Positions 1 through 64,000 of a stretch of DNA of 64,000 nucleotides are shown here, piece after piece. Origin of the DNA: Gluconobacter roseus NBRC 3990 (GTDB lineage Bacteria; Pseudomonadota; Alphaproteobacteria; Acetobacterales; Acetobacteraceae); assembly GCF_006538885.1 (NCBI RefSeq), contig NZ_BJLY01000001.1, forward strand, positions 186,001 to 250,000, in the 5' to 3' direction. The notes beneath the pieces are model-generated. The model was not told where the DNA came from, searched no databases, and saw only the letters and a program-made list of their open reading frames with translations. The first letter of the stretch is position 1. Each line of letters starts with the position of its first letter. The position numbers and the translations under genes were made by a program.

Positions 1-314
1 CAGGCGAACAGCATCGTCACGCCGCCCATATGTAGGCTGCGAATGAACCAGCCCGAGGGGATCTGCCGGTCGATGGTTTCGACGCTGGCGAAGGCCTGTG
101 TAATGTCGGGCGTGTAGTTGATCGCGAGGAACAGGCCGCTGGCGATCATGAAGGTCATCGTGACGATCAGGAACGCGCCGAAGCTCCACAGGGTGTTGAG
201 GTTGCGGGGCATCGGAAAGGCGACATATTCGCGGCGCAGGAAGCCTGTGACCGGGAAGCGGCGGTCGAGCCAGCCGGAGGGTTCTGTGTCGGGCATTCTG
301 TCGGGTGAGGGCAT
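1..314 (-). CDS. petB: Cytochrome b of the bc1 complex, N-terminal part (runs off left edge)
   Basis: Membrane subunit of ubiquinol:cytochrome c oxidoreductase, which carries the b hemes and quinol sites. Only about 104 N-terminal residues are visible. They include the first hydrophobic segment (FGAFLIVTMTFMIASGLFLA) and a stretch typical of cytochrome b (SVETIDRQIPSGWFIRSLH) that precedes the second heme-bearing helix. It starts 12 bp after the Rieske gene stop, so the two are co-transcribed, as in a standard petABC operon. An alternative ATG six codons further in is possible. Confidence 0.9.
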   Translation of the reverse strand, partial: MPSPDRMPDTEPSGWLDRRFPVTGFLRREYVAFPMPRNLNTLWSFGAFLIVTMTFMIASGLFLAINYTPDITQAFASVETIDRQIPSGWFIRSLHMGGVTMLFA

Positions 315-326
315 GTCGTCCGGTCC

Positions 327-959
327 TCAGATCTGCTGGATGTCGGACATGCTGAAGCCCGGATCGCCGGCGCTGTGGCCGATGCGGATTTTCGTGTCGG
401 AGAGGAAGGTCACGGGCGGGACAGGTAGGTTGTAGGGGGCGGGCGCGCGTTGGACGACACGGCCTGCGGCGTCGAAATGCGAGCCGTGGCAGGGGCAGAA
501 ATAGCCGCCCTTCGCTTCCGGTGCCGAGCCGGGTTTCTCGAAGGTCGGGACGCAGCCCAGATGAGTGCAGATGCCGACCAGAACGCCGTATTCCGGACGG
601 ACCGAGCGGTGCCAGTTCGTGGCGTCTTTGGGCTGCTGGAGGATTTTGGAGTCTGCGTCGCGCAGGGTGGCAATGTGGGCGGGGCCCTGAAGGGCGGCCA
701 GCATCTGTGAGGTGCGGCGCTGGATGAAGATGGGCCAGTCCCGCCATTGCACGGTCATGTTCTGTCCGGGGGTGAGCGTGGACAGATCGACTTCCAGCGT
801 GTTGTCGGACAGGGGTGTGGCGGCGGGGTTTTTCAGGCTGTTGAGAAAGGGAACGCTCAGGGCGCAGGCGCCTGCGCAGCCAAGGACGAGGGTTCCGGTT
901 GCCAGCAGGTCCCGCCGTTTTGTGCCGTCCGGGGACGGGGGTGTCTCGCTCTGGGCCAT
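327..959 (-). CDS. petA: Ubiquinol-cytochrome c reductase Rieske iron-sulfur subunit
   Basis: 210-residue Rieske protein that passes electrons from quinol to cytochrome c1. It has an N-terminal twin-arginine/membrane anchor ([17 protein letters not shown], residues 14-30) and both cluster boxes: C131-T-H133-L-G-C136 and C155-P-C157-H158-G-S. Cys131, His133, Cys155 and His158 would bind the 2Fe-2S cluster, and Cys136/Cys157 would form the disulfide. The open frame extends further upstream, but the ATG at 959 gives the normal family length and sits just before the anchor. First gene of the bc1 operon, followed by cytochrome b. Confidence 0.95.
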
Positions 960-1124
960 GCGGAACCTCTGCCGACTGTGCCGGGATGTCCGGCGGGAAA
1001 GAGGGCGGCAGGATAGGCGGCTTTGCCGTGGCGAGAAAGACAGGGGCGGTAGCTTTTGGGGAAAGCGGAGGCTAGTGTTTTCCGAAATGCTACGGCAATG
1101 CGAACTCCGGGAGGGCCCAGGGCC

Positions 1125-1601
1125 ATGACAACGGGACACGGTTTGAGGATCATGCTGGCGGCTCTGCTGGGGCTTGGACCGGTGCTGGCGTCTTCGGCCA
1201 TGGCGGCGGACGGCGCGGCGCTATACCGCGGCAAATGTGCGATGTGTCACGGGCCTTCGGGTGCGGGACGTCCGGGGACATTTCCGCCGCTGGCCGGACG
1301 GGTCGGGCAGATTGCGGGCAGTTCTGACGGGAAGGCGTATCTGGCAGCGGTTCTGGTGAACGGGCTGCATGGGCCGGTTACGGTGGAGGGGCAGTCCTAC
1401 AAGGGATACATGCCGGCGTTCCGGGCGCTGTCGGATGATGATATTGCGGCCGTGCTGGCTTATGCGGCGACGCTGGGCGGTGGGTCGGCGGCGTCTGGTG
1501 TGGCAGCGTCGGACGTGGCATCCATACGGGGGACGGCCATGGATGCGGCGGCGATTCAGGCGAAAAGGCAGGCTCTTGTGGCCTCCCATGTGATCCACTG
1601 A
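1125..1601 (+). CDS. Periplasmic c-type cytochrome, single heme
   Basis: 158-residue class I cytochrome c. A Sec signal peptide (about residues 1-28, ending ASSAMA-AD) is followed by the heme motif C38-A-M-C41-H42. Met96 (KGYMPAF) is the likely sixth ligand. The ATG at 1125 follows a GGGAGGG-like ribosome site and starts the signal peptide directly; longer in-frame starts would add a non-hydrophobic extension. It is transcribed away from the bc1 operon across a 165 bp gap, which suggests a respiratory electron carrier, but the partner oxidase cannot be told from sequence. Confidence 0.85.
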
Positions 1602-1728
1602 GAAAAACCGGACATCTTTTGTTGCCAAACAAACGCAAATGCGTCTTGTAACGGTTAATCCATATCTGAATAGCTGCGTTCATTCAGAAATGATGCCAGC
1701 CGAGGAAATGGCCAGGGAGGGAACGACC

Positions 1729-2382
1729 ATGTCACAGAGCGTAGTGTCACATACTTTACCGCTAAAGAATCTTCATGTTCCCTCAAGGGACCGGGTGCCG
1801 TCCCGTGCGCCGGGGCGTCCTGTCAATCTTCGGCTGAAGGACAATATTCTTGCGGCGATCGCGCGGGTTCTGGTGGAGGAAGGGTATCAGGGCCTGACCA
1901 TCAGCCGCGTGGCCAAGGCGGCGGGGGTTTCGACCGCGACGGTCTATCGGCGCTGGCCGACGAAGCAGGCGATGTTCTTCGATGCGATCCGTCTGTGGCG
2001 TGATGATCTGACGCCGCAGATCGATACGGGCAGTTTTGCCGGGGATGTGGATGCGCTGATTGCGGCGCGGGTCCGTTTTCTCGCGACACCGCTGGGGCGG
2101 ACCTATGGCACGCTGCTGGGTGAGGCGGTGCATGATCCGGAATTCGGTCAGGTTCTGTGGGAGACGAGCGTGGTTCCGGCGCGGGCGCAGATGGCGCAGT
2201 TTCTTGAGCGCGCAAGCCGTCGCGGGGAGAATGTTTTCTGTCAGGACCCGGATACGGTTCTCGACATGCTGCTCAGCACGATCCACTTCCGGGCCATGAA
2301 CATGCTCGGGCGTGAGTCCATGAATACCGAGAAGAACCTGCAGGAAATCCAGTCGCTCGCGCACTGCCTGATTTCCTGCTGA
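1729..2382 (+). CDS. TetR/AcrR family transcriptional regulator
   Basis: 217-residue repressor-type protein. The N-terminal helix-turn-helix is clear (LTISRVAKAAGVSTATVYRRWPTK), with the usual VYRRWP recognition helix, followed by a C-terminal ligand domain of typical size. The ATG at 1729 is preceded by AGGGAGGG. About 35 residues before the DNA-binding domain are low-complexity and basic. It is convergent with the TonB receptor that ends 16 bp downstream, so a link with that receptor is possible but not shown. The ligand is unknown. Confidence 0.85.
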   Translation: MSQSVVSHTLPLKNLHVPSRDRVPSRAPGRPVNLRLKDNILAAIARVLVEEGYQGLTISRVAKAAGVSTATVYRRWPTKQAMFFDAIRLWRDDLTPQIDTGSFAGDVDALIAARVRFLATPLGRTYGTLLGEAVHDPEFGQVLWETSVVPARAQMAQFLERASRRGENVFCQDPDTVLDMLLSTIHFRAMNMLGRESMNTEKNLQEIQSLAHCLISC

Positions 2383-2398
2383 TCCGTCCCGGGGGTTT

Positions 2399-4732
2399 TC
2401 AGAAGCCGTAGGAGACGCGGCCGCCGATGAAGCGCGGCGGCCCGGGGATGTAGAAATAGGTTGTTGTTGCCATGCCGCCGCTTTCAAAGAAGCTGCGGTT
2501 AAGCAGGTTGGACGCGTAGACCGTGGCTTCCCATTTCCCGGATGAGGGACGCAGGGTGGCATGGGCGCCGAGCAGGAAATAGGGCGGCAGGCGGTAGAAG
2601 CCGGTGCCGCCGACGGCGATGGCCTGACTGCCGCGATAGGACCAGTCCGGACCGATATCGAAACCCAGTGAAGATGTCAGAGGCTGGCGCCATTCCGCCT
2701 GACCGTTGAGGGTCAGTTTGGGCTGGCCGTTATCCACGCCCGCGAAATTACTGTTCACCGCCTGCCAGACGCCGGTTTTGGCGTAGGCGGCATTGGTGGC
2801 GGCGCGGTTGACGTTCAGGAAGTCCTGATAATTGCCGCGCTGCCAGCCGATATTCTGCGTCACGAAGACATGGCGCACCGGGTGCAGTTCGATCGTGCCC
2901 TCGAAACCCCAGCTTTCGGATTTGGGGACGTTCGTGATCTCGCTGAGTGGGCCGTAATTCGGGATCAGCACCGTGCCCACGACCTGCTGGTTGTGAAAAT
3001 CGTTGTAGAAGGCCGCCCCGTTCAGACGCAGGACGTTGGGGATCGGGTCGCTCTTGAAGCCGAGTTCGTAGGTCAGCACCGTCTCGGGGCCGAACGGGTC
3101 GAGCTGGGCCTGGATCTGGGTGTTGTTGGCGCTGAAGCCGCCGGGTTTGAAGCCCTTGCTCATCTTGTAATAGACGAGCGTGCTTTTCGTAGCCTGCCAT
3201 GAAACGCCGACCTGTCCGGCGAACTGGGCCGAGGCCGTGCTCTCACCGTGGAAGGCCGTGGTCTTGCCACCGAAGATTTCCGATGTCAGGCCGGGGAGGC
3301 TGCGGTCGTCGATTTCATGCAGCAGGCCTGCGAACAGCGTCACGTTATGTGGCAGGCGATAGCTGATATGGCCGAACTCGGACGTGCTTTCCTGATTCAT
3401 GGAGAAGGACGTGGCCATCATGTAACCGCGCGCTGCATAGTCGGTGTAATCGAAGAAAAAGCGCTGTTTCATGCGGCTGCGCTGATAGAATGCGCCGACG
3501 ACCCATTGCAGGCGGCTGTCGGGATTGCTGGAGCCCAGACGCAGTTCCTGCGTGAAAGCATTGGCGCTGATGGTGCGGTAGGTGTCGGCTTCGGAGCGGG
3601 AGGTGCCGTCCTGATCGGTGTATTCGCCCTGCCGCTCGGTCTCGAAAGCCGTGACAGAGGTGAGTTTCGCAAAGCCGAAATTATGATCCATATGCAGGTC
3701 CCAGCCCCAGAACTGGTTGTGTTCGCTGGGCTTGAGGCCTTCGGGACGTCCGATCAGATTTGCGAATTGCGGGCGGGAGGACCACTCGGCCTGTGTCTGG
3801 CCAAGCTGGGGCAGGCCGGTCGTGCCGATCAGGCGGTGGATGGCCTGACTGGTGACGACCTGACTGTTGTCCTGCACGAAATGGCCGGAGAGCAGGATCG
3901 TGGTGCGGTTGTCATCCGAGTGCCAGCGCAGCTTGCCGCGCAGGGCATAGGAATCCGCGTCTCCGAGATGGGCGCCGTTCTGCGGGTCGGTCTGCCAGCC
4001 GCCACCCTGTCGGATCTGGCCAGCCAGACGGAAATCCAGACCTTTGGCGATCGGGCCGGAAATATAGGCCTCGCTGCGGCTGCGGGCGTAGGAGGCGATG
4101 TCCTGACTGGCACCGTAATGCAGGGTGCTGGTCGGGTCGGCGGTGCGCAGACGGACTTCACCGCCGGTGTCGGACTGTCCGTGTGTGGTGCCAACCGGGC
4201 CGGGGGTGACGGTGGCGTCTGCCAGATCGAACATCAGGCCGCTCGACATGGTCGATAACGCGAAGGGCACGTCATCGAAATAGGTCATGACGGTGGGGAT
4301 GTTGTTCATCGTGAAGTCGTTGAAGCCGACGCCACGCAGATAGAAATTGGTCGAGGCCGTGCCGTTGATGGACTGGATCGTCAGGTTGGGCGCCACGCGC
4401 TCCAGATCACGCAGGGTGACGACGCCGCGCTGGATCAGGCGGTCTGCGGTCAGGCGGGTGTCGGCGTCTGGAAGGTGCTGGGCGGCGGCGAAGGCGAAAT
4501 CCGTCCGGCGGGCGGTGACGGAGATTGTTTCGGTGTCACGGGCCTGGATGGCATGGGGCGCGGGCGGAGTGGCCGGGTGGGAGGCAGGCTTTGCGGGCGT
4601 GTGGTGAGGGCCTGCATGATGGGGCGTGCGGGCCTTGCCGGCCAGCGGTTTTGTCTCTTCCGGCGGGGCCGCAAGGGCGAGGGAAGGGCCAAGGAGACTG
4701 GCGCTCAGGAGAAGGGCCTTGCGAAGCGTCAT
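2399..4732 (-). CDS. TonB-dependent outer-membrane receptor
   Basis: 777-residue receptor for energy-dependent import across the outer membrane. A signal peptide (residues 1-22, ALAAPP) is followed by a Pro/His/Thr-rich linker, a TonB-box-like segment (TISVTARR, about 69-76), a plug domain (FYLRGVGFNDFTMNN) and a beta barrel ending in an aromatic residue (GGRVSYGF). The barrel motif KGFKPGGFSANN is shared with the receptor at 22662-25022, which is a clear paralogue throughout. The ATG at 4732 is chosen because it begins the signal peptide. Divergent from the receptor at 4967. The substrate is not evident. Confidence 0.9.
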   Translation of the reverse strand: MTLRKALLLSASLLGPSLALAAPPEETKPLAGKARTPHHAGPHHTPAKPASHPATPPAPHAIQARDTETISVTARRTDFAFAAAQHLPDADTRLTADRLIQRGVVTLRDLERVAPNLTIQSINGTASTNFYLRGVGFNDFTMNNIPTVMTYFDDVPFALSTMSSGLMFDLADATVTPGPVGTTHGQSDTGGEVRLRTADPTSTLHYGASQDIASYARSRSEAYISGPIAKGLDFRLAGQIRQGGGWQTDPQNGAHLGDADSYALRGKLRWHSDDNRTTILLSGHFVQDNSQVVTSQAIHRLIGTTGLPQLGQTQAEWSSRPQFANLIGRPEGLKPSEHNQFWGWDLHMDHNFGFAKLTSVTAFETERQGEYTDQDGTSRSEADTYRTISANAFTQELRLGSSNPDSRLQWVVGAFYQRSRMKQRFFFDYTDYAARGYMMATSFSMNQESTSEFGHISYRLPHNVTLFAGLLHEIDDRSLPGLTSEIFGGKTTAFHGESTASAQFAGQVGVSWQATKSTLVYYKMSKGFKPGGFSANNTQIQAQLDPFGPETVLTYELGFKSDPIPNVLRLNGAAFYNDFHNQQVVGTVLIPNYGPLSEITNVPKSESWGFEGTIELHPVRHVFVTQNIGWQRGNYQDFLNVNRAATNAAYAKTGVWQAVNSNFAGVDNGQPKLTLNGQAEWRQPLTSSLGFDIGPDWSYRGSQAIAVGGTGFYRLPPYFLLGAHATLRPSSGKWEATVYASNLLNRSFFESGGMATTTYFYIPGPPRFIGGRVSYGF

Positions 4733-4891
4733 GGAAGGGGCGGGTCTCCTGGAGGGGGCGATATCGGTGGGGGCATCCTGCCTGAAAACGGGGAGGAAAG
4801 CCCTGAAAAACATCGTGCTTATATTGCACTCGCGCATCGGAGCCAACGATCCGTGCAAACTGGTTCCTGAGGCGAAAGATTTCGCTTGAAC

Positions 4892-4906
4892 TGTTATGAT
4901 ATAACA
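4892..4906. promoter_or_regulatory. Zur-like palindrome upstream of a TonB receptor
   Basis: TGTTATGATATAACA is an inverted repeat (arms TGTTAT/ATAACA, 3 bp centre) in the 234 bp gap between two divergent TonB receptors, 60 bp before the receptor at 4967. It closely matches the core of the published gamma-proteobacterial Zur (zinc uptake regulator) site, TGTTATANTATAACA, and the flanking GAA and T also fit. No zur gene is in the window, so regulation by zinc is an inference. Confidence 0.5.
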
Positions 4907-4966
4907 TAATAAGAGAGCCGTTCCGATTATCCTTCGCTCCTGCCCGTCTTCCTGCCCGGAGGTTTC

Positions 4967-7270
4967 ATGCCGTCTTTCGTGTCTGCCCGTTCATTTCTTC
5001 TGCTACTGGGCTGCACCACTGCCCTTGCCGATTCCGCATTCGCGCAGTCGGTTACGTCGTCCACTCCGGCTTCGCAGGCGACGACGCCTTCTGCGGCACA
5101 GACGGATGACGAGACGTCCGCTGCGCGGTCCAGCTTCGGTCATGCCGATGACCAGCATGGAACGACGACGACGGAAGTCAGTCGCGCAGGGGCGGATGAC
5201 ATTACCGTCAACGCTCATCTTGAGCGGGCGCGCGCGGCGCTTCAGCCGTCTACGGGTGCGACGACCTATAATTTCTCGCGACAGGCCATTGAGCCCAATC
5301 CCGGCGGTGACAATGCGGGGCTGAACACGCTGCTGTTGCAGGCTCCGGGTGTGGCGCAGGACAGCTACGGACAGATCCATGTGCGTGGTGACCATAATGA
5401 AGTGCAGTTCCGTCTGGACGGTGTGGCGCTTCCGGAAGGCATGAGCGTTTTCGGGCAGACGCTCATGACCCGGTTTGCACATTCCATGTCGCTGACGACC
5501 GGCGCGCTGCCGAGTGAGTACGGGTTCCTTCAGGCCGGTGTGATCGATATCAACACCAAGAACGGCTATTCGGACGCTGGTGGTGACGTTTCGATCTATG
5601 GTGGCGCACGCGACTATTTCTTCCCGTCCGCGCAGTTTGGCGGCCATCATGGCAAGTGGGACTGGTTTGCGACGGGTGATTTCGTTCACAACCGTGTCGG
5701 GATTGAAAATACGACGCCGAGCTTCAACGCCCTGCATGATCTGACGAACCAGTATCACTTTCTGGGTCATGCCCGTTACACAGTGGATGAAAACACGCGG
5801 ATCAGCCTGACCGCTGGTGTGTCCAATGCCGAGTACCAGCTTCCCAACAATCCGGGGCAGCAGCGTCAGTTCGCCAATCCGTCCTTTGCCAATAGTGACC
5901 TGTCACAGCAGCTCTATGGTAATGGCGACAGTTCAAGCCTGAACGAGCACCAGAAGGAAATCACGGATTTCGGCATCCTGTCTCTGCAGAAAGACATGGG
6001 CAAGCTGAGCTTCCAGACGTCTGCCGTGCTGCGTTACAGCTCGCTGCGCTATTCGCCTGATCCGCTGGGCGATCTGGTCTATAACGGCATTGCCCAGCGT
6101 GCGGCGCGTTCGGTCTTCTCGACGGGTACGCAGTCCGATGCCACATGGCAGGCGGCGAAGGATCATACGGTCCGCTTCGGCTACCAGATCTATGTGGAGC
6201 GGAACGTTTCCAAGTCGGATTCAACCGTCTATCCGCAGAGCGGCGAGGATGCTGACGGGGAAGCGGTTTATTCCGACAACCCGCTGACCATTCATGATGG
6301 CACGGGCCGGACGGGCTGGATGTATGGGCTTTATGCGCAGGACGAGTGGCGTCCGCTGAAGAACCTGACGATCAATTATGGTCTGCGGTTTGATGGGGTG
6401 GATGAATATACCCATTCCAAGCAGGTCAGTCCGCGCCTGAACATTGTTTACAAGCCCTGGCATGGCGGGACGTTCCATGCGGGATATTCGCGTTACTTCA
6501 CGCCGCCGCCGTTTGAACTGGTTGGCGGGACGTCGCTTAACAAGTTTGCCAATACATCGGCAGCTCCGGGGACGTTCCAGAACAGTAACGTGAAGGCCGA
6601 GCGCGATCATTACTTTGATGCGGGCTTCTCGCAGACCCTTCTGCCGGGCTGGCATGCGTCGTTTGATGCGTATGTGAAGCTGGCCAAGAACATGATCGAC
6701 GAAGGCCAGTTCGGCTCTCCGGTCATTCTGTCGGCGTTCAATTATCGTCGCGGGCAGGTTCATGGTTATGAATTCGCCACCGACTATACCCGCGGCGCCT
6801 TCAGTGTGTACGGCAATTTCTCCTGGTCGCGCGCTATCGGCAAGGACATCACCACGGCGCAGTGGAACTTTGATCCGGACGATCTGGCCTATACCAGCAA
6901 GCACTGGATCCATCTGGATCACGATCAGCGCTGGACCGCTTCTGCAGGTGGAAGCTATTCCTTCTTCCACCGGACGGGCCATCCGCTGCGTCTGTCGGCT
7001 ACGATGGTCTATGGCAGTGGTCTGCGGGCGGATGGTGCGACGCCGAACGGGGCTTCCGTTCCGCAATATGCAACGTTCAACCTGTCGCTGGTGCAGTCCT
7101 TCAAGGATCTGTTCCAGGTGCCGTTCCTCAAGCGCACGCAGCTGCGTCTTGACGTGACCAACCTGTTTGACCGGACCTATCTGCTGCGTGATGGTAGCGG
7201 CATTGGTGTGGGTGCGCCGCAATATGGTCTGCGCCGGACGATCCTCACCGGTATTGACCAGCGTTTCTGA
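4967..7270 (+). CDS. TonB-dependent outer-membrane receptor (possible zinc-regulated)
   Basis: 767-residue receptor. It has a signal peptide ending SAFA-QS (about residue 27), a Ser/Thr-rich linker, the TonB-box-like ITVNAHLERARA (79-90), a plug (QIHVRGDHNEVQFRLDGVALPEG) and a beta barrel ending in the aromatic residue of GIDQRF. The strong GGAGG at 4958-4962 fixes the start. It is unrelated in detail to the divergent receptor at 2399. The Zur-like site upstream and His-containing segments (GHADDQHG, GGHHGKWDW) make a ZnuD-type zinc role worth considering, but this is inference; the sequence itself only shows the family. Confidence 0.9.
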   Translation: MPSFVSARSFLLLLGCTTALADSAFAQSVTSSTPASQATTPSAAQTDDETSAARSSFGHADDQHGTTTTEVSRAGADDITVNAHLERARAALQPSTGATTYNFSRQAIEPNPGGDNAGLNTLLLQAPGVAQDSYGQIHVRGDHNEVQFRLDGVALPEGMSVFGQTLMTRFAHSMSLTTGALPSEYGFLQAGVIDINTKNGYSDAGGDVSIYGGARDYFFPSAQFGGHHGKWDWFATGDFVHNRVGIENTTPSFNALHDLTNQYHFLGHARYTVDENTRISLTAGVSNAEYQLPNNPGQQRQFANPSFANSDLSQQLYGNGDSSSLNEHQKEITDFGILSLQKDMGKLSFQTSAVLRYSSLRYSPDPLGDLVYNGIAQRAARSVFSTGTQSDATWQAAKDHTVRFGYQIYVERNVSKSDSTVYPQSGEDADGEAVYSDNPLTIHDGTGRTGWMYGLYAQDEWRPLKNLTINYGLRFDGVDEYTHSKQVSPRLNIVYKPWHGGTFHAGYSRYFTPPPFELVGGTSLNKFANTSAAPGTFQNSNVKAERDHYFDAGFSQTLLPGWHASFDAYVKLAKNMIDEGQFGSPVILSAFNYRRGQVHGYEFATDYTRGAFSVYGNFSWSRAIGKDITTAQWNFDPDDLAYTSKHWIHLDHDQRWTASAGGSYSFFHRTGHPLRLSATMVYGSGLRADGATPNGASVPQYATFNLSLVQSFKDLFQVPFLKRTQLRLDVTNLFDRTYLLRDGSGIGVGAPQYGLRRTILTGIDQRF

Positions 7271-7278
7271 CGCTGGTT

Positions 7279-7304
7279 CCTGACGGGTCGGATGATCCGT
7301 CAGG
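7279..7304. terminator. Hairpin between convergent genes
   Basis: CCTGACGG (7279-7286) and CCGTCAGG (7297-7304) form an 8 bp stem between the TonB receptor stop and the EAL-protein stop, overlapping the latter. A short T-rich stretch (cgtttt) follows on the + strand. A modest candidate terminator. Confidence 0.4.
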
Positions 7305-9079
7305 CTGGTCCGTTTTCCGGGGACAAAAGTGCCCGGTAGCGGATTTTTTCGAGGGCGGCCGGGATGTCCATCACCGGCACGGCCTCGCACAGAAAATCGC
7401 CCTGTACGAAATCACATTCCATCTCGAGCAGCGCGCGCACCTGTGTGGCGCTGCCGATGCCTTCGGCGACGACCTTGCGTCCGAGGCTGTGGACGATGTC
7501 GATTACGCCCCGGATGATGGCGGCGTCCGTGCCGTGGCGTTCCAGCCCGGCGACGAAGGCCCGGTTGATCTTCACGTAATCGAACGTGATGGTTTTGAGA
7601 TGGGTCAGGGAGGCAAAGCCCGTACCGAAATCGTCCAGCGAGATCTGCACGCCCTGACGGTGCAGGGTGTCGAGTTCATGTTCGAGCTGCTGGTGATGGG
7701 GACGGGAGAAGACGTTCTCGGTGACTTCCAGAGCCAGGGAGTCGAGCGGGACGTTCATTTCCTCGGCGACCGTGCTGATATTCGTGAAGAAGCCGCTGCC
7801 TTCGAGGTCGCATGAGGCGATGTTGATGGCGATGCGCTCGAAACGGACGTTCTGTTCCTGAAGCAGGCGCATGTCCTGCATGACCTGATGTGTGACGAAG
7901 GTATTCAGCGTTAGGGTCAGTCGCGGGTCATCGAAGACTTCCGGGAAATGCTGCGGGGACAGGAGGCTGTGCTGCGGGTGGTCCCAGTGCAGGAGGGCCT
8001 CGAAGGAAATGCGGCCCGGGGCGCTCAGGGAAAAGATAGGCTGGTAGAAGACTTCGATGCTGTGGTCGCGCAGACCGGTCTGGACGCGTCTGCGCAGACG
8101 GGCGGCGAGGTCCAGCTTCTCTTCCATCGCCGGGTGATATTCGCAGATCCGGTTCCGCCCGCTTGTCTTGGCGGCATACAGGGCGAGATCGGCGCGTTTG
8201 AGCAGGGATTTTTCCCGGGCGTCTGGAAGGGGAACGCAGACATAGCCGATACTGACGGTACAGGCATGGCTCATGATCGGGTTGCGGAAGGTGAAACGCA
8301 TCCGGGCGAGGATGTCGAGAAGGGCCGTTTCGAACAGGGCGGGGATGTTGCCTGTCATGAGGATGGCGAATTCGTCGCCGCCGATGCGGGCGATGAAACA
8401 GCTGTCGCTCTGGAAGTCCTGGAGTTTTTCGGCAACCTTCCGCAGCAGGCGGTCGCCTGCATCATGGCCGGACGTGTCGTTGATCGTCTTGAATGTGTCG
8501 ATGTCGAGCAGGGCCAGGCAGATATGGCTTGCAGCGCTTGTGCGCAGGAGCCGGCGCAGGGGCGTGGGAAAAATGCTGGCGGTTGGAAATCTTGGTCAGG
8601 AAGTCGGTGTTGACGGCTTTCTGGAGCTTCTGGCGGCTGGCCTTCAGGTGGTTTTCAGCCTGTTTGCGGGACGTGATGTCAAAGCGGATAGCCACGTAGC
8701 TCGTGACTTTGCCGTTTTCCGCAATATGGGGAACGATGGTTGTATCGACCCAGTAGAGGGAGCCGTCGCGGCGGCGGTTGCAGATTTCGCCGTGCCAGAC
8801 ATGGCCTGAGGCAACCGTCCGGTACATCTGCCGGAAGAACTTCCTGTCATGCTGGCCGGAGCGCAGCATCCGGTGGTCGTTGCCGATGAGTTCGGCGCGG
8901 GTATAGCCGCTGATTTCCTCGAAGCGACTGTTGACCGAAAGAATACGGCCACGGGTATCAGTGATGGCAACAATGGCGGAACAGTCGAGGGCGTGAAGAA
9001 CGAAATCGTCACGGGTCCCCTGAGGCCAGTTATTGACGTAATTCAGGTTTTTCCTGACATCATCCTCTTGTTTTTCCAT
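7300..9079 (-). pseudogene. PAS-GGDEF-EAL cyclic-di-GMP signalling protein, frameshifted
   Basis: The product would be a cytoplasmic diguanylate cyclase/phosphodiesterase of about 592 residues, but the frame is broken. The upstream part (from 9079) has a PAS sensor domain (GRILSVNSRFEEISGYTRAE, PAC motif DITSRKQ) and the start of the GGDEF domain (DFLTKISNRQHF). The frame then shifts at an A5 run on the + strand (8569-8573, T5 on the coding strand). The other frame continues at once with GGDEF sequence (LLDIDTFKTINDTSGHDAGD, then IGGDEFAIL) and a full EAL domain (FEALLHWDHP, DDFGTGFASL). One T fewer restores a continuous protein. The intact GGDEF and EAL motifs suggest a recent break or a sequencing error. 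Confidence 0.85.
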
Positions 9080-9251
9080 CACCCGGGTTGACTCTCTCGA
9101 TAGGAGATCCGGGTAATATCATACAATAATTAAGCGTTCGTTAAAAGGCTGTTGCGGTATTTTTGGGAACCTTTTCGCAGAGCTGCTGCAGGTTTTCCAG
9201 TCTTCCAGATGTAATGTTAGTTTTTATTTGATAATTTTCAGTAAAAGCAAA

Positions 9252-9279
9252 AGCCGTGCCGGATGGCTCCGGCGCGGCT
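9252..9279 (-). terminator. Rho-independent terminator of the PKHD oxygenase gene
   Basis: A 12 bp stem (AGCCGTGCCGGA at 9252-9263 with TCCGGCGCGGCT at 9268-9279, one G-T pair) with a 4-base loop lies just after the stop at 9301. On the minus strand it is followed by a T-rich tract (tttgctttt). Confidence 0.75.
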
Positions 9280-9300
9280 GGGGCAGGGCCAACGTCAAGG

Positions 9301-9984
9301 TCAGAGTTCGGCCCACTGACGCAGCAGGTTGTGATAGGTCGAAGTCAGGCCGAGAACGGCGGGGTGGTTGTCGGGCAGGGCCTTGCGGGTTTCGATGATG
9401 GAGCAGTCGAAATCGTAGAGCAGCCTGCGCTTCGTGTCGTCACGGACCATCGACTGGGACCAGAAGAATGAGGCCCAGCGGCTGCCGCGTGTGATGCGGT
9501 TGACGCTGTGCAGGCTGGTCGAGGGGTAGAGTACCATGTCACCGGCGGGGAGTTTGACGCTCTGGGTGCCGTAGGTGTCCTGGATGACGAGTTCGCCGCC
9601 GTCATACTCATCCGGGCCGGTGAGGAAGAGCGTGGAGGAGACATCCGTGCGGATGCGCATTCCGGCGCCCGGGATCGGGCGGATGGCGTTGTCCACATGG
9701 GCGTCGAAATGCATGCCGGTATCGTAACGGTTGAAGAGGGGCGGGTAGACGCGCAGGGGCAGGGCGGCGCTGTTGAAGGTCGGGTTGCGGCCGAGCGCGC
9801 GCAGGACCCGTTCGCCGAGTTCGCGGCATTCAGGGGAGTCCTGCGGGATCTGGAGGTTCAGCTTGGCCTTGGCGGACTGTTCGCCGGCTGTGACGCGGCC
9901 GTCCGTCCATTCGGCGTTTTCCAGCCTGTCACGGAAGTAGCAGACATCTTCGGGGGAGAGGACATTGGGGATATGGATGAGCAT
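9301..9984 (-). CDS. PKHD-type Fe(II)/2-oxoglutarate dioxygenase (PiuC/YbiX family)
   Basis: 227-residue cytoplasmic oxygenase of the prolyl 4-hydroxylase fold. Iron ligands are visible as H96-V-D98 (HFDAHVDNA) and H159 (STSLHSV), with R169 (RGSRW) placed to bind 2-oxoglutarate. Family members are commonly found with iron-regulated TonB receptors, and the natural substrate is not established. Here it stands alone, divergent from the efflux operon. A Fur-like element lies 30-46 bp upstream, which fits iron-starvation control. Confidence 0.9.
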
Positions 9985-10013
9985 GCGTCTTGTTCTCTGG
10001 GAGGGAAGGTTCA

Positions 10014-10030
10014 GTTGAGAATGAATCTTA
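10014..10030. promoter_or_regulatory. Fur-like box upstream of the PKHD oxygenase
   Basis: TTGAGAATGAATCTTAT resembles the imperfect palindrome TTGAGAATNATTCTCAA seen in Fur targets (13 of 17 positions by eye). It lies 30 bp before the start codon at 9984, where a repressor would block transcription. Half of the dyad is poorly conserved, so this is tentative. Confidence 0.35.
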
Positions 10031-10135
10031 TCTTCGACTCATAAGACTGTTTGTGAAGGGCGGCAATCGGGGGTGGGGGTGAGTGTCGCGCTTCCGTCCG
10101 TTGACACGTCTGGCAGAGCGGGGGATGAGACGGGG

Positions 10136-11425
10136 ATGGCATTTCATTCCCTTTCCGTTGCGTGGTGTGCGGGACTGTCGCGCAGGCAGGTGGCTGCTGC
10201 GTGTCTTGCTGTGCTGGCCTGTGGTGCGGCGCCGGTTTGGGCCTCGGAAGGGATGGGGGCGCCACTGTCCATTCACGATGCGATTGCGGCGGCCTGGAGG
10301 ACGGACCCCGTGCGGGCCGAGCTGGAGACCAATCAGGATTCCGCCGATGCGCGCGCGAAGGCGGCGCAGTCCTGGTTTGCGGGTGGTCCGACGCTGACGG
10401 GCGACTACTATGATGATCGCATCAGCGGTTCCAATCATGGCTACATCACCTGGCAGGGCGGCGTTTCCGTGCCGCTCTGGCTGCCGGGGCAGGGCACGGC
10501 GACCGAGAACGTGGCGAAGGCCGAGGCGAAGACAGCGACGGTCCGCCTCGATGTAGAGCGGATGTCGGTTGCGGTGCGGGTCGTGGATGCGACGGGAGCT
10601 GCAATCATGGCCATGCGTCGGCAGACGGCGGCGCTGGCGACGGTGGCGGCATTACGGCGGATCGAGGACGATGTACAGCGGGCCGGGCATGTGGGCGAAA
10701 TCGCGGTGTCGGATCAGCAGGCCGTGGAGGCGCAGCTGGCTCAGGCGCGGAACGAAGCCGACATGGCGGCTGAGGAGATTGAAACCACGGCGAGCCAGTT
10801 GCGGACGCTGACGGGGCTGCCGGGGGTGCCGGACATCACGCAGGCGGACGAGCACTGGCTGGCGCTGACGCGGGCCAATGATGCGCGCTGGGTCGAGGAT
10901 GTTGATCCGCGGGTACGGGCGACGCATCAGGCCGTGATTGCGGCGCAGAACCAGATGAAGCTGGCGCGCAAGAGCTTCATGCCCAATCCGGAAATCGGCG
11001 TCGATGCGATCGATCAGGGGCAGTATGACAGCCCCTGGGATACGCAGGTGGGTGTCAATCTGCGGGTGCCGCTGCCGAGTGCGGTGACGAATACGCCGCA
11101 GGAATCCGCAGCGCGGGACCGGATGGCGGCGGCGACGCGGCAGGAAATCGAGGCGCGGCGGGCGGTGCGTAACGAGATGGCGCAGGTGCGGGCGCATCTG
11201 GTCGCGGCGACGGGATCGCTGTCGAATTCGCGGGTCGAGGCCAGTTCCATGCTGCGCCGGGCGGACGGGATGGAGCGGTCCTGGCGGGTGGGTGAGACGC
11301 CGCTGATCGAGGCGTTGCGGGCGCGGATGGATGCGTATCGGGCGCTGCTGGATCTGAACCGTGCGGAGATTGCCTGGCATGCGGCGATCATCCGGATGGG
11401 TATTGCGACGGGGACCATTCCATGA
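10136..11425 (+). CDS. Outer-membrane efflux protein (TolC/CzcC-like)
   Basis: 429-residue outer-membrane channel for a tripartite efflux pump. It has a signal sequence (about residues 1-37, ending PVWA-SE) and two repeats of long amphipathic helices rich in Ala, Glu and Arg typical of OEP proteins (AKAEAKTATVRLDVERMSVA; MAAEEIETTASQLRTLTG). The ATG at 10136 is taken because it begins the signal sequence; the ribosome site (GAGACGGGG) is weak. It overlaps the next gene by four bases (ATGA), so the three-gene operon is translationally coupled. Confidence 0.88.
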   Translation: MAFHSLSVAWCAGLSRRQVAAACLAVLACGAAPVWASEGMGAPLSIHDAIAAAWRTDPVRAELETNQDSADARAKAAQSWFAGGPTLTGDYYDDRISGSNHGYITWQGGVSVPLWLPGQGTATENVAKAEAKTATVRLDVERMSVAVRVVDATGAAIMAMRRQTAALATVAALRRIEDDVQRAGHVGEIAVSDQQAVEAQLAQARNEADMAAEEIETTASQLRTLTGLPGVPDITQADEHWLALTRANDARWVEDVDPRVRATHQAVIAAQNQMKLARKSFMPNPEIGVDAIDQGQYDSPWDTQVGVNLRVPLPSAVTNTPQESAARDRMAAATRQEIEARRAVRNEMAQVRAHLVAATGSLSNSRVEASSMLRRADGMERSWRVGETPLIEALRARMDAYRALLDLNRAEIAWHAAIIRMGIATGTIP

Positions 11426-12585
11426 GCCGGTTTGTACGTTTTCTGGTCTGTGGGGTGGCGCTGTGCGCTCTGTCGCGTGCGGGGGCAGCGGATGCGCCGG
11501 GCTGGATGCAGCCGCTGACGCTCGGGGCCGAGGCGCGGGACGGCGAGCATCTCCAGACCGCGACGGTGCGGCAGGGGACGCTGCATGACACTGTCTCGGC
11601 GCTGGCGCGGGTGAGCGCGGATCTGTCGCGGACGGTGGTGATCCGCACGAGCGGGGATGGGAAGGTCACGGCTGTGCGGGTGACGCCGGGGCAGACTGTG
11701 GTGCCCGGACAGGCGCTCATTGATTACACGGATCATTCCCTTCATGTGCTGCATCTTCAGCTTGAGCAGGACGAGGCAGCTCTGGCCTCGGCGAAGGCAA
11801 CGCTGGGGGAGGCCGAACTGGCCTATCGGCGCGGGCAGTCGCTTGTGGGCAGCACGGTGTCGGCCGGGGAAGTGCGGCGGCGTCAGGCGGCGGTGCAGCA
11901 GGCGCGCAGTACGGTCGTGGCGCGGGAAGCGGATATCGGGCTGATCCAGCATCGGCTGACGGAGGAGTTCACCTCCGTGACGGAAAAGATCGTGCAGGAT
12001 GAGGCGTCCACGCTGATTTCGCCGGTGCGGGGTGTTGTACAGTCCATCCAGACTTCCGTGGCGTCGGATGTGACGCCGGGGCAGCCTGTGGCGACGGTCG
12101 TGGATCTGTCGGGTGTGTGGATTGTCGCGGATCTGCGGCCGGATGAGGTGTCGCGGCTGGTGCCGGGCGGTGTTGTAACCGTCCAGCCTTCAGGCAATGC
12201 GCGGGCCGAGCCGTTCCGGGCGAAGATTACGACGATTGATGGTGTGGCTGATCCGGTGACGGGGCTGGTGCGGGTGGTGTGTGTCGTGGACCGGCCGGTG
12301 GCGTTTCTGCGGCCGGGGATCATGCTGGATGCGGCGCTTGAGACCAGCGAGGCCGTGGATGGCATGATCGTGCCATCGAATGCGGTGCAGACGATCGAGG
12401 GGCATGATCTTGTCTATGTGCAGACTGCCGAGGGGCAGTATGCGCCGCGCGAGGTCCGGGTGCGGCTAGCGACGGATGAGAGCGTCGTCGTGCAGGGCAA
12501 TCTGAAAGCGGGAGATGCTGTGGTGACGGAGGGCAGTTTTGCCCTGAAATCCATGTCGCTCGTCAGCGGGCTGGATACGGACTGA
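11422..12585 (+). CDS. RND efflux periplasmic adaptor (CzcB/CusB-like membrane fusion protein)
   Basis: 387-residue periplasmic adaptor that joins the inner-membrane pump to the outer-membrane channel. A signal peptide (residues 1-24) is followed by a barrel-sandwich half motif (VIRTSGDGKVTAVRVTPGQTVVPGQAL), an alpha-helical hairpin (LHLQLEQDEAALASAKATLGEAELAYRRG), the second lipoyl half (LISPVRGVVQSIQTSVASDVTPGQPVATV) and the membrane-proximal domain. It lies between the channel and pump genes with a 4 bp overlap upstream and a 9 bp gap downstream. Confidence 0.9.
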   Translation: MSRFVRFLVCGVALCALSRAGAADAPGWMQPLTLGAEARDGEHLQTATVRQGTLHDTVSALARVSADLSRTVVIRTSGDGKVTAVRVTPGQTVVPGQALIDYTDHSLHVLHLQLEQDEAALASAKATLGEAELAYRRGQSLVGSTVSAGEVRRRQAAVQQARSTVVAREADIGLIQHRLTEEFTSVTEKIVQDEASTLISPVRGVVQSIQTSVASDVTPGQPVATVVDLSGVWIVADLRPDEVSRLVPGGVVTVQPSGNARAEPFRAKITTIDGVADPVTGLVRVVCVVDRPVAFLRPGIMLDAALETSEAVDGMIVPSNAVQTIEGHDLVYVQTAEGQYAPREVRVRLATDESVVVQGNLKAGDAVVTEGSFALKSMSLVSGLDTD

Positions 12586-12594
12586 CCGGGTTTC

Positions 12595-15500
12595 ATGCTA
12601 CATTTTTTCCAGTCCAACCGTTTTGTCCTACTGGGTCTGCTTGTTGCGCTGATGATCGGCGGGGTGATGACCGTGCCGGGCCTGCCGGTTGAGCCAGTGC
12701 CGGATATTTCGCCCAAACAGGTCATGGTTTCGGTGACTGCGCCGGGGCTGGCGACGGAAGAAGTCGAGAAGCTCATCACCTTTCCGGTTGAGGCGAGCCT
12801 GACGGGTATTCCGGGCGTGACGGATCTGCGCTCCGTGTCACGGACAGGGGTGTCGGCGGTCTATCTGCAGTTCGATGACGCGACGGATATTGATCTGGAC
12901 CGGACGCGGGTTTCCGAACGGCTGCAGGCGGCGCGGGACAGCATCACCATGCCGGGCGTGAGTGTCTCGATGGGGCCGCTGGCGACGGGTATGGGCGAGA
13001 TCATGCAGTTGCAGATCCGGGGCGCCGGGCTCTCGCTGATGGAGCTGAACCGGCTCATGACCTGGACGGTCGTGCCGCAGTTGCGGCTGGTGCCGGGTGT
13101 TGTGGACGTCAACGTCAATGGCGGGTCGGTCGAGACGTATCAGGTGGCGGTTGATCCGGCGCGGATGCGGGCATTCGGGGTCTCGGTCAGCGAGATCGTG
13201 CAGGCTGTCGATACGAACAATGCGTCCTCCGGTGGCGGATGGATTGCGCATCATGCCGAGCAGAATGTGGTGGTTGGCCGGGCACTGGTGGGCAGTCTGG
13301 CGGATTTTGGCGCCATTCCGGTGAAGCTGGGAACAGGCGGGCATGTGATCCGGCTGCGGGACATGGGTGTTGTGTCCGCCGGGCCGAGGACGCGGCTGGG
13401 GGCCGTAACGCGGGACGGGCAGGGCGAGGCGGTCATTGGCGTTGTGATGATGCAGACCGGGGCGAGCTCGAATGCGACGCTGGATGCAATCGGGCGCGTG
13501 CTGCCGGCGATCCGGCAGTCCCTGCCGCCGGGAGTGACGCTGGAGCCGTTTTACAGCCGGGCGAGCCTGACGGGACAGACGATTCATACGGTCAAGGAGA
13601 ACCTGCTGATCGGCGCGGCGCTGGTGCTGTTCGTGCTGGTCGTCGTGCTTGGGGACTGGCGGGCGGCGCTGGTGATCGTGTCCGTCATTCCGGCGTCTCT
13701 GGTGGCGGCGATGGCGGGGATGCGGCTGTTTGGCGTGTCGGCCAATCTTCTGAGTCTGGGTGCGATCGATTTCGGGATGATCGTGGACAGTTCGCTCGTC
13801 GTGGTGGAGCACATCATGGTCGAGCGTGGGGAGCGTCGGGCGTCCGGATCCTTTGCCGCGCTGACAGCGGATGCCGCACGGGCCGTGGTGCGTCCGGTCA
13901 GTTTTGCGATCTTCGTCATCATCATGGTCTATCTGCCGGTGCTCACGCTTCAGGGCATTGAGGGCAAGATGTTCCGGCCAATGGCGCAGACGGTCATCAT
14001 GGCGCTGCTGGCTTCGCTGGCGTACTGCTTCGTCTGTGTTCCGGTGCTGGCGGCGCTGGTGATGCGCAATGCCCAGCCGGACCGGGAGACCTGGTTCGTG
14101 CGAACGGTACGGCGGTATTACGAGCCGGCGCTGCGCTGGACGGAGCATCACAGCGGGCGGCTTCTGGTCGTGACCGTGGCGGCGTTTCTGCTGGCGGTGC
14201 TGATCGGCGGGCGTCTGGGCGGGGAGTTCGTGCCGCAGCTTGAGGAGGGCTCGCTGGTCCTGACTTCGACGCGCCTGCCGGGGGCGTCGCTTGATACGGT
14301 GCTGGAGGGCGTGACGGCGGAAGAGAAAATCCTGCGGTCGTTCCCGGAAGTGCAGACTGTCGTCAGCAGCACGGGTACGGCGGCGATTCCGACTGATCCG
14401 ATGGGGACGAACGAGACCGATACGTTTATTTTCCTTCGTCCGCATGAGGAATGGAAAACGGCGTCCACGCAGGCCGGGCTGGTTACGAAGATCAATGACG
14501 TGCTGGAAAAGACGCGGCCGGATGCGGCGTATTCCTGGTCGCAGCCGATCCAGATGCGGATGGATGATCTGCTGGCCGGTGTGCGCACGCAGCTTGCGAT
14601 TTCGGTCTATGGCGATGATCTGTCGGAGCTGAACCGGATTGCGGGGCAGGTGGTTGAGACGCTGCGGACGGTGCGCGGTGCGGCGGATGTGGCGTTGCAG
14701 GGGAGCGGGACGGTGCCGTTCCTGCATATTGATGTCAACCGGGATGCGGCGGCGCGGTTGGGGGTATCGGTGCCGGATATTCTGGCGGTTGTGGAAGCTG
14801 TAGGCGGGCATGTCGGCAAACCGGTGACGGTGCAGGGGGCGATCATTCCGACGCAGGTGCGTCTGCGGGAGGATGCGGTCAGTTCGGCGGACCGGATCGG
14901 GCATCTGCAGGTGCGTCGGGCGGACGGGCAGGGCTGGGTTCTGCTGTCGCAGGTGGCGGATATCGTGCTGTCGGATGGCGTGTCGCGGATTGACCGGGAC
15001 AATATCCATCGCCGGGTGATCGTGCAGGCCAATATTCGTGGGCGGGATGTGAGTTCGTTCGTGGCAGCGGCGCAGCAGGCCGTGGCGCAGAAGATCAGGA
15101 TGCCGCAGGGCTACCGGATGGTCTGGGCCGGGCAGTTCCGGAACCTGCAATCCGCGCTGCACCGTCTGTTCATTGTCGTGCCGATCGCGCTGGCGCTGAT
15201 CTTCCTGCTGCTGGTGGCGGCTCTGGGATCGTTCGGGGCGGCGGCGCTGGTCTTTGCCAATCTGCCGATGGCGGCGACGGGGGGGATTTTCGTACTCGCG
15301 CTCCGGGGTCTGCCGTTCAGCATTGCGGCGGGGATCGGGTTTATTGCGCTGTTTGGCGTGGCGATTCTGAACGGTGTGGTGCTGGTCAGCCAGATCCGGG
15401 TGTTCCGGCAGGAAGGTCTTGCGGCGGCGGATGCGGCGTTTCAGGCGGCCCGGAGCCGGTTACGGCCGGTTCTGGCGACAGCGTCCGTGGCCAGTCTGGG

Positions 15501-15672
15501 CTTCTTTCCGATGGCGTTTTCGGGCGGGTCGGGTGCGGAAGTGGAGCGGCCTCTGGCGTCGGTCGTGATCGGAGGGCTGGTGTCCTCCACGCTGCTGACG
15601 TTGTTTGTATTGCCGACGCTTTATGCGCGGTTCTTTGGCCGCGACGACGAAAGCGCCCCGAACAGGGATTGA
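12595..15672 (+). CDS. Heavy-metal efflux RND pump (CzcA/CusA family)
   Basis: 1025-residue inner-membrane proton-driven pump with the duplicated 12-helix RND architecture. The fourth-helix motif DFGMIVDSSLVVVE (Asp392, Asp398, Glu405) matches the proton-relay D-D-E set of the HME subfamily, which exports divalent or monovalent metal ions. Large periplasmic loops follow helices 1 and 7. The exported metal (Co/Zn/Cd or Cu/Ag) cannot be decided, and no metal-responsive regulator lies next to the operon. A hairpin overlaps the stop codon. Confidence 0.92.
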   Translation: MLHFFQSNRFVLLGLLVALMIGGVMTVPGLPVEPVPDISPKQVMVSVTAPGLATEEVEKLITFPVEASLTGIPGVTDLRSVSRTGVSAVYLQFDDATDIDLDRTRVSERLQAARDSITMPGVSVSMGPLATGMGEIMQLQIRGAGLSLMELNRLMTWTVVPQLRLVPGVVDVNVNGGSVETYQVAVDPARMRAFGVSVSEIVQAVDTNNASSGGGWIAHHAEQNVVVGRALVGSLADFGAIPVKLGTGGHVIRLRDMGVVSAGPRTRLGAVTRDGQGEAVIGVVMMQTGASSNATLDAIGRVLPAIRQSLPPGVTLEPFYSRASLTGQTIHTVKENLLIGAALVLFVLVVVLGDWRAALVIVSVIPASLVAAMAGMRLFGVSANLLSLGAIDFGMIVDSSLVVVEHIMVERGERRASGSFAALTADAARAVVRPVSFAIFVIIMVYLPVLTLQGIEGKMFRPMAQTVIMALLASLAYCFVCVPVLAALVMRNAQPDRETWFVRTVRRYYEPALRWTEHHSGRLLVVTVAAFLLAVLIGGRLGGEFVPQLEEGSLVLTSTRLPGASLDTVLEGVTAEEKILRSFPEVQTVVSSTGTAAIPTDPMGTNETDTFIFLRPHEEWKTASTQAGLVTKINDVLEKTRPDAAYSWSQPIQMRMDDLLAGVRTQLAISVYGDDLSELNRIAGQVVETLRTVRGAADVALQGSGTVPFLHIDVNRDAAARLGVSVPDILAVVEAVGGHVGKPVTVQGAIIPTQVRLREDAVSSADRIGHLQVRRADGQGWVLLSQVADIVLSDGVSRIDRDNIHRRVIVQANIRGRDVSSFVAAAQQAVAQKIRMPQGYRMVWAGQFRNLQSALHRLFIVVPIALALIFLLLVAALGSFGAAALVFANLPMAATGGIFVLALRGLPFSIAAGIGFIALFGVAILNGVVLVSQIRVFRQEGLAAADAAFQAARSRLRPVLATASVASLGFFPMAFSGGSGAEVERPLASVVIGGLVSSTLLTLFVLPTLYARFFGRDDESAPNRD

Positions 15673-15685
15673 GCCTGTCCGGGGC
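15655..15685. terminator. Hairpin at the end of the efflux operon
   Basis: GCCCCGAACAGG (15655-15666) pairs with CCTGTCCGGGGC (15674-15685), 11 of 12 bases, over the stop codon of the pump gene and just before the convergent porin stop. There is no T tract, so it may be a weak or Rho-assisted terminator. Confidence 0.45.
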
Positions 15686-15693
15686 GGGGAGCC

Positions 15694-17673
15694 TTACTGG
15701 AAGGGCAGGTAGCGGAAGTCGAAGAAGATCTGGCTCATGCTGGTATGCGGATCGCCACCGATGCCGGACCAGATCTGGCGGCGGGCATAGGCGAGCTGCG
15801 TGCCCGCTTCCACCGTGCCGAACTTGCCCTTGAAGAAGCGCCACCATGCGCCGAGCGTGACTTCGGACACTCCACGGGTGTTGGCGGTGCAGGACAGGGC
15901 GGAGAGTTCCTGCAGGCAGCCGGCATTGGAATAACCCGGGTTGCCGTAGCCGTGGGAGCCGCCGTTCTGGTTGAAGTAGGAATGGCCGACGCGCTGGGTG
16001 CCGAAATAGCCATAGACGTCGATGCGCGGGTTGGGATGCGCGATGATGCCGGCCTGGGCCTGGACGCCGAAGAGCGGATCGGGGCTGCCATTGGCCTTGA
16101 GTGTGGCGTCGGGCAGCAGGACGGAGCCGTAGCGGTTGATGCCCCAGCCTGCGAGCCCGGCCATGCGCAGTTCCACCTTGCCGGGGATCAGCGGCAGGAT
16201 CATGGAGCCGCCTGCGCCGCCGCCGATGGCGGTGTTGTTGTGGCCGGTATTGCCCATGGTCACGCGGTCATGCGGGAAGTGCAGGATGCCTTCCATTTCG
16301 TAATGGCCCCAGATCGGATCGTAGGCGACCTTGCCGATCACGTCTGGCGCGATTTCATTGGAGAAATTGGCCGTGTCATTGGTCAGGCCGACGCCGTTCT
16401 GGCCGATCGTGACGATGGAGCCGTTGGGCATGGACACGGCGCCGTTGCTGGCGGAAAAGCCGGTCGTGTCATACAGCGTGGCGGGATTTTCGATCGAAAG
16501 CGCCGTCCACAGGCGATGATGGAAGAAGTCCTTCACGATGCGGACCTGCCACTGGCGGGACCAGGTCTGGCCTGCGAGCATGGAGGCTTCGATCGTTTCC
16601 GGAAGGCTTTCCTGTCGTGCGACGATACCGGCACGGCCCGGTGTCAGGAGGCTCCAGGCCTGACCTGCGAGGAAATGCCACCCCGCCTTGGTGTCGTCAT
16701 AGGCGAGATAGGCCTGACGCATCCGGAAGGAATAGCTGTTGCTCTCATAAGGGTCGGTCGTGACGGCACCGGCGCCGAAATCGGATTCAAAGAAGCCGGA
16801 GATCGTGGATTCAGAGTCGATATTGCCGCGTGCGAGCAGGGACAGGCGGCTGTAGCGGGCGCCGCCGTCGAAATTGTTGGTGTGATAGCGCGGCTCGTTC
16901 GGATACGGCATGTCCTGCCAGAAATTGAACGTGTCGGATGCGACGTGGCGGTTTTCGAGAACGGCGGCGGTATCGACGAAGCCACCGAGCATGAGCGTGA
17001 CCGGCCCGAGATGGAACACGCCGTGATCGCCAACGGCACCCGCGGCCTGTGCGCCCAGTGTTTCACGCGGATGCGGGCCGACGCCGTTTTCGGCGAAGTG
17101 GACGAGCACGTCTTCGGCGCGATGGCCGACGACGGCGAGTTCCGATCCCTTGTCGGCATCGACCAGACCGCGTCCGGTGGGGGAGAGGGAGACCCGGTCG
17201 CGTCGTGCGGTAGTGCCACGGAGCGGTTCGGTTCCGGAAGCGGCCGTCATTTCGCCGGGGGCGTTCGTGAACTGCGGGGCTTCGGCGGTTTTGCCGCCGT
17301 GACGGCGGGCGGATGCGGTGGTGATCCGTTCGCCGTGCTCTGCGCGGACGTCACTGCGTGCGTCGGGTCGGGCGGCGGCGAGCTGTCCGTCATGGGATGC
17401 GGGTGCATGGGAGGCGGAGGTGCCTGCGCTGTGGTGTCGTGCGATTTCCGCTTTCAGCACGGCCATGTCGTGATTGATGGCGCGCTGTTCTTCCTGCACA
17501 TGGGCCTGGGCCGCCTGAAGACGGCTCATTTCCTGTTCCATCCTTGAAACGATATCGTCATCGGCCCGGGCTTTTGTTCCCAGAACGAGGACGCCAAGGG
17601 TGGTTCCGAGAAACAGGCATCCACGTCCTGATAACCGCAGGGCGTGCAGAGTGCGGAAGGTGAGCAGTTTCAA
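15694..17673 (-). CDS. Porin with N-terminal coiled coil (DcaP-like)
   Basis: 659-residue outer-membrane protein. A signal sequence (about 1-38, ending KARA-DD) precedes a predicted coiled coil (RMEQEMSRLQAAQAHVQEEQ and on), a low-complexity Ala/His/Ser linker (about 80-170) and a beta barrel ending in FFDFRYLPFQ. The barrel segment with FFESDFG, FRMRQAYLAYDD and LAGQAWSLLTPG resembles DcaP-type trimeric porins. The start appears to be TTG at 17673, with GGGGGAA 6 bases upstream. It is a single gene, convergent with the efflux operon. The linker is unusually long for the family. Substrate unknown. Confidence 0.8.
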   Translation of the reverse strand: MKLLTFRTLHALRLSGRGCLFLGTTLGVLVLGTKARADDDIVSRMEQEMSRLQAAQAHVQEEQRAINHDMAVLKAEIARHHSAGTSASHAPASHDGQLAAARPDARSDVRAEHGERITTASARRHGGKTAEAPQFTNAPGEMTAASGTEPLRGTTARRDRVSLSPTGRGLVDADKGSELAVVGHRAEDVLVHFAENGVGPHPRETLGAQAAGAVGDHGVFHLGPVTLMLGGFVDTAAVLENRHVASDTFNFWQDMPYPNEPRYHTNNFDGGARYSRLSLLARGNIDSESTISGFFESDFGAGAVTTDPYESNSYSFRMRQAYLAYDDTKAGWHFLAGQAWSLLTPGRAGIVARQESLPETIEASMLAGQTWSRQWQVRIVKDFFHHRLWTALSIENPATLYDTTGFSASNGAVSMPNGSIVTIGQNGVGLTNDTANFSNEIAPDVIGKVAYDPIWGHYEMEGILHFPHDRVTMGNTGHNNTAIGGGAGGSMILPLIPGKVELRMAGLAGWGINRYGSVLLPDATLKANGSPDPLFGVQAQAGIIAHPNPRIDVYGYFGTQRVGHSYFNQNGGSHGYGNPGYSNAGCLQELSALSCTANTRGVSEVTLGAWWRFFKGKFGTVEAGTQLAYARRQIWSGIGGDPHTSMSQIFFDFRYLPFQ

Positions 17674-18203
17674 CTAATTCCCCCATGTCAAAAGATGTCC
17701 CGAACATGTGCATGAACTCGCGCGCGATAGCTTCTAAAAAGATTTTCAGGTGTGGGGGCGGTGTGGGACGGCGGAAAATCGCGCTGAATGGAGGGAAATA
17801 TTCGGAGCGGCTTCTGGTGTTATCACGGAAACGTGAGGTCAGTTTCAGAATGTGAATTCCGTGATCCTGCCGTGCTGGGAGGGCAGTGTGATGGAAGACC
17901 GATAGTAAAAAACGCAGCTATATCGTGGATTTTCTTTTGAATACGGACGTAATCCGGATCGGGAACTTTGGGTCTGTTTTTCCTGAAGGGTGGGGTGCTC
18001 TCTGTGTTCTTTGGAACCGCTGCTTTTCGGGGGAGCGGATATCCATATTGTTGTCTGTAAGGAAAAGTATCAGATCCGTTTTTCCGTGATGTGATGAAGG
18101 GGCGAGAGGTGAAAGTTCTGGCTTCACCGCGTCCGGACGGTCGGGCATGCTGGGGAGAACGAAATGGGGAGGCGTTGTTCTCCTTCCGGAATGGGGTGCC
18201 GTG
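17674..18203. other. 530 bp intergenic region without a convincing gene
   Basis: Lies between the porin (leftward) and the amidase (rightward), so it holds both promoters. I see no codon-biased frame that is not a shadow. One 9 bp perfect inverted repeat is present: ATCACGGAA (17822-17830) and TTCCGTGAT (17857-17865), 26 bp apart. It might be a pair of regulator half-sites. Confidence 0.5.
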
Positions 18204-18992
18204 ATGAAAGTTGCTCTGGGACAGTTTGCCGTTGCGCCGGACTGGGAGACCAACCAGCGCCAGTGTCTGGATCTGATTGAGAAAGCGCGTGAGGGTGGGG
18301 CCGAGCTTCTGGTTCTGCCTGAAGGGATTCTGGCGCAGGACATCAACAATCCGGAGCTTCTGCCGCAGACGGCGCAGCCGCTGGATGGTCCGTTCATGGA
18401 GGGGCTGCGCAAGGCCAGTCAGGGCATTGCCGTGGTGGGATGCGTGAATGTTCCGGACGGGGCGGGGCGGTTCTACAACACGCAGTTCGTGTTGCGGGAT
18501 GGAGCGTTCATTGCGACGTATCGCAAGCTGCATCTGTATGACGCATTCAGCATGAAGGAGTCCCAGCGCACCTCGCCGGGGCTGGAACTGCCGCCTGTTG
18601 TGCAGATCGGGGACATGAAGGTGGGTCTGATGACCTGCTATGACGTGCGTTTTCCGGAACTGGCGCGTCATCTGGCGCTGGCGGGGGCGGAAGTTTTGCT
18701 GTTGCCTGCGGCCTGGGTGCGGGGGCCGGGCAAGGAACGCCACTGGGAAATCATGTCGGTGGCGCGGGCGCTGGAAAACACCTGCTATGTCGTGGCGGTC
18801 GGGGAGTGCGGGGCGCGCAATACCGGGTTCAGCATGGTTGTTGATCCTCTGGGTGTTGTGACGCTGGCGCTGGGTGAGGCGCCGGCTCTGGGTTTTGCGA
18901 CGCTGGATCCGGAGCGGGTGGCCCATGCGCGGCGGGTGCTGCCGGTGTTGGAAAACCGGCGTTTTGCGAACCCTGTTCTGGCCGAACGCTGA
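18204..18992 (+). CDS. Carbon-nitrogen hydrolase (nitrilase superfamily, Nit1-like amidase)
   Basis: 262-residue cytoplasmic amidase. The Glu-Lys-Cys catalytic triad is complete: E40 (LVLPEG), K107 (YRKLHLYD) and C144 (MTCYDVRFPE). The SMKESQRTSPG loop and overall pattern resemble Nit1/YbeM deaminated-glutathione amidases; this subfamily call is an inference from the motif pattern. The ATG at 18204 (MKVALGQF) begins the conserved first strand; the longer frame adds unconserved residues. It stands alone, about 160 bp before a TetR gene. Confidence 0.88.
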   Translation: MKVALGQFAVAPDWETNQRQCLDLIEKAREGGAELLVLPEGILAQDINNPELLPQTAQPLDGPFMEGLRKASQGIAVVGCVNVPDGAGRFYNTQFVLRDGAFIATYRKLHLYDAFSMKESQRTSPGLELPPVVQIGDMKVGLMTCYDVRFPELARHLALAGAEVLLLPAAWVRGPGKERHWEIMSVARALENTCYVVAVGECGARNTGFSMVVDPLGVVTLALGEAPALGFATLDPERVAHARRVLPVLENRRFANPVLAER

Positions 18993-19150
18993 GGCAGGGC
19001 GCGCTCTTTCGGTCTGGGCGGAGTAACGTCGTGTGATGACGCGCTGGGCGACAGGGTATTTCTTTCCGGGCATTTGCTATCGGGGGAAGTCTCTGTAAGA
19101 CAGGCGTCGTTCTGGACGTGTTTTCTTGGCAGGGATTTCCCCTCGGGCCT

Positions 19151-19795
19151 ATGACTGTTTCCTCTTCTTCTGTTCCCGTGGTTGTCCGTCGCCGGACGCA
19201 AGCTGATCGCAGTGCGGTGACGCGGGGCAAGGTCGTGCAGGCGACTGTCATGCTGTTGCAGACGCAGGGTTATGCCGCAACGACTGTCCAGCGCATTGCG
19301 AAGACGGCGGGTGTCAGTCTGGGGGCGTTGCAGCATCAGTTTCCGACCAAGGCGCAGGTCATGGCGATGGTGCTGAGGCATTATGCGGTCAAGCGCGCGC
19401 GGCTGTACCGGCGGGCGCTGAGCATGAAGGGCAGTCCGGAAGAGCGCGTGGATGCCATGCTGGATACAATGTGGCGGCTGGTGACGGACGGGCCGGAATT
19501 TCTGGCGACTGTGGAAATCGAGCTGGCGCGGCGGAGCGATCCGGATCTGGAGGCGGCGACGGCGCCGGTTCTGGCGCGGATTGACCAGTTCATGACCCGC
19601 TGGCTTTCGGGGCAGCGCATGGTGACGCCGGATCCGCGGTTTGTTGAATTGCGGCTGCTGAATTCGGCGCTGCTGCGGGGCATGGCGGTGGAGCGGGCAC
19701 GTGGCGTGCCGCTGGAGGATCTGGCGCGCAGCTTTGATGTCTGGCGGCAGTTCTCGCGGGCGCAGTTCCTGCGGATTGCCGGGCGGCAGGACTAA
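19151..19795 (+). CDS. TetR family transcriptional regulator
   Basis: 214-residue regulator with an N-terminal helix-turn-helix (TTVQRIAKTAGVSLGALQHQFPTKAQ). The GALQHQF recognition helix is an atypical variant of the usual TLYRHF. The C-terminal domain is of normal size. I chose the ATG at 19151; a GTG at 19118 is possible. It is followed in the same direction by the M24 peptidase-like gene after 161 bp, so it may control the downstream M24-MFS-TonB group. Confidence 0.85.
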   Translation: MTVSSSSVPVVVRRRTQADRSAVTRGKVVQATVMLLQTQGYAATTVQRIAKTAGVSLGALQHQFPTKAQVMAMVLRHYAVKRARLYRRALSMKGSPEERVDAMLDTMWRLVTDGPEFLATVEIELARRSDPDLEAATAPVLARIDQFMTRWLSGQRMVTPDPRFVELRLLNSALLRGMAVERARGVPLEDLARSFDVWRQFSRAQFLRIAGRQD

Positions 19796-19956
19796 GCGTT
19801 TCGAAAAGCGGGATCGGGGCCTTTCAGGTCATTGCGTGTTTAGAATAATTTTCTTGACGCTCATAAAACAAGTAGGTTGTATTGCTTTTATATTCGATTC
19901 ACGAGTGTCCTCTCCTGTGAGGGGAAGGCGCTTGTCCCAGAAAGACAGGGTCCCAC

Positions 19957-21111
19957 ATGACGATGCCGCCTCTGACTGCCGCACAGGTTTCCGCGCCCGA
20001 GATTGCTGAACGTCATCGGAAGGTTCGTGAGAAAATGGAGAAGGCCGGGCTTTCGGCCTATGTCTCCTTTGATCCGAACAATGTCTATTACCTGACGAAT
20101 TTTGCGAATTTCGTGCATGAGCGGCCGTTTGTGCTCGTGCTGACAATGACCGAGACGTTCTTCGTCGTGCCGGTGCTCGAAGTGCCGCATGTGCTGCGTC
20201 ACAAGGTCGGGGACTTCAGGCTGCTGAGCTATGCGGAGTTCCCGGCAGTCGTGGGATCGCGCTGGTCCGACCGGTTTGCCGAGGCGCTGCCGAAGCAGGG
20301 AACAATCGGGATCGAGGGCGCCTGTCCGGCCTATCTGCAGGCGCAGATCCCCAATCCGGTGAAGGTGCTGAACATCATTGACGAGGTCCGTGAGATCAAG
20401 TCGGCGCATGAGATTTCGCGCATTGCCTGGACGAGCGATGTGATGACGAAGGCGCTGGCGATGATGCTGGGGAAGGTGCAGCCTGGTGTGATGGTGGCGC
20501 ATGCCATTGGAGACGTGACGCCGTATTTCTATCAGCGCTGCCTGACGGAATCCCCGCAGTATAACGTCATGTCGAGCCATGCTGCCGGGCTGATCCAGCC
20601 GCCGGCCTATACGGATGATCCGCATAATTTTTCGTGCCTGACGGTGACCTGTGAACCGGGTGGTCCGTTCCTTGGGTTCGTGGCTGGCAAGATCAACGGT
20701 TACGGGGCGGAAATAGAGCGCACGTTCTTCCTCCAGACGATCCCTGAAGAGGCGAAGCGGCCTTTCGATACGATGATGGAAATGCGCTACAAGGCGTATG
20801 ACATGCTCAAACCCGGGGCGATCGGTTCGGAAATCGATGCGGCCTGTCAGGCGATTGCGCATGGGGCCGGATATGAGACGCCGCTGCACCGGACGGGGCA
20901 CAGCTTTGGTGTCACGAGCCATGAAGCGCCGTTCCTGGCGCTGGGTGAGGATAATGTCATCCAGCCTGGCATGATCTTCAGCATTGAGCCGGGGATCTAC
21001 ATCAAAGGGAAGGGCGGATATCGCCATTCCGACACGGTTCTGATGACGGAGACCGGGTACGAGATCCTCACGCAATATCCTGACAGAAAAGAAGACCTGA
21101 TCGTCGGGTAA
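19957..21111 (+). CDS. M24 family (Xaa-Pro peptidase/creatinase-like) hydrolase
   Basis: 384-residue pita-bread-fold protein with an N-terminal creatinase-like domain (about 1-140, GLSAYVSFDPNNVYYLTNF) and a C-terminal M24 domain. His is kept in RTGHSFGVTSHE and Glu in IFSIEPGIY. The first metal-binding Asp of M24 peptidases is replaced (FVAGKINGYGAEIERTFF, where VAG stands for DAG and AE for SD). The last ligand region reads RHSDTVLMTETG instead of R-x-E-D. The protein is therefore likely not a standard two-metal aminopeptidase and could be a creatinase-type or other hydrolase. It precedes an MFS transporter. Confidence 0.85.
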   Translation: MTMPPLTAAQVSAPEIAERHRKVREKMEKAGLSAYVSFDPNNVYYLTNFANFVHERPFVLVLTMTETFFVVPVLEVPHVLRHKVGDFRLLSYAEFPAVVGSRWSDRFAEALPKQGTIGIEGACPAYLQAQIPNPVKVLNIIDEVREIKSAHEISRIAWTSDVMTKALAMMLGKVQPGVMVAHAIGDVTPYFYQRCLTESPQYNVMSSHAAGLIQPPAYTDDPHNFSCLTVTCEPGGPFLGFVAGKINGYGAEIERTFFLQTIPEEAKRPFDTMMEMRYKAYDMLKPGAIGSEIDAACQAIAHGAGYETPLHRTGHSFGVTSHEAPFLALGEDNVIQPGMIFSIEPGIYIKGKGGYRHSDTVLMTETGYEILTQYPDRKEDLIVG

Positions 21112-21213
21112 AGCCCTTCCGGCCTGCGCCTCCTGCTGTGAAAGGCTGGGGGCGAGGGAACGGTTGGAAGAAGTTGCATTTCCCTGCTGCCTTTCGTTCC
21201 GGGATAGAAACCT

Positions 21214-22548
21214 ATGTCCATTGCAGATCGACTGGAGCGTCTTCCGTTCTCCGGGTTTCACTACCGGCTCCTGTTTCTCGGGGGCGCGGGATACTGTTTT
21301 GACGGGCTTGATGGCGCCATTCTCGCCTTCGTCATGCCGGCCCTGCAGCATCTGTGGGGGCTGTCGATGACCCAGCTTGGTCTGTTGGGGAGTGGGGCAT
21401 TTTTTGGATATTTCATCGGTGCGCTATCGGCGGGGCTGGCGGCGGACCGGTGGGGCCGGCGGTCCGTGATGATGTGGGCGCTGGCGTGTTACTGCGTGGG
21501 GTCTCTCGTCTCGGCGCTCTGTGTGAGCTGGCATGGTTTTGTGCTGGCGCGCGTGGTGGCCGGGCTTGGAACGGGCGCTGAATCCGCAATTATTGCGCCG
21601 TATCTGTCGGAATTCGTGCCGCGGCGGTATCGCGGGGTGTTTACAGGGGCGCTGGCGGGGTTTTTCTCCTTCGGGTTCGTGGGGGCATCGCTGCTGGGAT
21701 ATGCGCTGGTGCCGGGTTCTGCGAATGGCTGGCGTTGGGCGGTGGGACTGACGGCGTGCCCGGTGGTCATGTTGCTGTGGTGGCGTCGGGCTTTGCCGGA
21801 ATCTCCGCGCTGGCTTGAAGGCGTGGGCCGGGGTGAGGCGGCGCATTCCGTTCTTTGCGGTATCGAAAAGAGTGTCGGCGTCGTGCCTCCGGCTTATGAA
21901 GCGGGTGCGGTGGCATCGGAACGTCCGTCGGTGGGCGGGCAGTTCGCGCGGCTGTGGAGTGGTGGGTTGCGGCGGGTGACGGCCATGAGCTGGGTTCTGT
22001 GGCTGTCGGTCACGTTCAGCTATTACGCGTTCTTTTCCTGGCTGCCGACACTTCTGATCGCGCGCGGGTTCACCATTACGCACAGTTTCGGGTTTTCGAT
22101 CGCCATCTGTGTAGCGCAGATCCCCGGCTATTTCAGTGCAGGATTCTGTAACGAGTATTTCGGACGCAAAACGACCGTTGCGTCCTATCTGGGGGCAGCT
22201 GTTCTGAGTGCGCTTGCGATGGGGATTGTGTCGACCTCTACCGGGGTGCTGATGGCGGGGATGCTGCTGTCCTTTTTCATGAACGGCACGTTTGCCGGGG
22301 TTTATGCCTATACGCCCGAAATCTTCCCGACCGCCCTGCGTGCGACGGGGATGGGGAGTTCCTCTGCTGTTGGCCGGACGGGGGCGATTATGGCGCCGCT
22401 GCTGATCGGGGCGCTGTATCCGCGGGCCGGGTTTGCCGGAGTTTTTGGCCTGACGGCGCTGATCCTGCTCGTGGGGGTGTTGTCCGTTCTGATTTTCGGT
22501 CCGTCGACCGTGAACCGGTCTCTGGAAGAGATCGGGGAGGCGTACTGA
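21214..22548 (+). CDS. MFS transporter (sugar/aromatic-acid type, NiaP/SV2-like)
   Basis: 444-residue inner-membrane transporter with 12 predicted helices. It shows the MFS motif A between helices 2 and 3 (GLAADRWGRRSVMM), the motif ESPRWL after helix 6, and a GRKTT repeat of motif A (FCNEYFGRKTT). The C-terminal half contains AYTPEIFPTALRATGMG, typical of the NiaP/sugar-porter-like group. Lies 102 bp after the M24 gene and 113 bp before a TonB receptor, suggesting a joint uptake and processing route. Substrate unknown. Confidence 0.88.
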   Translation: MSIADRLERLPFSGFHYRLLFLGGAGYCFDGLDGAILAFVMPALQHLWGLSMTQLGLLGSGAFFGYFIGALSAGLAADRWGRRSVMMWALACYCVGSLVSALCVSWHGFVLARVVAGLGTGAESAIIAPYLSEFVPRRYRGVFTGALAGFFSFGFVGASLLGYALVPGSANGWRWAVGLTACPVVMLLWWRRALPESPRWLEGVGRGEAAHSVLCGIEKSVGVVPPAYEAGAVASERPSVGGQFARLWSGGLRRVTAMSWVLWLSVTFSYYAFFSWLPTLLIARGFTITHSFGFSIAICVAQIPGYFSAGFCNEYFGRKTTVASYLGAAVLSALAMGIVSTSTGVLMAGMLLSFFMNGTFAGVYAYTPEIFPTALRATGMGSSSAVGRTGAIMAPLLIGALYPRAGFAGVFGLTALILLVGVLSVLIFGPSTVNRSLEEIGEAY

Positions 22549-22600
22549 GTTTTGCCGGATATCCGGGCCTGTGTGCTCCGGGTCCGGATCTGAAATCCGC

Positions 22601-22615
22601 CATGCATTTTGCATG
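22601..22615. promoter_or_regulatory. Small palindrome before the TonB receptor
   Basis: CATGCATTTTGCATG (6 bp arms, 3 bp centre) lies 47 bp before the receptor start at 22662. It may be an operator; the regulator is unknown. Confidence 0.3.
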
Positions 22616-22661
22616 ACTGCCATATTTTCCGAAAGCCGGAGTTGTACCGGGGAGACCTGAA

Positions 22662-25022
22662 ATGTTCCGTTTAAACAACATCCTCATGTGTACGAGTGCG
22701 CTGGTGCTGACGCTGCCGCTGGGTCTGTCCGCTGTTGCGGCGACGCCATCCGGCAAGGTCGTGCAGGGGGCGAAGGGTACGAAGGGGCGTGCTGTCGTCA
22801 GCCGTCCGGTAGGCTCTCATGCGGCAGGTGTGGCGGCTGCAAAGCCCCGGGTGCGGCATGTGGCGCCGTCTTCCGATCCGGAATCGATCCAGGTGTGCCG
22901 CAGGAAAAATGCGTTCGGGCAGCTGGCGATGCAGCGTCAGGGTGTGTCGGTCACGCATATCGATTCAACCGAGCTGGCGCGGCATCAGGTCACGGATGTG
23001 AAGGGGCTGATGAACCTTGCGCCGAACCTGACGGTGCAGCCGCAGGGTTCGAGTTCGGCGGTGAATTTCACGCTGCGCGGTGTGGGGCTGAACGACTTTA
23101 CGGCGAACAATACGCCGTCGGTCATGACCTATGTGGACGGGGTGGCGCTGCCGATCGGGTATATGGCGGGGGCTGCGATGTTCGATATGGCCGGGGTTGA
23201 TGTGAGTACCGGCCCATCGGGCTTTACGCATGGTCAGACGGTGACGGCCGGTGAGATCAATGTGAAAACTGCCGATCCGACGAAGGTGTTCCATTACGGG
23301 GCGTCGGAAGACATTGCGACCTATGATCGCAGCATTACGAACCTGTATGTCTCGGAGCCTCTGTCGTCCAATGTGCAGTACCGCATTGCGGGTTTTACGC
23401 AGCAGGGCGGGGGCTTTCAGAAGAACATCAATACCGGACAGTCGCTGGGGAATGCGAACAAGGGCGGTTTGCGGGCCAAGGTGGCCTGGCAGCCGGATGA
23501 CAGGACGAATATCGTCTTCAGCGGCAACTGGATGCAGGATGATTCCCAGGCGATGGGCGCCTACAACATCCAGGATCTGGCGCGCAATACGCCGACCTAT
23601 CAGAACAACCGGAACACCGGCTGGGGCTTTACGCCGGAATTCCTGAAGCTTACAGGCAATTCCGCCGGGACGAAGCCGTCTTACAACAACACGTTCTGGG
23701 GGGCGGGCGTCAATTTCACGCGCAATCTGGGCTTTGCCGATCTGAGCACGATCAGTGCGTTCCAACAGATGTATGTGCATAATCTGATGGATCTGGATGG
23801 CACGCGCTATGCGATCTATGACGATGACGTCAATACGGATGCGAACCTGTTCTCGCAGGAAGTCAGGCTGGCATCGCGCAATCCGCATGAGCGGCTGCAA
23901 TGGAATGTGGGCATGTATTATGACCGCACGCAGATGCATTCAGTCATTTTCAATGATTATACCGGTTCGGGATCGCGGCCTTATATCCAGCGGACGAGCT
24001 ATAATCAGGATCAGCAGGCATTCAGCCAGTATGGACATCTGCGCCTGACGGTGACGAAGCGGCTGCATCTGCTGGCGGGGATCACGCATGAATCCGATGA
24101 TCGTGATCTCTATAACATGCAGACGATGCGCTATAATACGGCCGTTTATCCCACGCCGTTTAACAACCATTACGGGCGTCGCGGGGCGCTGACGAACCAG
24201 TTTTCGGGGATGGGCGGGATCGAGTATCAGGCGCTCGACAATTTGATGTTCTATGGCTCCATCCGCAAGGGCTTCAAGCCGGGTGGTTTTACGGCGAACA
24301 ATACGGTCGTGGCCTCGCAGCTTAATCCGACCAAGCCGGAATCTTTGCTGGCCTATGAGGTCGGTTTCAAATCCGATTACTGGAACCATAAGATCCGCCT
24401 CAATGGCGATGCGTTCTGGTACGATTATCATGGTCAGCAGGTGGCCGGGCTTGCCGTGGTGTCGAACTATGGTGTGGTCGGGCAGTACGTCAACATTCCC
24501 AAAAGCCGGATCTGGGGTGTGGAAATGGAGATCGACGCCAATCCCATTCCGGGCTTGCTGCTGCATCAGCACTTCGGATACGAGCGCGGGAATTACGAGA
24601 ATTACAGTGCGATCGATTCCACGGCCGTGGCGGCGACCTATATCAGGACGGGCAAGCTGATGGCGCTGTATCGCAGCTATGCCGGGGTGGATATGGGGAT
24701 CCCGAAACTGACGCTCGAGGGATCGGCATCCTACAAGGCGAAGCTGGGCGCGTGGTGGACGCTGACGCCGTATCTTGACTACAGCTATCGTGGATCGCAG
24801 CTCGATGTGCCGGGGAATAATCTGTACCGGATGCCGGCGTATTTCCTGATGGATGTCGGGCTGACCTTTGCGCCGAAGAGCGGGAAATGGTCGGTTTCGG
24901 CCTATGCCAACAATATTCTTGACCGGCGGTATGATGTGACGCGCCAGACGGGTCTGAACGGGATTTTCGGGATTCCGGGAACACCGCGGATGGTGGGCGG
25001 GCGGTTCCGGGTGGATCTGTAA
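22662..25022 (+). CDS. TonB-dependent outer-membrane receptor with altered TonB box
   Basis: 786-residue receptor, paralogous to the one at 2399-4732: it shares NFTLRGVGLNDFTANN in the plug and KGFKPGGFTANN in the barrel. The signal peptide ends near residue 27 (LSAVAA). Where the paralogue has SVTARRTDFAF, this protein has SIQVCRRKNAFG (75-86): the Thr-Ala of the TonB-box region is replaced by a single Cys. Sequence on both sides aligns well, so a small in-frame change is likely. The barrel ends GGRFRVDL. Downstream lies a strong terminator at 25135. Ligand unknown. Confidence 0.88.
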   Translation: MFRLNNILMCTSALVLTLPLGLSAVAATPSGKVVQGAKGTKGRAVVSRPVGSHAAGVAAAKPRVRHVAPSSDPESIQVCRRKNAFGQLAMQRQGVSVTHIDSTELARHQVTDVKGLMNLAPNLTVQPQGSSSAVNFTLRGVGLNDFTANNTPSVMTYVDGVALPIGYMAGAAMFDMAGVDVSTGPSGFTHGQTVTAGEINVKTADPTKVFHYGASEDIATYDRSITNLYVSEPLSSNVQYRIAGFTQQGGGFQKNINTGQSLGNANKGGLRAKVAWQPDDRTNIVFSGNWMQDDSQAMGAYNIQDLARNTPTYQNNRNTGWGFTPEFLKLTGNSAGTKPSYNNTFWGAGVNFTRNLGFADLSTISAFQQMYVHNLMDLDGTRYAIYDDDVNTDANLFSQEVRLASRNPHERLQWNVGMYYDRTQMHSVIFNDYTGSGSRPYIQRTSYNQDQQAFSQYGHLRLTVTKRLHLLAGITHESDDRDLYNMQTMRYNTAVYPTPFNNHYGRRGALTNQFSGMGGIEYQALDNLMFYGSIRKGFKPGGFTANNTVVASQLNPTKPESLLAYEVGFKSDYWNHKIRLNGDAFWYDYHGQQVAGLAVVSNYGVVGQYVNIPKSRIWGVEMEIDANPIPGLLLHQHFGYERGNYENYSAIDSTAVAATYIRTGKLMALYRSYAGVDMGIPKLTLEGSASYKAKLGAWWTLTPYLDYSYRGSQLDVPGNNLYRMPAYFLMDVGLTFAPKSGKWSVSAYANNILDRRYDVTRQTGLNGIFGIPGTPRMVGGRFRVDL

Positions 25023-25134
25023 GCTATCGGGTCGCAGCCGGGGGCAGGAATACTCCCGGCTGGATTGGGCTGATCCGGAAACAGGGTGCTTGCCGTACCT
25101 GCGATGATAACGGGTTGGAAGAGCAGACATGAAA

Positions 25135-25170
25135 AATGGGATGGCATCGAAATGCCATCCCATTCTTTTT
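25135..25170. terminator. Strong bidirectional Rho-independent terminator
   Basis: A perfect 13 bp stem (25135-25147 with 25152-25164, sequence AATGGGATGGCAT) with a CGAA tetraloop is followed by CTTTTT on the + strand and flanked by AAAA on the other side. It separates two convergent TonB receptor genes. Confidence 0.9.
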
Positions 25171-25215
25171 GCGGCCGTTCAGGTGGGCAGCGTCACACCG
25201 GGAGGAAAAGGTTCC

Positions 25216-28200
25216 TCAGAGGGTGAGCGTTGCGCCGAACTGGAAGGAGCGCATGATGATACCCTTCTGGGCCCAGGAAGAGTTGTACAGATAGGACCCG
25301 TAGGTTGCGAAGTCGTACGGCGCTCTGAAGCCGAGCAGGTTGTAGACGTTCGCATAGACGTTCAGGCGCTTGTTGACCTGATAGGACAGCGTCAGGTCGA
25401 CATCCCACCAGTTCTTCACGTGGCACTGGGCAGGAGCGAAGCTGTTATTGACCTGTGCGAGGGACTGTCCGCAGCCGAGACCGGCCTGGTAGTCTTCAGA
25501 CACCGTCTTGTATCCGCTGGTGTAGTAGACCGTCGGCGTGACCGAGAGGGACTTCCAGGTGAAGGTGTTGGCCCAGTTGGCTCTCCAGCGCGGCGTACCC
25601 GATGCGGAAACTGCTTCCCACGGGCCGATCGTGCCGGCGTAGTGCTGAACGCTGCCGTTCGGGAGGGTCAGGTTGAAGTTGCGGACATAGGTGAACTGTC
25701 CGTGGCTGGACCACATCACGTCGTGCAGTGCGCCCGGCAGGCGGTGACGTGCGGAGAATTCAGCGTCAACACCATCGGTCACGAGCTTGTTGGCGTTGAT
25801 GTAGCCGATATTGATGATGCCCGGACGGACGGAAGCACTCGGATCCTGCGGATCGACCGTATCCGGGGTAACCGTGACGCCAGGTGCCGAGTAGGAACCG
25901 CCATTCGCGATATAGGCTTCCGCGACGTCGCCGGCCTGGATCGGGTTGGCCGTGATGTAGCGCTGCTTTTCGATGTAGTAGTAATCGACGCTCAGGCTGA
26001 CCCAGTTCGTCGGATGGAAAACCATACCGCCCGTGACGTTGGTCGAGATTTCCGGCTTGAGGTTCTTGTTGCCGCTCGAGTTGACGCCGAGGCTGTAGGC
26101 GTTCGTGTAGGCGTCGCCATTATGTTCGGCGATCCAGTCGGCATTCTTGATGGTGTAGTTCGTGTAGCCGACGTTGGAGCCGCCCGTTTCCGCGAAGCTC
26201 GGAATACGGAAGCCGCGGGAGAAGGTTCCACGCATCGTCAGGGAGTCGGTCGGACGGAAGTTCACACCGACCTTCGGCGAGAAGTGACGGTTTCCGGTCG
26301 AGTAGTTGTCGTAACGGCCGGAGATGTCGGCATCGAACATCTTGTGGAAGGGCAGGGCGACTTCGAAGAAGCCGGACTCGACCCAGCGGCTGCCCTGTGC
26401 GTTGAACGGGTTGATGCCCGCATAGAGCTGCGTGGATGCAACGTTGTTGATCGTCGGGTTTGCGTTGGGATCGTTCAGGGCTTCCCAGCGCACGTTGCCG
26501 CCGATGGCAAGCGTGGTCATGCCGCCCGGCAGGCGGAACAGACCCTTGCTGGCCGTCATTTCACCGGAATATTCCTGCGAACGGGAATGGGTCGTGACGT
26601 TCGGGAAGATCGAGTTGACGACCGAAGCCGGCGTCTGTGACGGGTTTACGAAGTTGTACGTGCCGTCATTGACCGCGTTCTGCAGGGCGTAAACATTGGG
26701 ATAGCCGGTATAGGTCTGATCCAGAAGCGTGTTCATGCCAACGAAGTTGACGTCGTACTTCCAGTCACTGCCCCATTTTGACGGTTCCCATCCGCTGTAT
26801 CGGGCGGATCCACGGAAGGTCTGGCTGAACTGGGTGTTTCCGGGAACATTGTTGCCGAAGGTGCCGTAGATGTTGGCGTTCTGGCCCTGGGCAGCGAAGG
26901 GGTCGTTGGGGTTCAGCTGGCCGTTGGGCAGAAGTGCAGGGATCTGGATGCCGATCAGGCTGACGGACTTGTTCTGGTTCGACGTCTGGACAGGATACGG
27001 GTTGTGCGAAAGCTCGTACGTATCCGTCTGTGCGTAGTTGAACATCGTCGTGAACTGCGAGCGCGGGGTCACATTCGCAATGAAATGTGCGCTTGCGCTG
27101 ATGCGTCGTACGGATGGAACGACCATTCCGTAACGCTCGCTGTTCATGGTGCAGGCCTGGTTGTTATTGCCAACGCCACCATTCACGGTGCCTGTCACGA
27201 GGCCGCCGCCACCCGTTGCGGAGCAGCCTGCGGAGGGGTTGAGCAGCTGCCAGGGGCCTGCGGCCGCACCGCTGCTGTCGACCGGGCGTACAACCGCGTT
27301 CGGTGTGGCTACGAAATTGTTGATCGCGCCGTTTGAAGCGACGTTGTAATTTCCGTTGCCGCCGCCAATTCCGGTCAGGTCACCCGAATTATACGGATAG
27401 CCGAGCTGGCGGTTATACAGCGCGTCATCCTGCTGGTATTCGGAGTTGATGTAGACGTTGTAGCCGTCACGATCGAGGTCGCCATGGCCGAATGTGGCAT
27501 AAAGCCGCTGGTGACCGGTATCGCCGCGCTGGCTCAGGCCGCCTTCGGCATTGGCTTCCACGCCCTTGATCTGCCGGCGCGTGACCATGTTCACCACGCC
27601 AGCGACGGCGTCAGCGCCGTAGGTTGCCGATCCGCCGTCCTGAAGAACGTCCGTGCGTTCCATGATGGAGGATGGCATCCACTGCGTGTCGACAAAGTTA
27701 CGCTCGCCGTCATCGGACAGCGGGTAATAGGACAGGCGCTGGCCGTCCATCAGGACGAGCGTCGAGTCAGTCGACAGGCCGCGCAGGGACGGGGCGGATG
27801 CACCGGCTGCGAAGGCGCCGTTGGCACTGAAAGCGGATGTCAGGTTGCCGGCGCCATTCGATGACAGCTGCTGCAGCGCGTCAGTGACCGTCTTGATGCC
27901 GCGCTGCTGCAGGCCCTGCCGTGTGAGCTGCGTCATCGGGGACGCGCTGTGCAGGTTCGGATCATGGATCAGCGAGCCGGTGACGATGATGCTTTCTGAA
28001 CCGCCCTTGGGTTCCGTATCGCCCTGGCGGGCAGTCCGCAGGACTGCAGCGTTTCCGCTATGCTTCGCGCTGGCCGCAGCAGGCGCTGTGGCAGCGGAAG
28101 GTGCGGTAGCGGTCTTCTTGACGATTTTTTTCGTTTTGGTGCTGGTTGTTGCATCCGTATCGGCAGCGTGAGCCTCAAGGAACATGGCCGGTACGGCGAT

Positions 28201-28263
28201 GGTTCCCAGGATGGTTGCGCTGCACAATGTGGCGCCAAAACGGAAACGCCTTCCCATTCGCAT
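25216..28263 (-). CDS. TonB-dependent receptor, large Oar/xanthomonad-type
   Basis: 1015-residue receptor. A signal peptide (residues 1-33, FLEAHA-AD) is followed by a Lys/Thr/Ala linker, a TonB-box-like IIVTGSLIHDPN and a plug with the pattern typical of this subgroup (APSLRGLSTDSTLVLMDGQRL, GGSATYGADAVAGVVNMVTRR). The long barrel ends SFQFGATLTL. The ATG at 28263 follows GGAG with 9-base spacing. Ligands of this subgroup are often peptides or sugars, but nothing here decides it. It faces a 691 bp AT-rich gap upstream. Confidence 0.9.
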   Translation of the reverse strand: MRMGRRFRFGATLCSATILGTIAVPAMFLEAHAADTDATTSTKTKKIVKKTATAPSAATAPAAASAKHSGNAAVLRTARQGDTEPKGGSESIIVTGSLIHDPNLHSASPMTQLTRQGLQQRGIKTVTDALQQLSSNGAGNLTSAFSANGAFAAGASAPSLRGLSTDSTLVLMDGQRLSYYPLSDDGERNFVDTQWMPSSIMERTDVLQDGGSATYGADAVAGVVNMVTRRQIKGVEANAEGGLSQRGDTGHQRLYATFGHGDLDRDGYNVYINSEYQQDDALYNRQLGYPYNSGDLTGIGGGNGNYNVASNGAINNFVATPNAVVRPVDSSGAAAGPWQLLNPSAGCSATGGGGLVTGTVNGGVGNNNQACTMNSERYGMVVPSVRRISASAHFIANVTPRSQFTTMFNYAQTDTYELSHNPYPVQTSNQNKSVSLIGIQIPALLPNGQLNPNDPFAAQGQNANIYGTFGNNVPGNTQFSQTFRGSARYSGWEPSKWGSDWKYDVNFVGMNTLLDQTYTGYPNVYALQNAVNDGTYNFVNPSQTPASVVNSIFPNVTTHSRSQEYSGEMTASKGLFRLPGGMTTLAIGGNVRWEALNDPNANPTINNVASTQLYAGINPFNAQGSRWVESGFFEVALPFHKMFDADISGRYDNYSTGNRHFSPKVGVNFRPTDSLTMRGTFSRGFRIPSFAETGGSNVGYTNYTIKNADWIAEHNGDAYTNAYSLGVNSSGNKNLKPEISTNVTGGMVFHPTNWVSLSVDYYYIEKQRYITANPIQAGDVAEAYIANGGSYSAPGVTVTPDTVDPQDPSASVRPGIINIGYINANKLVTDGVDAEFSARHRLPGALHDVMWSSHGQFTYVRNFNLTLPNGSVQHYAGTIGPWEAVSASGTPRWRANWANTFTWKSLSVTPTVYYTSGYKTVSEDYQAGLGCGQSLAQVNNSFAPAQCHVKNWWDVDLTLSYQVNKRLNVYANVYNLLGFRAPYDFATYGSYLYNSSWAQKGIIMRSFQFGATLTL

Positions 28264-28954
28264 AAAGAATAACTCCGAAAATCATCGAGATGTCTGCGAT
28301 ACATAATCGCAACAGTATTGAGCAGACGCGCAAGAAGGAATCGTCTCTCAGTGTTACGGCGCACTCACTTGGCGTATAAGTTGTGACAGATGCGCAACAT
28401 GCAGTTTCACATCTGAAAGAAAACTATTGTTTGTTTTCAATGATATGACGTGATTTTGTTTCTAAAGGAGGATGTGGGTCGCAGCATTTGGAATTGGGTG
28501 TGGCCTGAATGTTACGACCAGTGTGTCATTCTATTTCTAATGAGCAATGGGGAGGATACCAAAAATATTCATTAAAATAGCAAATGATTTCATATTTGTT
28601 TATCATATCCATTTTGGATATGGATTGTTTTTTATTAAGTTTTCATTGATGAAACTGAAGTGTCTTTATTGCTTGTGAAGTCTTGATGGATTTCTGATTG
28701 CTTTACCGTTATGATTTATCGGGCTGTGTGAGCCGAAAACTATTATGGAATAAGAACGGTTTTCCGTCTTTGTGCGCCGTATATTGTCGTGCTGCGGATG
28801 TTGTGGAGTGACTGGGTGATCTGAGAAGATTCGCAGGTCTCTGCCGTCTGATCGCATTGTCTCTGGGGTCGGTTCGGGCCAGCAGCGCTAGGCGGGCGGG
28901 ATATTTCTGATTACGGTTTTTCCGATTTCTCACGGTTCTGGTCGGGTCATTTCA
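28264..28954. other. 691 bp AT-rich intergenic region without a recognisable gene
   Basis: It separates the divergent TonB receptor and GH92 genes, so it should hold both promoters. Base composition from about 28380 to 28720 is clearly AT-richer than the surroundings. CATATCC/GGATATG (28604-28610, 28616-28622) forms a short hairpin followed by a T6 run. The open frames here have no typical codon use. Confidence 0.5.
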
Positions 28955-31248
28955 ATGAAGCATTCTTTTCTGTGCGTTCTGAGTGTTGCGGGTTCGGTTT
29001 TCCTGACGGGAGGGGGGCTGCATCCGGTCCGGGCTGATGACGGAGCAGTGTCTGCGGTTGATCCGCGGATCGGGACCGGGGGAGCGGGGCATACCTTTCC
29101 GGGGGCGACGATGCCGTTTGGAATGGTTCAGGTCTCACCCGATACGGATATGAAGGATTTCAAACATTCCTATCCCTGGGCCGCCGGGTATCAGTATGAC
29201 GATCCGACCATTCTGGGCTTCTCGCACACGCATTTTTCCGGCGCGGGTCATTCCGATCTGGGTGATGTGCTGGTCATGCCGGTTTCGGGAGACGTGCGGC
29301 TGGAGCCGGGGGATGCGGCGGTGCCGGGCAGCGGGTATCGGTCGCGCTTCCGGCATGCGACCGAAGTGGAGCATCCGGGATATTACGCGGTCACGCTCGA
29401 TGATTATGGTGTGCGGGCCGAGCTGACGGCGGGTCAGCGTGTGGGCTGGCATCGCTATGCGTTTCCAAAGGGCAAGCCTGCGCATCTGCTGCTCGATCTG
29501 CGGCCGAGTATCTATGACTATCCCGGTAAGGTCAGCTGGGCGCGGCTGCATGTCGCGGCTGATGGCACCGTGTCGGGGTGCCGCATGACGCGCGGATGGG
29601 CGCCCGGGCGGGTGCTGTGTTTTGCCATGCGGTTCTCGCGGCCGATGGTGAGCCGGACGCTCTATAATCGTGAGACGGATGTTCCGTACAAGGGCTTCAA
29701 AGGTCCGGGCAATCGGGCTGTGGATCAGGATGCGCAGAACGGCCGTGCGCTTGAGGCGATCTTTGACTTCGGCAAGCCTGATGCGCCTCTGATGGTGAAG
29801 ACAGCGATTTCGCCGGTCAGTGAAGCAAATGCGGTCGATAATCTTGACCGTGAAGGTCAGGGCTGGGATTTTGATGCGCAGCGCGCGAAGGCACAGGACG
29901 CCTGGAAAAGCGCGCTTTCGATCATGGATGTGGATGGCACGGCCGATCAGCGCACGCAGTTCTATACGGCGCTGTATCATGTGATGCTGGCGCCGACGCT
30001 GAGCATGGATGCCAATGGCGAGTATCGCGGACCGGATTATGAAGTGCACAAGGCGAAAGGGTTCGATTTCTATTCAACCTGGTCGACATGGGACGTCTAT
30101 CGCGCGCAGCAGCCTCTGCTCGCGCTTCTGCGGCCTGATCTGAGTTCGCAGTTCGTCCAGTCTCTGGTGGCAGCGGCGGAGAACAGTCCGTTCGGGCTGC
30201 TGCCGGTCTGGTCCTATCAGGGGCTCGAGACCTGGTGCATGATTGGGTATCACGCGGTGCCCATGATTGCCGATGCGTATCTTGCGGGTGTGCGGGGCTT
30301 TGATGCCGAGGCTGCACTCAGAACCATGGTGCACAGTGCCAGTTACGCGTCCTATGGCGATCTCGCCGACTACATGAAGATCGGTTACGTGCCGATCGAC
30401 AAAGAAGCCGAGGGCGCCTCGAAGACCCTTGAATATGCCTATGACGACTGGGCGCTGTCACGGATGGCACGTGCCATGGGGCATGGGGATATTGCCGGTG
30501 AGTTCGAGCGGCGGTCCCATAACTGGCGGAATGTCTGGGATCCGAAGTCGGGCTTCATGCGGGCGCGCAAAAGTGACGGGCAGTTCCGGATGCCGTTCGA
30601 TCCGGCTTCGGCCGCCTATGGTAGCGATTATACGGAAGGCAATGCCTGGCAGTATTCCTGGTATGTCCCGCAGGATATTCCGGGGCTGATCTCTGTCATG
30701 GGGGGGCGCCGTTTATGGCGAAGATCGATACGCTTTTCGATGCGAAAGTGGATCCTGCGATTTTCAAGAATGTCGAGGATATCAGCGGTTTGATCGGATG
30801 GTATGCTCATGGTAACGAGCCGGACCATCATGTCGCGTATCTTTATGACTATGCCGGTGCGCCCTGGAAGACGCAGCAGCGTCTGACGCAGATCATGCAG
30901 ACGCAGTATGCCGTCCGGCCGGACGGGCTGGCCGGGAATGATGATCTCGGTCAGATGTCGGCATGGTATATTTTCACGGCGCTGGGCTTTTATCCCGTCA
31001 CGCCGGCGAGCGGGGAGTATGCCATTGGGCGTCCGTTTGTTCCGAAGGCTGTGATTCACCTTGGCAACAGCCGCACGTTTACGGTGGTTGCCGAGCATCT
31101 TGATGCGCAGTACCCTTATGTCGGGTCCGTCACGTTGAATGGCCGACGGCTTGAGACGCCCTTTCTTTCGCAGAAGAGTGTTATCGCAGGCGGAGAACTG
31201 CGTTTTGTGATGCAGGCCCAGCCTGAAACGGGGGCGAAGGCTCCATAA
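28955..31248 (+). pseudogene. GH92 alpha-mannosidase, frameshifted at a G run
   Basis: Exported glycoside hydrolase family 92 enzyme (alpha-1,2-mannosidase type), about 764 residues if continuous. A signal peptide (residues 1-28) is followed by the family start VDPRIGTGGAGHTFPGATMP, then WSTWDVYRAQQPLLALL and QYSWYVPQDIPGLIS. The frame breaks at a G7 run (30700-30706); the rest continues in another frame with GNEPDHHVAYLYDYAG and GQMSAWYIFTALGFYPVTP. One additional G would rejoin the two parts (SVMGGAPFMAKID). All diagnostic motifs survive, so a sequencing error or slippage is as likely as true inactivation. The substrate in nature could be yeast mannan, an inference from habitat. Confidence 0.85.
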
Positions 31249-31254
31249 CGGCGC

Positions 31255-32553
31255 TCAGTACATCAGGAACGGCCGGCGTTGCAGGGCGAACTCTGCTTCG
31301 TCCGTTTTCCAGCTGGCCGTGATGTCGGGTGCTGACATGCCCTGTGAGAGCTGGTGGCGGAGGGTGCTGCTGCCAGCCAGGATGTCGAAGGTGGAGCCGG
31401 ATTTCCTCCATATCGGGCTGTCCGATATTTTCAGGACGGTCTGAAGCAGTGTCACGCCTGTCAGCAGGGGATCGAAGGATTTCCGGTCCGTAATGGCGAG
31501 CTGGAGCCCGTGGCATAACTGGTCTTTTGCGACTTTAAACCCGGGTGTGAACCAGTCTTCGCGGAACAGGCATCCCGGGAGGCTTGCGTTGTTGAGGTTG
31601 TCCACCCAGCGGGTTGCGTCGAGATTGGGGGCGCCGAGTGTCAGGAAGGGGGAGGCCGTGCCGCGGCCGACCGAGAGGGTCGTGCCTTCGAACAGGCAGG
31701 TCCCCGGATAGGCGATGGCCGTTGTCACGTCGGGCATGTTGGGGCTTGGGGGCACCCAGACGAGATCGGTTTCGTCCTGATACAGATCCCGGCGCCAGCC
31801 GGTTATGGGAATGACGCTCAGTCGGGCGGGGCGGCCTGCCTGCTGAGGCACAAAGCGGCTGTTGAACAGGCGGGCGAGTTCGCCCACGGTCATACCGTGT
31901 CGCAGGAGGAGCGGGACCCTGCCTACGAAGGATGAAAAGGCCGGGTCGAGGGTAGGGCCGCTGGGGTGCAGGCCTGTAATGGGATTGGGTCTGTCCAGCA
32001 CCATGAACGCGATGCCGCAGCGGGCGCAGGCGGCGAGGGCGTCGAACATGGACCAGATATAGGTGTAGAACCGGGCGCCGATATCCTGAATGTCGAAGAC
32101 GAGAAGGTCGATATCCGCAGATTTCAGAAGCGCATCCAGCTTCGGGCCGGAGAGCGTGTACATGTCATAGACGGGGATGCCCGTACGGGGGTCGATGCTT
32201 TTCGTTTCGGAATGGCCCGCCTGCGCTGATCCGCGGAAGCCGTGTTCCGGTCCGAAAATGGCTTTCAGGTTTACGCCCGGAGCGGCGTGCAGCCGGTCTG
32301 CAATATGGCGCAGCTGTCGGTCCACGCTTGTGGGGTTGGCGATCAGGCCCAGTTTGCGGCCTTTGAGCGCCTGATAGCCATCGGCTTCGAGAACGTCATA
32401 GCCGGTTCGGATTTTGACCGGGGGAGAGCATTCCGCAGGCATTCCCGAAGCTGTTGTCCATGATGATACGGCGGTTCCTGCACACAGGCTCATGAAGGTG
32501 CGACGGCCGAGGGAGGTTTTTCGGGCGGGGGTTGCGGAAGAACGGTGGGGCAT
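31255..32553 (-). CDS. namZ: Exo-beta-N-acetylmuramidase NamZ-like (DUF1343, GH171)
   Basis: 432-residue exported protein of the DUF1343 family; characterised members (NamZ) release terminal N-acetylmuramic acid from peptidoglycan fragments. It has a twin-arginine-like signal (LGRRTFMSLCAGTAVSS) and family motifs KLGLIANPTSVDRQ, AIFGPEHGFRG, LLVFDIQDIGARFYTY, VLDRPNPI and YPGTCLFEGTTLSVGRGT. It lies 24 bp downstream of the PBP4-like gene on the same strand, probably one unit for cell-wall turnover. The symbol is by family only. Confidence 0.88.
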   Translation of the reverse strand: MPHRSSATPARKTSLGRRTFMSLCAGTAVSSWTTASGMPAECSPPVKIRTGYDVLEADGYQALKGRKLGLIANPTSVDRQLRHIADRLHAAPGVNLKAIFGPEHGFRGSAQAGHSETKSIDPRTGIPVYDMYTLSGPKLDALLKSADIDLLVFDIQDIGARFYTYIWSMFDALAACARCGIAFMVLDRPNPITGLHPSGPTLDPAFSSFVGRVPLLLRHGMTVGELARLFNSRFVPQQAGRPARLSVIPITGWRRDLYQDETDLVWVPPSPNMPDVTTAIAYPGTCLFEGTTLSVGRGTASPFLTLGAPNLDATRWVDNLNNASLPGCLFREDWFTPGFKVAKDQLCHGLQLAITDRKSFDPLLTGVTLLQTVLKISDSPIWRKSGSTFDILAGSSTLRHQLSQGMSAPDITASWKTDEAEFALQRRPFLMY

Positions 32554-32577
32554 GTCGTGCGGGCTCCCGGGGTTTGG

Positions 32578-34083
32578 CTATTCGGCTTTGGCGACGGCAG
32601 TGACCAGATCATCCATGATTTTGGTCGGATGAGGCAGATCGTCCGGGATGTCGTTTGCGAAGATGGCGATCAGGAGGGTCTGGCCGCGGGTGGTCTGAAG
32701 GTAGCCGGACAGGGAATGGGTGGCTGCGAGGGTGCCGGTTTTTGCGTGCAGGTGGTCCGCGACGGGGGTGCCGATAAAGCGGTGGGCAAGGGTGCCGTCC
32801 CGGGCTGCGAGAGGGAGGTCGTCCCGCCAGTCTGCGCCCCAGGGCTGGTTGTTGGCGAAGCGCAGAAGCTGGATGACGGTCTGAGGTGTTACGCGGTTAT
32901 AGGGGGACATTCCCGAGCCGTCGTAGAGCGAGAAGCCTGCGGTGGGCAGGCCCAGAGTGGTCAGAACCTGTTTGCGCTCAGTAAGGCCGTCTTCAGTGGA
33001 GCCTTTGCCATGCACAAGGGCCAGCCGGCGCAGAATGAGTTCGGCATGGAGGTTCTGGCTGACTTTGAGCAGGTGACGGATGTCGTTTTTCAGATCCGGG
33101 GCGGGGAGGGTGGCGAGGATGCGGGCGGCTGGCGCAGGCGTATCGGCGGCAGTTTTCGTCAGACGGTGTCTGACCTGTATGGTCTGAACCCGGATGCCGG
33201 TTTGGCGCAGAAGGGATCTGAGGTGGCGGGCGGTTGAGAGGGCTGGATCATCGAGCCCGATTTTCAGTGTCTGGACGGGTGCGTCTATCGGAAGTGTTCC
33301 TGTCAGGATGACGCGGGTGTCGCCGGGCTTCTTTTCAAGGCTTAGTTCGGGTTTGCCGTCCGGGACTGTCAGGGCCTGATTGACCAGCGTCAGTCCTTCG
33401 TCGGGTGCTGACCAGTGGACGGTTGGGCGGTCGCCGGGGTGGGTTCCGGGCTGGACGGTCAGTTCGGCCACGTTGTCGTTCAGCGTCAGGGCCGAGACGG
33501 CGGTTCCCCATTGGGTCGGCAGGTTGTTCCAGCTCCATCCGTCGCCCCAGCGTTCGTCCGCGAAAAGCTGATCATCCGCGATGATGGCATGGATGTGTCT
33601 GAGCCGCTTGGCGGAGACGGCATCCGCCAGTGTTTTCAGGCAGTCGGTTTTGCAGGCAGCGTCATCGGACAGGACGGCATCGCCCGAGCCACGCAGGATG
33701 AGGTCTGGGGCTCCGTGAGGGCGGGGGGCGAGCAGGAGTGTCGTGGGGTGTTCGGCTGCTTCGTGGTCCAGTTCTGCAAGCTCTGCCATGGCGGCGGCTG
33801 TTGTGAAGAGTTTGGTGTTCGAGGCCGGGATGAAGCGTCCGTTGGGGTTGCGGGAGAACAGGGTCTTTCCGTCCTGAGTGGCAATGACGATGCCCCAGCG
33901 CATGCCCTGGTCCTGCGAGGTTTGCAGGATGGGAGAAAGGCGGTCTGCCAGCGCATGTGGGCCGAGCGGGGGTGGGGCGTTCTGGACGGCGCAGGCACTC
34001 AGGGTGATGGGCGCTGCGTATGGGAGCAGTTTCCGGAGGAGCCGGGATGAACATCGCGGGGCATGGCTGGAAATCTGACGCAT
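32578..34083 (-). CDS. dacB: D-alanyl-D-alanine carboxypeptidase/endopeptidase, PBP4 type (S13)
   Basis: 501-residue penicillin-binding protein that trims or cleaves peptidoglycan cross-links in the periplasm. All three active-site motifs are present: S88-N-T-K91 (FIPASNTKLFT), S-G-M-S-P-Y-N (YDGSGMSPYNR) and K-T-G (HAKTGTLAATHS). The start at 34083 gives a lipoprotein-like signal with lipobox LSAC (Cys31), so it may be membrane-anchored; a GTG start at 34128 lacks a ribosome site and overlaps a terminator hairpin. It is followed by namZ. Confidence 0.9.
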   Translation of the reverse strand: MRQISSHAPRCSSRLLRKLLPYAAPITLSACAVQNAPPPLGPHALADRLSPILQTSQDQGMRWGIVIATQDGKTLFSRNPNGRFIPASNTKLFTTAAAMAELAELDHEAAEHPTTLLLAPRPHGAPDLILRGSGDAVLSDDAACKTDCLKTLADAVSAKRLRHIHAIIADDQLFADERWGDGWSWNNLPTQWGTAVSALTLNDNVAELTVQPGTHPGDRPTVHWSAPDEGLTLVNQALTVPDGKPELSLEKKPGDTRVILTGTLPIDAPVQTLKIGLDDPALSTARHLRSLLRQTGIRVQTIQVRHRLTKTAADTPAPAARILATLPAPDLKNDIRHLLKVSQNLHAELILRRLALVHGKGSTEDGLTERKQVLTTLGLPTAGFSLYDGSGMSPYNRVTPQTVIQLLRFANNQPWGADWRDDLPLAARDGTLAHRFIGTPVADHLHAKTGTLAATHSLSGYLQTTRGQTLLIAIFANDIPDDLPHPTKIMDDLVTAVAKAE

Positions 34084-34125
34084 GAAGGCCCTGTCCGAGT
34101 GGAAATTGTGAGGGGGCTGAAAAGA

Positions 34126-34164
34126 CACGAGGCTGCCTGTATCGGGTGAACAGGCAGCCTCGTG
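34126..34164 (-). terminator. Rho-independent terminator after the TonB receptor
   Basis: A perfect 15 bp stem (CACGAGGCTGCCTGT at 34126-34140 with its complement at 34150-34164) and 9-base loop, followed on the minus strand by TCTTTTC. It ends the receptor transcript just before the PBP4 gene. Confidence 0.85.
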
Positions 34165-34190
34165 GGCAGGTCAGGGGTGGAAGGTCTGGT

Positions 34191-37079
34191 TCAGAACTCC
34201 ATGCGGATACCGCCGCGATAGGTCCGGCCCAGCAGGTTGCTGTAGGTTTCGTCGGCTTCAAGTCCACCTTCCGGCAGCAGGATCGGGGAGGTGTTTGCGA
34301 GGTTGGTGACGGTCAGGAAGAGCTGCATCTTGCCGATTTTTTCGACCGGAAGATTATAGGTCGCGTTCATGTCGAAGTAGAAAATGCCCGTGACGCGGTT
34401 GTTGTTGATCGTGGGATAGTTGGCGTTATAGGCCGGGCATGTTCCGGAGCACTGGATGTAGCTGTTGGAATAATTGCCGGCACTGATGCCACGGGCGATG
34501 GCCGTGAGGCTGTAGCGCGACGTGCTGTAGGTGGCCGAGAAGCGGTAGATCCAGCGCGGCGGGCCGGAGGAAATGTCGCCCGACGTGTCGACCGTGTAGC
34601 CCATACCTGAGTCAGAGACATATTTCAGGTAGTTCGTGGCCTGACCGTGGATGGTGAACTTGCCGTCGGCGTCGCGCAGCAGGCGGCGGAGCGGAAAGCT
34701 GTATGAGGCGTCGATGTCGATGCCGCTGGTTTCAAGCTTGGCGAAGTTGAACGGGGAGGCGCTGATCAGCAGATCGCGCGTGCCTGTCGGATCGGGGCGG
34801 ATGGCCGAGCAGAACGTGGTGTATCCCGAGTAACACTCGTTGATGATGGACTGCGGGTAGAACTGTTCGATCGCGTTCTTGATCTTGGTATGGAACCAGT
34901 CGACCGAGACGGCCAGACCGGAGACATAGCGCGGCGTGATGACGGCACCGACGACGGTCGTGTTGGCGGTTTCGGGACGCAGTTTTGCGTTGCCTGTGGT
35001 ATTGGCGAGGACGGTGTTCGTCAGGCCCGTTGCCGGATTGAGCACGCTTGTCGTCTGGGACGTTCCGGCGTTGTAAAGCTCGTTGATGTTGGGTGCGCGG
35101 ATGTCATGCGACTGGGTGGCGCGGAACAGCACGTCCTTGATGGGCTGCCAGGTTCCACCGATTTTCCATGTCGTGACGTAGCCGGAGGTCGAGTAGTCGG
35201 TTCCGCGGACGGCACCGTTGAAGGACAGGCCCTTCGCCAGCGGGATTGCGGTTTCGAGATAGGCTTCCTTGACGTTGTAGTGGCCGAATGTCGGGCGGTA
35301 ATTGCCGACGGACCAGCCCGACTGGTATTCGGTCGGGACGTATCCGGAAGAGCGCTCGTCACGGTATTCGCCGCCGACGGCCACGTTCACGTCACCCGCC
35401 CATGTGGCGAACGGGATCGTGGAGAGGTTCACGCCCGAGACGATTTCCTGAAACCGCTGGTTCCGCCACGGTGCGTCAAGAACGTAACCGATGGACGCGG
35501 GGGACATGACACCCGTTCCCAGCCAGTCGATCGGGGAGCAGCCATTGCCGGGATCGGTCAGGGAGGAGCGGCAGACAATCTGCCCCGCCGAGTTGCGCAC
35601 GGCGTCAGTCGCATTGGCGATCTTCGCCGTGTTCATGACGTTGTAGATCTGCTCATGCGTGTGGGTGACGCCATACTGGCCGTAGGCGCTCCATGAGGCG
35701 CGCTTGCCGAACATCTCGAAATTGCCTTCGCCGCCGAAAGTATAGCGCTGGACGCTGCGGAGGTTGTCGGTCCGGCGATAGGGCATGTCGAGCGCGGTGG
35801 TGCCGACCGTGACGGACGACACGTTCTGGAGGGCGTCGGCCCCCAGAGCGTCCACGAGATAGGGGTTGGTCCCTTTCAGCGAGACCGAGCTGAGATACTG
35901 TGGGCCGGAATTGTAGACGTATTCGCTCTCGTTATAGGCGCCTTCTGCGTACAGGGTCATCCATGGCGCGACGTCGTAGCTCAGGCGTCCGAAGAGGTTT
36001 TTGCGGTCGCTCTGCGGTTCCAGACCAATGTTCTTGTTGTTGTTGGCCAGGTTCTGGTCGCCACCGACCGAGACGCTGGACGTTGAGAACGAACCGTAAT
36101 TGTAATGGTTGACGCTGCCGCCGGGGCCGAAATAGATTCCGCGCAGGGAGTTCGCCACGCCGCCCGTGGAGGCGTTGATAATGCCGCCGGGCATGACGTT
36201 GTTGGTGCCTGCATCGCCGACACGGAGGTAATAGGGCTGGCCGTTTCCTGCGACATAGTCGGGATTGGCGACGATGCGGTTGCCGTTTACGTTCCAGTCG
36301 CGGGAGACGTGGAAAATGCCGTCCTGATGGGCGATGTCGCCACTGAGCAGGACGTGGCCTTTTCCGTGCGCGAAGCCGAAGCCGCCGGCGATGGCGGCGT
36401 GTTCGTTTTCTCCGTCACCATAGTCGGAAATGCCGGAATCCGCCGTGACCTTCAGGCCCGTATAGGTCTTGTCGAGCACAAAGTTCGTAACGCCCGCGAC
36501 GGCGTCGGAGCCGTACTGTGCGGAGGCGCCGCCCGTCACCACGTCCACGCGTTTGACCAGCTGCTGGGGGATCGTGTTGATGTCGACGATGCCGGTGATG
36601 GCAGAGGGCGTGATCCGTCGGCCGTCCATCAGCACGAGGGAACGGACAGGGCCGAGATTGCGAAGGTTGAGCGCGTTGATGCCGGCCGTGCCGTCACTCA
36701 GGGAGTAGGCGGAGTTCTGGGGCGTCTGGCTGCCCGCGAACTGCGGCATCTGGTTGACGAGATCGGCGATGTTGTTGCTCGGCGCCTGGTTCAGAATTTC
36801 CTGCTGGCTGAGGGAGCTGATGGGGGTCGGGGATTTGATATGCGAGTTCGCAATATGACTGCCCGTAACGGTGATGACTTCCCGGTTGGACTCTGTCTGA
36901 TTTTGTGTCTTTTTATGACTTGCGGCGGTCTTCGAAGGCTGGGAAGATGCAGGCTTCGTATCGGCAGGTTTGGTGACCGTTGCGGCAGCGTAAGACTGCT
37001 GCGGCATGAGGAACGCTGCGCCTGATGACAGGGCCGCAAAGGACAGGAAATAAGACTTCAGGGGCAGTCTGGCCGTCAT
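34191..37079 (-). CDS. TonB-dependent receptor of the putative LysR regulon
   Basis: 962-residue outer-membrane receptor. It has a signal peptide (about residues 1-31), a Lys/Ser/Thr linker, the TonB-box-like VITVTGSHIANSH, and a plug with NLRNLGPVRSLVLMDGRRITP and GGASAQYGSDAVAGVTNFVLD. The barrel ends in GRTYRGGIRMEF. GAGGGAACCAGGG precedes the ATG at 37079. The T-N11-A dyad at 37183-37195 lies about 110 bp upstream, matching those before the D-amino-acid dehydrogenase operon and the serine hydrolase. This links the receptor to import of the compound degraded by those enzymes (inference). Confidence 0.9.
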   Translation of the reverse strand: MTARLPLKSYFLSFAALSSGAAFLMPQQSYAAATVTKPADTKPASSQPSKTAASHKKTQNQTESNREVITVTGSHIANSHIKSPTPISSLSQQEILNQAPSNNIADLVNQMPQFAGSQTPQNSAYSLSDGTAGINALNLRNLGPVRSLVLMDGRRITPSAITGIVDINTIPQQLVKRVDVVTGGASAQYGSDAVAGVTNFVLDKTYTGLKVTADSGISDYGDGENEHAAIAGGFGFAHGKGHVLLSGDIAHQDGIFHVSRDWNVNGNRIVANPDYVAGNGQPYYLRVGDAGTNNVMPGGIINASTGGVANSLRGIYFGPGGSVNHYNYGSFSTSSVSVGGDQNLANNNKNIGLEPQSDRKNLFGRLSYDVAPWMTLYAEGAYNESEYVYNSGPQYLSSVSLKGTNPYLVDALGADALQNVSSVTVGTTALDMPYRRTDNLRSVQRYTFGGEGNFEMFGKRASWSAYGQYGVTHTHEQIYNVMNTAKIANATDAVRNSAGQIVCRSSLTDPGNGCSPIDWLGTGVMSPASIGYVLDAPWRNQRFQEIVSGVNLSTIPFATWAGDVNVAVGGEYRDERSSGYVPTEYQSGWSVGNYRPTFGHYNVKEAYLETAIPLAKGLSFNGAVRGTDYSTSGYVTTWKIGGTWQPIKDVLFRATQSHDIRAPNINELYNAGTSQTTSVLNPATGLTNTVLANTTGNAKLRPETANTTVVGAVITPRYVSGLAVSVDWFHTKIKNAIEQFYPQSIINECYSGYTTFCSAIRPDPTGTRDLLISASPFNFAKLETSGIDIDASYSFPLRRLLRDADGKFTIHGQATNYLKYVSDSGMGYTVDTSGDISSGPPRWIYRFSATYSTSRYSLTAIARGISAGNYSNSYIQCSGTCPAYNANYPTINNNRVTGIFYFDMNATYNLPVEKIGKMQLFLTVTNLANTSPILLPEGGLEADETYSNLLGRTYRGGIRMEF

Positions 37080-37182
37080 ACCCTGGTTCCCTCGATAAGC
37101 GCCGGCGGCGGTGATGTTGCGATATCGAACTAATATGCATGTCCGTTATGCAGTCGTCGATTTCGAAACTGCGCGCGCCATA

Positions 37183-37195
37183 TAACCTAGAGTTA
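37183..37195. promoter_or_regulatory. LysR-type T-N11-A dyad, copy 1
   Basis: TAACCTAGAGTTA, within the 15 bp palindrome ATAACCTAGAGTTAT. Its centre is 110 bp before the TonB receptor start. It matches the other two copies (44423, 46188) at the consensus TAACCTNNRGTTA. Confidence 0.7.
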
Positions 37196-37273
37196 TGTCC
37201 GTGCCACCCCTTGATGTTTCATGAAAGCAACATTTTCCGTATGGCGGGGCGGGGTATGTCTTGTGATTTCAAG

Positions 37274-37316
37274 CGGATCTGCCTTTCAGAGCGGCTTGTT
37301 CCCTAAGGCAGATCCG
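37274..37316 (-). terminator. Hairpin after the S9 peptidase gene
   Basis: A 12 bp perfect stem (CGGATCTGCCTT at 37274-37285 with AAGGCAGATCCG at 37305-37316) and 19-base loop just after the stop at 37325. It lacks a clear T tract, so it is a probable but not classical terminator. Confidence 0.5.
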
Positions 37317-37324
37317 GCAGAAAA

Positions 37325-39399
37325 TCAGTGAGACTGCTGGAGCGGAATTTTTGTGTCAAAGAAATGCAGCGTCCACAGATAGGCGTTCAGCCAGTCCTGT
37401 GTCCGCAGGAAAGCGTGACGCTCACCGGGGAAGACATGATCTTCAAACGGAATGTTCCGTGCTGCGAGCATGCGGGCCAGCAGGACGGATTGCTCGAATT
37501 CAACGTTGAAGTCGTCATCCCCGTGGATCAGCAGGACTGGTGAGCGCCAGTGTGCGATGTCGGCGATTGGGGAGGAGCGCCATTCGCTGTCTTTTTCCCG
37601 CTGCTTTTCTTCGGGAGACAGGCCGGAATGATCTGGTTCCGTCATGTCGTGGACGCCGTGAAAGTCGGCGCCGGCCACGAACAGGTCGCTGTTGCGGGCG
37701 AGGGCCAGAGCCGTCAGATAGCCTCCCCAGCTTCCGCCCCAGATGCCGATCCGGCTCGGTGCTACGTCGGAGCGGCTGCGCAGGAATAGTCCGGCCGCGT
37801 GCACGTCTTTATATTCGCTGGCGCCAGCCCGGCCGATGCCGGGGGCGGTCCGGAAATCCACGCCATAGCCGGTGCCACTGCGATAATTGACGGCCAGCAC
37901 CACATATCCGCGCGATGCCAGATACTGGTTCATGGCATAGGCATTGGAATAATAGCCCATCGGATTGAAGGCCGGGAGCATCTGCCGGTGCGGGCCACCA
38001 TGGACGAAGACCAGTGCCGGATGCGGGCCCGGCGTTTCGGCGGGAGGCAAAAACAGCTGTCCGTGGATGTCGCGGCCATCATCGCTGCGGAAATGGACGA
38101 TCTGAGGCGTTGTGAATGTGAAGCCGGCCGGGATGGTGGGCGTCACAGGCAGGTGGCGGGCATTGTTCTGGAGCACGACCGGGTGGGCAGGCTGGTCTTT
38201 GCCTGTGGCCATCATGGCGAGGTCCGGGCCAGCCATCGTGAGGTCCATGACCTGTTCGTCCGGGTCGCTGAGGGCAACAGGCTGGCCGTTATCGAGGGGC
38301 TGGGACCAGGCGCGCCAGTGATCCGTATCACCGATATTGGCGGTATAGAGCAGGTGGGTTTCGTCCGCTGACAGACGGTAGGACGCGATTTCGGCGTTAT
38401 CCGGCATCAGGCAGCGTGGTGTTGCCGTCGGGGTGGCAACGGGCAGGGCGCAGAGGCGAAGCCAGCCGCTGCCTTCCCATGGGAAAAGAAGCTGGCCGTT
38501 GCGGGTCCATGTCAGCTCCATGCCTTCTGGGGCCCAGAAGCGGTTTCCGGGCCCTTCCGGTGCGGTCCAGAGCGTGTGCTCTGCGCCGGATGTGGTGTCA
38601 TAGACCTGAACGGACCAGAAATGCCCTTTGCCGCGTTCGGCCGTCAGCAGCGGCTTGTAGGCACGGACGAAGGCGAGGGAGCGGCCGTCTGGCGAGAAGG
38701 TTGCTTCCTGATCGTGCCCCAGTGCGGCGGGCAGGAACACGGGTGCGGCACTGCTGTTTCGGGCGTTCCAGAGTGCGATCAGACTGTGGGAGCCTCGGTC
38801 GATTTCGAGCGCAAGGCGGGTGCTGTCCGGGGACCAGTGCAGGGCGGTGATCTCGCCCGGTGTGGTCATGACGACATGTGGCGTCTGACCCGGTTGGCCG
38901 ACCAGCAGCGCGCCACCCCGCATGAAGGCCAGTAGGCGTCCGTCAGGGGAGAAGACCGGACTATGTCCTTCGCCAGCAGTGACGGTCCGGCCATCGGGCA
39001 GGATGACACGCACGGTTTCCCTGCCCGGGATGGCCGCATTGCCGGCGTTGGGGGCGTGGTCGTTCGGATATTCTGCATCGCCGCCTTCGACGAAGGCCAG
39101 TATTCGCCCGTCCGGGCTGAGGGCGAGGCCCCACAGATCGGTTCCGTCATCCTGCGTATAGGCAGTGACCTTGCGGGGGGGGGCGCGCCTCCGTCGGAAA
39201 TCAGGATGTTGCGGACGCCATCCCGACGTTCCACCCAGGCCAGACGTGCTGTTTTTGCGGCGCCTGTCAGGCCGTTGGCATAGGGCATGGCCAGCAGGGC
39301 GCCCAGTTGGGCTGTGTCCGGCGCGGGGGCTGCGATTGCGCCGGAACAGGTGGCCGCGAGCAGTGCGGATGCGGCGAGAAGGGATAGTCGGATGGTCAT
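37325..39399 (-). pseudogene. S9 family prolyl-oligopeptidase-type peptidase, frameshifted
   Basis: Exported dipeptidyl/acylaminoacyl-peptidase-like enzyme, about 691 residues when joined. The N-terminal part (from ATG 39399) has a signal peptide (ALLAATCSGAIAAPAP) and the first beta-propeller strand (AWVERRDGVRNILISDGG). The frame breaks at a G9 run on the + strand (39175-39183). The other frame continues with propeller WD-like repeats (LALSPDGRILAFVEGG, FSPDGRLLAFMRGG) and the alpha/beta hydrolase domain. Catalytic Ser is in GIWGGSWGGYLTAL, Asp near HGDDDFNVEF and His in FPGERHAF. Ten Cs, or seven, would restore the frame. Last gene of the dehydrogenase-acylase-hydrolase operon; its start overlaps the upstream stop (ATGA). 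Confidence 0.85.
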
Positions 39400-40679
39400 G
39401 GGGCTGATGTCCCGGCTTCGGCGAGGGCGGTGAAGATTTCTTCCTCGACGCGGGTGAATGAGGAATAGGCTCCGGGCCGTTCCTGTCCGGAATCGGGGAA
39501 GCCATCTGCGGCAAACAGGAAGCCGTCGCCGGTTGCGGGGTCGTACCAGAAGCCTGAATGCAGCGAATAGGCGTCACCGAGATGGCCGGCCAGATCGCCG
39601 GAATATCCTTTATAGGGCCGGGTTTCGCGCCCCGAAGAATCCCGTGCTCCGGTCAGGCGCGCCATGCTCAGGCCGTAGCTGGCGATTGGGTAAGGGCAGT
39701 CGCCGTTTTTGCCGTCATACTGCCATGTGGGTGTCTGCATCAGGTCGATGCTGCGTGCGGAAAGCAGTGTTCTGCCATCCAGCGTGCCATGAGCGAGCAT
39801 GAAGCGGACGAGACGGGTCAGCCCTTCCATGGAAATGCGCAGGCCACCCTGCGGGGAAAACAGCGTGCCGTTCGTGCCCGGCGTGTAGCTGGCGAGGAAT
39901 GCGGCGTTCCAGTTCGGGGTCCGGGGCTGGGTGTCCGTCTCGGCTTCCCATCCTCTGGGCTGGTGGCTGTAGAGCGTGGCCAGACGGTCGGGATGGGGGA
40001 GGGCCATACGGTTATAGCCACCGTCGATCCCGAGGGGGGCCAGCACATGCGTCTGCTGGTAGTGGTCGAACCGTTCGCCGCTGGCACGTTCCATGATCGT
40101 GCCCACGAGGCCGTAGCAGAGATTGCAGTACTCGAACCACGTGCCCGGTGCGTGTCCGTCTCCATGCGCGAAGTGATAGCCGGGGTCGCCGGGTTTGTGG
40201 GTGGCGTCGAAAAACTCGCTGATCCTGTGGTCCGGTGGGAGCGTGTAGCCGTCGGCGTCGCGGATGCTGGAGGTGTGGTTGAGCAGCATCCGCACGGTGA
40301 TGGGTGTCTGCGGGAAATCCGGGTTGCGGAGCCGGAAGCCCAGATAGTCGGAGGCGTCGTGATCGAGGTTGATTTTGCCCTGTTCGACCAGTTCCATCAG
40401 CCCGATGGTCGTGACGACTTTCGAGATCGAGGCGATGCGGAAAAGCGTTTGCGGACCGACAGGGACTGCTCCGTCCGGGCTCTGTCGGGCAAATCCGCCG
40501 TAATAGCTGTAGGCGACGCGGCCGTGGCGCAGACGGATTGCGGCGATGGCGGCCAGTGGCCGGACTTCGCCTTGCGTCAGGACGCGATCCAGCGCGTGGG
40601 TGGTCTCGGTGGGTGTCTGGGCGTGTGCGGCTGAAGGCAGGACCGCGAGGGCGGCCAGTGTGAGGCCCCGGATGGTCAT
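39396..40679 (-). CDS. Serine hydrolase, class C beta-lactamase/D-aminopeptidase fold
   Basis: 427-residue exported enzyme with signal peptide (1-20, PSAAHA-QT). The SxxK nucleophile motif is S84-I-S-K87 (FRIASISKVVT) and the YxN motif is Y-C-N in TWFEYCNLCYGLVG. The third motif is probably G-H-L-G or H-S-G near the C terminus (LAGHLGDAYSLHSGF). Such proteins include esterases, D-aminopeptidases and DD-peptidases. It overlaps the acylase gene by four bases upstream and the S9 peptidase gene by four bases downstream, so all three are made together. The open frame extends upstream but the ATG at 40679 begins the signal peptide. Confidence 0.88.
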   Translation of the reverse strand: MTIRGLTLAALAVLPSAAHAQTPTETTHALDRVLTQGEVRPLAAIAAIRLRHGRVAYSYYGGFARQSPDGAVPVGPQTLFRIASISKVVTTIGLMELVEQGKINLDHDASDYLGFRLRNPDFPQTPITVRMLLNHTSSIRDADGYTLPPDHRISEFFDATHKPGDPGYHFAHGDGHAPGTWFEYCNLCYGLVGTIMERASGERFDHYQQTHVLAPLGIDGGYNRMALPHPDRLATLYSHQPRGWEAETDTQPRTPNWNAAFLASYTPGTNGTLFSPQGGLRISMEGLTRLVRFMLAHGTLDGRTLLSARSIDLMQTPTWQYDGKNGDCPYPIASYGLSMARLTGARDSSGRETRPYKGYSGDLAGHLGDAYSLHSGFWYDPATGDGFLFAADGFPDSGQERPGAYSSFTRVEEEIFTALAEAGTSAP

Positions 40680-43063
40680 GGTTGAGCCTCCGGGCGGAGC
40701 GTCATGCGGCGGACGGCGGCTGCATCGACACTGCGGGCGCTGAATGACAGCGGCTGCATGGCGCCGCGCAGCCAGACGGGCAGGAAATCGGCGTAATGCG
40801 GCGATTTTGGATCGGCTGACTGACCGGGGAAGTTGAGATACAGCGAGCGGTCCCAGTTGCCGACGTCGCACACCATCAGATAGCTGGCTCCTCCGGTGGT
40901 GGCATAGGCATTCGCGCCGCCTTTCTGGGGGCTGTACCAGCGGGCCATGACGGTATAGGGGTCGCCGCCGCTTTGGGCTGAGGGACCGCCGATCGTGGGG
41001 AAAGCCGCCGCGATGGCCGGGACGACTGCGAGCGGGTGACGCAACGTGATGGTGTGGAGCGCGCCCCAGCGCCATGCGACGGGGAGAGGGCCGAGCCGTC
41101 CCCGCAGTTCCTGAACAGCCTCCCGGAACTGTTCGACGAGCATTCTGTTCCGTGCGGCCACGGGGTCTGCGCCAAAGCGGGTATCGGGGGACTGGAACAG
41201 GGCAAGCTGAACCGTGGCATTGACCGGTCCCGGAAGCAGGTCGTGCAGGGCGGACGGGATGATGAGGGCGTGCAGGGCGCGTTCGAGGCGGGTCCACCAG
41301 ACTTCATACAGCGCGGCGGCCGCACTGGTGGCATCGACGCGGCCGTTCCATGCTTTGAGCAATGCAGCCTCTGCGGCGAGATCGGGCGGGGCGTCTGGCA
41401 GGAGCCGGACCATCTGCAGGGCCAGAACGGATAATGTGTCGTGTTGCAGGGCTACGCTGTCGGCAAGGGTTGCACGCGGTGTTGCATCCAGCATCTGGGT
41501 CACGCGTTCGTGGCGGAAGCCGTCACGCCATTCGAAACTGACGCGCCGTTCCTCGATCGGATAGCCGGGGGGCAGGTTCATTTCGTTGGAGGTTCCGAAC
41601 CAGCCGCGTGCGGGATTGAAGCTGCTGGGGAGGGCTTCGAGCGGCTGAAGACCCTGCCAGTCATATCGTCCGTCTCCCGGTGCGGGCATGAGCCCGTCAT
41701 GTCCCGGAGCGCGACGGGGCAGGCCACCCGCGGCCTGCCAGCCGATATTGCCGCTGGTGTCGGCATAGGTGAAGTTGGTCGGGCTGGTATGGACGCGCAG
41801 GGCTTCGCGGAAGCTGGTCCAGTCATGCGCCAGATTGATCCCGATATTGGCCAGCAGGCCATTGGCGCCGGGGGCGAGCCAGGTGGCCGAGACCGCCGTT
41901 GCGCGGTTGCGGGTTGGATCGCGTGAGACGACCGGGCCGTGGACCGAGTAGAACAGGCTCACCACCCTCTCGGCTTCACCACGCACTGCGATCCGTGTCT
42001 CGACCTGCTCCATGCGTTTCCAGCCGCCCTGATGGGCATAGCGCAGCGGATCGGCGGGGTCGGTGCGCAGGATGAACAGGTCTTCCTGATCGATATGGAA
42101 ATTGGTCCGGCCGAAGGCGATCGTCGCGTTATGGCCCTGCATGACGCCGGGCATGCCAGCACCGCCGCCGCCGATCACATCCAGCCCCGGGGCCGTCAGA
42201 TGGATGACGTGACGCGGGCCGGGGACGCCGAAGGACAGATGTGGGTCATTGGCCAGAATGGGGCGGCCGGTGGCGGTGCGGGAGGGGGCGATGACCCAGG
42301 AATTGCTGCCCTCGTTCCGTCGCCGTGTCTCGTTATCGGTGGCCGCATGCAGGTCGTGTCGTGGCAGGGGGGCCTGAAGCACGCCGAACAGTCCGAGGTC
42401 GTCTTCGCGGATGGCGCTGGTGTCCAGCCCTTCCGGGACGCGCAGGTCATGGACGGGTTCCAGCGGTGTGATGAGCGCGTCGTAGGCGAGCCCGCCTCGT
42501 GCGGCCAGTCGGGCGCGACGGATTTCGGTCTGGGTATTGCCTGTGACTTCGGCGCGGATGCGGATCAGGTCCAGCACGTCCCAGTGCAGCGGTGTGGCAG
42601 CGAAAATGCCGAATTCCGGCGGCAGGAGCGAGGGGGTTGCGGTGACTTCTGCGATGCGCGCATTGATCCCGGCGACATAGGCGCGTGCGCAGTCCTGCGT
42701 TACGGAAGGGAGGGCTGCGAGTTCGCGTTCGGCGTCTCCGCGGAACAGAACCAGCCGGTTGGCCGTGTCGGACGGGACGAAGGCCGGGCCGAAGACTTCC
42801 GCCAGTCGTCCCAGAGACTGCCGATGGCCGAAATCCAGTTCCCACAGCCTGTCGCGTGCGACCAGATAGCCGTCAGCAAAGAAGGCATCGGGGATGGTCT
42901 GCGCGCGGACATGGGGGACGCCCCAGCGGTCTTCCAGAACTTCGACCGGCTGGCTCAGGCCCGGCAGGCTCTGAAGGGGGGAGGCGGCGCGTGCGCTGCG
43001 TCCCGGCATGGACAGGGTGGCGGCGACGCCGCCAAGAAGAATGGTGCGGCGGGTGGCCTGCAT
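40676..43063 (-). CDS. Penicillin-acylase-family N-acyl hydrolase (Ntn hydrolase)
   Basis: 795-residue precursor of the penicillin G/AHL acylase family (S45). It carries a twin-arginine signal (MQATRRTILLGGVAATLS). Autocleavage would occur at EG|SNSW, exposing Ser253 as the N-terminal nucleophile of the large chain; ILANDPHL follows as expected. A later Asn (TSNEMNLPPGY) is in the usual oxyanion/structural position. Family members cut amide bonds of penicillins, N-acyl homoserine lactones or N-acyl amino acids. Located 17 bp after the D-amino-acid dehydrogenase gene, which suggests it frees an amino compound that is then oxidised. Confidence 0.9.
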   Translation of the reverse strand: MQATRRTILLGGVAATLSMPGRSARAASPLQSLPGLSQPVEVLEDRWGVPHVRAQTIPDAFFADGYLVARDRLWELDFGHRQSLGRLAEVFGPAFVPSDTANRLVLFRGDAERELAALPSVTQDCARAYVAGINARIAEVTATPSLLPPEFGIFAATPLHWDVLDLIRIRAEVTGNTQTEIRRARLAARGGLAYDALITPLEPVHDLRVPEGLDTSAIREDDLGLFGVLQAPLPRHDLHAATDNETRRRNEGSNSWVIAPSRTATGRPILANDPHLSFGVPGPRHVIHLTAPGLDVIGGGGAGMPGVMQGHNATIAFGRTNFHIDQEDLFILRTDPADPLRYAHQGGWKRMEQVETRIAVRGEAERVVSLFYSVHGPVVSRDPTRNRATAVSATWLAPGANGLLANIGINLAHDWTSFREALRVHTSPTNFTYADTSGNIGWQAAGGLPRRAPGHDGLMPAPGDGRYDWQGLQPLEALPSSFNPARGWFGTSNEMNLPPGYPIEERRVSFEWRDGFRHERVTQMLDATPRATLADSVALQHDTLSVLALQMVRLLPDAPPDLAAEAALLKAWNGRVDATSAAAALYEVWWTRLERALHALIIPSALHDLLPGPVNATVQLALFQSPDTRFGADPVAARNRMLVEQFREAVQELRGRLGPLPVAWRWGALHTITLRHPLAVVPAIAAAFPTIGGPSAQSGGDPYTVMARWYSPQKGGANAYATTGGASYLMVCDVGNWDRSLYLNFPGQSADPKSPHYADFLPVWLRGAMQPLSFSARSVDAAAVRRMTLRPEAQP

Positions 43064-43080
43064 AGGAACCTGTTCCTTTT

Positions 43081-44301
43081 TCAGCTGACGGCGCGGGTGT
43101 CGAACCCGGCCACGATCTCTTTCAGTCTCAGGCCCGAGCCGACCGAGAGTGTGAAGCCAAGGGCACCATGCCCCACATTGAGCAGAAGATTGTCATATCG
43201 GGTGCGGGCGATGATCGGAACGCCGGTCGGGGTGGCGGGCCGCAGTCCGGCCCAGGGCGTATCGTCACCCTTGCCGAGCGCGCCGGGCAGCGTCTCCGAC
43301 ACGAGGGCGCGCAGTTCTCCGAGGCGTTTGGGGTTCAGATGGGTGTTTTCCGAACCGATATCGACCATTGCGGCGACCCGCAGGCGATCGCCTAGACCGG
43401 CATAGACCACGCGGTTATCGTAATCCGTCACGCTGACCGAGGGCACGAGGCCGGGGCGGGGACGGGTGGTCAGGCTGTAGCCTTTCAGGCCATAGAGCGG
43501 CAGGTTGAGCGCGAGCGGACGTGCCAGTTTCCGGGAGCCGATCCCGGCTGCGAGGACGACGAGATCGGTTTCGAATGGCTTGCCATCCAGCTGGACTTCG
43601 CAGCGGTCTTTCGGGCCTGTTGTGAGCGTGGCGTCGCCCTGTATGAGACGGAAGTTCGGTGAAGCGGCGAGGGTTTCGCGCAGGGCCTTGCAGAACAGGA
43701 AGCAGTCCCCGACTTCGTCTTCGGGCGAGAAGATGCCGCCTGCGATCTGTTCCCGCAGGCCTTCGAAGGCCGGTTCGACGTCTGTGCATTCGGACGGGGA
43801 AAGCGCGCGCTGACGTTCCGGATCACTGACCGATTTCGCGGCTTTGCGGAAGGTGGCGGCGTTGCGGTACAGGACGAGCTTTCCCGGTCGGCGCCACAGG
43901 AAGTCGCCGAGGCCCTCCTCGCGATATTTCTCAAGCTCGGCCTGTCCGCTGAGCGCGAGATCGAGTAGGACTGCGGCATTGCGGCGGTTGGTCTGCCGGT
44001 TGCAGGCGCACAGGAAGGCCAGCAGCCAGCGCCACTGATGCGGATCGGCTTTCAGGCGCAACGAGATCGGGGAGTTCGGGCGGAACAGCCAGCCCAGAGC
44101 GTCCTGCGCGATACCAGCATCGGCCAGCGGGCTGACATAGCGGTAGCTGAGCTGACCGCCATTCGCGAAGCTGGCTTCCCGTCCGACGTCGCCGCGTCGT
44201 TCGATCAGGGTGACGTCATGTCCGTCTCGAACAAGGGCACAGGCGGATGTCAGGCCGATAACGCCCCCGCCGATGATGGTGATGGTCCGTTTGCCGGCCA
44301 T
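43081..44301 (-). CDS. dadA: FAD-dependent D-amino-acid dehydrogenase (DadA-like)
   Basis: 406-residue flavoprotein of the DAO family that would oxidise D-amino acids to 2-oxo acids and pass electrons to the respiratory chain. The FAD-binding Rossmann motif is at the N terminus (ITIIGGGVIGLTSACAL, then LIERRGDVGREASFANGGQLS). The C-terminal part has GLRPATPTGVPIIARTRYDNLLLNVGHGALGFTLSVGSG, typical of DadA. First gene of a four-gene operon with the acylase, serine hydrolase and S9 peptidase. A LysR-type dyad lies about 128 bp upstream. DadA symbol is by family; related substrates (hydroxyproline, N-substituted amino acids) are possible. Confidence 0.88.
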   Translation of the reverse strand: MAGKRTITIIGGGVIGLTSACALVRDGHDVTLIERRGDVGREASFANGGQLSYRYVSPLADAGIAQDALGWLFRPNSPISLRLKADPHQWRWLLAFLCACNRQTNRRNAAVLLDLALSGQAELEKYREEGLGDFLWRRPGKLVLYRNAATFRKAAKSVSDPERQRALSPSECTDVEPAFEGLREQIAGGIFSPEDEVGDCFLFCKALRETLAASPNFRLIQGDATLTTGPKDRCEVQLDGKPFETDLVVLAAGIGSRKLARPLALNLPLYGLKGYSLTTRPRPGLVPSVSVTDYDNRVVYAGLGDRLRVAAMVDIGSENTHLNPKRLGELRALVSETLPGALGKGDDTPWAGLRPATPTGVPIIARTRYDNLLLNVGHGALGFTLSVGSGLRLKEIVAGFDTRAVS

Positions 44302-44422
44302 AAGAATCCTGAGCGTCCAGAGGCTGGGCGCGGGGAGACATTGCAGTCTCCTGCGCCGTGATCATGACCAGAATCTACATTTCCCAAACCGGTTGGGCCA
44401 ATGCAAAGAGGCCATCCTCCCA

Positions 44423-44435
44423 TAACCTGTGGTTA
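44423..44435. promoter_or_regulatory. LysR-type T-N11-A dyad, copy 2
   Basis: TAACCTGTGGTTA. Its centre is 128 bp before the D-amino-acid dehydrogenase start at 44301. Same consensus as copies at 37183 and 46188. Confidence 0.7.
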
Positions 44436-44464
44436 AGGTGTTGTTTTGCAATGAAAACGGTGGA

Positions 44465-46072
44465 TCAGGGATTTGGGGCTTCTGGAGTGGAACTGACCTT
44501 CTTTGGGTGCAGATCCTGCGCATCGAAACTGAAATCCGAGCCGATGACCTGCATTTTCATGCCGCTTATCTGACCCGAGACATCGCGCTCGAACTGCACG
44601 TAGGAATCATCGTCGGCGTCCTGTCCGCGGTCATCCCAGCGGACAATGAACAGATCATGTGGCAGGGCGGAGAGCGTTCCGGTCAGGCCATCGGCATGGC
44701 TGAAAGACATCCGAAGGTCTGCCCCGCGTCGGCTGATCGTGATCGGGCCGCGCCAGTCATCGCGATAGGTGCCGACATAGTCCTGCTGCGCGTCGTGTGA
44801 GAGCGTAATGAAGGGCCGTGCGGGGGAGCCGGGGCCGGTTTCGGCGGCCCTTTTCGCATTTGCGGCCTGTTTGGCGGTTTTTTCGTTCTGGAAATGGGTG
44901 ACCCAGTCCGCGCTCTTGCCGGTTGCGACATAGGAACTGAGCGTTGTTGCGATGGCGTATGTCGCTCCGGGATCGTCATGGTTGGTGAGCACGACGATGC
45001 CTGATTTCCGTTCAGGCAGGAACGTCACATAACTAACCATGCCGCCAATGGTACCGGTGTGCCAGACGCGCTTCAGACCGAAAAAATCCTCCATAAACCA
45101 GCCGTAGCCATAGGCGCGGAAATGGGTCTTTGTGGCATCCGCCGTGTCGGGCAGGGGCAGGAGTCCGTGTGGCGCCCAGAGCGCGTCGCGGCTGGTCTGG
45201 CTGAAGATCTGCTGGCCGTTCGGGGCGCGGCCGCCATTGAGATAGGTCTGGGCCCAGCGCGCCACGCCATCGGCGCTGCACCAGATGCCACCGGCGGGAG
45301 CGACCGCTGGCAGGCGGAGGGCGCTCCGTTCAGGAAGGACTGTGCTTTCGCCTTCGCCGGTGGCCACATTCGTCTGGCCTTTGACCGGCGGTGTGCTTTG
45401 GCAGGCGGGAAGGCTCGCGGCATCGATCAGGTGCTTCTGGACGACTTCTTCCCAGCTCTGGCCCGTCATGCGTTCGACCAGCGCGCCTGCGACGACATAG
45501 AGAAGATTGTTATAGGCGTATTCGCTGCGGAAGGACGCGGTGAACGGCATGAATGGCAGACCGGCCAGGACTTCCGGCCGAGTGAACGTGCTGTGTGAAA
45601 ACAGCATCAGGTCCCCGGCGCCCAGTCCCATGCCGCTATGATGCGTCAGCAGGTCCGAAACGCGGAAGTCCCGTGTGATGGACGGATCGGCCACGCGGAA
45701 TTCCGGCATGTGGTCGATAATGCGGTCGTTCCATTTCAGCTTGCCCTGATCGACAAGCTGAGCCAGCGCCGTTGCGGTGAATTCCTTGGTGTTGGAGCCG
45801 ATGGCAAACATCGTGCGGGTGTCTACCGGCGCGCTCGCACTGTCCTGCGCGCGTCGTCCATAGCCGCGGCTGAACACGACTTCGCCATCCTGCACCACGG
45901 CCACCGCAATGCCCGGCACGTCGAAGGCCAAGCGTGCGTGTTCCACCGTTGTGGTGATGTTCTGTTCGGTCAGGCCCGCTGGTAGTGTGGCAGCGCGGGT
46001 GGCGCATGTCGTGGAAAGGAGAAGTGCTGCCGAAATGGCGAGCATGAAGGACTGTCGGGCGGGCTGGATCAT
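44465..46072 (-). CDS. Serine hydrolase (class C beta-lactamase fold) with C-terminal DUF3471-like domain
   Basis: 535-residue exported enzyme. It has a signal peptide (about 1-28, TTCATRA-AT), the SxxK motif S93-N-T-K96 (MFAIGSNTKEFTA), the YxN motif in SEYAYNNLLYVV and the third motif H-T-G (VWHTGTIGG). After the catalytic domain comes a Lys/Ala-rich linker (about 390-420) and a C-terminal beta domain (YVGTYRDDWRGPITISRRG) of the DUF3471 type. It is a single-gene unit preceded by a T-N11-A dyad and, further up, by the LysR gene. Could be a D-aminopeptidase, DD-peptidase or esterase. Confidence 0.88.
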   Translation of the reverse strand: MIQPARQSFMLAISAALLLSTTCATRAATLPAGLTEQNITTTVEHARLAFDVPGIAVAVVQDGEVVFSRGYGRRAQDSASAPVDTRTMFAIGSNTKEFTATALAQLVDQGKLKWNDRIIDHMPEFRVADPSITRDFRVSDLLTHHSGMGLGAGDLMLFSHSTFTRPEVLAGLPFMPFTASFRSEYAYNNLLYVVAGALVERMTGQSWEEVVQKHLIDAASLPACQSTPPVKGQTNVATGEGESTVLPERSALRLPAVAPAGGIWCSADGVARWAQTYLNGGRAPNGQQIFSQTSRDALWAPHGLLPLPDTADATKTHFRAYGYGWFMEDFFGLKRVWHTGTIGGMVSYVTFLPERKSGIVVLTNHDDPGATYAIATTLSSYVATGKSADWVTHFQNEKTAKQAANAKRAAETGPGSPARPFITLSHDAQQDYVGTYRDDWRGPITISRRGADLRMSFSHADGLTGTLSALPHDLFIVRWDDRGQDADDDSYVQFERDVSGQISGMKMQVIGSDFSFDAQDLHPKKVSSTPEAPNP

Positions 46073-46187
46073 GAACGGCTCTGAATACGATTTTCAGGCC
46101 CCGGATCAGGCGGGGGCCATGCAGAAAGAAGCGTAATTCAGAGCACGAAACGTTCCGCCTGTCGTGCCTTAAGATGCAGGGTGCTCT

Positions 46188-46200
46188 TAACCTCGGGTTA
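46188..46200. promoter_or_regulatory. LysR-type T-N11-A dyad, copy 3
   Basis: TAACCTCGGGTTA, the core of a 17 bp palindrome with 7 bp arms (CTTAACC/GGTTAAG, 46186-46202). Centre is 122 bp before the serine hydrolase start at 46072, in the gap behind the LysR gene. Confidence 0.7.
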
Positions 46201-46211
46201 AGGGACGGTTG

Positions 46212-47102
46212 TCATTCTTTCAGGGCGAGGAGATCGACGTCCAGCTCGCTTCGCAGCAGGGCAAGAATATCCTGCGAGATATGTGAGAGAGCATGATCGG
46301 CCCGAAATAGCACGGTGCAGGTCACGCTTAGCGGCGGGAAGAGGGGACGTGGACGTGACAGGCCCGGATGGTGCAGGGCGGTTACGGCATCCACGATGGC
46401 GCAGCCTCCGCCGAGGCGCACGAGTTCGGCGGCCATGAAATGGGTGCGGACCCGTACATGCGTTTTGGCGGGAATGCCGGCTTCTTCCAGCAGCATGTCG
46501 AGCATGCGGGCTGTGGGGTCGTTTTCGCTGAGGCCGATATAGCGCTCGGGGTCGATATCCGTGACGCTGACGGGGCCTTCGCCTTTTTTGCTATCGATCA
46601 GCATCAGCGGAATATCCGCAAGGTGCAGGGCTGTCAGTCCGTCAGATGTATAGTCCCCGAAAACAATTCCGAGATCGAGATCATGGTTCATGATGCGTGA
46701 GACGATTTCGGTCCCGTGCATGGCATCGATCGTCAGTTCCATGCCCGGATGGTCCTTGCGGTAACGCTGCACCACGCGCGGCACCAGACTCAGGCCCAGA
46801 CTTGGGACGCATCCGATACTGATCGAATGTCCGTCACGGGCGTAACGCAGATTGTCGGTCAGACGCTTGAGATCGGACAGTTTTTCAAAAATGGCGTTGA
46901 CGTGAGGCAGCATGATGCGGGCCTCCCGGGTCGGGACGAGCCGTCCTCCCGCCCGTTCGAACAGCGCAAATCCCAGTGACTGTTCGGCGTAGCGCAGGAC
47001 CTTGCTGGCGGCAGGTTGAGAGACGTGGAGCAGTTCGGCGGCCCGTCGGAGCGAACCTGTCGTCATGATCGCATAGAAAACTTCGATCTGGCGCAGGCGC
47101 AT
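46212..47102 (-). CDS. LysR family transcriptional regulator
   Basis: 296-residue regulator. The N-terminal winged helix-turn-helix is standard (MRLRQIEVFYAIMTTGSLRRAAELLHVSQPAASKVLRYAEQ), with a C-terminal periplasmic-binding-like effector domain. The ATG at 47102 begins the conserved MRLRQIEVF and follows AGGGA with suitable spacing. The helix sequence (GSLRRAAELLHVSQPAASKVL) resembles the NocR/OccR-type group, regulators that often respond to amino-acid derivatives (inference). It sits next to the serine hydrolase and near three T-N11-A sites, so it is the best candidate for their regulator. Confidence 0.88.
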   Translation of the reverse strand: MRLRQIEVFYAIMTTGSLRRAAELLHVSQPAASKVLRYAEQSLGFALFERAGGRLVPTREARIMLPHVNAIFEKLSDLKRLTDNLRYARDGHSISIGCVPSLGLSLVPRVVQRYRKDHPGMELTIDAMHGTEIVSRIMNHDLDLGIVFGDYTSDGLTALHLADIPLMLIDSKKGEGPVSVTDIDPERYIGLSENDPTARMLDMLLEEAGIPAKTHVRVRTHFMAAELVRLGGGCAIVDAVTALHHPGLSRPRPLFPPLSVTCTVLFRADHALSHISQDILALLRSELDVDLLALKE

Positions 47103-47268
47103 GGGAGGTCCCTGTTCTGAAGGATGGTTTTTTGAACTGTTCGCGGAAAGCGCGTGGGCGAAGGGCCACATTCTTCCGGATGAATGAAACCCTTTTTATG
47201 TTTCTTTTGCAAAAGGAGATGTGATCGGCGTTCCGGATTGCCCGGTGCTGCGTCCGGGCGAGGGCGTG

Positions 47269-48111
47269 TCATAGCCGTAGCATGCCTTCGATCAGGGTCG
47301 TCGTTGCGCCGCCAATCCAGACGGTTTCGTTTTCCGAAGCGACATGGACGCGCCCTGTGCGATTAAGGCAGGTGCCCTGACTGGCAATGTAATGCTCTGG
47401 CGCAAGTCCGGCGCCAATGAGCCACTGGGCCAGTCCGGCATTCAGGCTGCCGGTCACGGGATCTTCGTTGACACCGCAGCCCATTGCAAAGGCGCGTACT
47501 TCGAACTGTGCCTGTGTTCCATCCAGCACGGGGTTCCATGGGCCGATGACGCCAAGGCTGAGGTCTGACAGGGCGGCGTAATCCGGTTCGAGCGCCAGAA
47601 CTTCCTGTCGCGAGCCAAGCATGACGGAGACCCAGCCCGGTCCGTTATCCGTCCATGCGGACGCGCGGATGGATGAGACGGGGATTTTCAGCCCTTTGGC
47701 GATCCGCTCAAGCAGAGGCGGTTCCACCGGGCCAGAGCGCAGCAATGGGGGAGCCGCGAAAGCGAGGAGGCCGTCCGAGGAGCGAACCGGGACAAGGCCT
47801 GCGCCGCATTCCTGTATAATTGTATCGCCCCGCGGTTGGCCTCCTGCGGCCAGCCAGGCGTGACAGCTTCCCAGAGTGGGATGTCCGGCAAAGGGCAGTT
47901 CGGTCCGGGGCGTGAAGATACGGACCCTGTAATCTGCTTCCGGGGTGGTCGGGCGGAGCAGGAAGGTCGTTTCACTCAGGTTCGTCCAGTTGGCAAAAGC
48001 GGACATCTGCTGCGTGGTCAGGGCATCGGCGCCGATGACAACGGCCACCGGATTGCCCTTGGTCGGCTCGGAGGAGAAAACGTCAATCTGCTGGAAGTGG
48101 AAGTCAGTCAT
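47269..48111 (-). CDS. PhzF family isomerase/epimerase-like protein
   Basis: 280-residue enzyme of the diaminopimelate-epimerase fold (PhzF/YddE group). The catalytic Glu47 is present (NLSETTFLL), as are RIFTPRTELPFAGHPTLG and the second-lobe motif GVNEDPVTGS with its conserved Asp. Substrates of most family members are unknown. Its ATG overlaps the stop of the acetyltransferase gene (ATGA), making it the last gene of the six-gene molybdenum hydroxylase operon. Confidence 0.9.
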   Translation of the reverse strand: MTDFHFQQIDVFSSEPTKGNPVAVVIGADALTTQQMSAFANWTNLSETTFLLRPTTPEADYRVRIFTPRTELPFAGHPTLGSCHAWLAAGGQPRGDTIIQECGAGLVPVRSSDGLLAFAAPPLLRSGPVEPPLLERIAKGLKIPVSSIRASAWTDNGPGWVSVMLGSRQEVLALEPDYAALSDLSLGVIGPWNPVLDGTQAQFEVRAFAMGCGVNEDPVTGSLNAGLAQWLIGAGLAPEHYIASQGTCLNRTGRVHVASENETVWIGGATTTLIEGMLRL

Positions 48112-48656
48112 GGGGGAAGGGTCCTGTGCAAAATTCGTGCCGGATTGCCTGCAACGGTTGTGCCAGAGGCGACGTCGTGTGTGACGACGCTGCCTGCGCC
48201 GATAATGGCATGATCTCCGATTGTGATGCCGGGCAGGATGATGGCGCCGCCACCGATCCAGACATTTTCCCCGATGGTCACGGGGCGGCCGGATTCCAGC
48301 ATTTTCTGGCGTAATGCCGGGTCTCGGGGGTGATCCGCTGCCAGAATCTGAACACCGGGGCCGATCTGCGTTCCGCTTCCGATCCTGACCGGGACCACGT
48401 CCAGGATGATGCAGTTGAAGTTCAGGAAGACGTTGTCTCCCATAAAGATATTATAGCCGTAATCGCAATGGAAAGGCGGCCGGATACAGGCGTTTTCGCC
48501 TGCTGCGCCCAGACGTTCGGACAGAGAGGCCTGTCGGTTGTTATACCGGACGAGCCAGTCCGCACATTGCGCCATGTCCTGCTGCAATTCGGGATCGCTG
48601 GCGACATAGAGTTCGCCAGCCAGCATTTTCTGCTTTTCGGTTTGTGGGGACATCAT
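48108..48656 (-). CDS. Maltose O-acetyltransferase-like (Maa/NodL) hexapeptide enzyme
   Basis: 182-residue cytoplasmic acyltransferase. An N-terminal Maa domain (EKQKMLAGELYVASDPELQQDM) is followed by left-handed beta-helix hexapeptide repeats (IGSGTQIGPGVQILAADHP, VTIGENVWIGGGAIILPG, IGDHAIIGAGSVVTHDV). His in AADHP is the expected catalytic base. The ATG at 48656 overlaps the upstream stop; the next codon is also ATG. Acceptor sugar unknown; its presence in a molybdenum hydroxylase operon is unexplained. Confidence 0.9.
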   Translation of the reverse strand: MMSPQTEKQKMLAGELYVASDPELQQDMAQCADWLVRYNNRQASLSERLGAAGENACIRPPFHCDYGYNIFMGDNVFLNFNCIILDVVPVRIGSGTQIGPGVQILAADHPRDPALRQKMLESGRPVTIGENVWIGGGAIILPGITIGDHAIIGAGSVVTHDVASGTTVAGNPARILHRTLPP

Positions 48657-49264
48657 GTCAGATCGTGCAGCGGTTTGCCGAGTGGTGGAGTGAGCGTCCA
48701 GTCGGAAAAGCGGACTTTCAGGCCCTCCCGCTCCGGGGTACAGCACACCGGGCCGATGAGGCAGGACGCTGCTTTCGGGAAGGGTGCCAGACGCACGAGG
48801 GGCCAAATCCTGCCGTCAGCGGAGACCTGAAGCCGCAGCACGCCATCTGCGACTGTGGCGCGCATCCAGAAATCTGTTGGATCGCTTTCGTACGGAGCAG
48901 TCGCCCAGTCTGAACGGCCATTCGTGAGGACACTGCTGAGCATGGCGCGCCCGTCCGAGAGTTCAATCCCGGCCTTGACCCAGTGTTGTTCGTCAATGCG
49001 GATCATGAGGCCGGCCTGATCGTACAGCTTTTCATATTCGGCACGGATACGGAGCTGCGCGGTGAAGCGGGATGGTGCAGGCAGGCCATAGAAATGCCCG
49101 CTGTCACGGGTGAAGCCGTAGAAGGTCTCGCGCCAGAAATCGGTTCCCTTGTCTGTCGTCATCTCAAGGGTATCGGGCGTGATGGCGCTTTGGCGGGGTT
49201 TGTTGAGCCAGACCCCGTTTTGCCAGAGGCTGGTGAGATCGGTCTTTCCGGTATTTTCGGTCAC
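48653..49264 (-). CDS. DUF1349 (concanavalin-like) protein
   Basis: 203-residue protein with the DUF1349 beta-sandwich pattern (FWRETFYGFTRDSGHFYG, YDQAGLMIRIDEQHWVKAGIELSDG, DFWMRATVADGVLRLQVSADG). No signal peptide, so cytoplasmic. Start appears to be GTG at 49264. Function of the family is not established; members resemble carbohydrate-binding lectin-like folds. Located 19 bp after the NUDIX gene and overlapping the acetyltransferase gene. Confidence 0.85.
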   Translation of the reverse strand: MTENTGKTDLTSLWQNGVWLNKPRQSAITPDTLEMTTDKGTDFWRETFYGFTRDSGHFYGLPAPSRFTAQLRIRAEYEKLYDQAGLMIRIDEQHWVKAGIELSDGRAMLSSVLTNGRSDWATAPYESDPTDFWMRATVADGVLRLQVSADGRIWPLVRLAPFPKAASCLIGPVCCTPEREGLKVRFSDWTLTPPLGKPLHDLT

Positions 49265-49283
49265 GGTTCAACTTTCGTATCGT

Positions 49284-49700
49284 TCAGGACGCATCCCGGT
49301 CCTGCAGGGCCTGAAGTGCGACCTGGGTTGCATGCGTCAATCGGTCCGGGAGCTGCTCAAGTGGAAACCATTTCACGTCCCCAAGGGCTTCAGGTTCCCT
49401 GATGGAAGCGTTCCCGGTGAAGTCTTCGGCGATGTAGACGGGCGCGATCCAGTGTTCATTCCGATCCGGGGCAATCTGGTCCACGACGCAGAGCAGGCTC
49501 ACCCGTTCGATCTGGAGGCCTGTTTCCTCGAGAATTTCCCGTCTGACGGCCTGTTGCAGGGTTTCAAACGGCTCGACCTTTCCGCCCGGAAGGCCCCAGT
49601 GGTCGCGTTCCGGATCGCGCTTGCGGTACACGAGCAGCAGGCAGTTTTCTTTAAGGAGGACGGCACCGCAACCTGCACGGGGCAATGTGTCAACTGTCAT
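49284..49700 (-). CDS. NUDIX hydrolase
   Basis: 138-residue pyrophosphohydrolase. The Nudix box is complete: G40-x5-E46-x7-R54-E55-I-L-E58-E59-T-G61-L62. It would hydrolyse a nucleoside diphosphate-linked compound, dependent on Mg. It overlaps the end of the small molybdenum hydroxylase subunit gene by 11 bases. Substrate not predictable. Confidence 0.9.
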   Translation of the reverse strand: MTVDTLPRAGCGAVLLKENCLLLVYRKRDPERDHWGLPGGKVEPFETLQQAVRREILEETGLQIERVSLLCVVDQIAPDRNEHWIAPVYIAEDFTGNASIREPEALGDVKWFPLEQLPDRLTHATQVALQALQDRDAS

Positions 49701-50982
49701 GGGCGAAGAGCTCCCGGCAATGGCGTATGAGAAGGTTTCCAGCGACGCGTCTGCGGTAAGACGCTGTGGAACGCATGTCGTCGATCGGCGTAATTTCGGA
49801 CATCGCCTGTTCAGCTACGGATCTGAGATGGTTTTCGTCCCGTATCCCTGAGGCAAGGGCATGGTGCGCCTTTGGACATGTCATGGGAATGGGGCCGACG
49901 GCTCCGAATGCGAAGCTGATCCCGGCGGGATCGTCAGGCACTTTGACCGTTGCGAGGGAAAGCTTTGAAATTGCCTGCGCCTTGCGAGGGCCGACTTTTG
50001 AGAATGTCTGTGGTTGTCCCAGACATTTTGCGGGGATGACAAAGCCGGTGATCAGTTCTCCTGACCTGCGTTGCGTGCGTCCAGGGCCGGTGATGAAGTC
50101 TGCAATGGGCATTTCCCGGGTTCCATCCCGGTGGACCAGTCTGATGCGGGCCTGAAGCGCGACCAGAGCCGGAAGACCGTCTCCGGCCGGAGAGGCGGTG
50201 GCGATGTTGCCGCCAATGGTTGCGGCATTTCTGATCTGGGGGCTTCCAACACCATAGGCGACGTCCCGGAGGATCGGGACGGTCTGCGCGATGACAGGGT
50301 CATGCAGGAGATCCTGCCAGCGCATCAGGGCGCCGATGACGAGAGTGTTGCCTTCCCGGAAGACCTGATGTAGTTCGGGGGCATTCAGTCGTGCAAGCGG
50401 AAAGAGGCGCAGGGACTGTAGGTTGTGCCCCGCACGCACTACGAGGTCGGTTCCGCCTGCAATCGGGATCAGGTCGGGGTTTTCAGCCAGACAGGCCAGC
50501 GCGTCCTTCAGGGATAGATCTGCCTTGTCGAAAGTGGATGGCGGCTTTGTTGGAAGGCTGCCTGTCTGTTCCAGCGCGGAGCGGATTTTTACATATCCCG
50601 TACAGCGGCAGAGATTCCCTTCAAGGGCATCGTCCGGAGTGTCATCCGGATGCCGCCCGGCCCAGGCCATGACGATCCCGGGCGTGCAGAACCCGCACTG
50701 AACGCCTCCGGTGCGTGCCAGAGCGGAACAGATTTCCGACCCGTCAGGCGTCTCCGCCAAGGCTTCGATGGTGGTGACGGCTGCGCCTTCCAGCGTTTCG
50801 GTCGCGATAAGACAGGAACAGACGGGCCGCCCATTCACGAGAACCGTGCAGGCTCCACATTCCCCTTCGCCGCAGCCGAGCTTGGCACCGCTCAGATGCA
50901 GATCGTCGCGGAGAACCTGCAGAAGGGTTTGGCCCTGATCGGCAATCTGGATGGGCGCGCCGTTGAGCTGGAAGGTGATCAT
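49690..50982 (-). CDS. Xanthine-dehydrogenase-family FAD/2Fe-2S subunit
   Basis: 430-residue electron-transfer subunit. The N-terminal part holds two 2Fe-2S clusters (KLGCGEGECGACTVLV; then GFCTPG and NLCRCTGY), and the C-terminal part holds the CO-dehydrogenase-type FAD domain (LIPIAGGTDLVVRAGHNL, NAATIGGNIATASPAGD). The fused order Fe-S then FAD matches XdhA of two-subunit bacterial xanthine dehydrogenases. The ATG at 50982 overlaps the stop of the molybdenum subunit gene. Could equally serve a purine, aldehyde or N-heterocycle hydroxylase. Confidence 0.9.
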   Translation of the reverse strand: MITFQLNGAPIQIADQGQTLLQVLRDDLHLSGAKLGCGEGECGACTVLVNGRPVCSCLIATETLEGAAVTTIEALAETPDGSEICSALARTGGVQCGFCTPGIVMAWAGRHPDDTPDDALEGNLCRCTGYVKIRSALEQTGSLPTKPPSTFDKADLSLKDALACLAENPDLIPIAGGTDLVVRAGHNLQSLRLFPLARLNAPELHQVFREGNTLVIGALMRWQDLLHDPVIAQTVPILRDVAYGVGSPQIRNAATIGGNIATASPAGDGLPALVALQARIRLVHRDGTREMPIADFITGPGRTQRRSGELITGFVIPAKCLGQPQTFSKVGPRKAQAISKLSLATVKVPDDPAGISFAFGAVGPIPMTCPKAHHALASGIRDENHLRSVAEQAMSEITPIDDMRSTASYRRRVAGNLLIRHCRELFAHDS

Positions 50983-53112
50983 GACAGGGCCTTTTCCATG
51001 ACCGGGAGAATGGCTTCCGGTTTGATTGGAAACTGTTCGAAACGGTGTCCGAGGCACCGTGCCAGCGCATTGGCAATGGCCGCCGCTGCGGGTGTCAGTC
51101 CGACTTCCGCAATGCCGCGTGCGCCTAGGGGATTGGATGCATCGGGGTGATTGATCAGATGGACGCGGACATCCGTTGGAACATCGCGGATTGTGGGAAG
51201 GATGTAGGACGAGAAGCGGTTGTTCAGGACGCGCCCCTCGCGTTGCACGAGGTCTTCGCTCAGGGCGAACCCAAGTCCCTGGGCCAGACCGCCTTCGATC
51301 TGCCCGGTCACACCATCAGGATTGATGACCGTTCCGGCATCAAGCCATGTCTCGACCTCTTCCATCGTAACATTGGCGGTTGCGGTATCCAGTGCGATGC
51401 GAACGGCCTGTATGCCGTAGGAATAGCCAACATGAGGCGCACCGAGCGTCAGCTTTTCCGGGAACAAAGGAGCGAAATGCGCCTTCTCTTCAAGCGCTCC
51501 GCTTTCGCCGGCTTCTATTCTCGTGGCGAGCTGTTTTGCGGCCTGTGCCACGGCGTTGCCTGTCACGACGACGGAGCGGGACGCGTTCGTGGACCAGGAA
51601 TTCGTATTGTCGGTCGTGCCGATATCGAGGCGGATGTCATGGGGGTTGCAGCCCAGCCCGGACGCGGCGATCTGCTGGAACGCGGACAGATTGCCCTCGC
51701 CAAGATCGGCACTGGAGCAGTCCAGCCAGAAATGTCCGTTTTTGTCGCGGCGCAGGGTTACGCTTGATCCGGGTTCGGCGCCGGCTCCCAGCCCGAAACC
51801 CTGCCAGACAAATGCAAAACCGGTCGCGCGGAGCTTGCCGTCCGGGTCTGGTGGCGGACGTTCTTCGGACAGCGCGGAAAGCAACGGTCCCTTGCGGGCC
51901 GCCTCGATCAGACGGGGAAGGGTGACATCATTGCGGACGATATGTCCGGCTGCGGCACGGTCCCCACCACAAAGAAGATTTTTCAGGCGAAAATCAACGG
52001 GATCGAGGCCGCATTTTGCCGCCAGCGCATCCATTGCCTGTTCGATGCCGAGAATAACCTGCGGATTGCCGAAGCCGCGAAAGGCCGAGGCATTGCCGGT
52101 ATTGGTATGGACGACCTGGCCCTGAATCCGGCTTGCCTGAAAACGATAGGGGCCGGAGGCATGTTCGGCAGCAAGGACAAGGACGGCCGGTCCCAGCGTC
52201 ATGTAGGCTCCGGTATCGGCAAGAAGGCTGGCCCGGAAGCCGGTCAGCTTTCCTGTGGCGTCGCAGCCGACTTCGACATCAACCTCAAAGCGATGCCGTT
52301 TGACGGAATAGCCGATGCTTTCTTCGCGCTCATAAACATAGCGGGCCGGCCGTCCTGTCGCCTGCACCGCCAGAGCCAGATGCGCCTGAACGTTCAGGTC
52401 TTCCTTGCCACCAAACGCGCCCCCCCATGGGTGGGTGGGAGACGTAGATCTGCTCCAGCGGAACGCCGAGGATGGCGGCAATCTGCTTCTGGTCCGCGAA
52501 GGGATTCTGGCCGCCGCAGATGATGGCGATCCGTTGCCGTTCATCGCGATAGGCGATGCCTGCTTCCGGCTCCAGAAATGCGTGTTCCTGCCGTCCTGTG
52601 CTGTAAGTCAGGCGCACGACGTGCTCGGACTCTGCCAGAGCGGCCTCCACGTTGCCGAAGCCCAGATCGACCTGATGGCAGAGATTGCCGTTCTGTCCGA
52701 TCCGGGGCGCGTCCGGGGTCAGTGCCTCGCGCGCTTCCAGTATGGCGGGCAGGTCCTCATAGTCCACATGGATGAGCTGGCAGGCTTCCCGGGCTTCCTG
52801 CTCGCTTTCGGCCACGACGAGGGCCACGGCGTCACCGGAAAAGCGTACCCGGTCATGGCAGAGAACAGGTTGATCCGCTGCGATCAGGCCGAAGCTGTTG
52901 AGGCCCGGAATATTGGCGTGGGTCAGAACCCGCAGGACGCCAGGGGCATTTTGTGCGGCCGCCGTATCGATTGACAGGATCCGAGCATGGGCCCGGTTGG
53001 CCCGCAGGACCTTGAGATGCACGCAGTGATCGCGGTGCAGATCAGAAGGATACAGGAAAGCCCCTCTGGCTTTGTCGAGGGCGTCCCATTTCTGGATGGA
53101 TTGTCCAATCAC
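50979..53112 (-). pseudogene. Xanthine-dehydrogenase-family molybdenum subunit, frameshifted
   Basis: About 710 residues if continuous, the molybdopterin-binding catalytic subunit. It starts with GTG at 53112 (CGGAG 8 bases upstream) and reads through the conserved N-terminal domain (VRFSGDAVALVVAES, FLEPEAGIAYRD). At VSHPPMGG it meets a C7 run (52420-52426). The other frame continues WGGAFGGKEDLNVQAHLALA, then YVYEREESIGYSVKRHRFEV, AFRGFGNPQVILGIEQAMD and GARGIAEVGLTPAAAAIANAL. With six Gs the text reads MGGAFGGKED, the classic family motif, so one extra base is present. Substrate unknown; no XdhC-type maturation gene is visible nearby. Confidence 0.87.
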
Positions 53113-53170
53113 AGGTTTGCTCCGGCGTCTGTCTGGTTCCGACCATCATCAGGCGATAGAGTAATTGTTA

Positions 53171-53215
53171 CGATACGCTCCGTATCGTAGTCAATAAACG
53201 ATACGGAGCGTTGCG
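53171..53215. promoter_or_regulatory. Double TetR-type operator between divergent genes
   Basis: Two 17 bp boxes: CGATACGCTCCGTATCG (53171-53187, perfect 7 bp arms) and CGATACGGAGCGTTGCG (53199-53215, partial arms). Together they form a 14 bp perfect inverted repeat (53175-53188 and 53198-53211) with a 9 bp spacer. The boxes lie 59 bp upstream of the molybdenum hydroxylase start and 53 bp before the TetR start, so one repressor could control both directions. Confidence 0.75.
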
Positions 53216-53267
53216 AAAAAGATCAGTTGGTGGCAGTTTTCCGGGGGATACACGCTGGAGATCTTTC

Positions 53268-53849
53268 TTGAACACGCCTGAGCCCATTCATGTTTCGAAA
53301 GCCTCTACGGCAGGGAGTGGCCGCAAACGCAGTCAGGAAGCGACCCAAGCTGCGCAGGCAGCAGCCTTGAAGCTCGCTTATGATCTGGGGCCGGAGCGGG
53401 TGACGATGGAGGCGATTGCAAGCCATTCGGGCGTTGCCAAAACGACGCTTTACCGCCGCTGGAACAGTGCCGCAGCTGTCGTCATGGATGCGTTCCTGTC
53501 AGAACTGACGCCGCGGATTGCCTATCGGGCCGGGCGGGATGTCCGGCAAACGCTGGTTTTTGCTCTTGAAGATCTCAGCCATGCGCTGGATGAGCCGCGA
53601 CGGAAGCTCCTGCGGCATATGGTGGCCGCTGCGCAATCCAGTCCTGTTCTGGAACAGGCTTTCTGGGATCGATGGATTGCTCCGAGAAGGAGGGCTGGGA
53701 TTGAAGCGCTGGAGCAGTTTGGAGTGACTGCGCAGATGGGAGAACTTATGCTCGATCTGCTGTATGGAGCGTTTTATTACCGGATGCTTATTCCGTATGC
53801 GCCCATTACAGATATCTGGATTCAGAAAATCGTGGATCAGGTTTCCTGA
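53268..53849 (+). CDS. TetR family regulator of the molybdenum hydroxylase operon
   Basis: 193-residue repressor-like protein. The helix-turn-helix is MEAIASHSGVAKTTLYRRWNS, preceded by a basic N-terminal segment (GRKRSQEATQAAQAAALKLAYDLG). A TTG start at 53268 is chosen because GGAG lies 7 bases upstream; the open frame reaches back to 53211 but would overlap the operator. It is divergent from the xanthine-dehydrogenase-type operon, and two palindromic boxes lie between them, so autoregulation plus control of the operon is likely. Confidence 0.87.
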   Translation: MNTPEPIHVSKASTAGSGRKRSQEATQAAQAAALKLAYDLGPERVTMEAIASHSGVAKTTLYRRWNSAAAVVMDAFLSELTPRIAYRAGRDVRQTLVFALEDLSHALDEPRRKLLRHMVAAAQSSPVLEQAFWDRWIAPRRRAGIEALEQFGVTAQMGELMLDLLYGAFYYRMLIPYAPITDIWIQKIVDQVS

Positions 53850-53983
53850 ACGACGCACGATCTGACGGTCAGCCAAGGTCTGTCATTGCAGGGGCGGTCT
53901 GGAGCGCAGATGCATTCTGGCTGTGACGGTCTGGTTGGACCATTAGCCGCTTTGGAAATATTCTGATTTCTGGCTGAAAGCCG

Positions 53984-54031
53984 TGGTGTCCCGTACGGGA
54001 TTCGAACCCGTGTTGCCGCCGTGAAAGGGCG
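53984..54031 (-). other. 3' fragment of tRNA-Glu(TTC): candidate integration (att) site
   Basis: Read on the minus strand, this is the 3' part of a tRNA-Glu: anticodon arm (CGCCCTTTCACGGCG, anticodon TTC), variable loop, T arm (GGGTTCGAATCCC), acceptor strand ACGGGAC, then A-CCA. The 5' half (acceptor, D arm, first base of the anticodon stem) is absent; sequence beyond 54031 is unrelated and AT-rich. A duplicated tRNA 3' end of this kind is the usual scar left when an element integrates into a tRNA gene. By that model the element lies to the right and the intact tRNA-Glu at its far end, outside the window. Confidence 0.8.
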
Positions 54032-54278
54032 AATCAAACCTTTTCATATCAAAGGGATTTTCAAATAAATATAATTAAGACAGTGGATTATGGTGTCGAC
54101 GTGTATCGCGCATGTGTCATGCGATGAAACGAGGATTGGTCCAACTCATAGACGTTGATGCCTCCAAACTCTGCGCTCAGCACGGTTCATGATGGCCCTC
54201 TGAGAGGCCTGCCACTCCAATTACATCCAAAATTATCCCGCTCCCCAGTTGAAGCATACGTCCTCACCGATCAGAACG

Positions 54279-54500
54279 TATGCCCTGGAAGAGAAAGGGA
54301 TAAAGCCCTGTATTTCAGGACGGGAATATTGCGGGAGACCTGTCAGATACGACAGGCCGAAATACAAACGCCGCAACTGCATCAAGATCATGTTTGGAAG
54401 GCTCAAGGACTAGCGGCGGGTCGCAACACGCTACAACCGATGCCTGGCCGTCTTCTTCTCGGCCATCTGTCTCGCTGCAACCGTCATGTTCTGGCTATGA
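54279..54500 (+). mobile_element. IS5-family transposase C-terminal remnant
   Basis: Direct translation gives YALEEKGIKPCISG..., then RYDRPKYKRRNCIKIMFGRL, KD, an in-frame TAG, RRVATRYNRCLAVFFSAICL and AATVMFWL before the natural stop. This is the typical C terminus of IS5-group transposases (usual KDWRRVATRYDR), with the Trp codon turned into TAG. Only about 73 codons remain and the DDE core is missing, so it is dead. Its place beside the tRNA scar fits an island boundary. Confidence 0.8.
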
Positions 54501-54617
54501 GCCCTGAGCCTAAGATTGGGATTTTTCCGACCTTTTCCTGATAGCAGAGAACGAGGATTCCAAAAATATTTCAGTTGAAATTTCTTATAAATATCGATCC
54601 GATATAAAAACGGAATT

Positions 54618-55907
54618 ATGGGGGCGATCTGGGTGCGTACGGTAAAACTGGCAACGATCAGCGCGATGATAGGCAATGTTGTTGAATGGTATGATTTTGC
54701 GCTCTACACGGCAGCGACCCCGCTGGTTTTTTCGCGTATCTTTTTCAGTCAGCAACATGACCCATTTCTGACGCAAATCGAGACGATCGCCGTATTTGCG
54801 TTGGGATTTCTCGTGCGCCCTTTGGGCGGTATGATTTTTGGAGCTATTGGGGACCGGTACGGATCGGTAACCTCTCTGCGCTGGACCCTTTTCATTATCG
54901 GGGGTGCTACAGCCCTGATCGGCACTTTGCCGACCTACGAACAGATCGGTCTGTTGGCACCGCTGCTTCTGCTAGTGTTGCGGTTGGTGCAGGGAATCGC
55001 GGCAGGGGGGGAGTGGGCTGGAAGTGCCCTAGTGATCGGGCAAGCCCGCCCCCCAGGTCGCCCGGACCAGCGGAACATCGCGTTGGCACTCAGCCAGTCC
55101 GGCGTGGCCTTGGGCATGGTGTTGGGTACGGCCACGATGTGGGGTTTGCGACATATGCCTGAACACGTCTTCCTTTCATGGGGGTGGAGATTTGGCTTCC
55201 TGGCAACGCTTCCATTTGTGGCAGTGGGACTTTTTCTAAGATCCCAGAGAGAGCTTTCAGGAAAAGAGACTTTGCCACAGGCCAGGCAGCCGCGCCTGAT
55301 GCAGTTCCTGCGTCAGAAGCCGCTTACGGTGATCCGGGGAGTGGGAATCCGTCTGGCGGAGAACGGCGGAATCTATCTGATATCGGTGTTCGGTTTGGTT
55401 TACGGTCGGGCGCACCATGTGCCGGATAGTCTGTTGCTTGCGGGTATGACCTGCGGGCTGATCGCAGATGGGCTTGCCATGCCTTTCTTCGGGTGGCTTT
55501 CAACCCGGTTTGGGGCTGCACAGGTCTATCTGGCGGGTATCTGTGCTCTCGTCCTTTTGATAGTGCCATTTTTCTGGGTGGTGTCTACAGGACAGCCTGT
55601 CGCGGTGATTGGAGGGTTTGTTTTAATCATGATGTTGGGCCATGCCCCCATGATCGCGGTGGAGCCCATACTGCTTGAGCGCCTCTTTCCCCCATTTTGC
55701 CAGTATTCGGGAGTAGCGCTGGCGCATGAACTGGGCTCCACCCTAGCAGGAGGGATCTCTCCGTTCCTGGCGACCGTGCTGTATTACAGAACGGGCAGTG
55801 TTACGGGGATCATGGTGTATGTTTTCCTGCTTGCGCTGGGATCTGCAATGGCGCTGTATCGGAGTGGGATGCATGAGGTTGTGGAGGATCATTCTTCCCA
55901 GTTCTGA
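54618..55907 (+). CDS. MFS transporter of the metabolite:H+ symporter (MHS) group
   Basis: 429-residue inner-membrane transporter with 12 predicted helices. It begins with the MHS hallmark IGNVVEWYDFALYTAATPLVF and has GFLVRPLGGMIFGAIGDRYG (motif A), RLVQGIAAGGEWAGSALV in helix 4-5 and GFLSTRFG-like repeat in the second half (FFGWLSTRFGAAQV). MHS members import organic acids such as shikimate, alpha-ketoglutarate or aromatic acids. The ATG at 54618 has only a weak ribosome site. First intact gene inside the putative island. Confidence 0.87.
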   Translation: MGAIWVRTVKLATISAMIGNVVEWYDFALYTAATPLVFSRIFFSQQHDPFLTQIETIAVFALGFLVRPLGGMIFGAIGDRYGSVTSLRWTLFIIGGATALIGTLPTYEQIGLLAPLLLLVLRLVQGIAAGGEWAGSALVIGQARPPGRPDQRNIALALSQSGVALGMVLGTATMWGLRHMPEHVFLSWGWRFGFLATLPFVAVGLFLRSQRELSGKETLPQARQPRLMQFLRQKPLTVIRGVGIRLAENGGIYLISVFGLVYGRAHHVPDSLLLAGMTCGLIADGLAMPFFGWLSTRFGAAQVYLAGICALVLLIVPFFWVVSTGQPVAVIGGFVLIMMLGHAPMIAVEPILLERLFPPFCQYSGVALAHELGSTLAGGISPFLATVLYYRTGSVTGIMVYVFLLALGSAMALYRSGMHEVVEDHSSQF

Positions 55908-55956
55908 AACTATCGGCTAGTCGTAATATTCATGACCGATCTGATAGGAATATGAC

Positions 55957-56424
55957 TTGAGACGTGGCAAGACCTGGCGGCAGGCGCATCCCGGCGATCC
56001 TGCATTCTCTCCGGAGACATCGCCGTTTTTTCATCTGTCTCGTCTGGTCGGACTCTATCATTTGCGAATGGACGCGCATCTAAAACCGATTGGAATGGAT
56101 GTGCCGCGCTGGCGCGTCCTAAATATTCTGCATGAATATGAGTTTGCGACCATAAGTCGGATTGCGGATCTTGCGGTGATCCGTGTGTCTACCATGACCA
56201 AGCTGATTTATCGGATGGAAAGCGAGGATCTGGTCAGGACATGCGTCTCCCAGACGGATGGTCGGGTGACGGAAGTCCGCCTGACCGAGAAGGGTAGGGC
56301 TGCGCTCTCTCAGGTTCGTGCCAAGGCCGGGCATATTTTCGAACGTGCTTTCGGCGACGCGTCGGATGAGGAGATACAGGCCTTCATGGCGATGACCCGC
56401 CGGATCTACGACAATATCTACTGA
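55957..56424 (+). CDS. MarR family transcriptional regulator
   Basis: 155-residue winged-helix regulator. It has the MarR core (MDAHLKPIGMDVPRWRVLNILHEYEFATISRIADLAVIRVSTMTKLIYRMESEDLVR) and the wing (SQTDGRVTEVRLTEKGRAALSQV). A TTG start at 55957 with AGGAA 8 bases upstream is used. It precedes the aldehyde dehydrogenase operon. The dyads at 56526 and 63124 are good candidates for its binding sites. MarR proteins of this kind often respond to aromatic acids or CoA-thioesters. Confidence 0.87.
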   Translation: MRRGKTWRQAHPGDPAFSPETSPFFHLSRLVGLYHLRMDAHLKPIGMDVPRWRVLNILHEYEFATISRIADLAVIRVSTMTKLIYRMESEDLVRTCVSQTDGRVTEVRLTEKGRAALSQVRAKAGHIFERAFGDASDEEIQAFMAMTRRIYDNIY

Positions 56425-56525
56425 AATCTGTCGCAACGTCTGCTCACTGCACAAAAGGTCGTAACCCCAGGTCACGGGGTGTTTCCGTGCGCATAAGGCA
56501 CGTGAAACAAAAACTCGATAAATAA

Positions 56526-56539
56526 GTGGAATTATCCAC
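56526..56539. promoter_or_regulatory. Dyad operator, copy 1 (putative MarR site)
   Basis: GTGGAATTATCCAC, arms GTGGA/TCCAC with ATTA centre; centre is 79 bp before the aldehyde dehydrogenase start. It differs at one base from the copy at 63124. Confidence 0.6.
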
Positions 56540-56611
56540 CATTCCGGAATAGCATCGAGATGTATCGCTTTGGTCCTTCTGCCATAGCGCGTGCAAAACG
56601 AGAGAATTCCT

Positions 56612-58105
56612 ATGACCGTGACATCCGTTCTTCCTGACGTTCAGATGTTTCTGGACCGTAAGCACGGCCTTTACCTTGATGGTCAATGGGTCGATTCCAG
56701 CGTTCAGACGCGTCTGCCCGTTTTCAATCCTGCGACAGGGAAAGTCCTGTCATCTGTGGCGGATGCCGGATTTGACGATGTCCAGCACGCGGTTGCTTCG
56801 GCAAAGCGCAGCTTTGACAAAGGCGTCTGGCGCGATATGCGCCCTTCTGAACGTGAACGGATCCTGCTGCGTCTTGCTGATCTGGTAGAGCGTGATGCAG
56901 AGATTCTTGCCCAGCTTGAAACCCTAGAACAGGGGCAGTCCATTACGCTGTCCCGGATTCTTGAAGCCGGAGGCGCGCAGAGCTGGATCCGGTATGTGGC
57001 AGGTCTGGCAACCAAGATCACCGGTCAGAGCCTGGATGTTTCCATCGCGATGCCACCTGGTGCGCGCTATACTGCTTACACGCGCAAGGAGCCGATTGGC
57101 GTGGTGGCGGGTATCGTGCCCTGGAATTTTCCGCTCCTGATCGGGGTATGGAAAGTTCTTCCGGCTCTGGCTGCCGGGTGTTCGGTGGTCGTCAAACCGT
57201 CTGAAATCACGCCACTGACCATGTTGTGGTTTGCGCAGCTGGCCACTGAAGCCGGCGTGCCTGACGGCGTTTTCAATGTTCTGACGGGGATGGGGGCCGT
57301 GGCTGGTGCAGCTCTGGTCAGCCACCCGGATGTTGCTAAGGTGACATTTACGGGCTCGACCCCTGTAGGAAAGCAGATTGCAGAGCAATGCGCCTCGAGG
57401 CTGGCGCGCGTTTCGCTAGAGCTGGGCGGCAAGAATCCTGCCATCGTGCTGGCTGATGCTGACATCGAGCGGACCGTGAATGGTCTGACAATGGCTGGCT
57501 TTCTCAATCAGGGTCAGGTCTGCGCGGCCTGCTCGCGGATTTATGTGGAGGCGCCTCTGTTTGACAGGGTCGCTGCCGGGTTGGAGATCGCCCTTTCGGG
57601 AATGAGTATCGGACCGGGAATGGACCCGACGGCATTTATCAATCCCGTAGTGTCCAGACCGCAGCAGAAGAAAGTCCAGTCCTATCTGGACCGTGCCAGC
57701 GAGGCAGGGGCAGAGATGCTGAGAGGCCCGCAGGTCCCGGAAGGGGACGGGTTCTATATTCGCCCTGCGCTGGTTCTCAATCCCGACGACACGCTGGCCC
57801 TGACACGGGAAGAAGTATTTGGCCCTGTCATGACATTGACACGAGTGTCCAGCGCCGAAGAAGCCCTTGCAAAAGCAAATGATACAAATTTCGGACTGGC
57901 TGCGAGTTTGTGGACGAACAATCTGGAAGCAGCGATGAAGCTGCCACCCCGCATGGAAGCGGGAACGGTGTGGGTCAACAGCCATGTCATGATTGATCCG
58001 AACATGCCTTTTGGAGGGATCAAGCAATCCGGCATCGGGCGCGATTTTGGAACAGCATGGCTGGACGCATTCACCGAAACCAAATCCATCTGTATCCAGC
58101 ATTGA
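56612..58105 (+). CDS. feaB: Aldehyde dehydrogenase, phenylacetaldehyde dehydrogenase (FeaB)-like
   Basis: 497-residue NAD(P)-dependent enzyme that oxidises an aldehyde to the acid. The catalytic Glu270 ([13 protein letters not shown]) and Cys304 ([20 protein letters not shown]) are present, with the cofactor motif [12 protein letters not shown]. The stretches [36 protein letters not shown] and [22 protein letters not shown] are close to E. coli FeaB as I recall it, so an arylacetaldehyde substrate is favoured. Start is the ATG at 56612 (GAGAG upstream). Only 11 bp separate its stop from the alcohol dehydrogenase start, so alcohol to aldehyde to acid in one operon is likely. Confidence 0.85.
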
Positions 58106-58116
58106 GAGGCCTCGGG

Positions 58117-60199
58117 ATGGCTAGAATTTTTCCCCTGACGGCGCTCGTTCTGTGCTGTGCGACTGCACTTTCGGGTGGATCGGCGCTTGCGCAGGGCAGT
58201 TTGGGTTCGCCCGATGACTGGCCCCAGCATGGGCGCACGGCTTTCGAGCAGCGATATAGCCCCCTGAAGCAGATCAACACGGGAAATGTCGGGAAGCTCG
58301 GGCTGGTATGGCATCAGGATTTCGATAGCCTGCGAGGGCAGGAGGCAACGCCGCTGATCATTGATGGTGTCATGTACACCACGACAAATTGGAGCAAGGT
58401 CGAAGCACTTGATGCAGCTACGGGGCGTGTCCTGTGGCGGTATGATCCCAGGGTGCCCGGAACGATTGCGGCCAGAGGATGCTGCGATACGGTCAATCGC
58501 GGAGTGGCTTATCTGAATGGCCGTGTTTACGTTGGTACGTTTGACGGGCGGCTGATTGCACTGGACGCCAGAACCGGGCAACTGATCTGGAGCGTGAACA
58601 CGATCCCGCAGGACAAGACACTGGGGGACATCCGTTCTTACACTATTGATGGTGCACCGCGGATTGCGAAGAATGTGGTCATCATTGGCAATGGGGGATC
58701 CGAATTCGGGGCGAGGGGGTTCGTCTCAGGGTTCGATGCAGTCACCGGGAAACTGAAGTGGCGGTTCTTTACGGTTCCCGCTCCGGAAAATGCCCCCGAT
58801 CACGCAGCGTCTGACAAAGCGCTTTCTTCGCTGGCATATCCGACATGGAGCCCGACCGGCGGATGGATACATTCCGGTGGCGGGGGAACCGTATGGGATT
58901 CCATTGTTTACGACCCGGTTACAGACCTGGTGTATCTGGGGGTCGGAAACGGCTCCCCATGGAATTACAAATTCCGCTCTAATGGTGTGGGGGACAATCT
59001 CTTTCTGGCCAGCATTGTCGCGGTGCGACCGGAAACCGGCGAATATGTCTGGCATTTCCAGGAGACCCCAAAAGACCAATGGGATTTTACGGCGTCTCAA
59101 CCCATGATGATCCTGGATCTGCCGGTCAAGGGAAAGATGCGCCATGTGCTGGTGCAGGCACCAAAGAACGGCTTTTTCTACATGCTGGATGCAGCCACGG
59201 GCGAGTTTCTGTCTGGCACGCCGTATACGTTCCAGAACTGGGCCAAAGGCCTTGATCCAAAGAGCGGACGCCCGGATATTGTACCCGACGCCATGTGGTC
59301 GGTCAGCGGCAAGACATGGTTTGGCATTCCGGGCTCACTGGGGGGGGCATAACTGGGCGCCGATGGCCTATAGTCCGCGGAGCGGATACGTCTATATTCC
59401 CGCTCAGCAGCTGCCAGAGCCGTTCAAGGCCAATGAACACATGCAACTGCATAAGATTGGCGTCAATCTGGGCATCGACATGACGGGGCTTCCAGCTGAT
59501 CCGAAAGTTTTGGAGGCCGTTTCCAAAACCGTTCAGGGCTGGCTTCTGGCCTGGGATCCTGTCGCTGGCAAACCGGCGTTTCGGGTAGAGCATAGTGCGC
59601 CCTGGAATGGTGGTGTGTTGGCGACAGGCGGAGATCTGGTTTTCCAGGGCCTCTCTACGGGCACTTTTGAGGCTTATGATGCCAATACGGGCAAAACGCT
59701 TTTCCAGTTTGATGCGCATACAGGAATTGTAGCGCCCCCGGTGAGCTATGCCGTAGGCGGAAGGCAGTATGTGGCGATAGAAGTTGGCTGGGGCGGAGCA
59801 TTTCCGTTGATGGGCGGAGCGCTTGCCCGGATCAGGAATACAAGCATCAACCATTCCCGGCTTCTGGTATTTGCCCTCAATGGACATGACAGCCTTCCAC
59901 CGGAGACACGTCAGTCACAGCGCCCTGTCAAAACAGCACAGACTTTCGATCAAAAAAAAGCTCAGGAAGGCTACGGAATTTATCAGAATTACTGCATGGC
60001 CTGCCATGGCGATAATGCGGTTTCAGGTGGTGTTCTACCTGATTTACGGTGGTCCGGCGCTCTTGAAAGTATGCAGGGGTTCCATGCCGTGGTTGGGAGA
60101 GGAGCCTTGGCAAATTACGGAATGCCAAAATTTTCTGATGTCTTGAAGTCCTCTGAAATAGAAGAAATCCGTAATTTTCTCATAAGTCGCAATCATTGA
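58117..60199 (+). pseudogene. PQQ-dependent quinohemoprotein alcohol dehydrogenase (type II), frameshifted
   Basis: Periplasmic PQQ- and heme c-containing alcohol dehydrogenase, about 693 residues when joined. It has a signal peptide (1-26, ALAQG), the PQQ propeller start (WPQHGRTAFEQRYSPLKQIN), the adjacent-Cys disulfide C122-C123 (ARGCCDTVNRG), tryptophan-docking repeats (DAATGRVLWRYD) and a C-terminal heme domain (NYCMACHGDN). The frame breaks at a G8 run (59340-59347): one frame ends in GSLGG, the other resumes as HNWAPMAYSPRSGYVYIPAQ. Seven Gs restore SLGGHNWAPM, the usual family text. All cofactor motifs are intact. Operon partner of the aldehyde dehydrogenase. Confidence 0.87.
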
Positions 60200-60696
60200 C
60201 CGGGTTTGGTCGCGGATAAAAAATAACAACCATATATTTATTATTAATACTTTCGTGGAATGGGAACCTAATTCAGTGATTCTAATTCTGTGGTGAGGCG
60301 AGTTGTTGGTTATACGGAATAAAATCTACTTCAGAACTGATAAACAAATTCTGTCCATTGAGGGTAATATGAGAAATTGTCCTCAATGGACAGGCCACCT
60401 CGAAGATGGTGGTCGTGCAGACATATAGTCTGTTTGACACTTGCGTTGGATTGAAAAAATGTCCGCGCCTGCCGCGTAATTTAATATGCCGGAAACGCAA
60501 CGAATCAAGTGGACATTTCAGTGGAAACTTCACAAGATATCGAAGTTGAGATTGTCGAAAGAATCCGGGGAAGCAACGAACTCGCAGAATCAGAGCGATC
60601 TGGAGATCCATTCATCCTCCGTAATGATGTTTCGATATCGTCTTGAAAACTCGCGTCCGCAGATCGGACCCGACGCAGTAAGGAGGAGCAGGTATT
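60200..60696. other. 497 bp AT-rich intergenic region with a strong dyad
   Basis: No convincing gene; a 45-codon GTG frame (60509-60646) is unrecognised. Contains the inverted repeat at 60351-60393. The TonB receptor promoter should be here. Confidence 0.5.
60351..60393. promoter_or_regulatory. 13 bp perfect inverted repeat
   Basis: CTGTCCATTGAGG (60351-60363) and CCTCAATGGACAG (60381-60393), separated by 17 bp. It has no T tract in either direction, so it is more likely an operator than a terminator. It differs from the MarR-type dyads, which suggests another regulator. Confidence 0.5.
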
Positions 60697-63069
60697 ATGC
60701 GCTTGAAAACATCGAGTACTGCGTCCAGACCGGCCGTTCGTTGTGCCGCCAGAGCCATCCGGGCCGCTTTTCTATATTCGGGATGCTCGGCTATGGCATT
60801 CTCATTTATGCTTGATGCAAACGTGGCAGATGCTGCAGCAGTCAAAAAGACCGTCTCCAGCGCTTCGGGCAAGAAGAGTGTTGCGCATAAGGCGGCACGC
60901 AAGGACGTCAACGCAACGCGGCTTGAAGAAGTTACCGTCACGGCTCGGCGCCGGAGTGAACGGATCGAGCGCACGCCTATTTCCATGACGACCGTAACGG
61001 GAACCCAGTTTACCGAGCGCGGCATCACGTCTCTCGCAAAAATTCAGGATATGGCGCCGAATATTTCCTTTGGAAACGTGGCATCCAATTCGGGTGTTGC
61101 AAATGCGGCAGCTGTGTTCATTCGCGGTATCGGACAGACGGATTTCTCGTTCGGCGTCGATCCCGGGGTCGGCATGTATGTTGATGGCGTCTATGTCGGC
61201 AGTCCTGTCGGGGCTGTACTGAACATGGTCGATATTGCCAATGTGTCTGTTCTCCGCGGCCCGCAGGGAACACTTTTCGGGCGTAATACCATTGGCGGGG
61301 CGGTTTCTGTTTCGTCACTGACACCGAACAGTCAGCTCTCTGCCAAGGCGGACGTGAAATACGGAACGGCTGACCGGATTAACGGACGTGTCTTTTTCAA
61401 TGTGCCTTTATCCAAGACGCTGTTTGCCAATTTCTCGGCTGGTAGTTTCATGCAGGATGGTTACGTGCATGCCCCTAACCAGAAAAACCAGCGCGAACTC
61501 GGCAACCAGGACACACAGGTCTATAAAGGGGCTTTGCGATGGCATCCCATCGACAAGCTGAATGTTACTTTGCGCGGTGACTGGACGCGCGATCGGAGCA
61601 ATGGCGCCCCGTATGTGACAACGGGCGTCAATCCGGATGCGACAGGCAGCATGATAGCGCTTAACAACGCCATGCATGGGGGAACACTGCTAAACTGTCC
61701 GGGGGCAGGTTGTTACAACTCCAGCTATTTTAGCAAGAACACGAACTATGGTAGCCAGCCCGATTATTCGAATCTGACAAGCTGGTCGACTTCGGGCACT
61801 GTTGATTACGAACTTTCCCAGTATTTCGATCTGAAGTCCATTACGGCCTATCGCAAAACAGTCGGTGCGTTTGCCCAGGATCGTGATTCTTCTCCTATCG
61901 GGATCAATTACGTTACGGATCATTATCTCGAAAAGCAGTTTTCTGAAGAATTTCAGGTCAACGGGCATGCTCTTAGTAACAGGCTTCATTATTCAGCCGG
62001 TGTTTACTATTTTGCCCAAAGTGGAGCGGACGTAAATCCGACGGAGTTTTATGTCGAAAGTCTGCAAAGTGGCGGATATTTCAAGGACAAGAACTATGCT
62101 GCCTATGCGCAGGAAACCTATAATATCACCAAAAAACTGACATTTACGGCAGGTGTGCGTTACACGGAAGACAACAAAACTTTTACTCCTGATCAGTATA
62201 TTACCAAAGTTATTGGTGCCCCCATCGTTTCCACGCCTGTTGGAACCCGCATTGTTCCGTATCAGTCCTATCACAACAACAATGCGCGCTGGACGCCAAT
62301 GGTCAATCTTTCCTATCAGTTTACGCCGGAACTGATGGGATACACAACGTTCTCACAAGGGTTCAAGGGTGGCGGATTTACGCAGCGCCTGACGAATATT
62401 ACCAATGCTCCTCCTTCATTTCGTCCGGAAAGCGTCAATACTTTCGAGGGTGGGCTGAAGTTTTACGGACTCAACCATCGTCTGCGTATCAGTGCCGCTG
62501 GCTTTTTCACTTTTTATGATGACGTGCAGCTTCTGGTGTCTGATGCCACGCATATCGGACCATACTATACCAATGCAGGCAAAGCCCATATCTCGGGTTT
62601 TGAACTTGAAGGTCAGTATGCGCTCGGAGACGGTTGGACGGTAAGTGGTTCCGTTGGGGAAACGGATGCGCATTACACGAGCCTAACCGCAAGTGTGCAG
62701 GGACTTGGATTGAACTCCATGTTTGTCCTTGTGTCGAAATGGACGGCCAATGCTGGCGTTTCGAAGAGGATCGACCTGGGTCAGTATGGTAGCCTTACCC
62801 CTCGGGTAGATGCCACCTATCGGTCCCGCTACAATGCCAATCTGAATGCCATCATGTACAACGCGCTGATACAGCCCAAGTATATAACGGTGAACATGAG
62901 CGCGCGCTGGGTTAGTGCAAACCAGAAATATAACGCCATGGTTGGCTTGGATAACGCTTCGAACGAGAAATTCATGGCCTGGGGCAGCTATTCCGGAAGC
63001 TTTGGAAACTACCAGAAATCCTTCGACCGCGGTCGTCAGTGGTACATTCAGGGCGGGGTCGCATTCTGA
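60697..63069 (+). CDS. TonB-dependent outer-membrane receptor in the aryl-compound island
   Basis: 790-residue receptor. Signal region to about residue 46 (DANVADA), Lys/Ala linker, canonical TonB box (LEEVTVTARRRSERIERTP, 76-94), plug (AVFIRGIGQTDFSFGVDPGV, VSVLRGPQGTLFGRNTIGGAV) and a barrel ending in QWYIQGGVAF. AAGGAGGAGC precedes the ATG at 60697. The plug is of the CirA/FyuA-like type common in sphingomonads for uptake of plant-derived or aromatic compounds (inference). It is unlike the other receptors in the window, consistent with separate acquisition. Confidence 0.9.
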   Translation: MRLKTSSTASRPAVRCAARAIRAAFLYSGCSAMAFSFMLDANVADAAAVKKTVSSASGKKSVAHKAARKDVNATRLEEVTVTARRRSERIERTPISMTTVTGTQFTERGITSLAKIQDMAPNISFGNVASNSGVANAAAVFIRGIGQTDFSFGVDPGVGMYVDGVYVGSPVGAVLNMVDIANVSVLRGPQGTLFGRNTIGGAVSVSSLTPNSQLSAKADVKYGTADRINGRVFFNVPLSKTLFANFSAGSFMQDGYVHAPNQKNQRELGNQDTQVYKGALRWHPIDKLNVTLRGDWTRDRSNGAPYVTTGVNPDATGSMIALNNAMHGGTLLNCPGAGCYNSSYFSKNTNYGSQPDYSNLTSWSTSGTVDYELSQYFDLKSITAYRKTVGAFAQDRDSSPIGINYVTDHYLEKQFSEEFQVNGHALSNRLHYSAGVYYFAQSGADVNPTEFYVESLQSGGYFKDKNYAAYAQETYNITKKLTFTAGVRYTEDNKTFTPDQYITKVIGAPIVSTPVGTRIVPYQSYHNNNARWTPMVNLSYQFTPELMGYTTFSQGFKGGGFTQRLTNITNAPPSFRPESVNTFEGGLKFYGLNHRLRISAAGFFTFYDDVQLLVSDATHIGPYYTNAGKAHISGFELEGQYALGDGWTVSGSVGETDAHYTSLTASVQGLGLNSMFVLVSKWTANAGVSKRIDLGQYGSLTPRVDATYRSRYNANLNAIMYNALIQPKYITVNMSARWVSANQKYNAMVGLDNASNEKFMAWGSYSGSFGNYQKSFDRGRQWYIQGGVAF

Positions 63070-63123
63070 CACTTTTCCGCTGGGCTGCTTCCAGACACCA
63101 GCGGAAATTTTTGTGAAAAAGTA

Positions 63124-63137
63124 GTGGAATAATCCAC
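63124..63137. promoter_or_regulatory. Dyad operator, copy 2 (putative MarR site)
   Basis: GTGGAATAATCCAC, within AGTGGAATAATCCACT (63123-63138). Centre is 76 bp before the start at 63207, nearly the same spacing as copy 1 before the aldehyde dehydrogenase. Confidence 0.6.
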
Positions 63138-63206
63138 TAAATGCCGATAGCGTAACAATCATGGATCGCCGCTGGAGCTAAAGCTGCTCCTGAACAAGGA
63201 CATCTG

Positions 63207-64000
63207 ATGTTGAAGCATGTTTCCGATGGGCAGTCAGGTGAACTCCTGAAAGATCCCGCACTCGCGCCACTGCTGGAAACGATCCGGGAGCGTGCGCTGG
63301 AATTCCGCAAAGCCCGCCGTATTCCGCAGGATATCGTTGAAGGGTTTCGCAAGGCGGGTGTTTATCGTGCACTTGTGGCACACTGCTTCGGAGGGCTTGA
63401 GGCTTCTCCGATGGCATTTCTCAGCCTGATCGAAACGATTGCCCACGCCGATGCCTCTGCAGGCTGGGTCGCAAGTTTTGGAGTTTCAGCAACCTATCTG
63501 GCTGCATTGCCCATATCGACGCTGGAAAAGATCTACGCGGATGGCCCCGATGTTGTTTTTGCCGGTGCCATTTTCCCTCCCCAGGCTGCGGAGCGCGTCG
63601 GCAATGATTTCATCGTCAACGGTCGTTGGCCTTATGCCAGCGGCAGCCCCGGAGCGTCACTGATCGGGGTTGGTATTGCCGTAGCTGGCGAGAGTGGCGG
63701 GTTGCCGCGTACCGCTGTCATGCCTGCCTCTTCCGTCCGGATCGAGGAAACCTGGGACACAATTGGCCTTGCCGGTACGGGTAGTCATGATGTCGTCGTT
63801 GAAAATGTCCCGGTAGCCGAGGAATGGACGTTCATTCGTGGCGGCAAGCCGATGCTGGACAAACCGATCTATCAGTATCCGTCTCTGGGACTGGCGGCAC
63901 AGGTGCTAACGGTCGTGGGGCTGGGCTGTGCACGTCGGGCGCTGGATGAAGTAACGGCGCTGGCAGCGGGACGCCGTTCCATTACTGGTGCGCCTACCAT
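63207..64000 (+). CDS. Acyl-CoA-dehydrogenase-fold flavin monooxygenase, 5' part (runs off right edge)
   Basis: The frame is open from the ATG at 63207 (AAGGA 6 bases upstream) to the window end, 264 codons. Visible parts match the acyl-CoA dehydrogenase superfamily: a helical N terminus (LLETIRERALEFRKARRIPQDIVEGFRKAGVYRAL), GGLEASPMAFLSLIETIAHADASAGWVASF, and a middle beta domain (VNGRWPYASGSPGAS, ETWDTIGLAGTGSHDVVVENV). The W-P-Y-A-S-G and TGSHDV patterns are typical of the two-component flavin monooxygenase branch (HsaA, DszC, IacA type) rather than true acyl-CoA dehydrogenases. Next to a MarR gene and arylacetaldehyde genes, an aromatic hydroxylase is likely. Confidence 0.8.
   Translation, partial: MLKHVSDGQSGELLKDPALAPLLETIRERALEFRKARRIPQDIVEGFRKAGVYRALVAHCFGGLEASPMAFLSLIETIAHADASAGWVASFGVSATYLAALPISTLEKIYADGPDVVFAGAIFPPQAAERVGNDFIVNGRWPYASGSPGASLIGVGIAVAGESGGLPRTAVMPASSVRIEETWDTIGLAGTGSHDVVVENVPVAEEWTFIRGGKPMLDKPIYQYPSLGLAAQVLTVVGLGCARRALDEVTALAAGRRSITGAPT

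Follow-up and report, generated by a model that had tools for sequence, protein, structure and literature searches.

Within the 64,000-nucleotide stretch of the Gluconobacter roseus NBRC 3990 genome analysed here (the window), three similar T-N11-A words lie upstream of genes for a TonB receptor, a D-amino acid dehydrogenase-like protein and a serine hydrolase, close to a gene for a LysR-type regulator. Do these words mark the operators of that regulator, and what would the genes behind them be for? Computation showed where the sites lie, how they are conserved, how they go with the LysR gene and to which families the genes belong; positions are given in Table 1. We consider it probable that the three boxes, as predicted operators of the adjacent LysR protein, place three units under activator-type control, for the uptake and breakdown of D-peptides.

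Table 1. Positions of the features in the window, with the basis of each assignment
Feature	Position	Strand	Basis or remark
NamZ exo-beta-N-acetylmuramidase	31255..32553	-	PF07075, PF20732
DacB-like S13 D-Ala-D-Ala carboxypeptidase/endopeptidase	32578..34128	-	PF02113
TonB-dependent receptor, first in TonB-DacB-NamZ run	34191..37079	-	Pfam, orthologs
-10-like TATTAG, TonB promoter	37130..37135	-	read by eye
Conserved block TTTCGAAATCGAC, downstream of box 1	37156..37168	-	8 TonB promoters
Box 1	37183..37195	.	TAACTCTAGGTTA in gene orientation, upstream of TonB receptor
S9 peptidase, frame broken at 9-C run	37325..39399	-	PF00326 (frame 37325-39577)
BL1, PF00144 serine hydrolase, esterase / D-peptidase fold	39396..40679	-	Pfam
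Penicillin-amidase-family acylase, PF01804	40676..43063	-	Pfam, nearest solved relative D-succinylase
dadA, D-amino acid dehydrogenase-like, PF01266	43081..44301	-	Pfam, PRK00711
-10-like TAGATT, dadA promoter	44372..44377	-	read by eye
Conserved block TCTTTGCATTGG, ~26 bp downstream of box 2 centre	44398..44409	-	columns of 25 dadA promoters
Box 2	44423..44435	.	TAACCACAGGTTA in gene orientation, upstream of dadA
BL2, secreted PF00144 serine hydrolase with DUF3471, AmpC/D-peptidase fold	44465..46072	-	Pfam, PDB relatives
-10-like TGAATT, BL2 promoter	46135..46140	-	by eye; weakest of the three
Box 3	46188..46200	.	TAACCCGAGGTTA in gene orientation, between lysR stop and BL2 start
LysR-type regulator, HTH_1 + LysR_substrate, 296 aa	46212..47102	-	Pfam

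All three words are found where the preliminary description had placed them, and its distance of 110 to 128 bp to the gene starts also holds, the box centres lying 110 bp (TonB), 128 bp (dadA) and 122 bp (BL2) from the start codons. The LysR gene adjoins the sites on the same strand, as had been described. The first unit, described earlier as a TonB receptor, does contain this receptor but is in fact a TonB-DacB-NamZ run. A whole-genome search for TAACYNNNRGTTA, which had been proposed as a check, yielded three exact matches in 2,880,066 bases, all inside one 9-kb region, and no exact copies beyond these; a reversed control pattern likewise has three matches, but on other contigs. The three matches in the window compare with none in each of 100 dinucleotide shuffles. 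The source genome holds 23 one-mismatch places; for the reversed control, 78 places match exactly or with a single mismatch. Position 56462 of the window is a fourth near-match; it has one mismatch and also a G in a flanking position, and it is unlikely to be a site. Inspection of flanks and frames established no further target at the 22 one-mismatch places outside the window, where weak targets may still be present, and the frame overlapping the one-mismatch place L144 has no Pfam family.

The operator has the form of a symmetric dyad of 15 to 17 bp, CWTAACC-N3-GGTTAWG, which contains the T-N11-A LysR box. Among 57 unique sites, the half-site is CWTAAC(C/T) on either side of a loose 3-base centre. 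Both ±7 positions, left unspecified in the search, are A or T in 57 of 57, in a set made up of the window, 40 LysR loci taken without regard to sites and 8 remote loci judged beforehand to be targets, with remote non-target loci left out. While the repeat reported earlier is real, the T shown as fixed after TAACC in the three boxes is in part an accident of reading direction, the motif being symmetric.

Orthologs of the LysR protein (55 to 90% identity) occur in 11 of 199 other family genomes sampled, where boxes stand at genes close to them, and none was found in three sampled genomes of the same genus. These 11 relatives and the source genome contain 35 exact sites, against 38 for the reversed control; as this total is not above the control, abundance was dropped as evidence and placement was used instead. 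By our reading of the locus annotations, 26 of the 35 sites stand ahead of a gene for a TonB receptor, DadA, a serine hydrolase or a peptide importer (5 in G174; 3 each in the source genome, G189, G142 and G037; 2 each in G042, G030 and G079; 1 each in G073, G025 and G149; 0 in G022), and 9 have no evident target (L054, L060, L061, L063, L064, L077, L083, L084 and L161). At the two unsearched flanking positions, A or T was found in all 26 target sites but in only 4 of the 9 others. The importer genes counted as targets in G189 and its G142 copy start 273 and 291 bp from the box, and Pfam assignments for the TonB and importer genes of these genomes were made on one of two homologous copies each. 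Genes that follow remote sites in the relatives are those of TonB receptors, of a second dadA cluster and of a BL2 homolog; the site examined last lies ~110 bp ahead of a TonB receptor.

The same motif emerged from a palindrome scan of 75 upstream regions that used no preset motif. TAACC-N3-GGTTA ranked first among 5-N(0-11)-5 palindromes, occurring in 28 of the 75 regions compared with 9 for the best non-overlapping rival, and TAAC-N5-GTTA occurred in 44 of 75, compared with 13 for the next unrelated palindrome and at most 5 in 30 mononucleotide shuffles. The exact box stands in 28 of 34 dadA upstream regions and in 6 of 7 TonB upstream regions (7 of 7 with at most one mismatch). Among BL2 homologs it is exact in 7 of 34 regions, with at most one mismatch in 21 and more than one in 13. 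Conservation in related genomes had been named in the preliminary description as a possible source of support; in many acetic acid bacteria, the sites do recur ahead of the same genes, and they span six named genera. LysR relatives from beyond this group of bacteria (L129-L139) show no consistent box. A family-wide count of exact TAACCNNNGGTTA words, in which 54 of 200 family genomes match, was discarded as uninformative.

The predicted units comprise BL2 alone; dadA, the D-succinylase-like acylase, BL1 and the S9 peptidase; and the TonB receptor, DacB carboxypeptidase and NamZ muramidase. Identities of the S9 peptidase to its relatives, computed on a frame that ran past the frame break and therefore unreliable, are left out of the comparisons. 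The acylase covers positions 1-674 of the 675-position PF01804 profile (619 bits) and aligns nearly end to end with D-succinylase (7eby; 550 bits over residues 11-791), its residue 253 aligning with the second-chain start of solved relatives. At 360.4 bits, the dadA product misses the PRK00711 cutoff of 383, and we class it as DadA-like, not DadA proper. Both NamZ domains are present (NamZ_N, 252 bits; NamZ_C, 162 bits). Of 18 genomes searched, 6 carry the DacB gene, adjoining the TonB gene in 6 of 6; NamZ is absent from 5, and for 5 of the 13 genomes with a NamZ none turned up close to the regulon. As the D-succinylase match, the DadA-like protein, the S13 carboxypeptidase and NamZ belong to D-specific or cell-wall families, they support a role in D-peptide or cell-wall metabolism, and the D-amino-acid peptides that would be imported are probably peptidoglycan fragments. 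Enzymes of the PF00144 and PF01804 families act on many substrates other than peptidoglycan, which counts against the cell-wall reading.

The same regulator might instead serve another substrate (beta-lactams, N-acyl amino acids, acyl-homoserine lactones or lasso-type peptides), which we regard as somewhat unlikely. Penicillin-amidase and AmpC-fold families are among the targets, three related loci have a class A beta-lactamase-like gene next to lysR or no more than ~2 kb away, and N-acyl D-amino acids are themselves D-succinylase substrates, according to PMC7431475. The S9 protein also matches a lasso peptide isopeptidase model, though at 70 bits against a cutoff of 400. Among the best 25 matches per protein, however, the beta-lactamase, PvdQ and lasso models all fall below cutoff, and the presence of DacB and NamZ in the TonB unit speaks for peptidoglycan.

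The promoter layout bears on how the regulator would act. The box centres lie ~64 to 66 bp upstream of the transcription starts inferred from -10-like elements judged by eye, and the two conserved blocks are possible activation sites. According to PMC5603801, LysR proteins have a regulatory site near -65 and an activation site near -35; given this rule, a box ~65 bp upstream of the inferred start, together with a conserved downstream block, would fit activation. That LysR mainly represses the units, with the ligand relieving repression, appears rather improbable on these grounds, even if the box between lysR and BL2, like the boxes upstream of lysR itself in five Gluconobacter loci, would be compatible with repression or autoregulation. 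For activation by LysR, we infer binding, ligand and pathway as follows. The box would lie where LysR activators are classically anchored, with the second conserved block ~25 bp further downstream; a LysR tetramer would sit on the box, and its ligand-bound form would touch the downstream block and activate transcription. A probable ligand is a D-amino acid or a peptide derived from peptidoglycan. The regulon products would import D-amino-acid peptides and trim them in the periplasm, and DadA would oxidise the freed D-amino acids.

The regulator itself is a LysR-type protein by both of its domains (PF00126, 64 bits; PF03466, 107 bits; both over cutoff), with the LTTR fold and an AlphaFold model of mean pLDDT 87.7. 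Against PRK11013, which we take to be the E. coli-type LysR, it scores 131.8 bits, below the curated cutoff of 288. Its gene is co-directional with the targets in the window and divergent from dadA in Acidomonas (L039). It is very unlikely that another regulator binds the boxes and that the LysR gene is a mere neighbour. T-N11-A is a loose description, and 43 of the 54 genomes with exact TAACCNNNGGTTA words lack a LysR ortholog. The dadA box, however, tracks the LysR gene: 11 of the 12 genomes that have this gene carry the box, and it is missing from all 17 LysR-negative loci whose upstream DNA could be read (18 loci less L189, with only 27 bases upstream), a comparison that covers the loci with retrieved DNA, further dadA homologs lying outside the count. 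About half of the sites in LysR-positive genomes (17 of 35) are within 20 kb of lysR, compared with 0 of 38 reversed-control sites. Of the distant LysR-type genes whose recognition helix is similar, L045 and L046 have a box at their own border, and L047 and L048 are without one. With the dadA box accompanying the LysR ortholog and the remote sites of relatives mostly fronting the same kinds of gene, the LysR regulon proposed in the preliminary description, which offered no function for it, appears well supported. Chance repeats of a short word have a negligible probability. Three sites in one genome would be thin alone, and total counts match those of the reversed control, but the comparative data (placement, six-genus conservation, A/T flanks and the palindrome scan) already contradict this reading.

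The proposed regulon is new and its regulator type well known; no description of it was found in the literature searched, which covered few papers of subscription journals. More tentatively, and with the odds somewhat against it, acetic acid bacteria may possess a dedicated regulon for feeding on other bacteria's cell walls, with LysR sensing a D-amino acid or muropeptide. The TonB receptor would bring peptidoglycan fragments across the outer membrane, to be processed by the muramidase, D,D- and D-peptidases, the N-acyl-D-amino acid acylase and a respiratory D-amino acid dehydrogenase. Were the cell-wall reading true, peptidoglycan fragments would prove to be a food taken in by a TonB-dependent route, and the regulon would offer candidate D-specific hydrolases of practical use. 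The regulator, operator sequence and target list are directly testable in easily grown bacteria.

Several known systems resemble this one in part. In AmpR-ampC, a LysR-type protein that senses fragments of peptidoglycan governs an AmpC-fold enzyme; both components recur here, but the targets look catabolic, and the AmpR model is absent from the best 25 of 50 NCBIfam families matching the LysR protein. NamZ-type salvage of cell-wall sugars, as described for Tannerella, likewise joins a NamZ muramidase with transport and cell-wall enzymes, whereas here a TonB receptor and D-amino-acid oxidation stand beside a LysR regulator in an alphaproteobacterium. The D-succinylase of Cupriavidus matches the acylase over almost its full length, but the acylase here lies in an operon with dadA and peptidases, and its substrate is a prediction. 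The nearest solved effector domain is that of AdmX, the andrimid regulator of Serratia (98 bits by sequence), on which the modelled LysR protein superposes with a TM score of 0.87 (by target's length) and an rmsd of 2.4, although sequence identity is only about 27%. AdmX is a regulator of antibiotic synthesis that responds to auxin, and the available part of PMC5216899 gives no known operator for it. Also related are the T-N11-A LysR regulators such as PnpM and BsrA, which have the same domains and box geometry, the position near -65 being inferred here; the half-site TAACC is this system's own, its target set is new, and its regulator gene is co-directional with the targets.

The preliminary description had placed three words with T-N11-A symmetry at 37183, 44423 and 46188, each upstream of a separate transcription unit. 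A sequence check found them to be exact, and the distance from box center to start codon is 110 to 128 bp for one separate unit each. The symmetric pattern TAACYNNNRGTTA matched three times in the window and in none of 100 dinucleotide shuffles. The genome-wide search that had been proposed returned only these three matches in 2,880,066 bases, all within 9 kb and each before a unit. As the reversed control (the pattern written backwards) also had three matches in this genome, on other contigs, the placement of the boxes carries the weight rather than their number.

All genes of the locus, including lysR and the targets, are on the minus strand. The unit behind box 1 had been given as a TonB receptor gene alone; the receptor was correctly named, but the listing lacked the DacB-like carboxypeptidase and NamZ genes that follow it. 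Three more Gluconobacter genomes (G200, G201, and G202) keep the TonB-DacB-NamZ order, and G201 has the window's order of S9, box, TonB, DacB, and NamZ. The S9 peptidase frame, broken in the window by either a sequencing error or phase variation, is uninterrupted at that place in four other Gluconobacter loci (L093, L095, L096, and L127). Two homopolymer breaks within 10 kb, in S9 and GH92, suggest assembly error, with switching as the alternative. The sequence upstream of the PhzF-family gene in the window lacks a box even when one mismatch is allowed.

Features of the lysR locus in the window and of relatives' loci (L numbers)
Sequence	Feature	Position	Strand	Remarks
Window	PhzF-family isomerase gene	47269-48111	-	Precedes lysR
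Window	lysR	46212-47102	-	Followed by box 3, then PF00144 hydrolase gene BL2
Window	Box 2 unit: dadA, acylase, BL1 (PF00144 hydrolase), S9		-	Genes overlapping or almost touching
Window	S9 peptidase gene	37325-39399	-	Frame change at 9-C run
Window	Box 1 unit: TonB receptor, DacB-like S13 carboxypeptidase, NamZ		-	62- and 24-base gaps between open frames
Window	GH92 gene	28955-31248		Two overlapping frames, split at 7-G run near 30700
L034	Class A beta-lactamase-like gene (PF13354)	6835-7812		About 2 kb from lysR
L034	One-mismatch box	7884		Between beta-lactamase-like and DAO-family genes
L036	Class A beta-lactamase-like gene (PF13354)	10615-11775		Beside lysR
L037	Class A beta-lactamase-like gene (PF13354)	8952-9887		Beside lysR
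L040	GH20 beta-N-acetylhexosaminidase gene	2086-4296		About 6 kb from lysR
L041 (G030 locus)	HGSNAT_cat match (acetyltransferase of amino sugars)	5091-6239		Between TonB and BL2
L045	Box at distant LysR-type gene	10450		At border of that gene
L046	Box at distant LysR-type gene	18110		At border of that gene

Conservation in related genomes, named beforehand as possible support, was borne out. For dadA, BL2, and TonB homologs in the window and in 40 loci of relatives (36 of them named, plus L040, L042, L043, and L044), we extracted 300 bases of upstream sequence, which gave 75 usable regions. Among palindromes with 5-base arms and spacers of 0 to 11, TAACC-N3-GGTTA ranked first (28 of 75 regions; best nonoverlapping palindrome, 9). 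With 4-base arms, TAAC-N5-GTTA was present in 44 of 75, compared with 13 for the next unrelated palindrome and at most 5 in 30 mononucleotide shuffles. The exact box preceded dadA in 28/34 regions, TonB in 6/7, and BL2 in 7/34 (28/34, 7/7, and 21/34 with up to one mismatch), counts that are not independent because many loci come from close relatives. The six box-free dadA regions all have BL2 immediately ahead of dadA; at these loci, the site before BL2 is exact in one case, has one mismatch in four, and has two mismatches in one.

An ortholog of the LysR protein was found in 11 of the 199 other genomes of a 200-genome family draw that included the window's own (55 to 90% identity; next best match, 37%). 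Its nearest named relatives are in Gluconobacter (98% in G. vitians; 95% in G. cadivus, G. albidus, and others), followed by Gluconacetobacter, Acetobacter, Novacetimonas, Komagataeibacter, and Acidomonas, which assigns the window to Gluconobacter or a very close neighbor. It was not found in three other same-genus genomes of the draw; the locus is therefore patchy.

The dadA box is present in 11 of the 12 LysR-positive genomes; in the twelfth (G022), dadA comes after BL2, and a box with one mismatch is found further upstream. For LysR-negative genomes, we fetched the surroundings of 18 dadA homologs (39 to 55% identical), 17 of them with at least 290 bases upstream. In the 2.7 to 4.2 kb fetched, none of the 17 had a box, even with one mismatch allowed. 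This contrast partly reflects orthology, as only the G048 dadA (55%) reaches the similarity of the LysR-positive set. Within 20 kb of lysR lay 17 of 35 exact sites versus 0 of 38 reversed-control sites. The LysR protein very probably acts through this box, a link for which sequence by itself could hardly give stronger support. Five Gluconobacter loci (L094, L095, L096, L125, and L127) carry an extra box, TA(A/G)CYYCAGGTTA, ∼145 to 260 bp before lysR, which suggests autoregulation; upstream of lysR in the window, there is no such box with up to one mismatch.

The search pattern left positions ±7 unspecified. In 57 unique exact sites (all those of the window, the 40 LysR loci, and eight remote loci previously judged to be targets), these positions were always A or T, and positions ±8 were C on the left and G on the right in 66%. 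Among the unselected 35 exact sites of the LysR-positive genomes, both flanks were A/T in 26 of 26 sites before target-type genes but in only 4 of the remaining 9, which have no evident target.

Sites far from lysR precede TonB receptors in G174, G042, G037, and G079, as does one 19 kb off in G030. In G174, one remote site precedes a TonB-DacB pair (TonB 71 to 73% identical to that of the window), and another is flanked by a TonB gene and a second dadA-BL1-BL2 cluster; G037 has a remote site before a BL2 homolog. A leftover G079 site, initially set aside, has ∼110 bp downstream a frame that holds a TonB plug domain. Near lysR in G189 and G142, sites stand ahead of a TonB gene that has a peptidase gene behind it (S15 family where tested) and also ahead of an oligopeptide importer, whose starts are 273 and 291 bp away; the importers are the weakest target assignments. 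The HGSNAT_cat gene of L041 is in line with amino-sugar salvage, and the beta-lactamase-like gene, box, and DAO-family gene of L034 are arranged in an AmpR-like manner.

Compared with solved members, the acylase is by far nearest to D-succinylase (550 bits, almost full length), with penicillin G acylase next (∼205). D-Succinylase releases D-amino acids from N-succinyl forms with imperfect stereoselectivity, according to passages in PMC7431475 and PMC11241749. The dadA product would oxidize D-amino acids. Among solved structures, the matches of BL1 and BL2 are chains of a D-peptidase, D-amino acid amidase, or D-Ala-D-Ala carboxypeptidase, as well as esterases and AmpC. The common thread of these predicted functions is peptides with D-amino acids, of which peptidoglycan is the commonest natural source. 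We reason that the regulon probably concerns D-amino-acid peptides in general; that it serves cell-wall scavenging as such is a more tentative proposal. By domain search, DacB and NamZ belong to cell-wall families. DacB was present in 6 of 18 genomes searched, adjoining the TonB gene in all six. NamZ was present in 13 of the 18, G205 included. In the 12 others, where its place relative to lysR was settled (with loci L075, L111, L115, and L122 also used), it adjoined lysR, the TonB unit, or a box cluster in 8 and lay elsewhere in 4. Gluconobacter walls are unusual in their cross-links (PMC10864386), a peculiarity that may or may not be connected to the regulon.

The structural model is that of an ordinary LysR protein (mean pLDDT, 87.7). 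For its ligand domain, the closest counterpart is AdmX (TM, 0.87 by the target's length; 27% identity). Many kinds of full-length regulator match as well, however, so that the ligand cannot be deduced from likeness. Two distant LysR-type proteins (∼30% identical) have a similar recognition helix, SQPAxSKxLR, and the same box at their own gene borders (L045 and L046); one of the two genes adjoins a hydantoinase gene. Others whose helix is similar (L047 and L048) have no box. As a lead only, the TAACC specificity may predate the regulon.

Our literature search did not find this regulator, operator, and target set described; LysR regulons of such shape are well known. Promoters were aligned on the box without gaps. 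Of 25 dadA promoters, which represent six named genera, the majority have in common a block at positions 27 to 38 and, near 59 to 64, an element resembling TAG(A/G)TT; eight TonB promoters have a GTTTCGAAATCGAC-like block at the corresponding place and an A/T-rich element near 61 to 66. If the elements near 59 to 66 are −10 elements, the box center would lie at about −64 to −66. LysR regulators, as described in PMC5603801, usually have a T-N11-A site near −65 as their anchor and use a second one, near −35, for activation; the T-N11-A form also appears in passages of PMC8407307.
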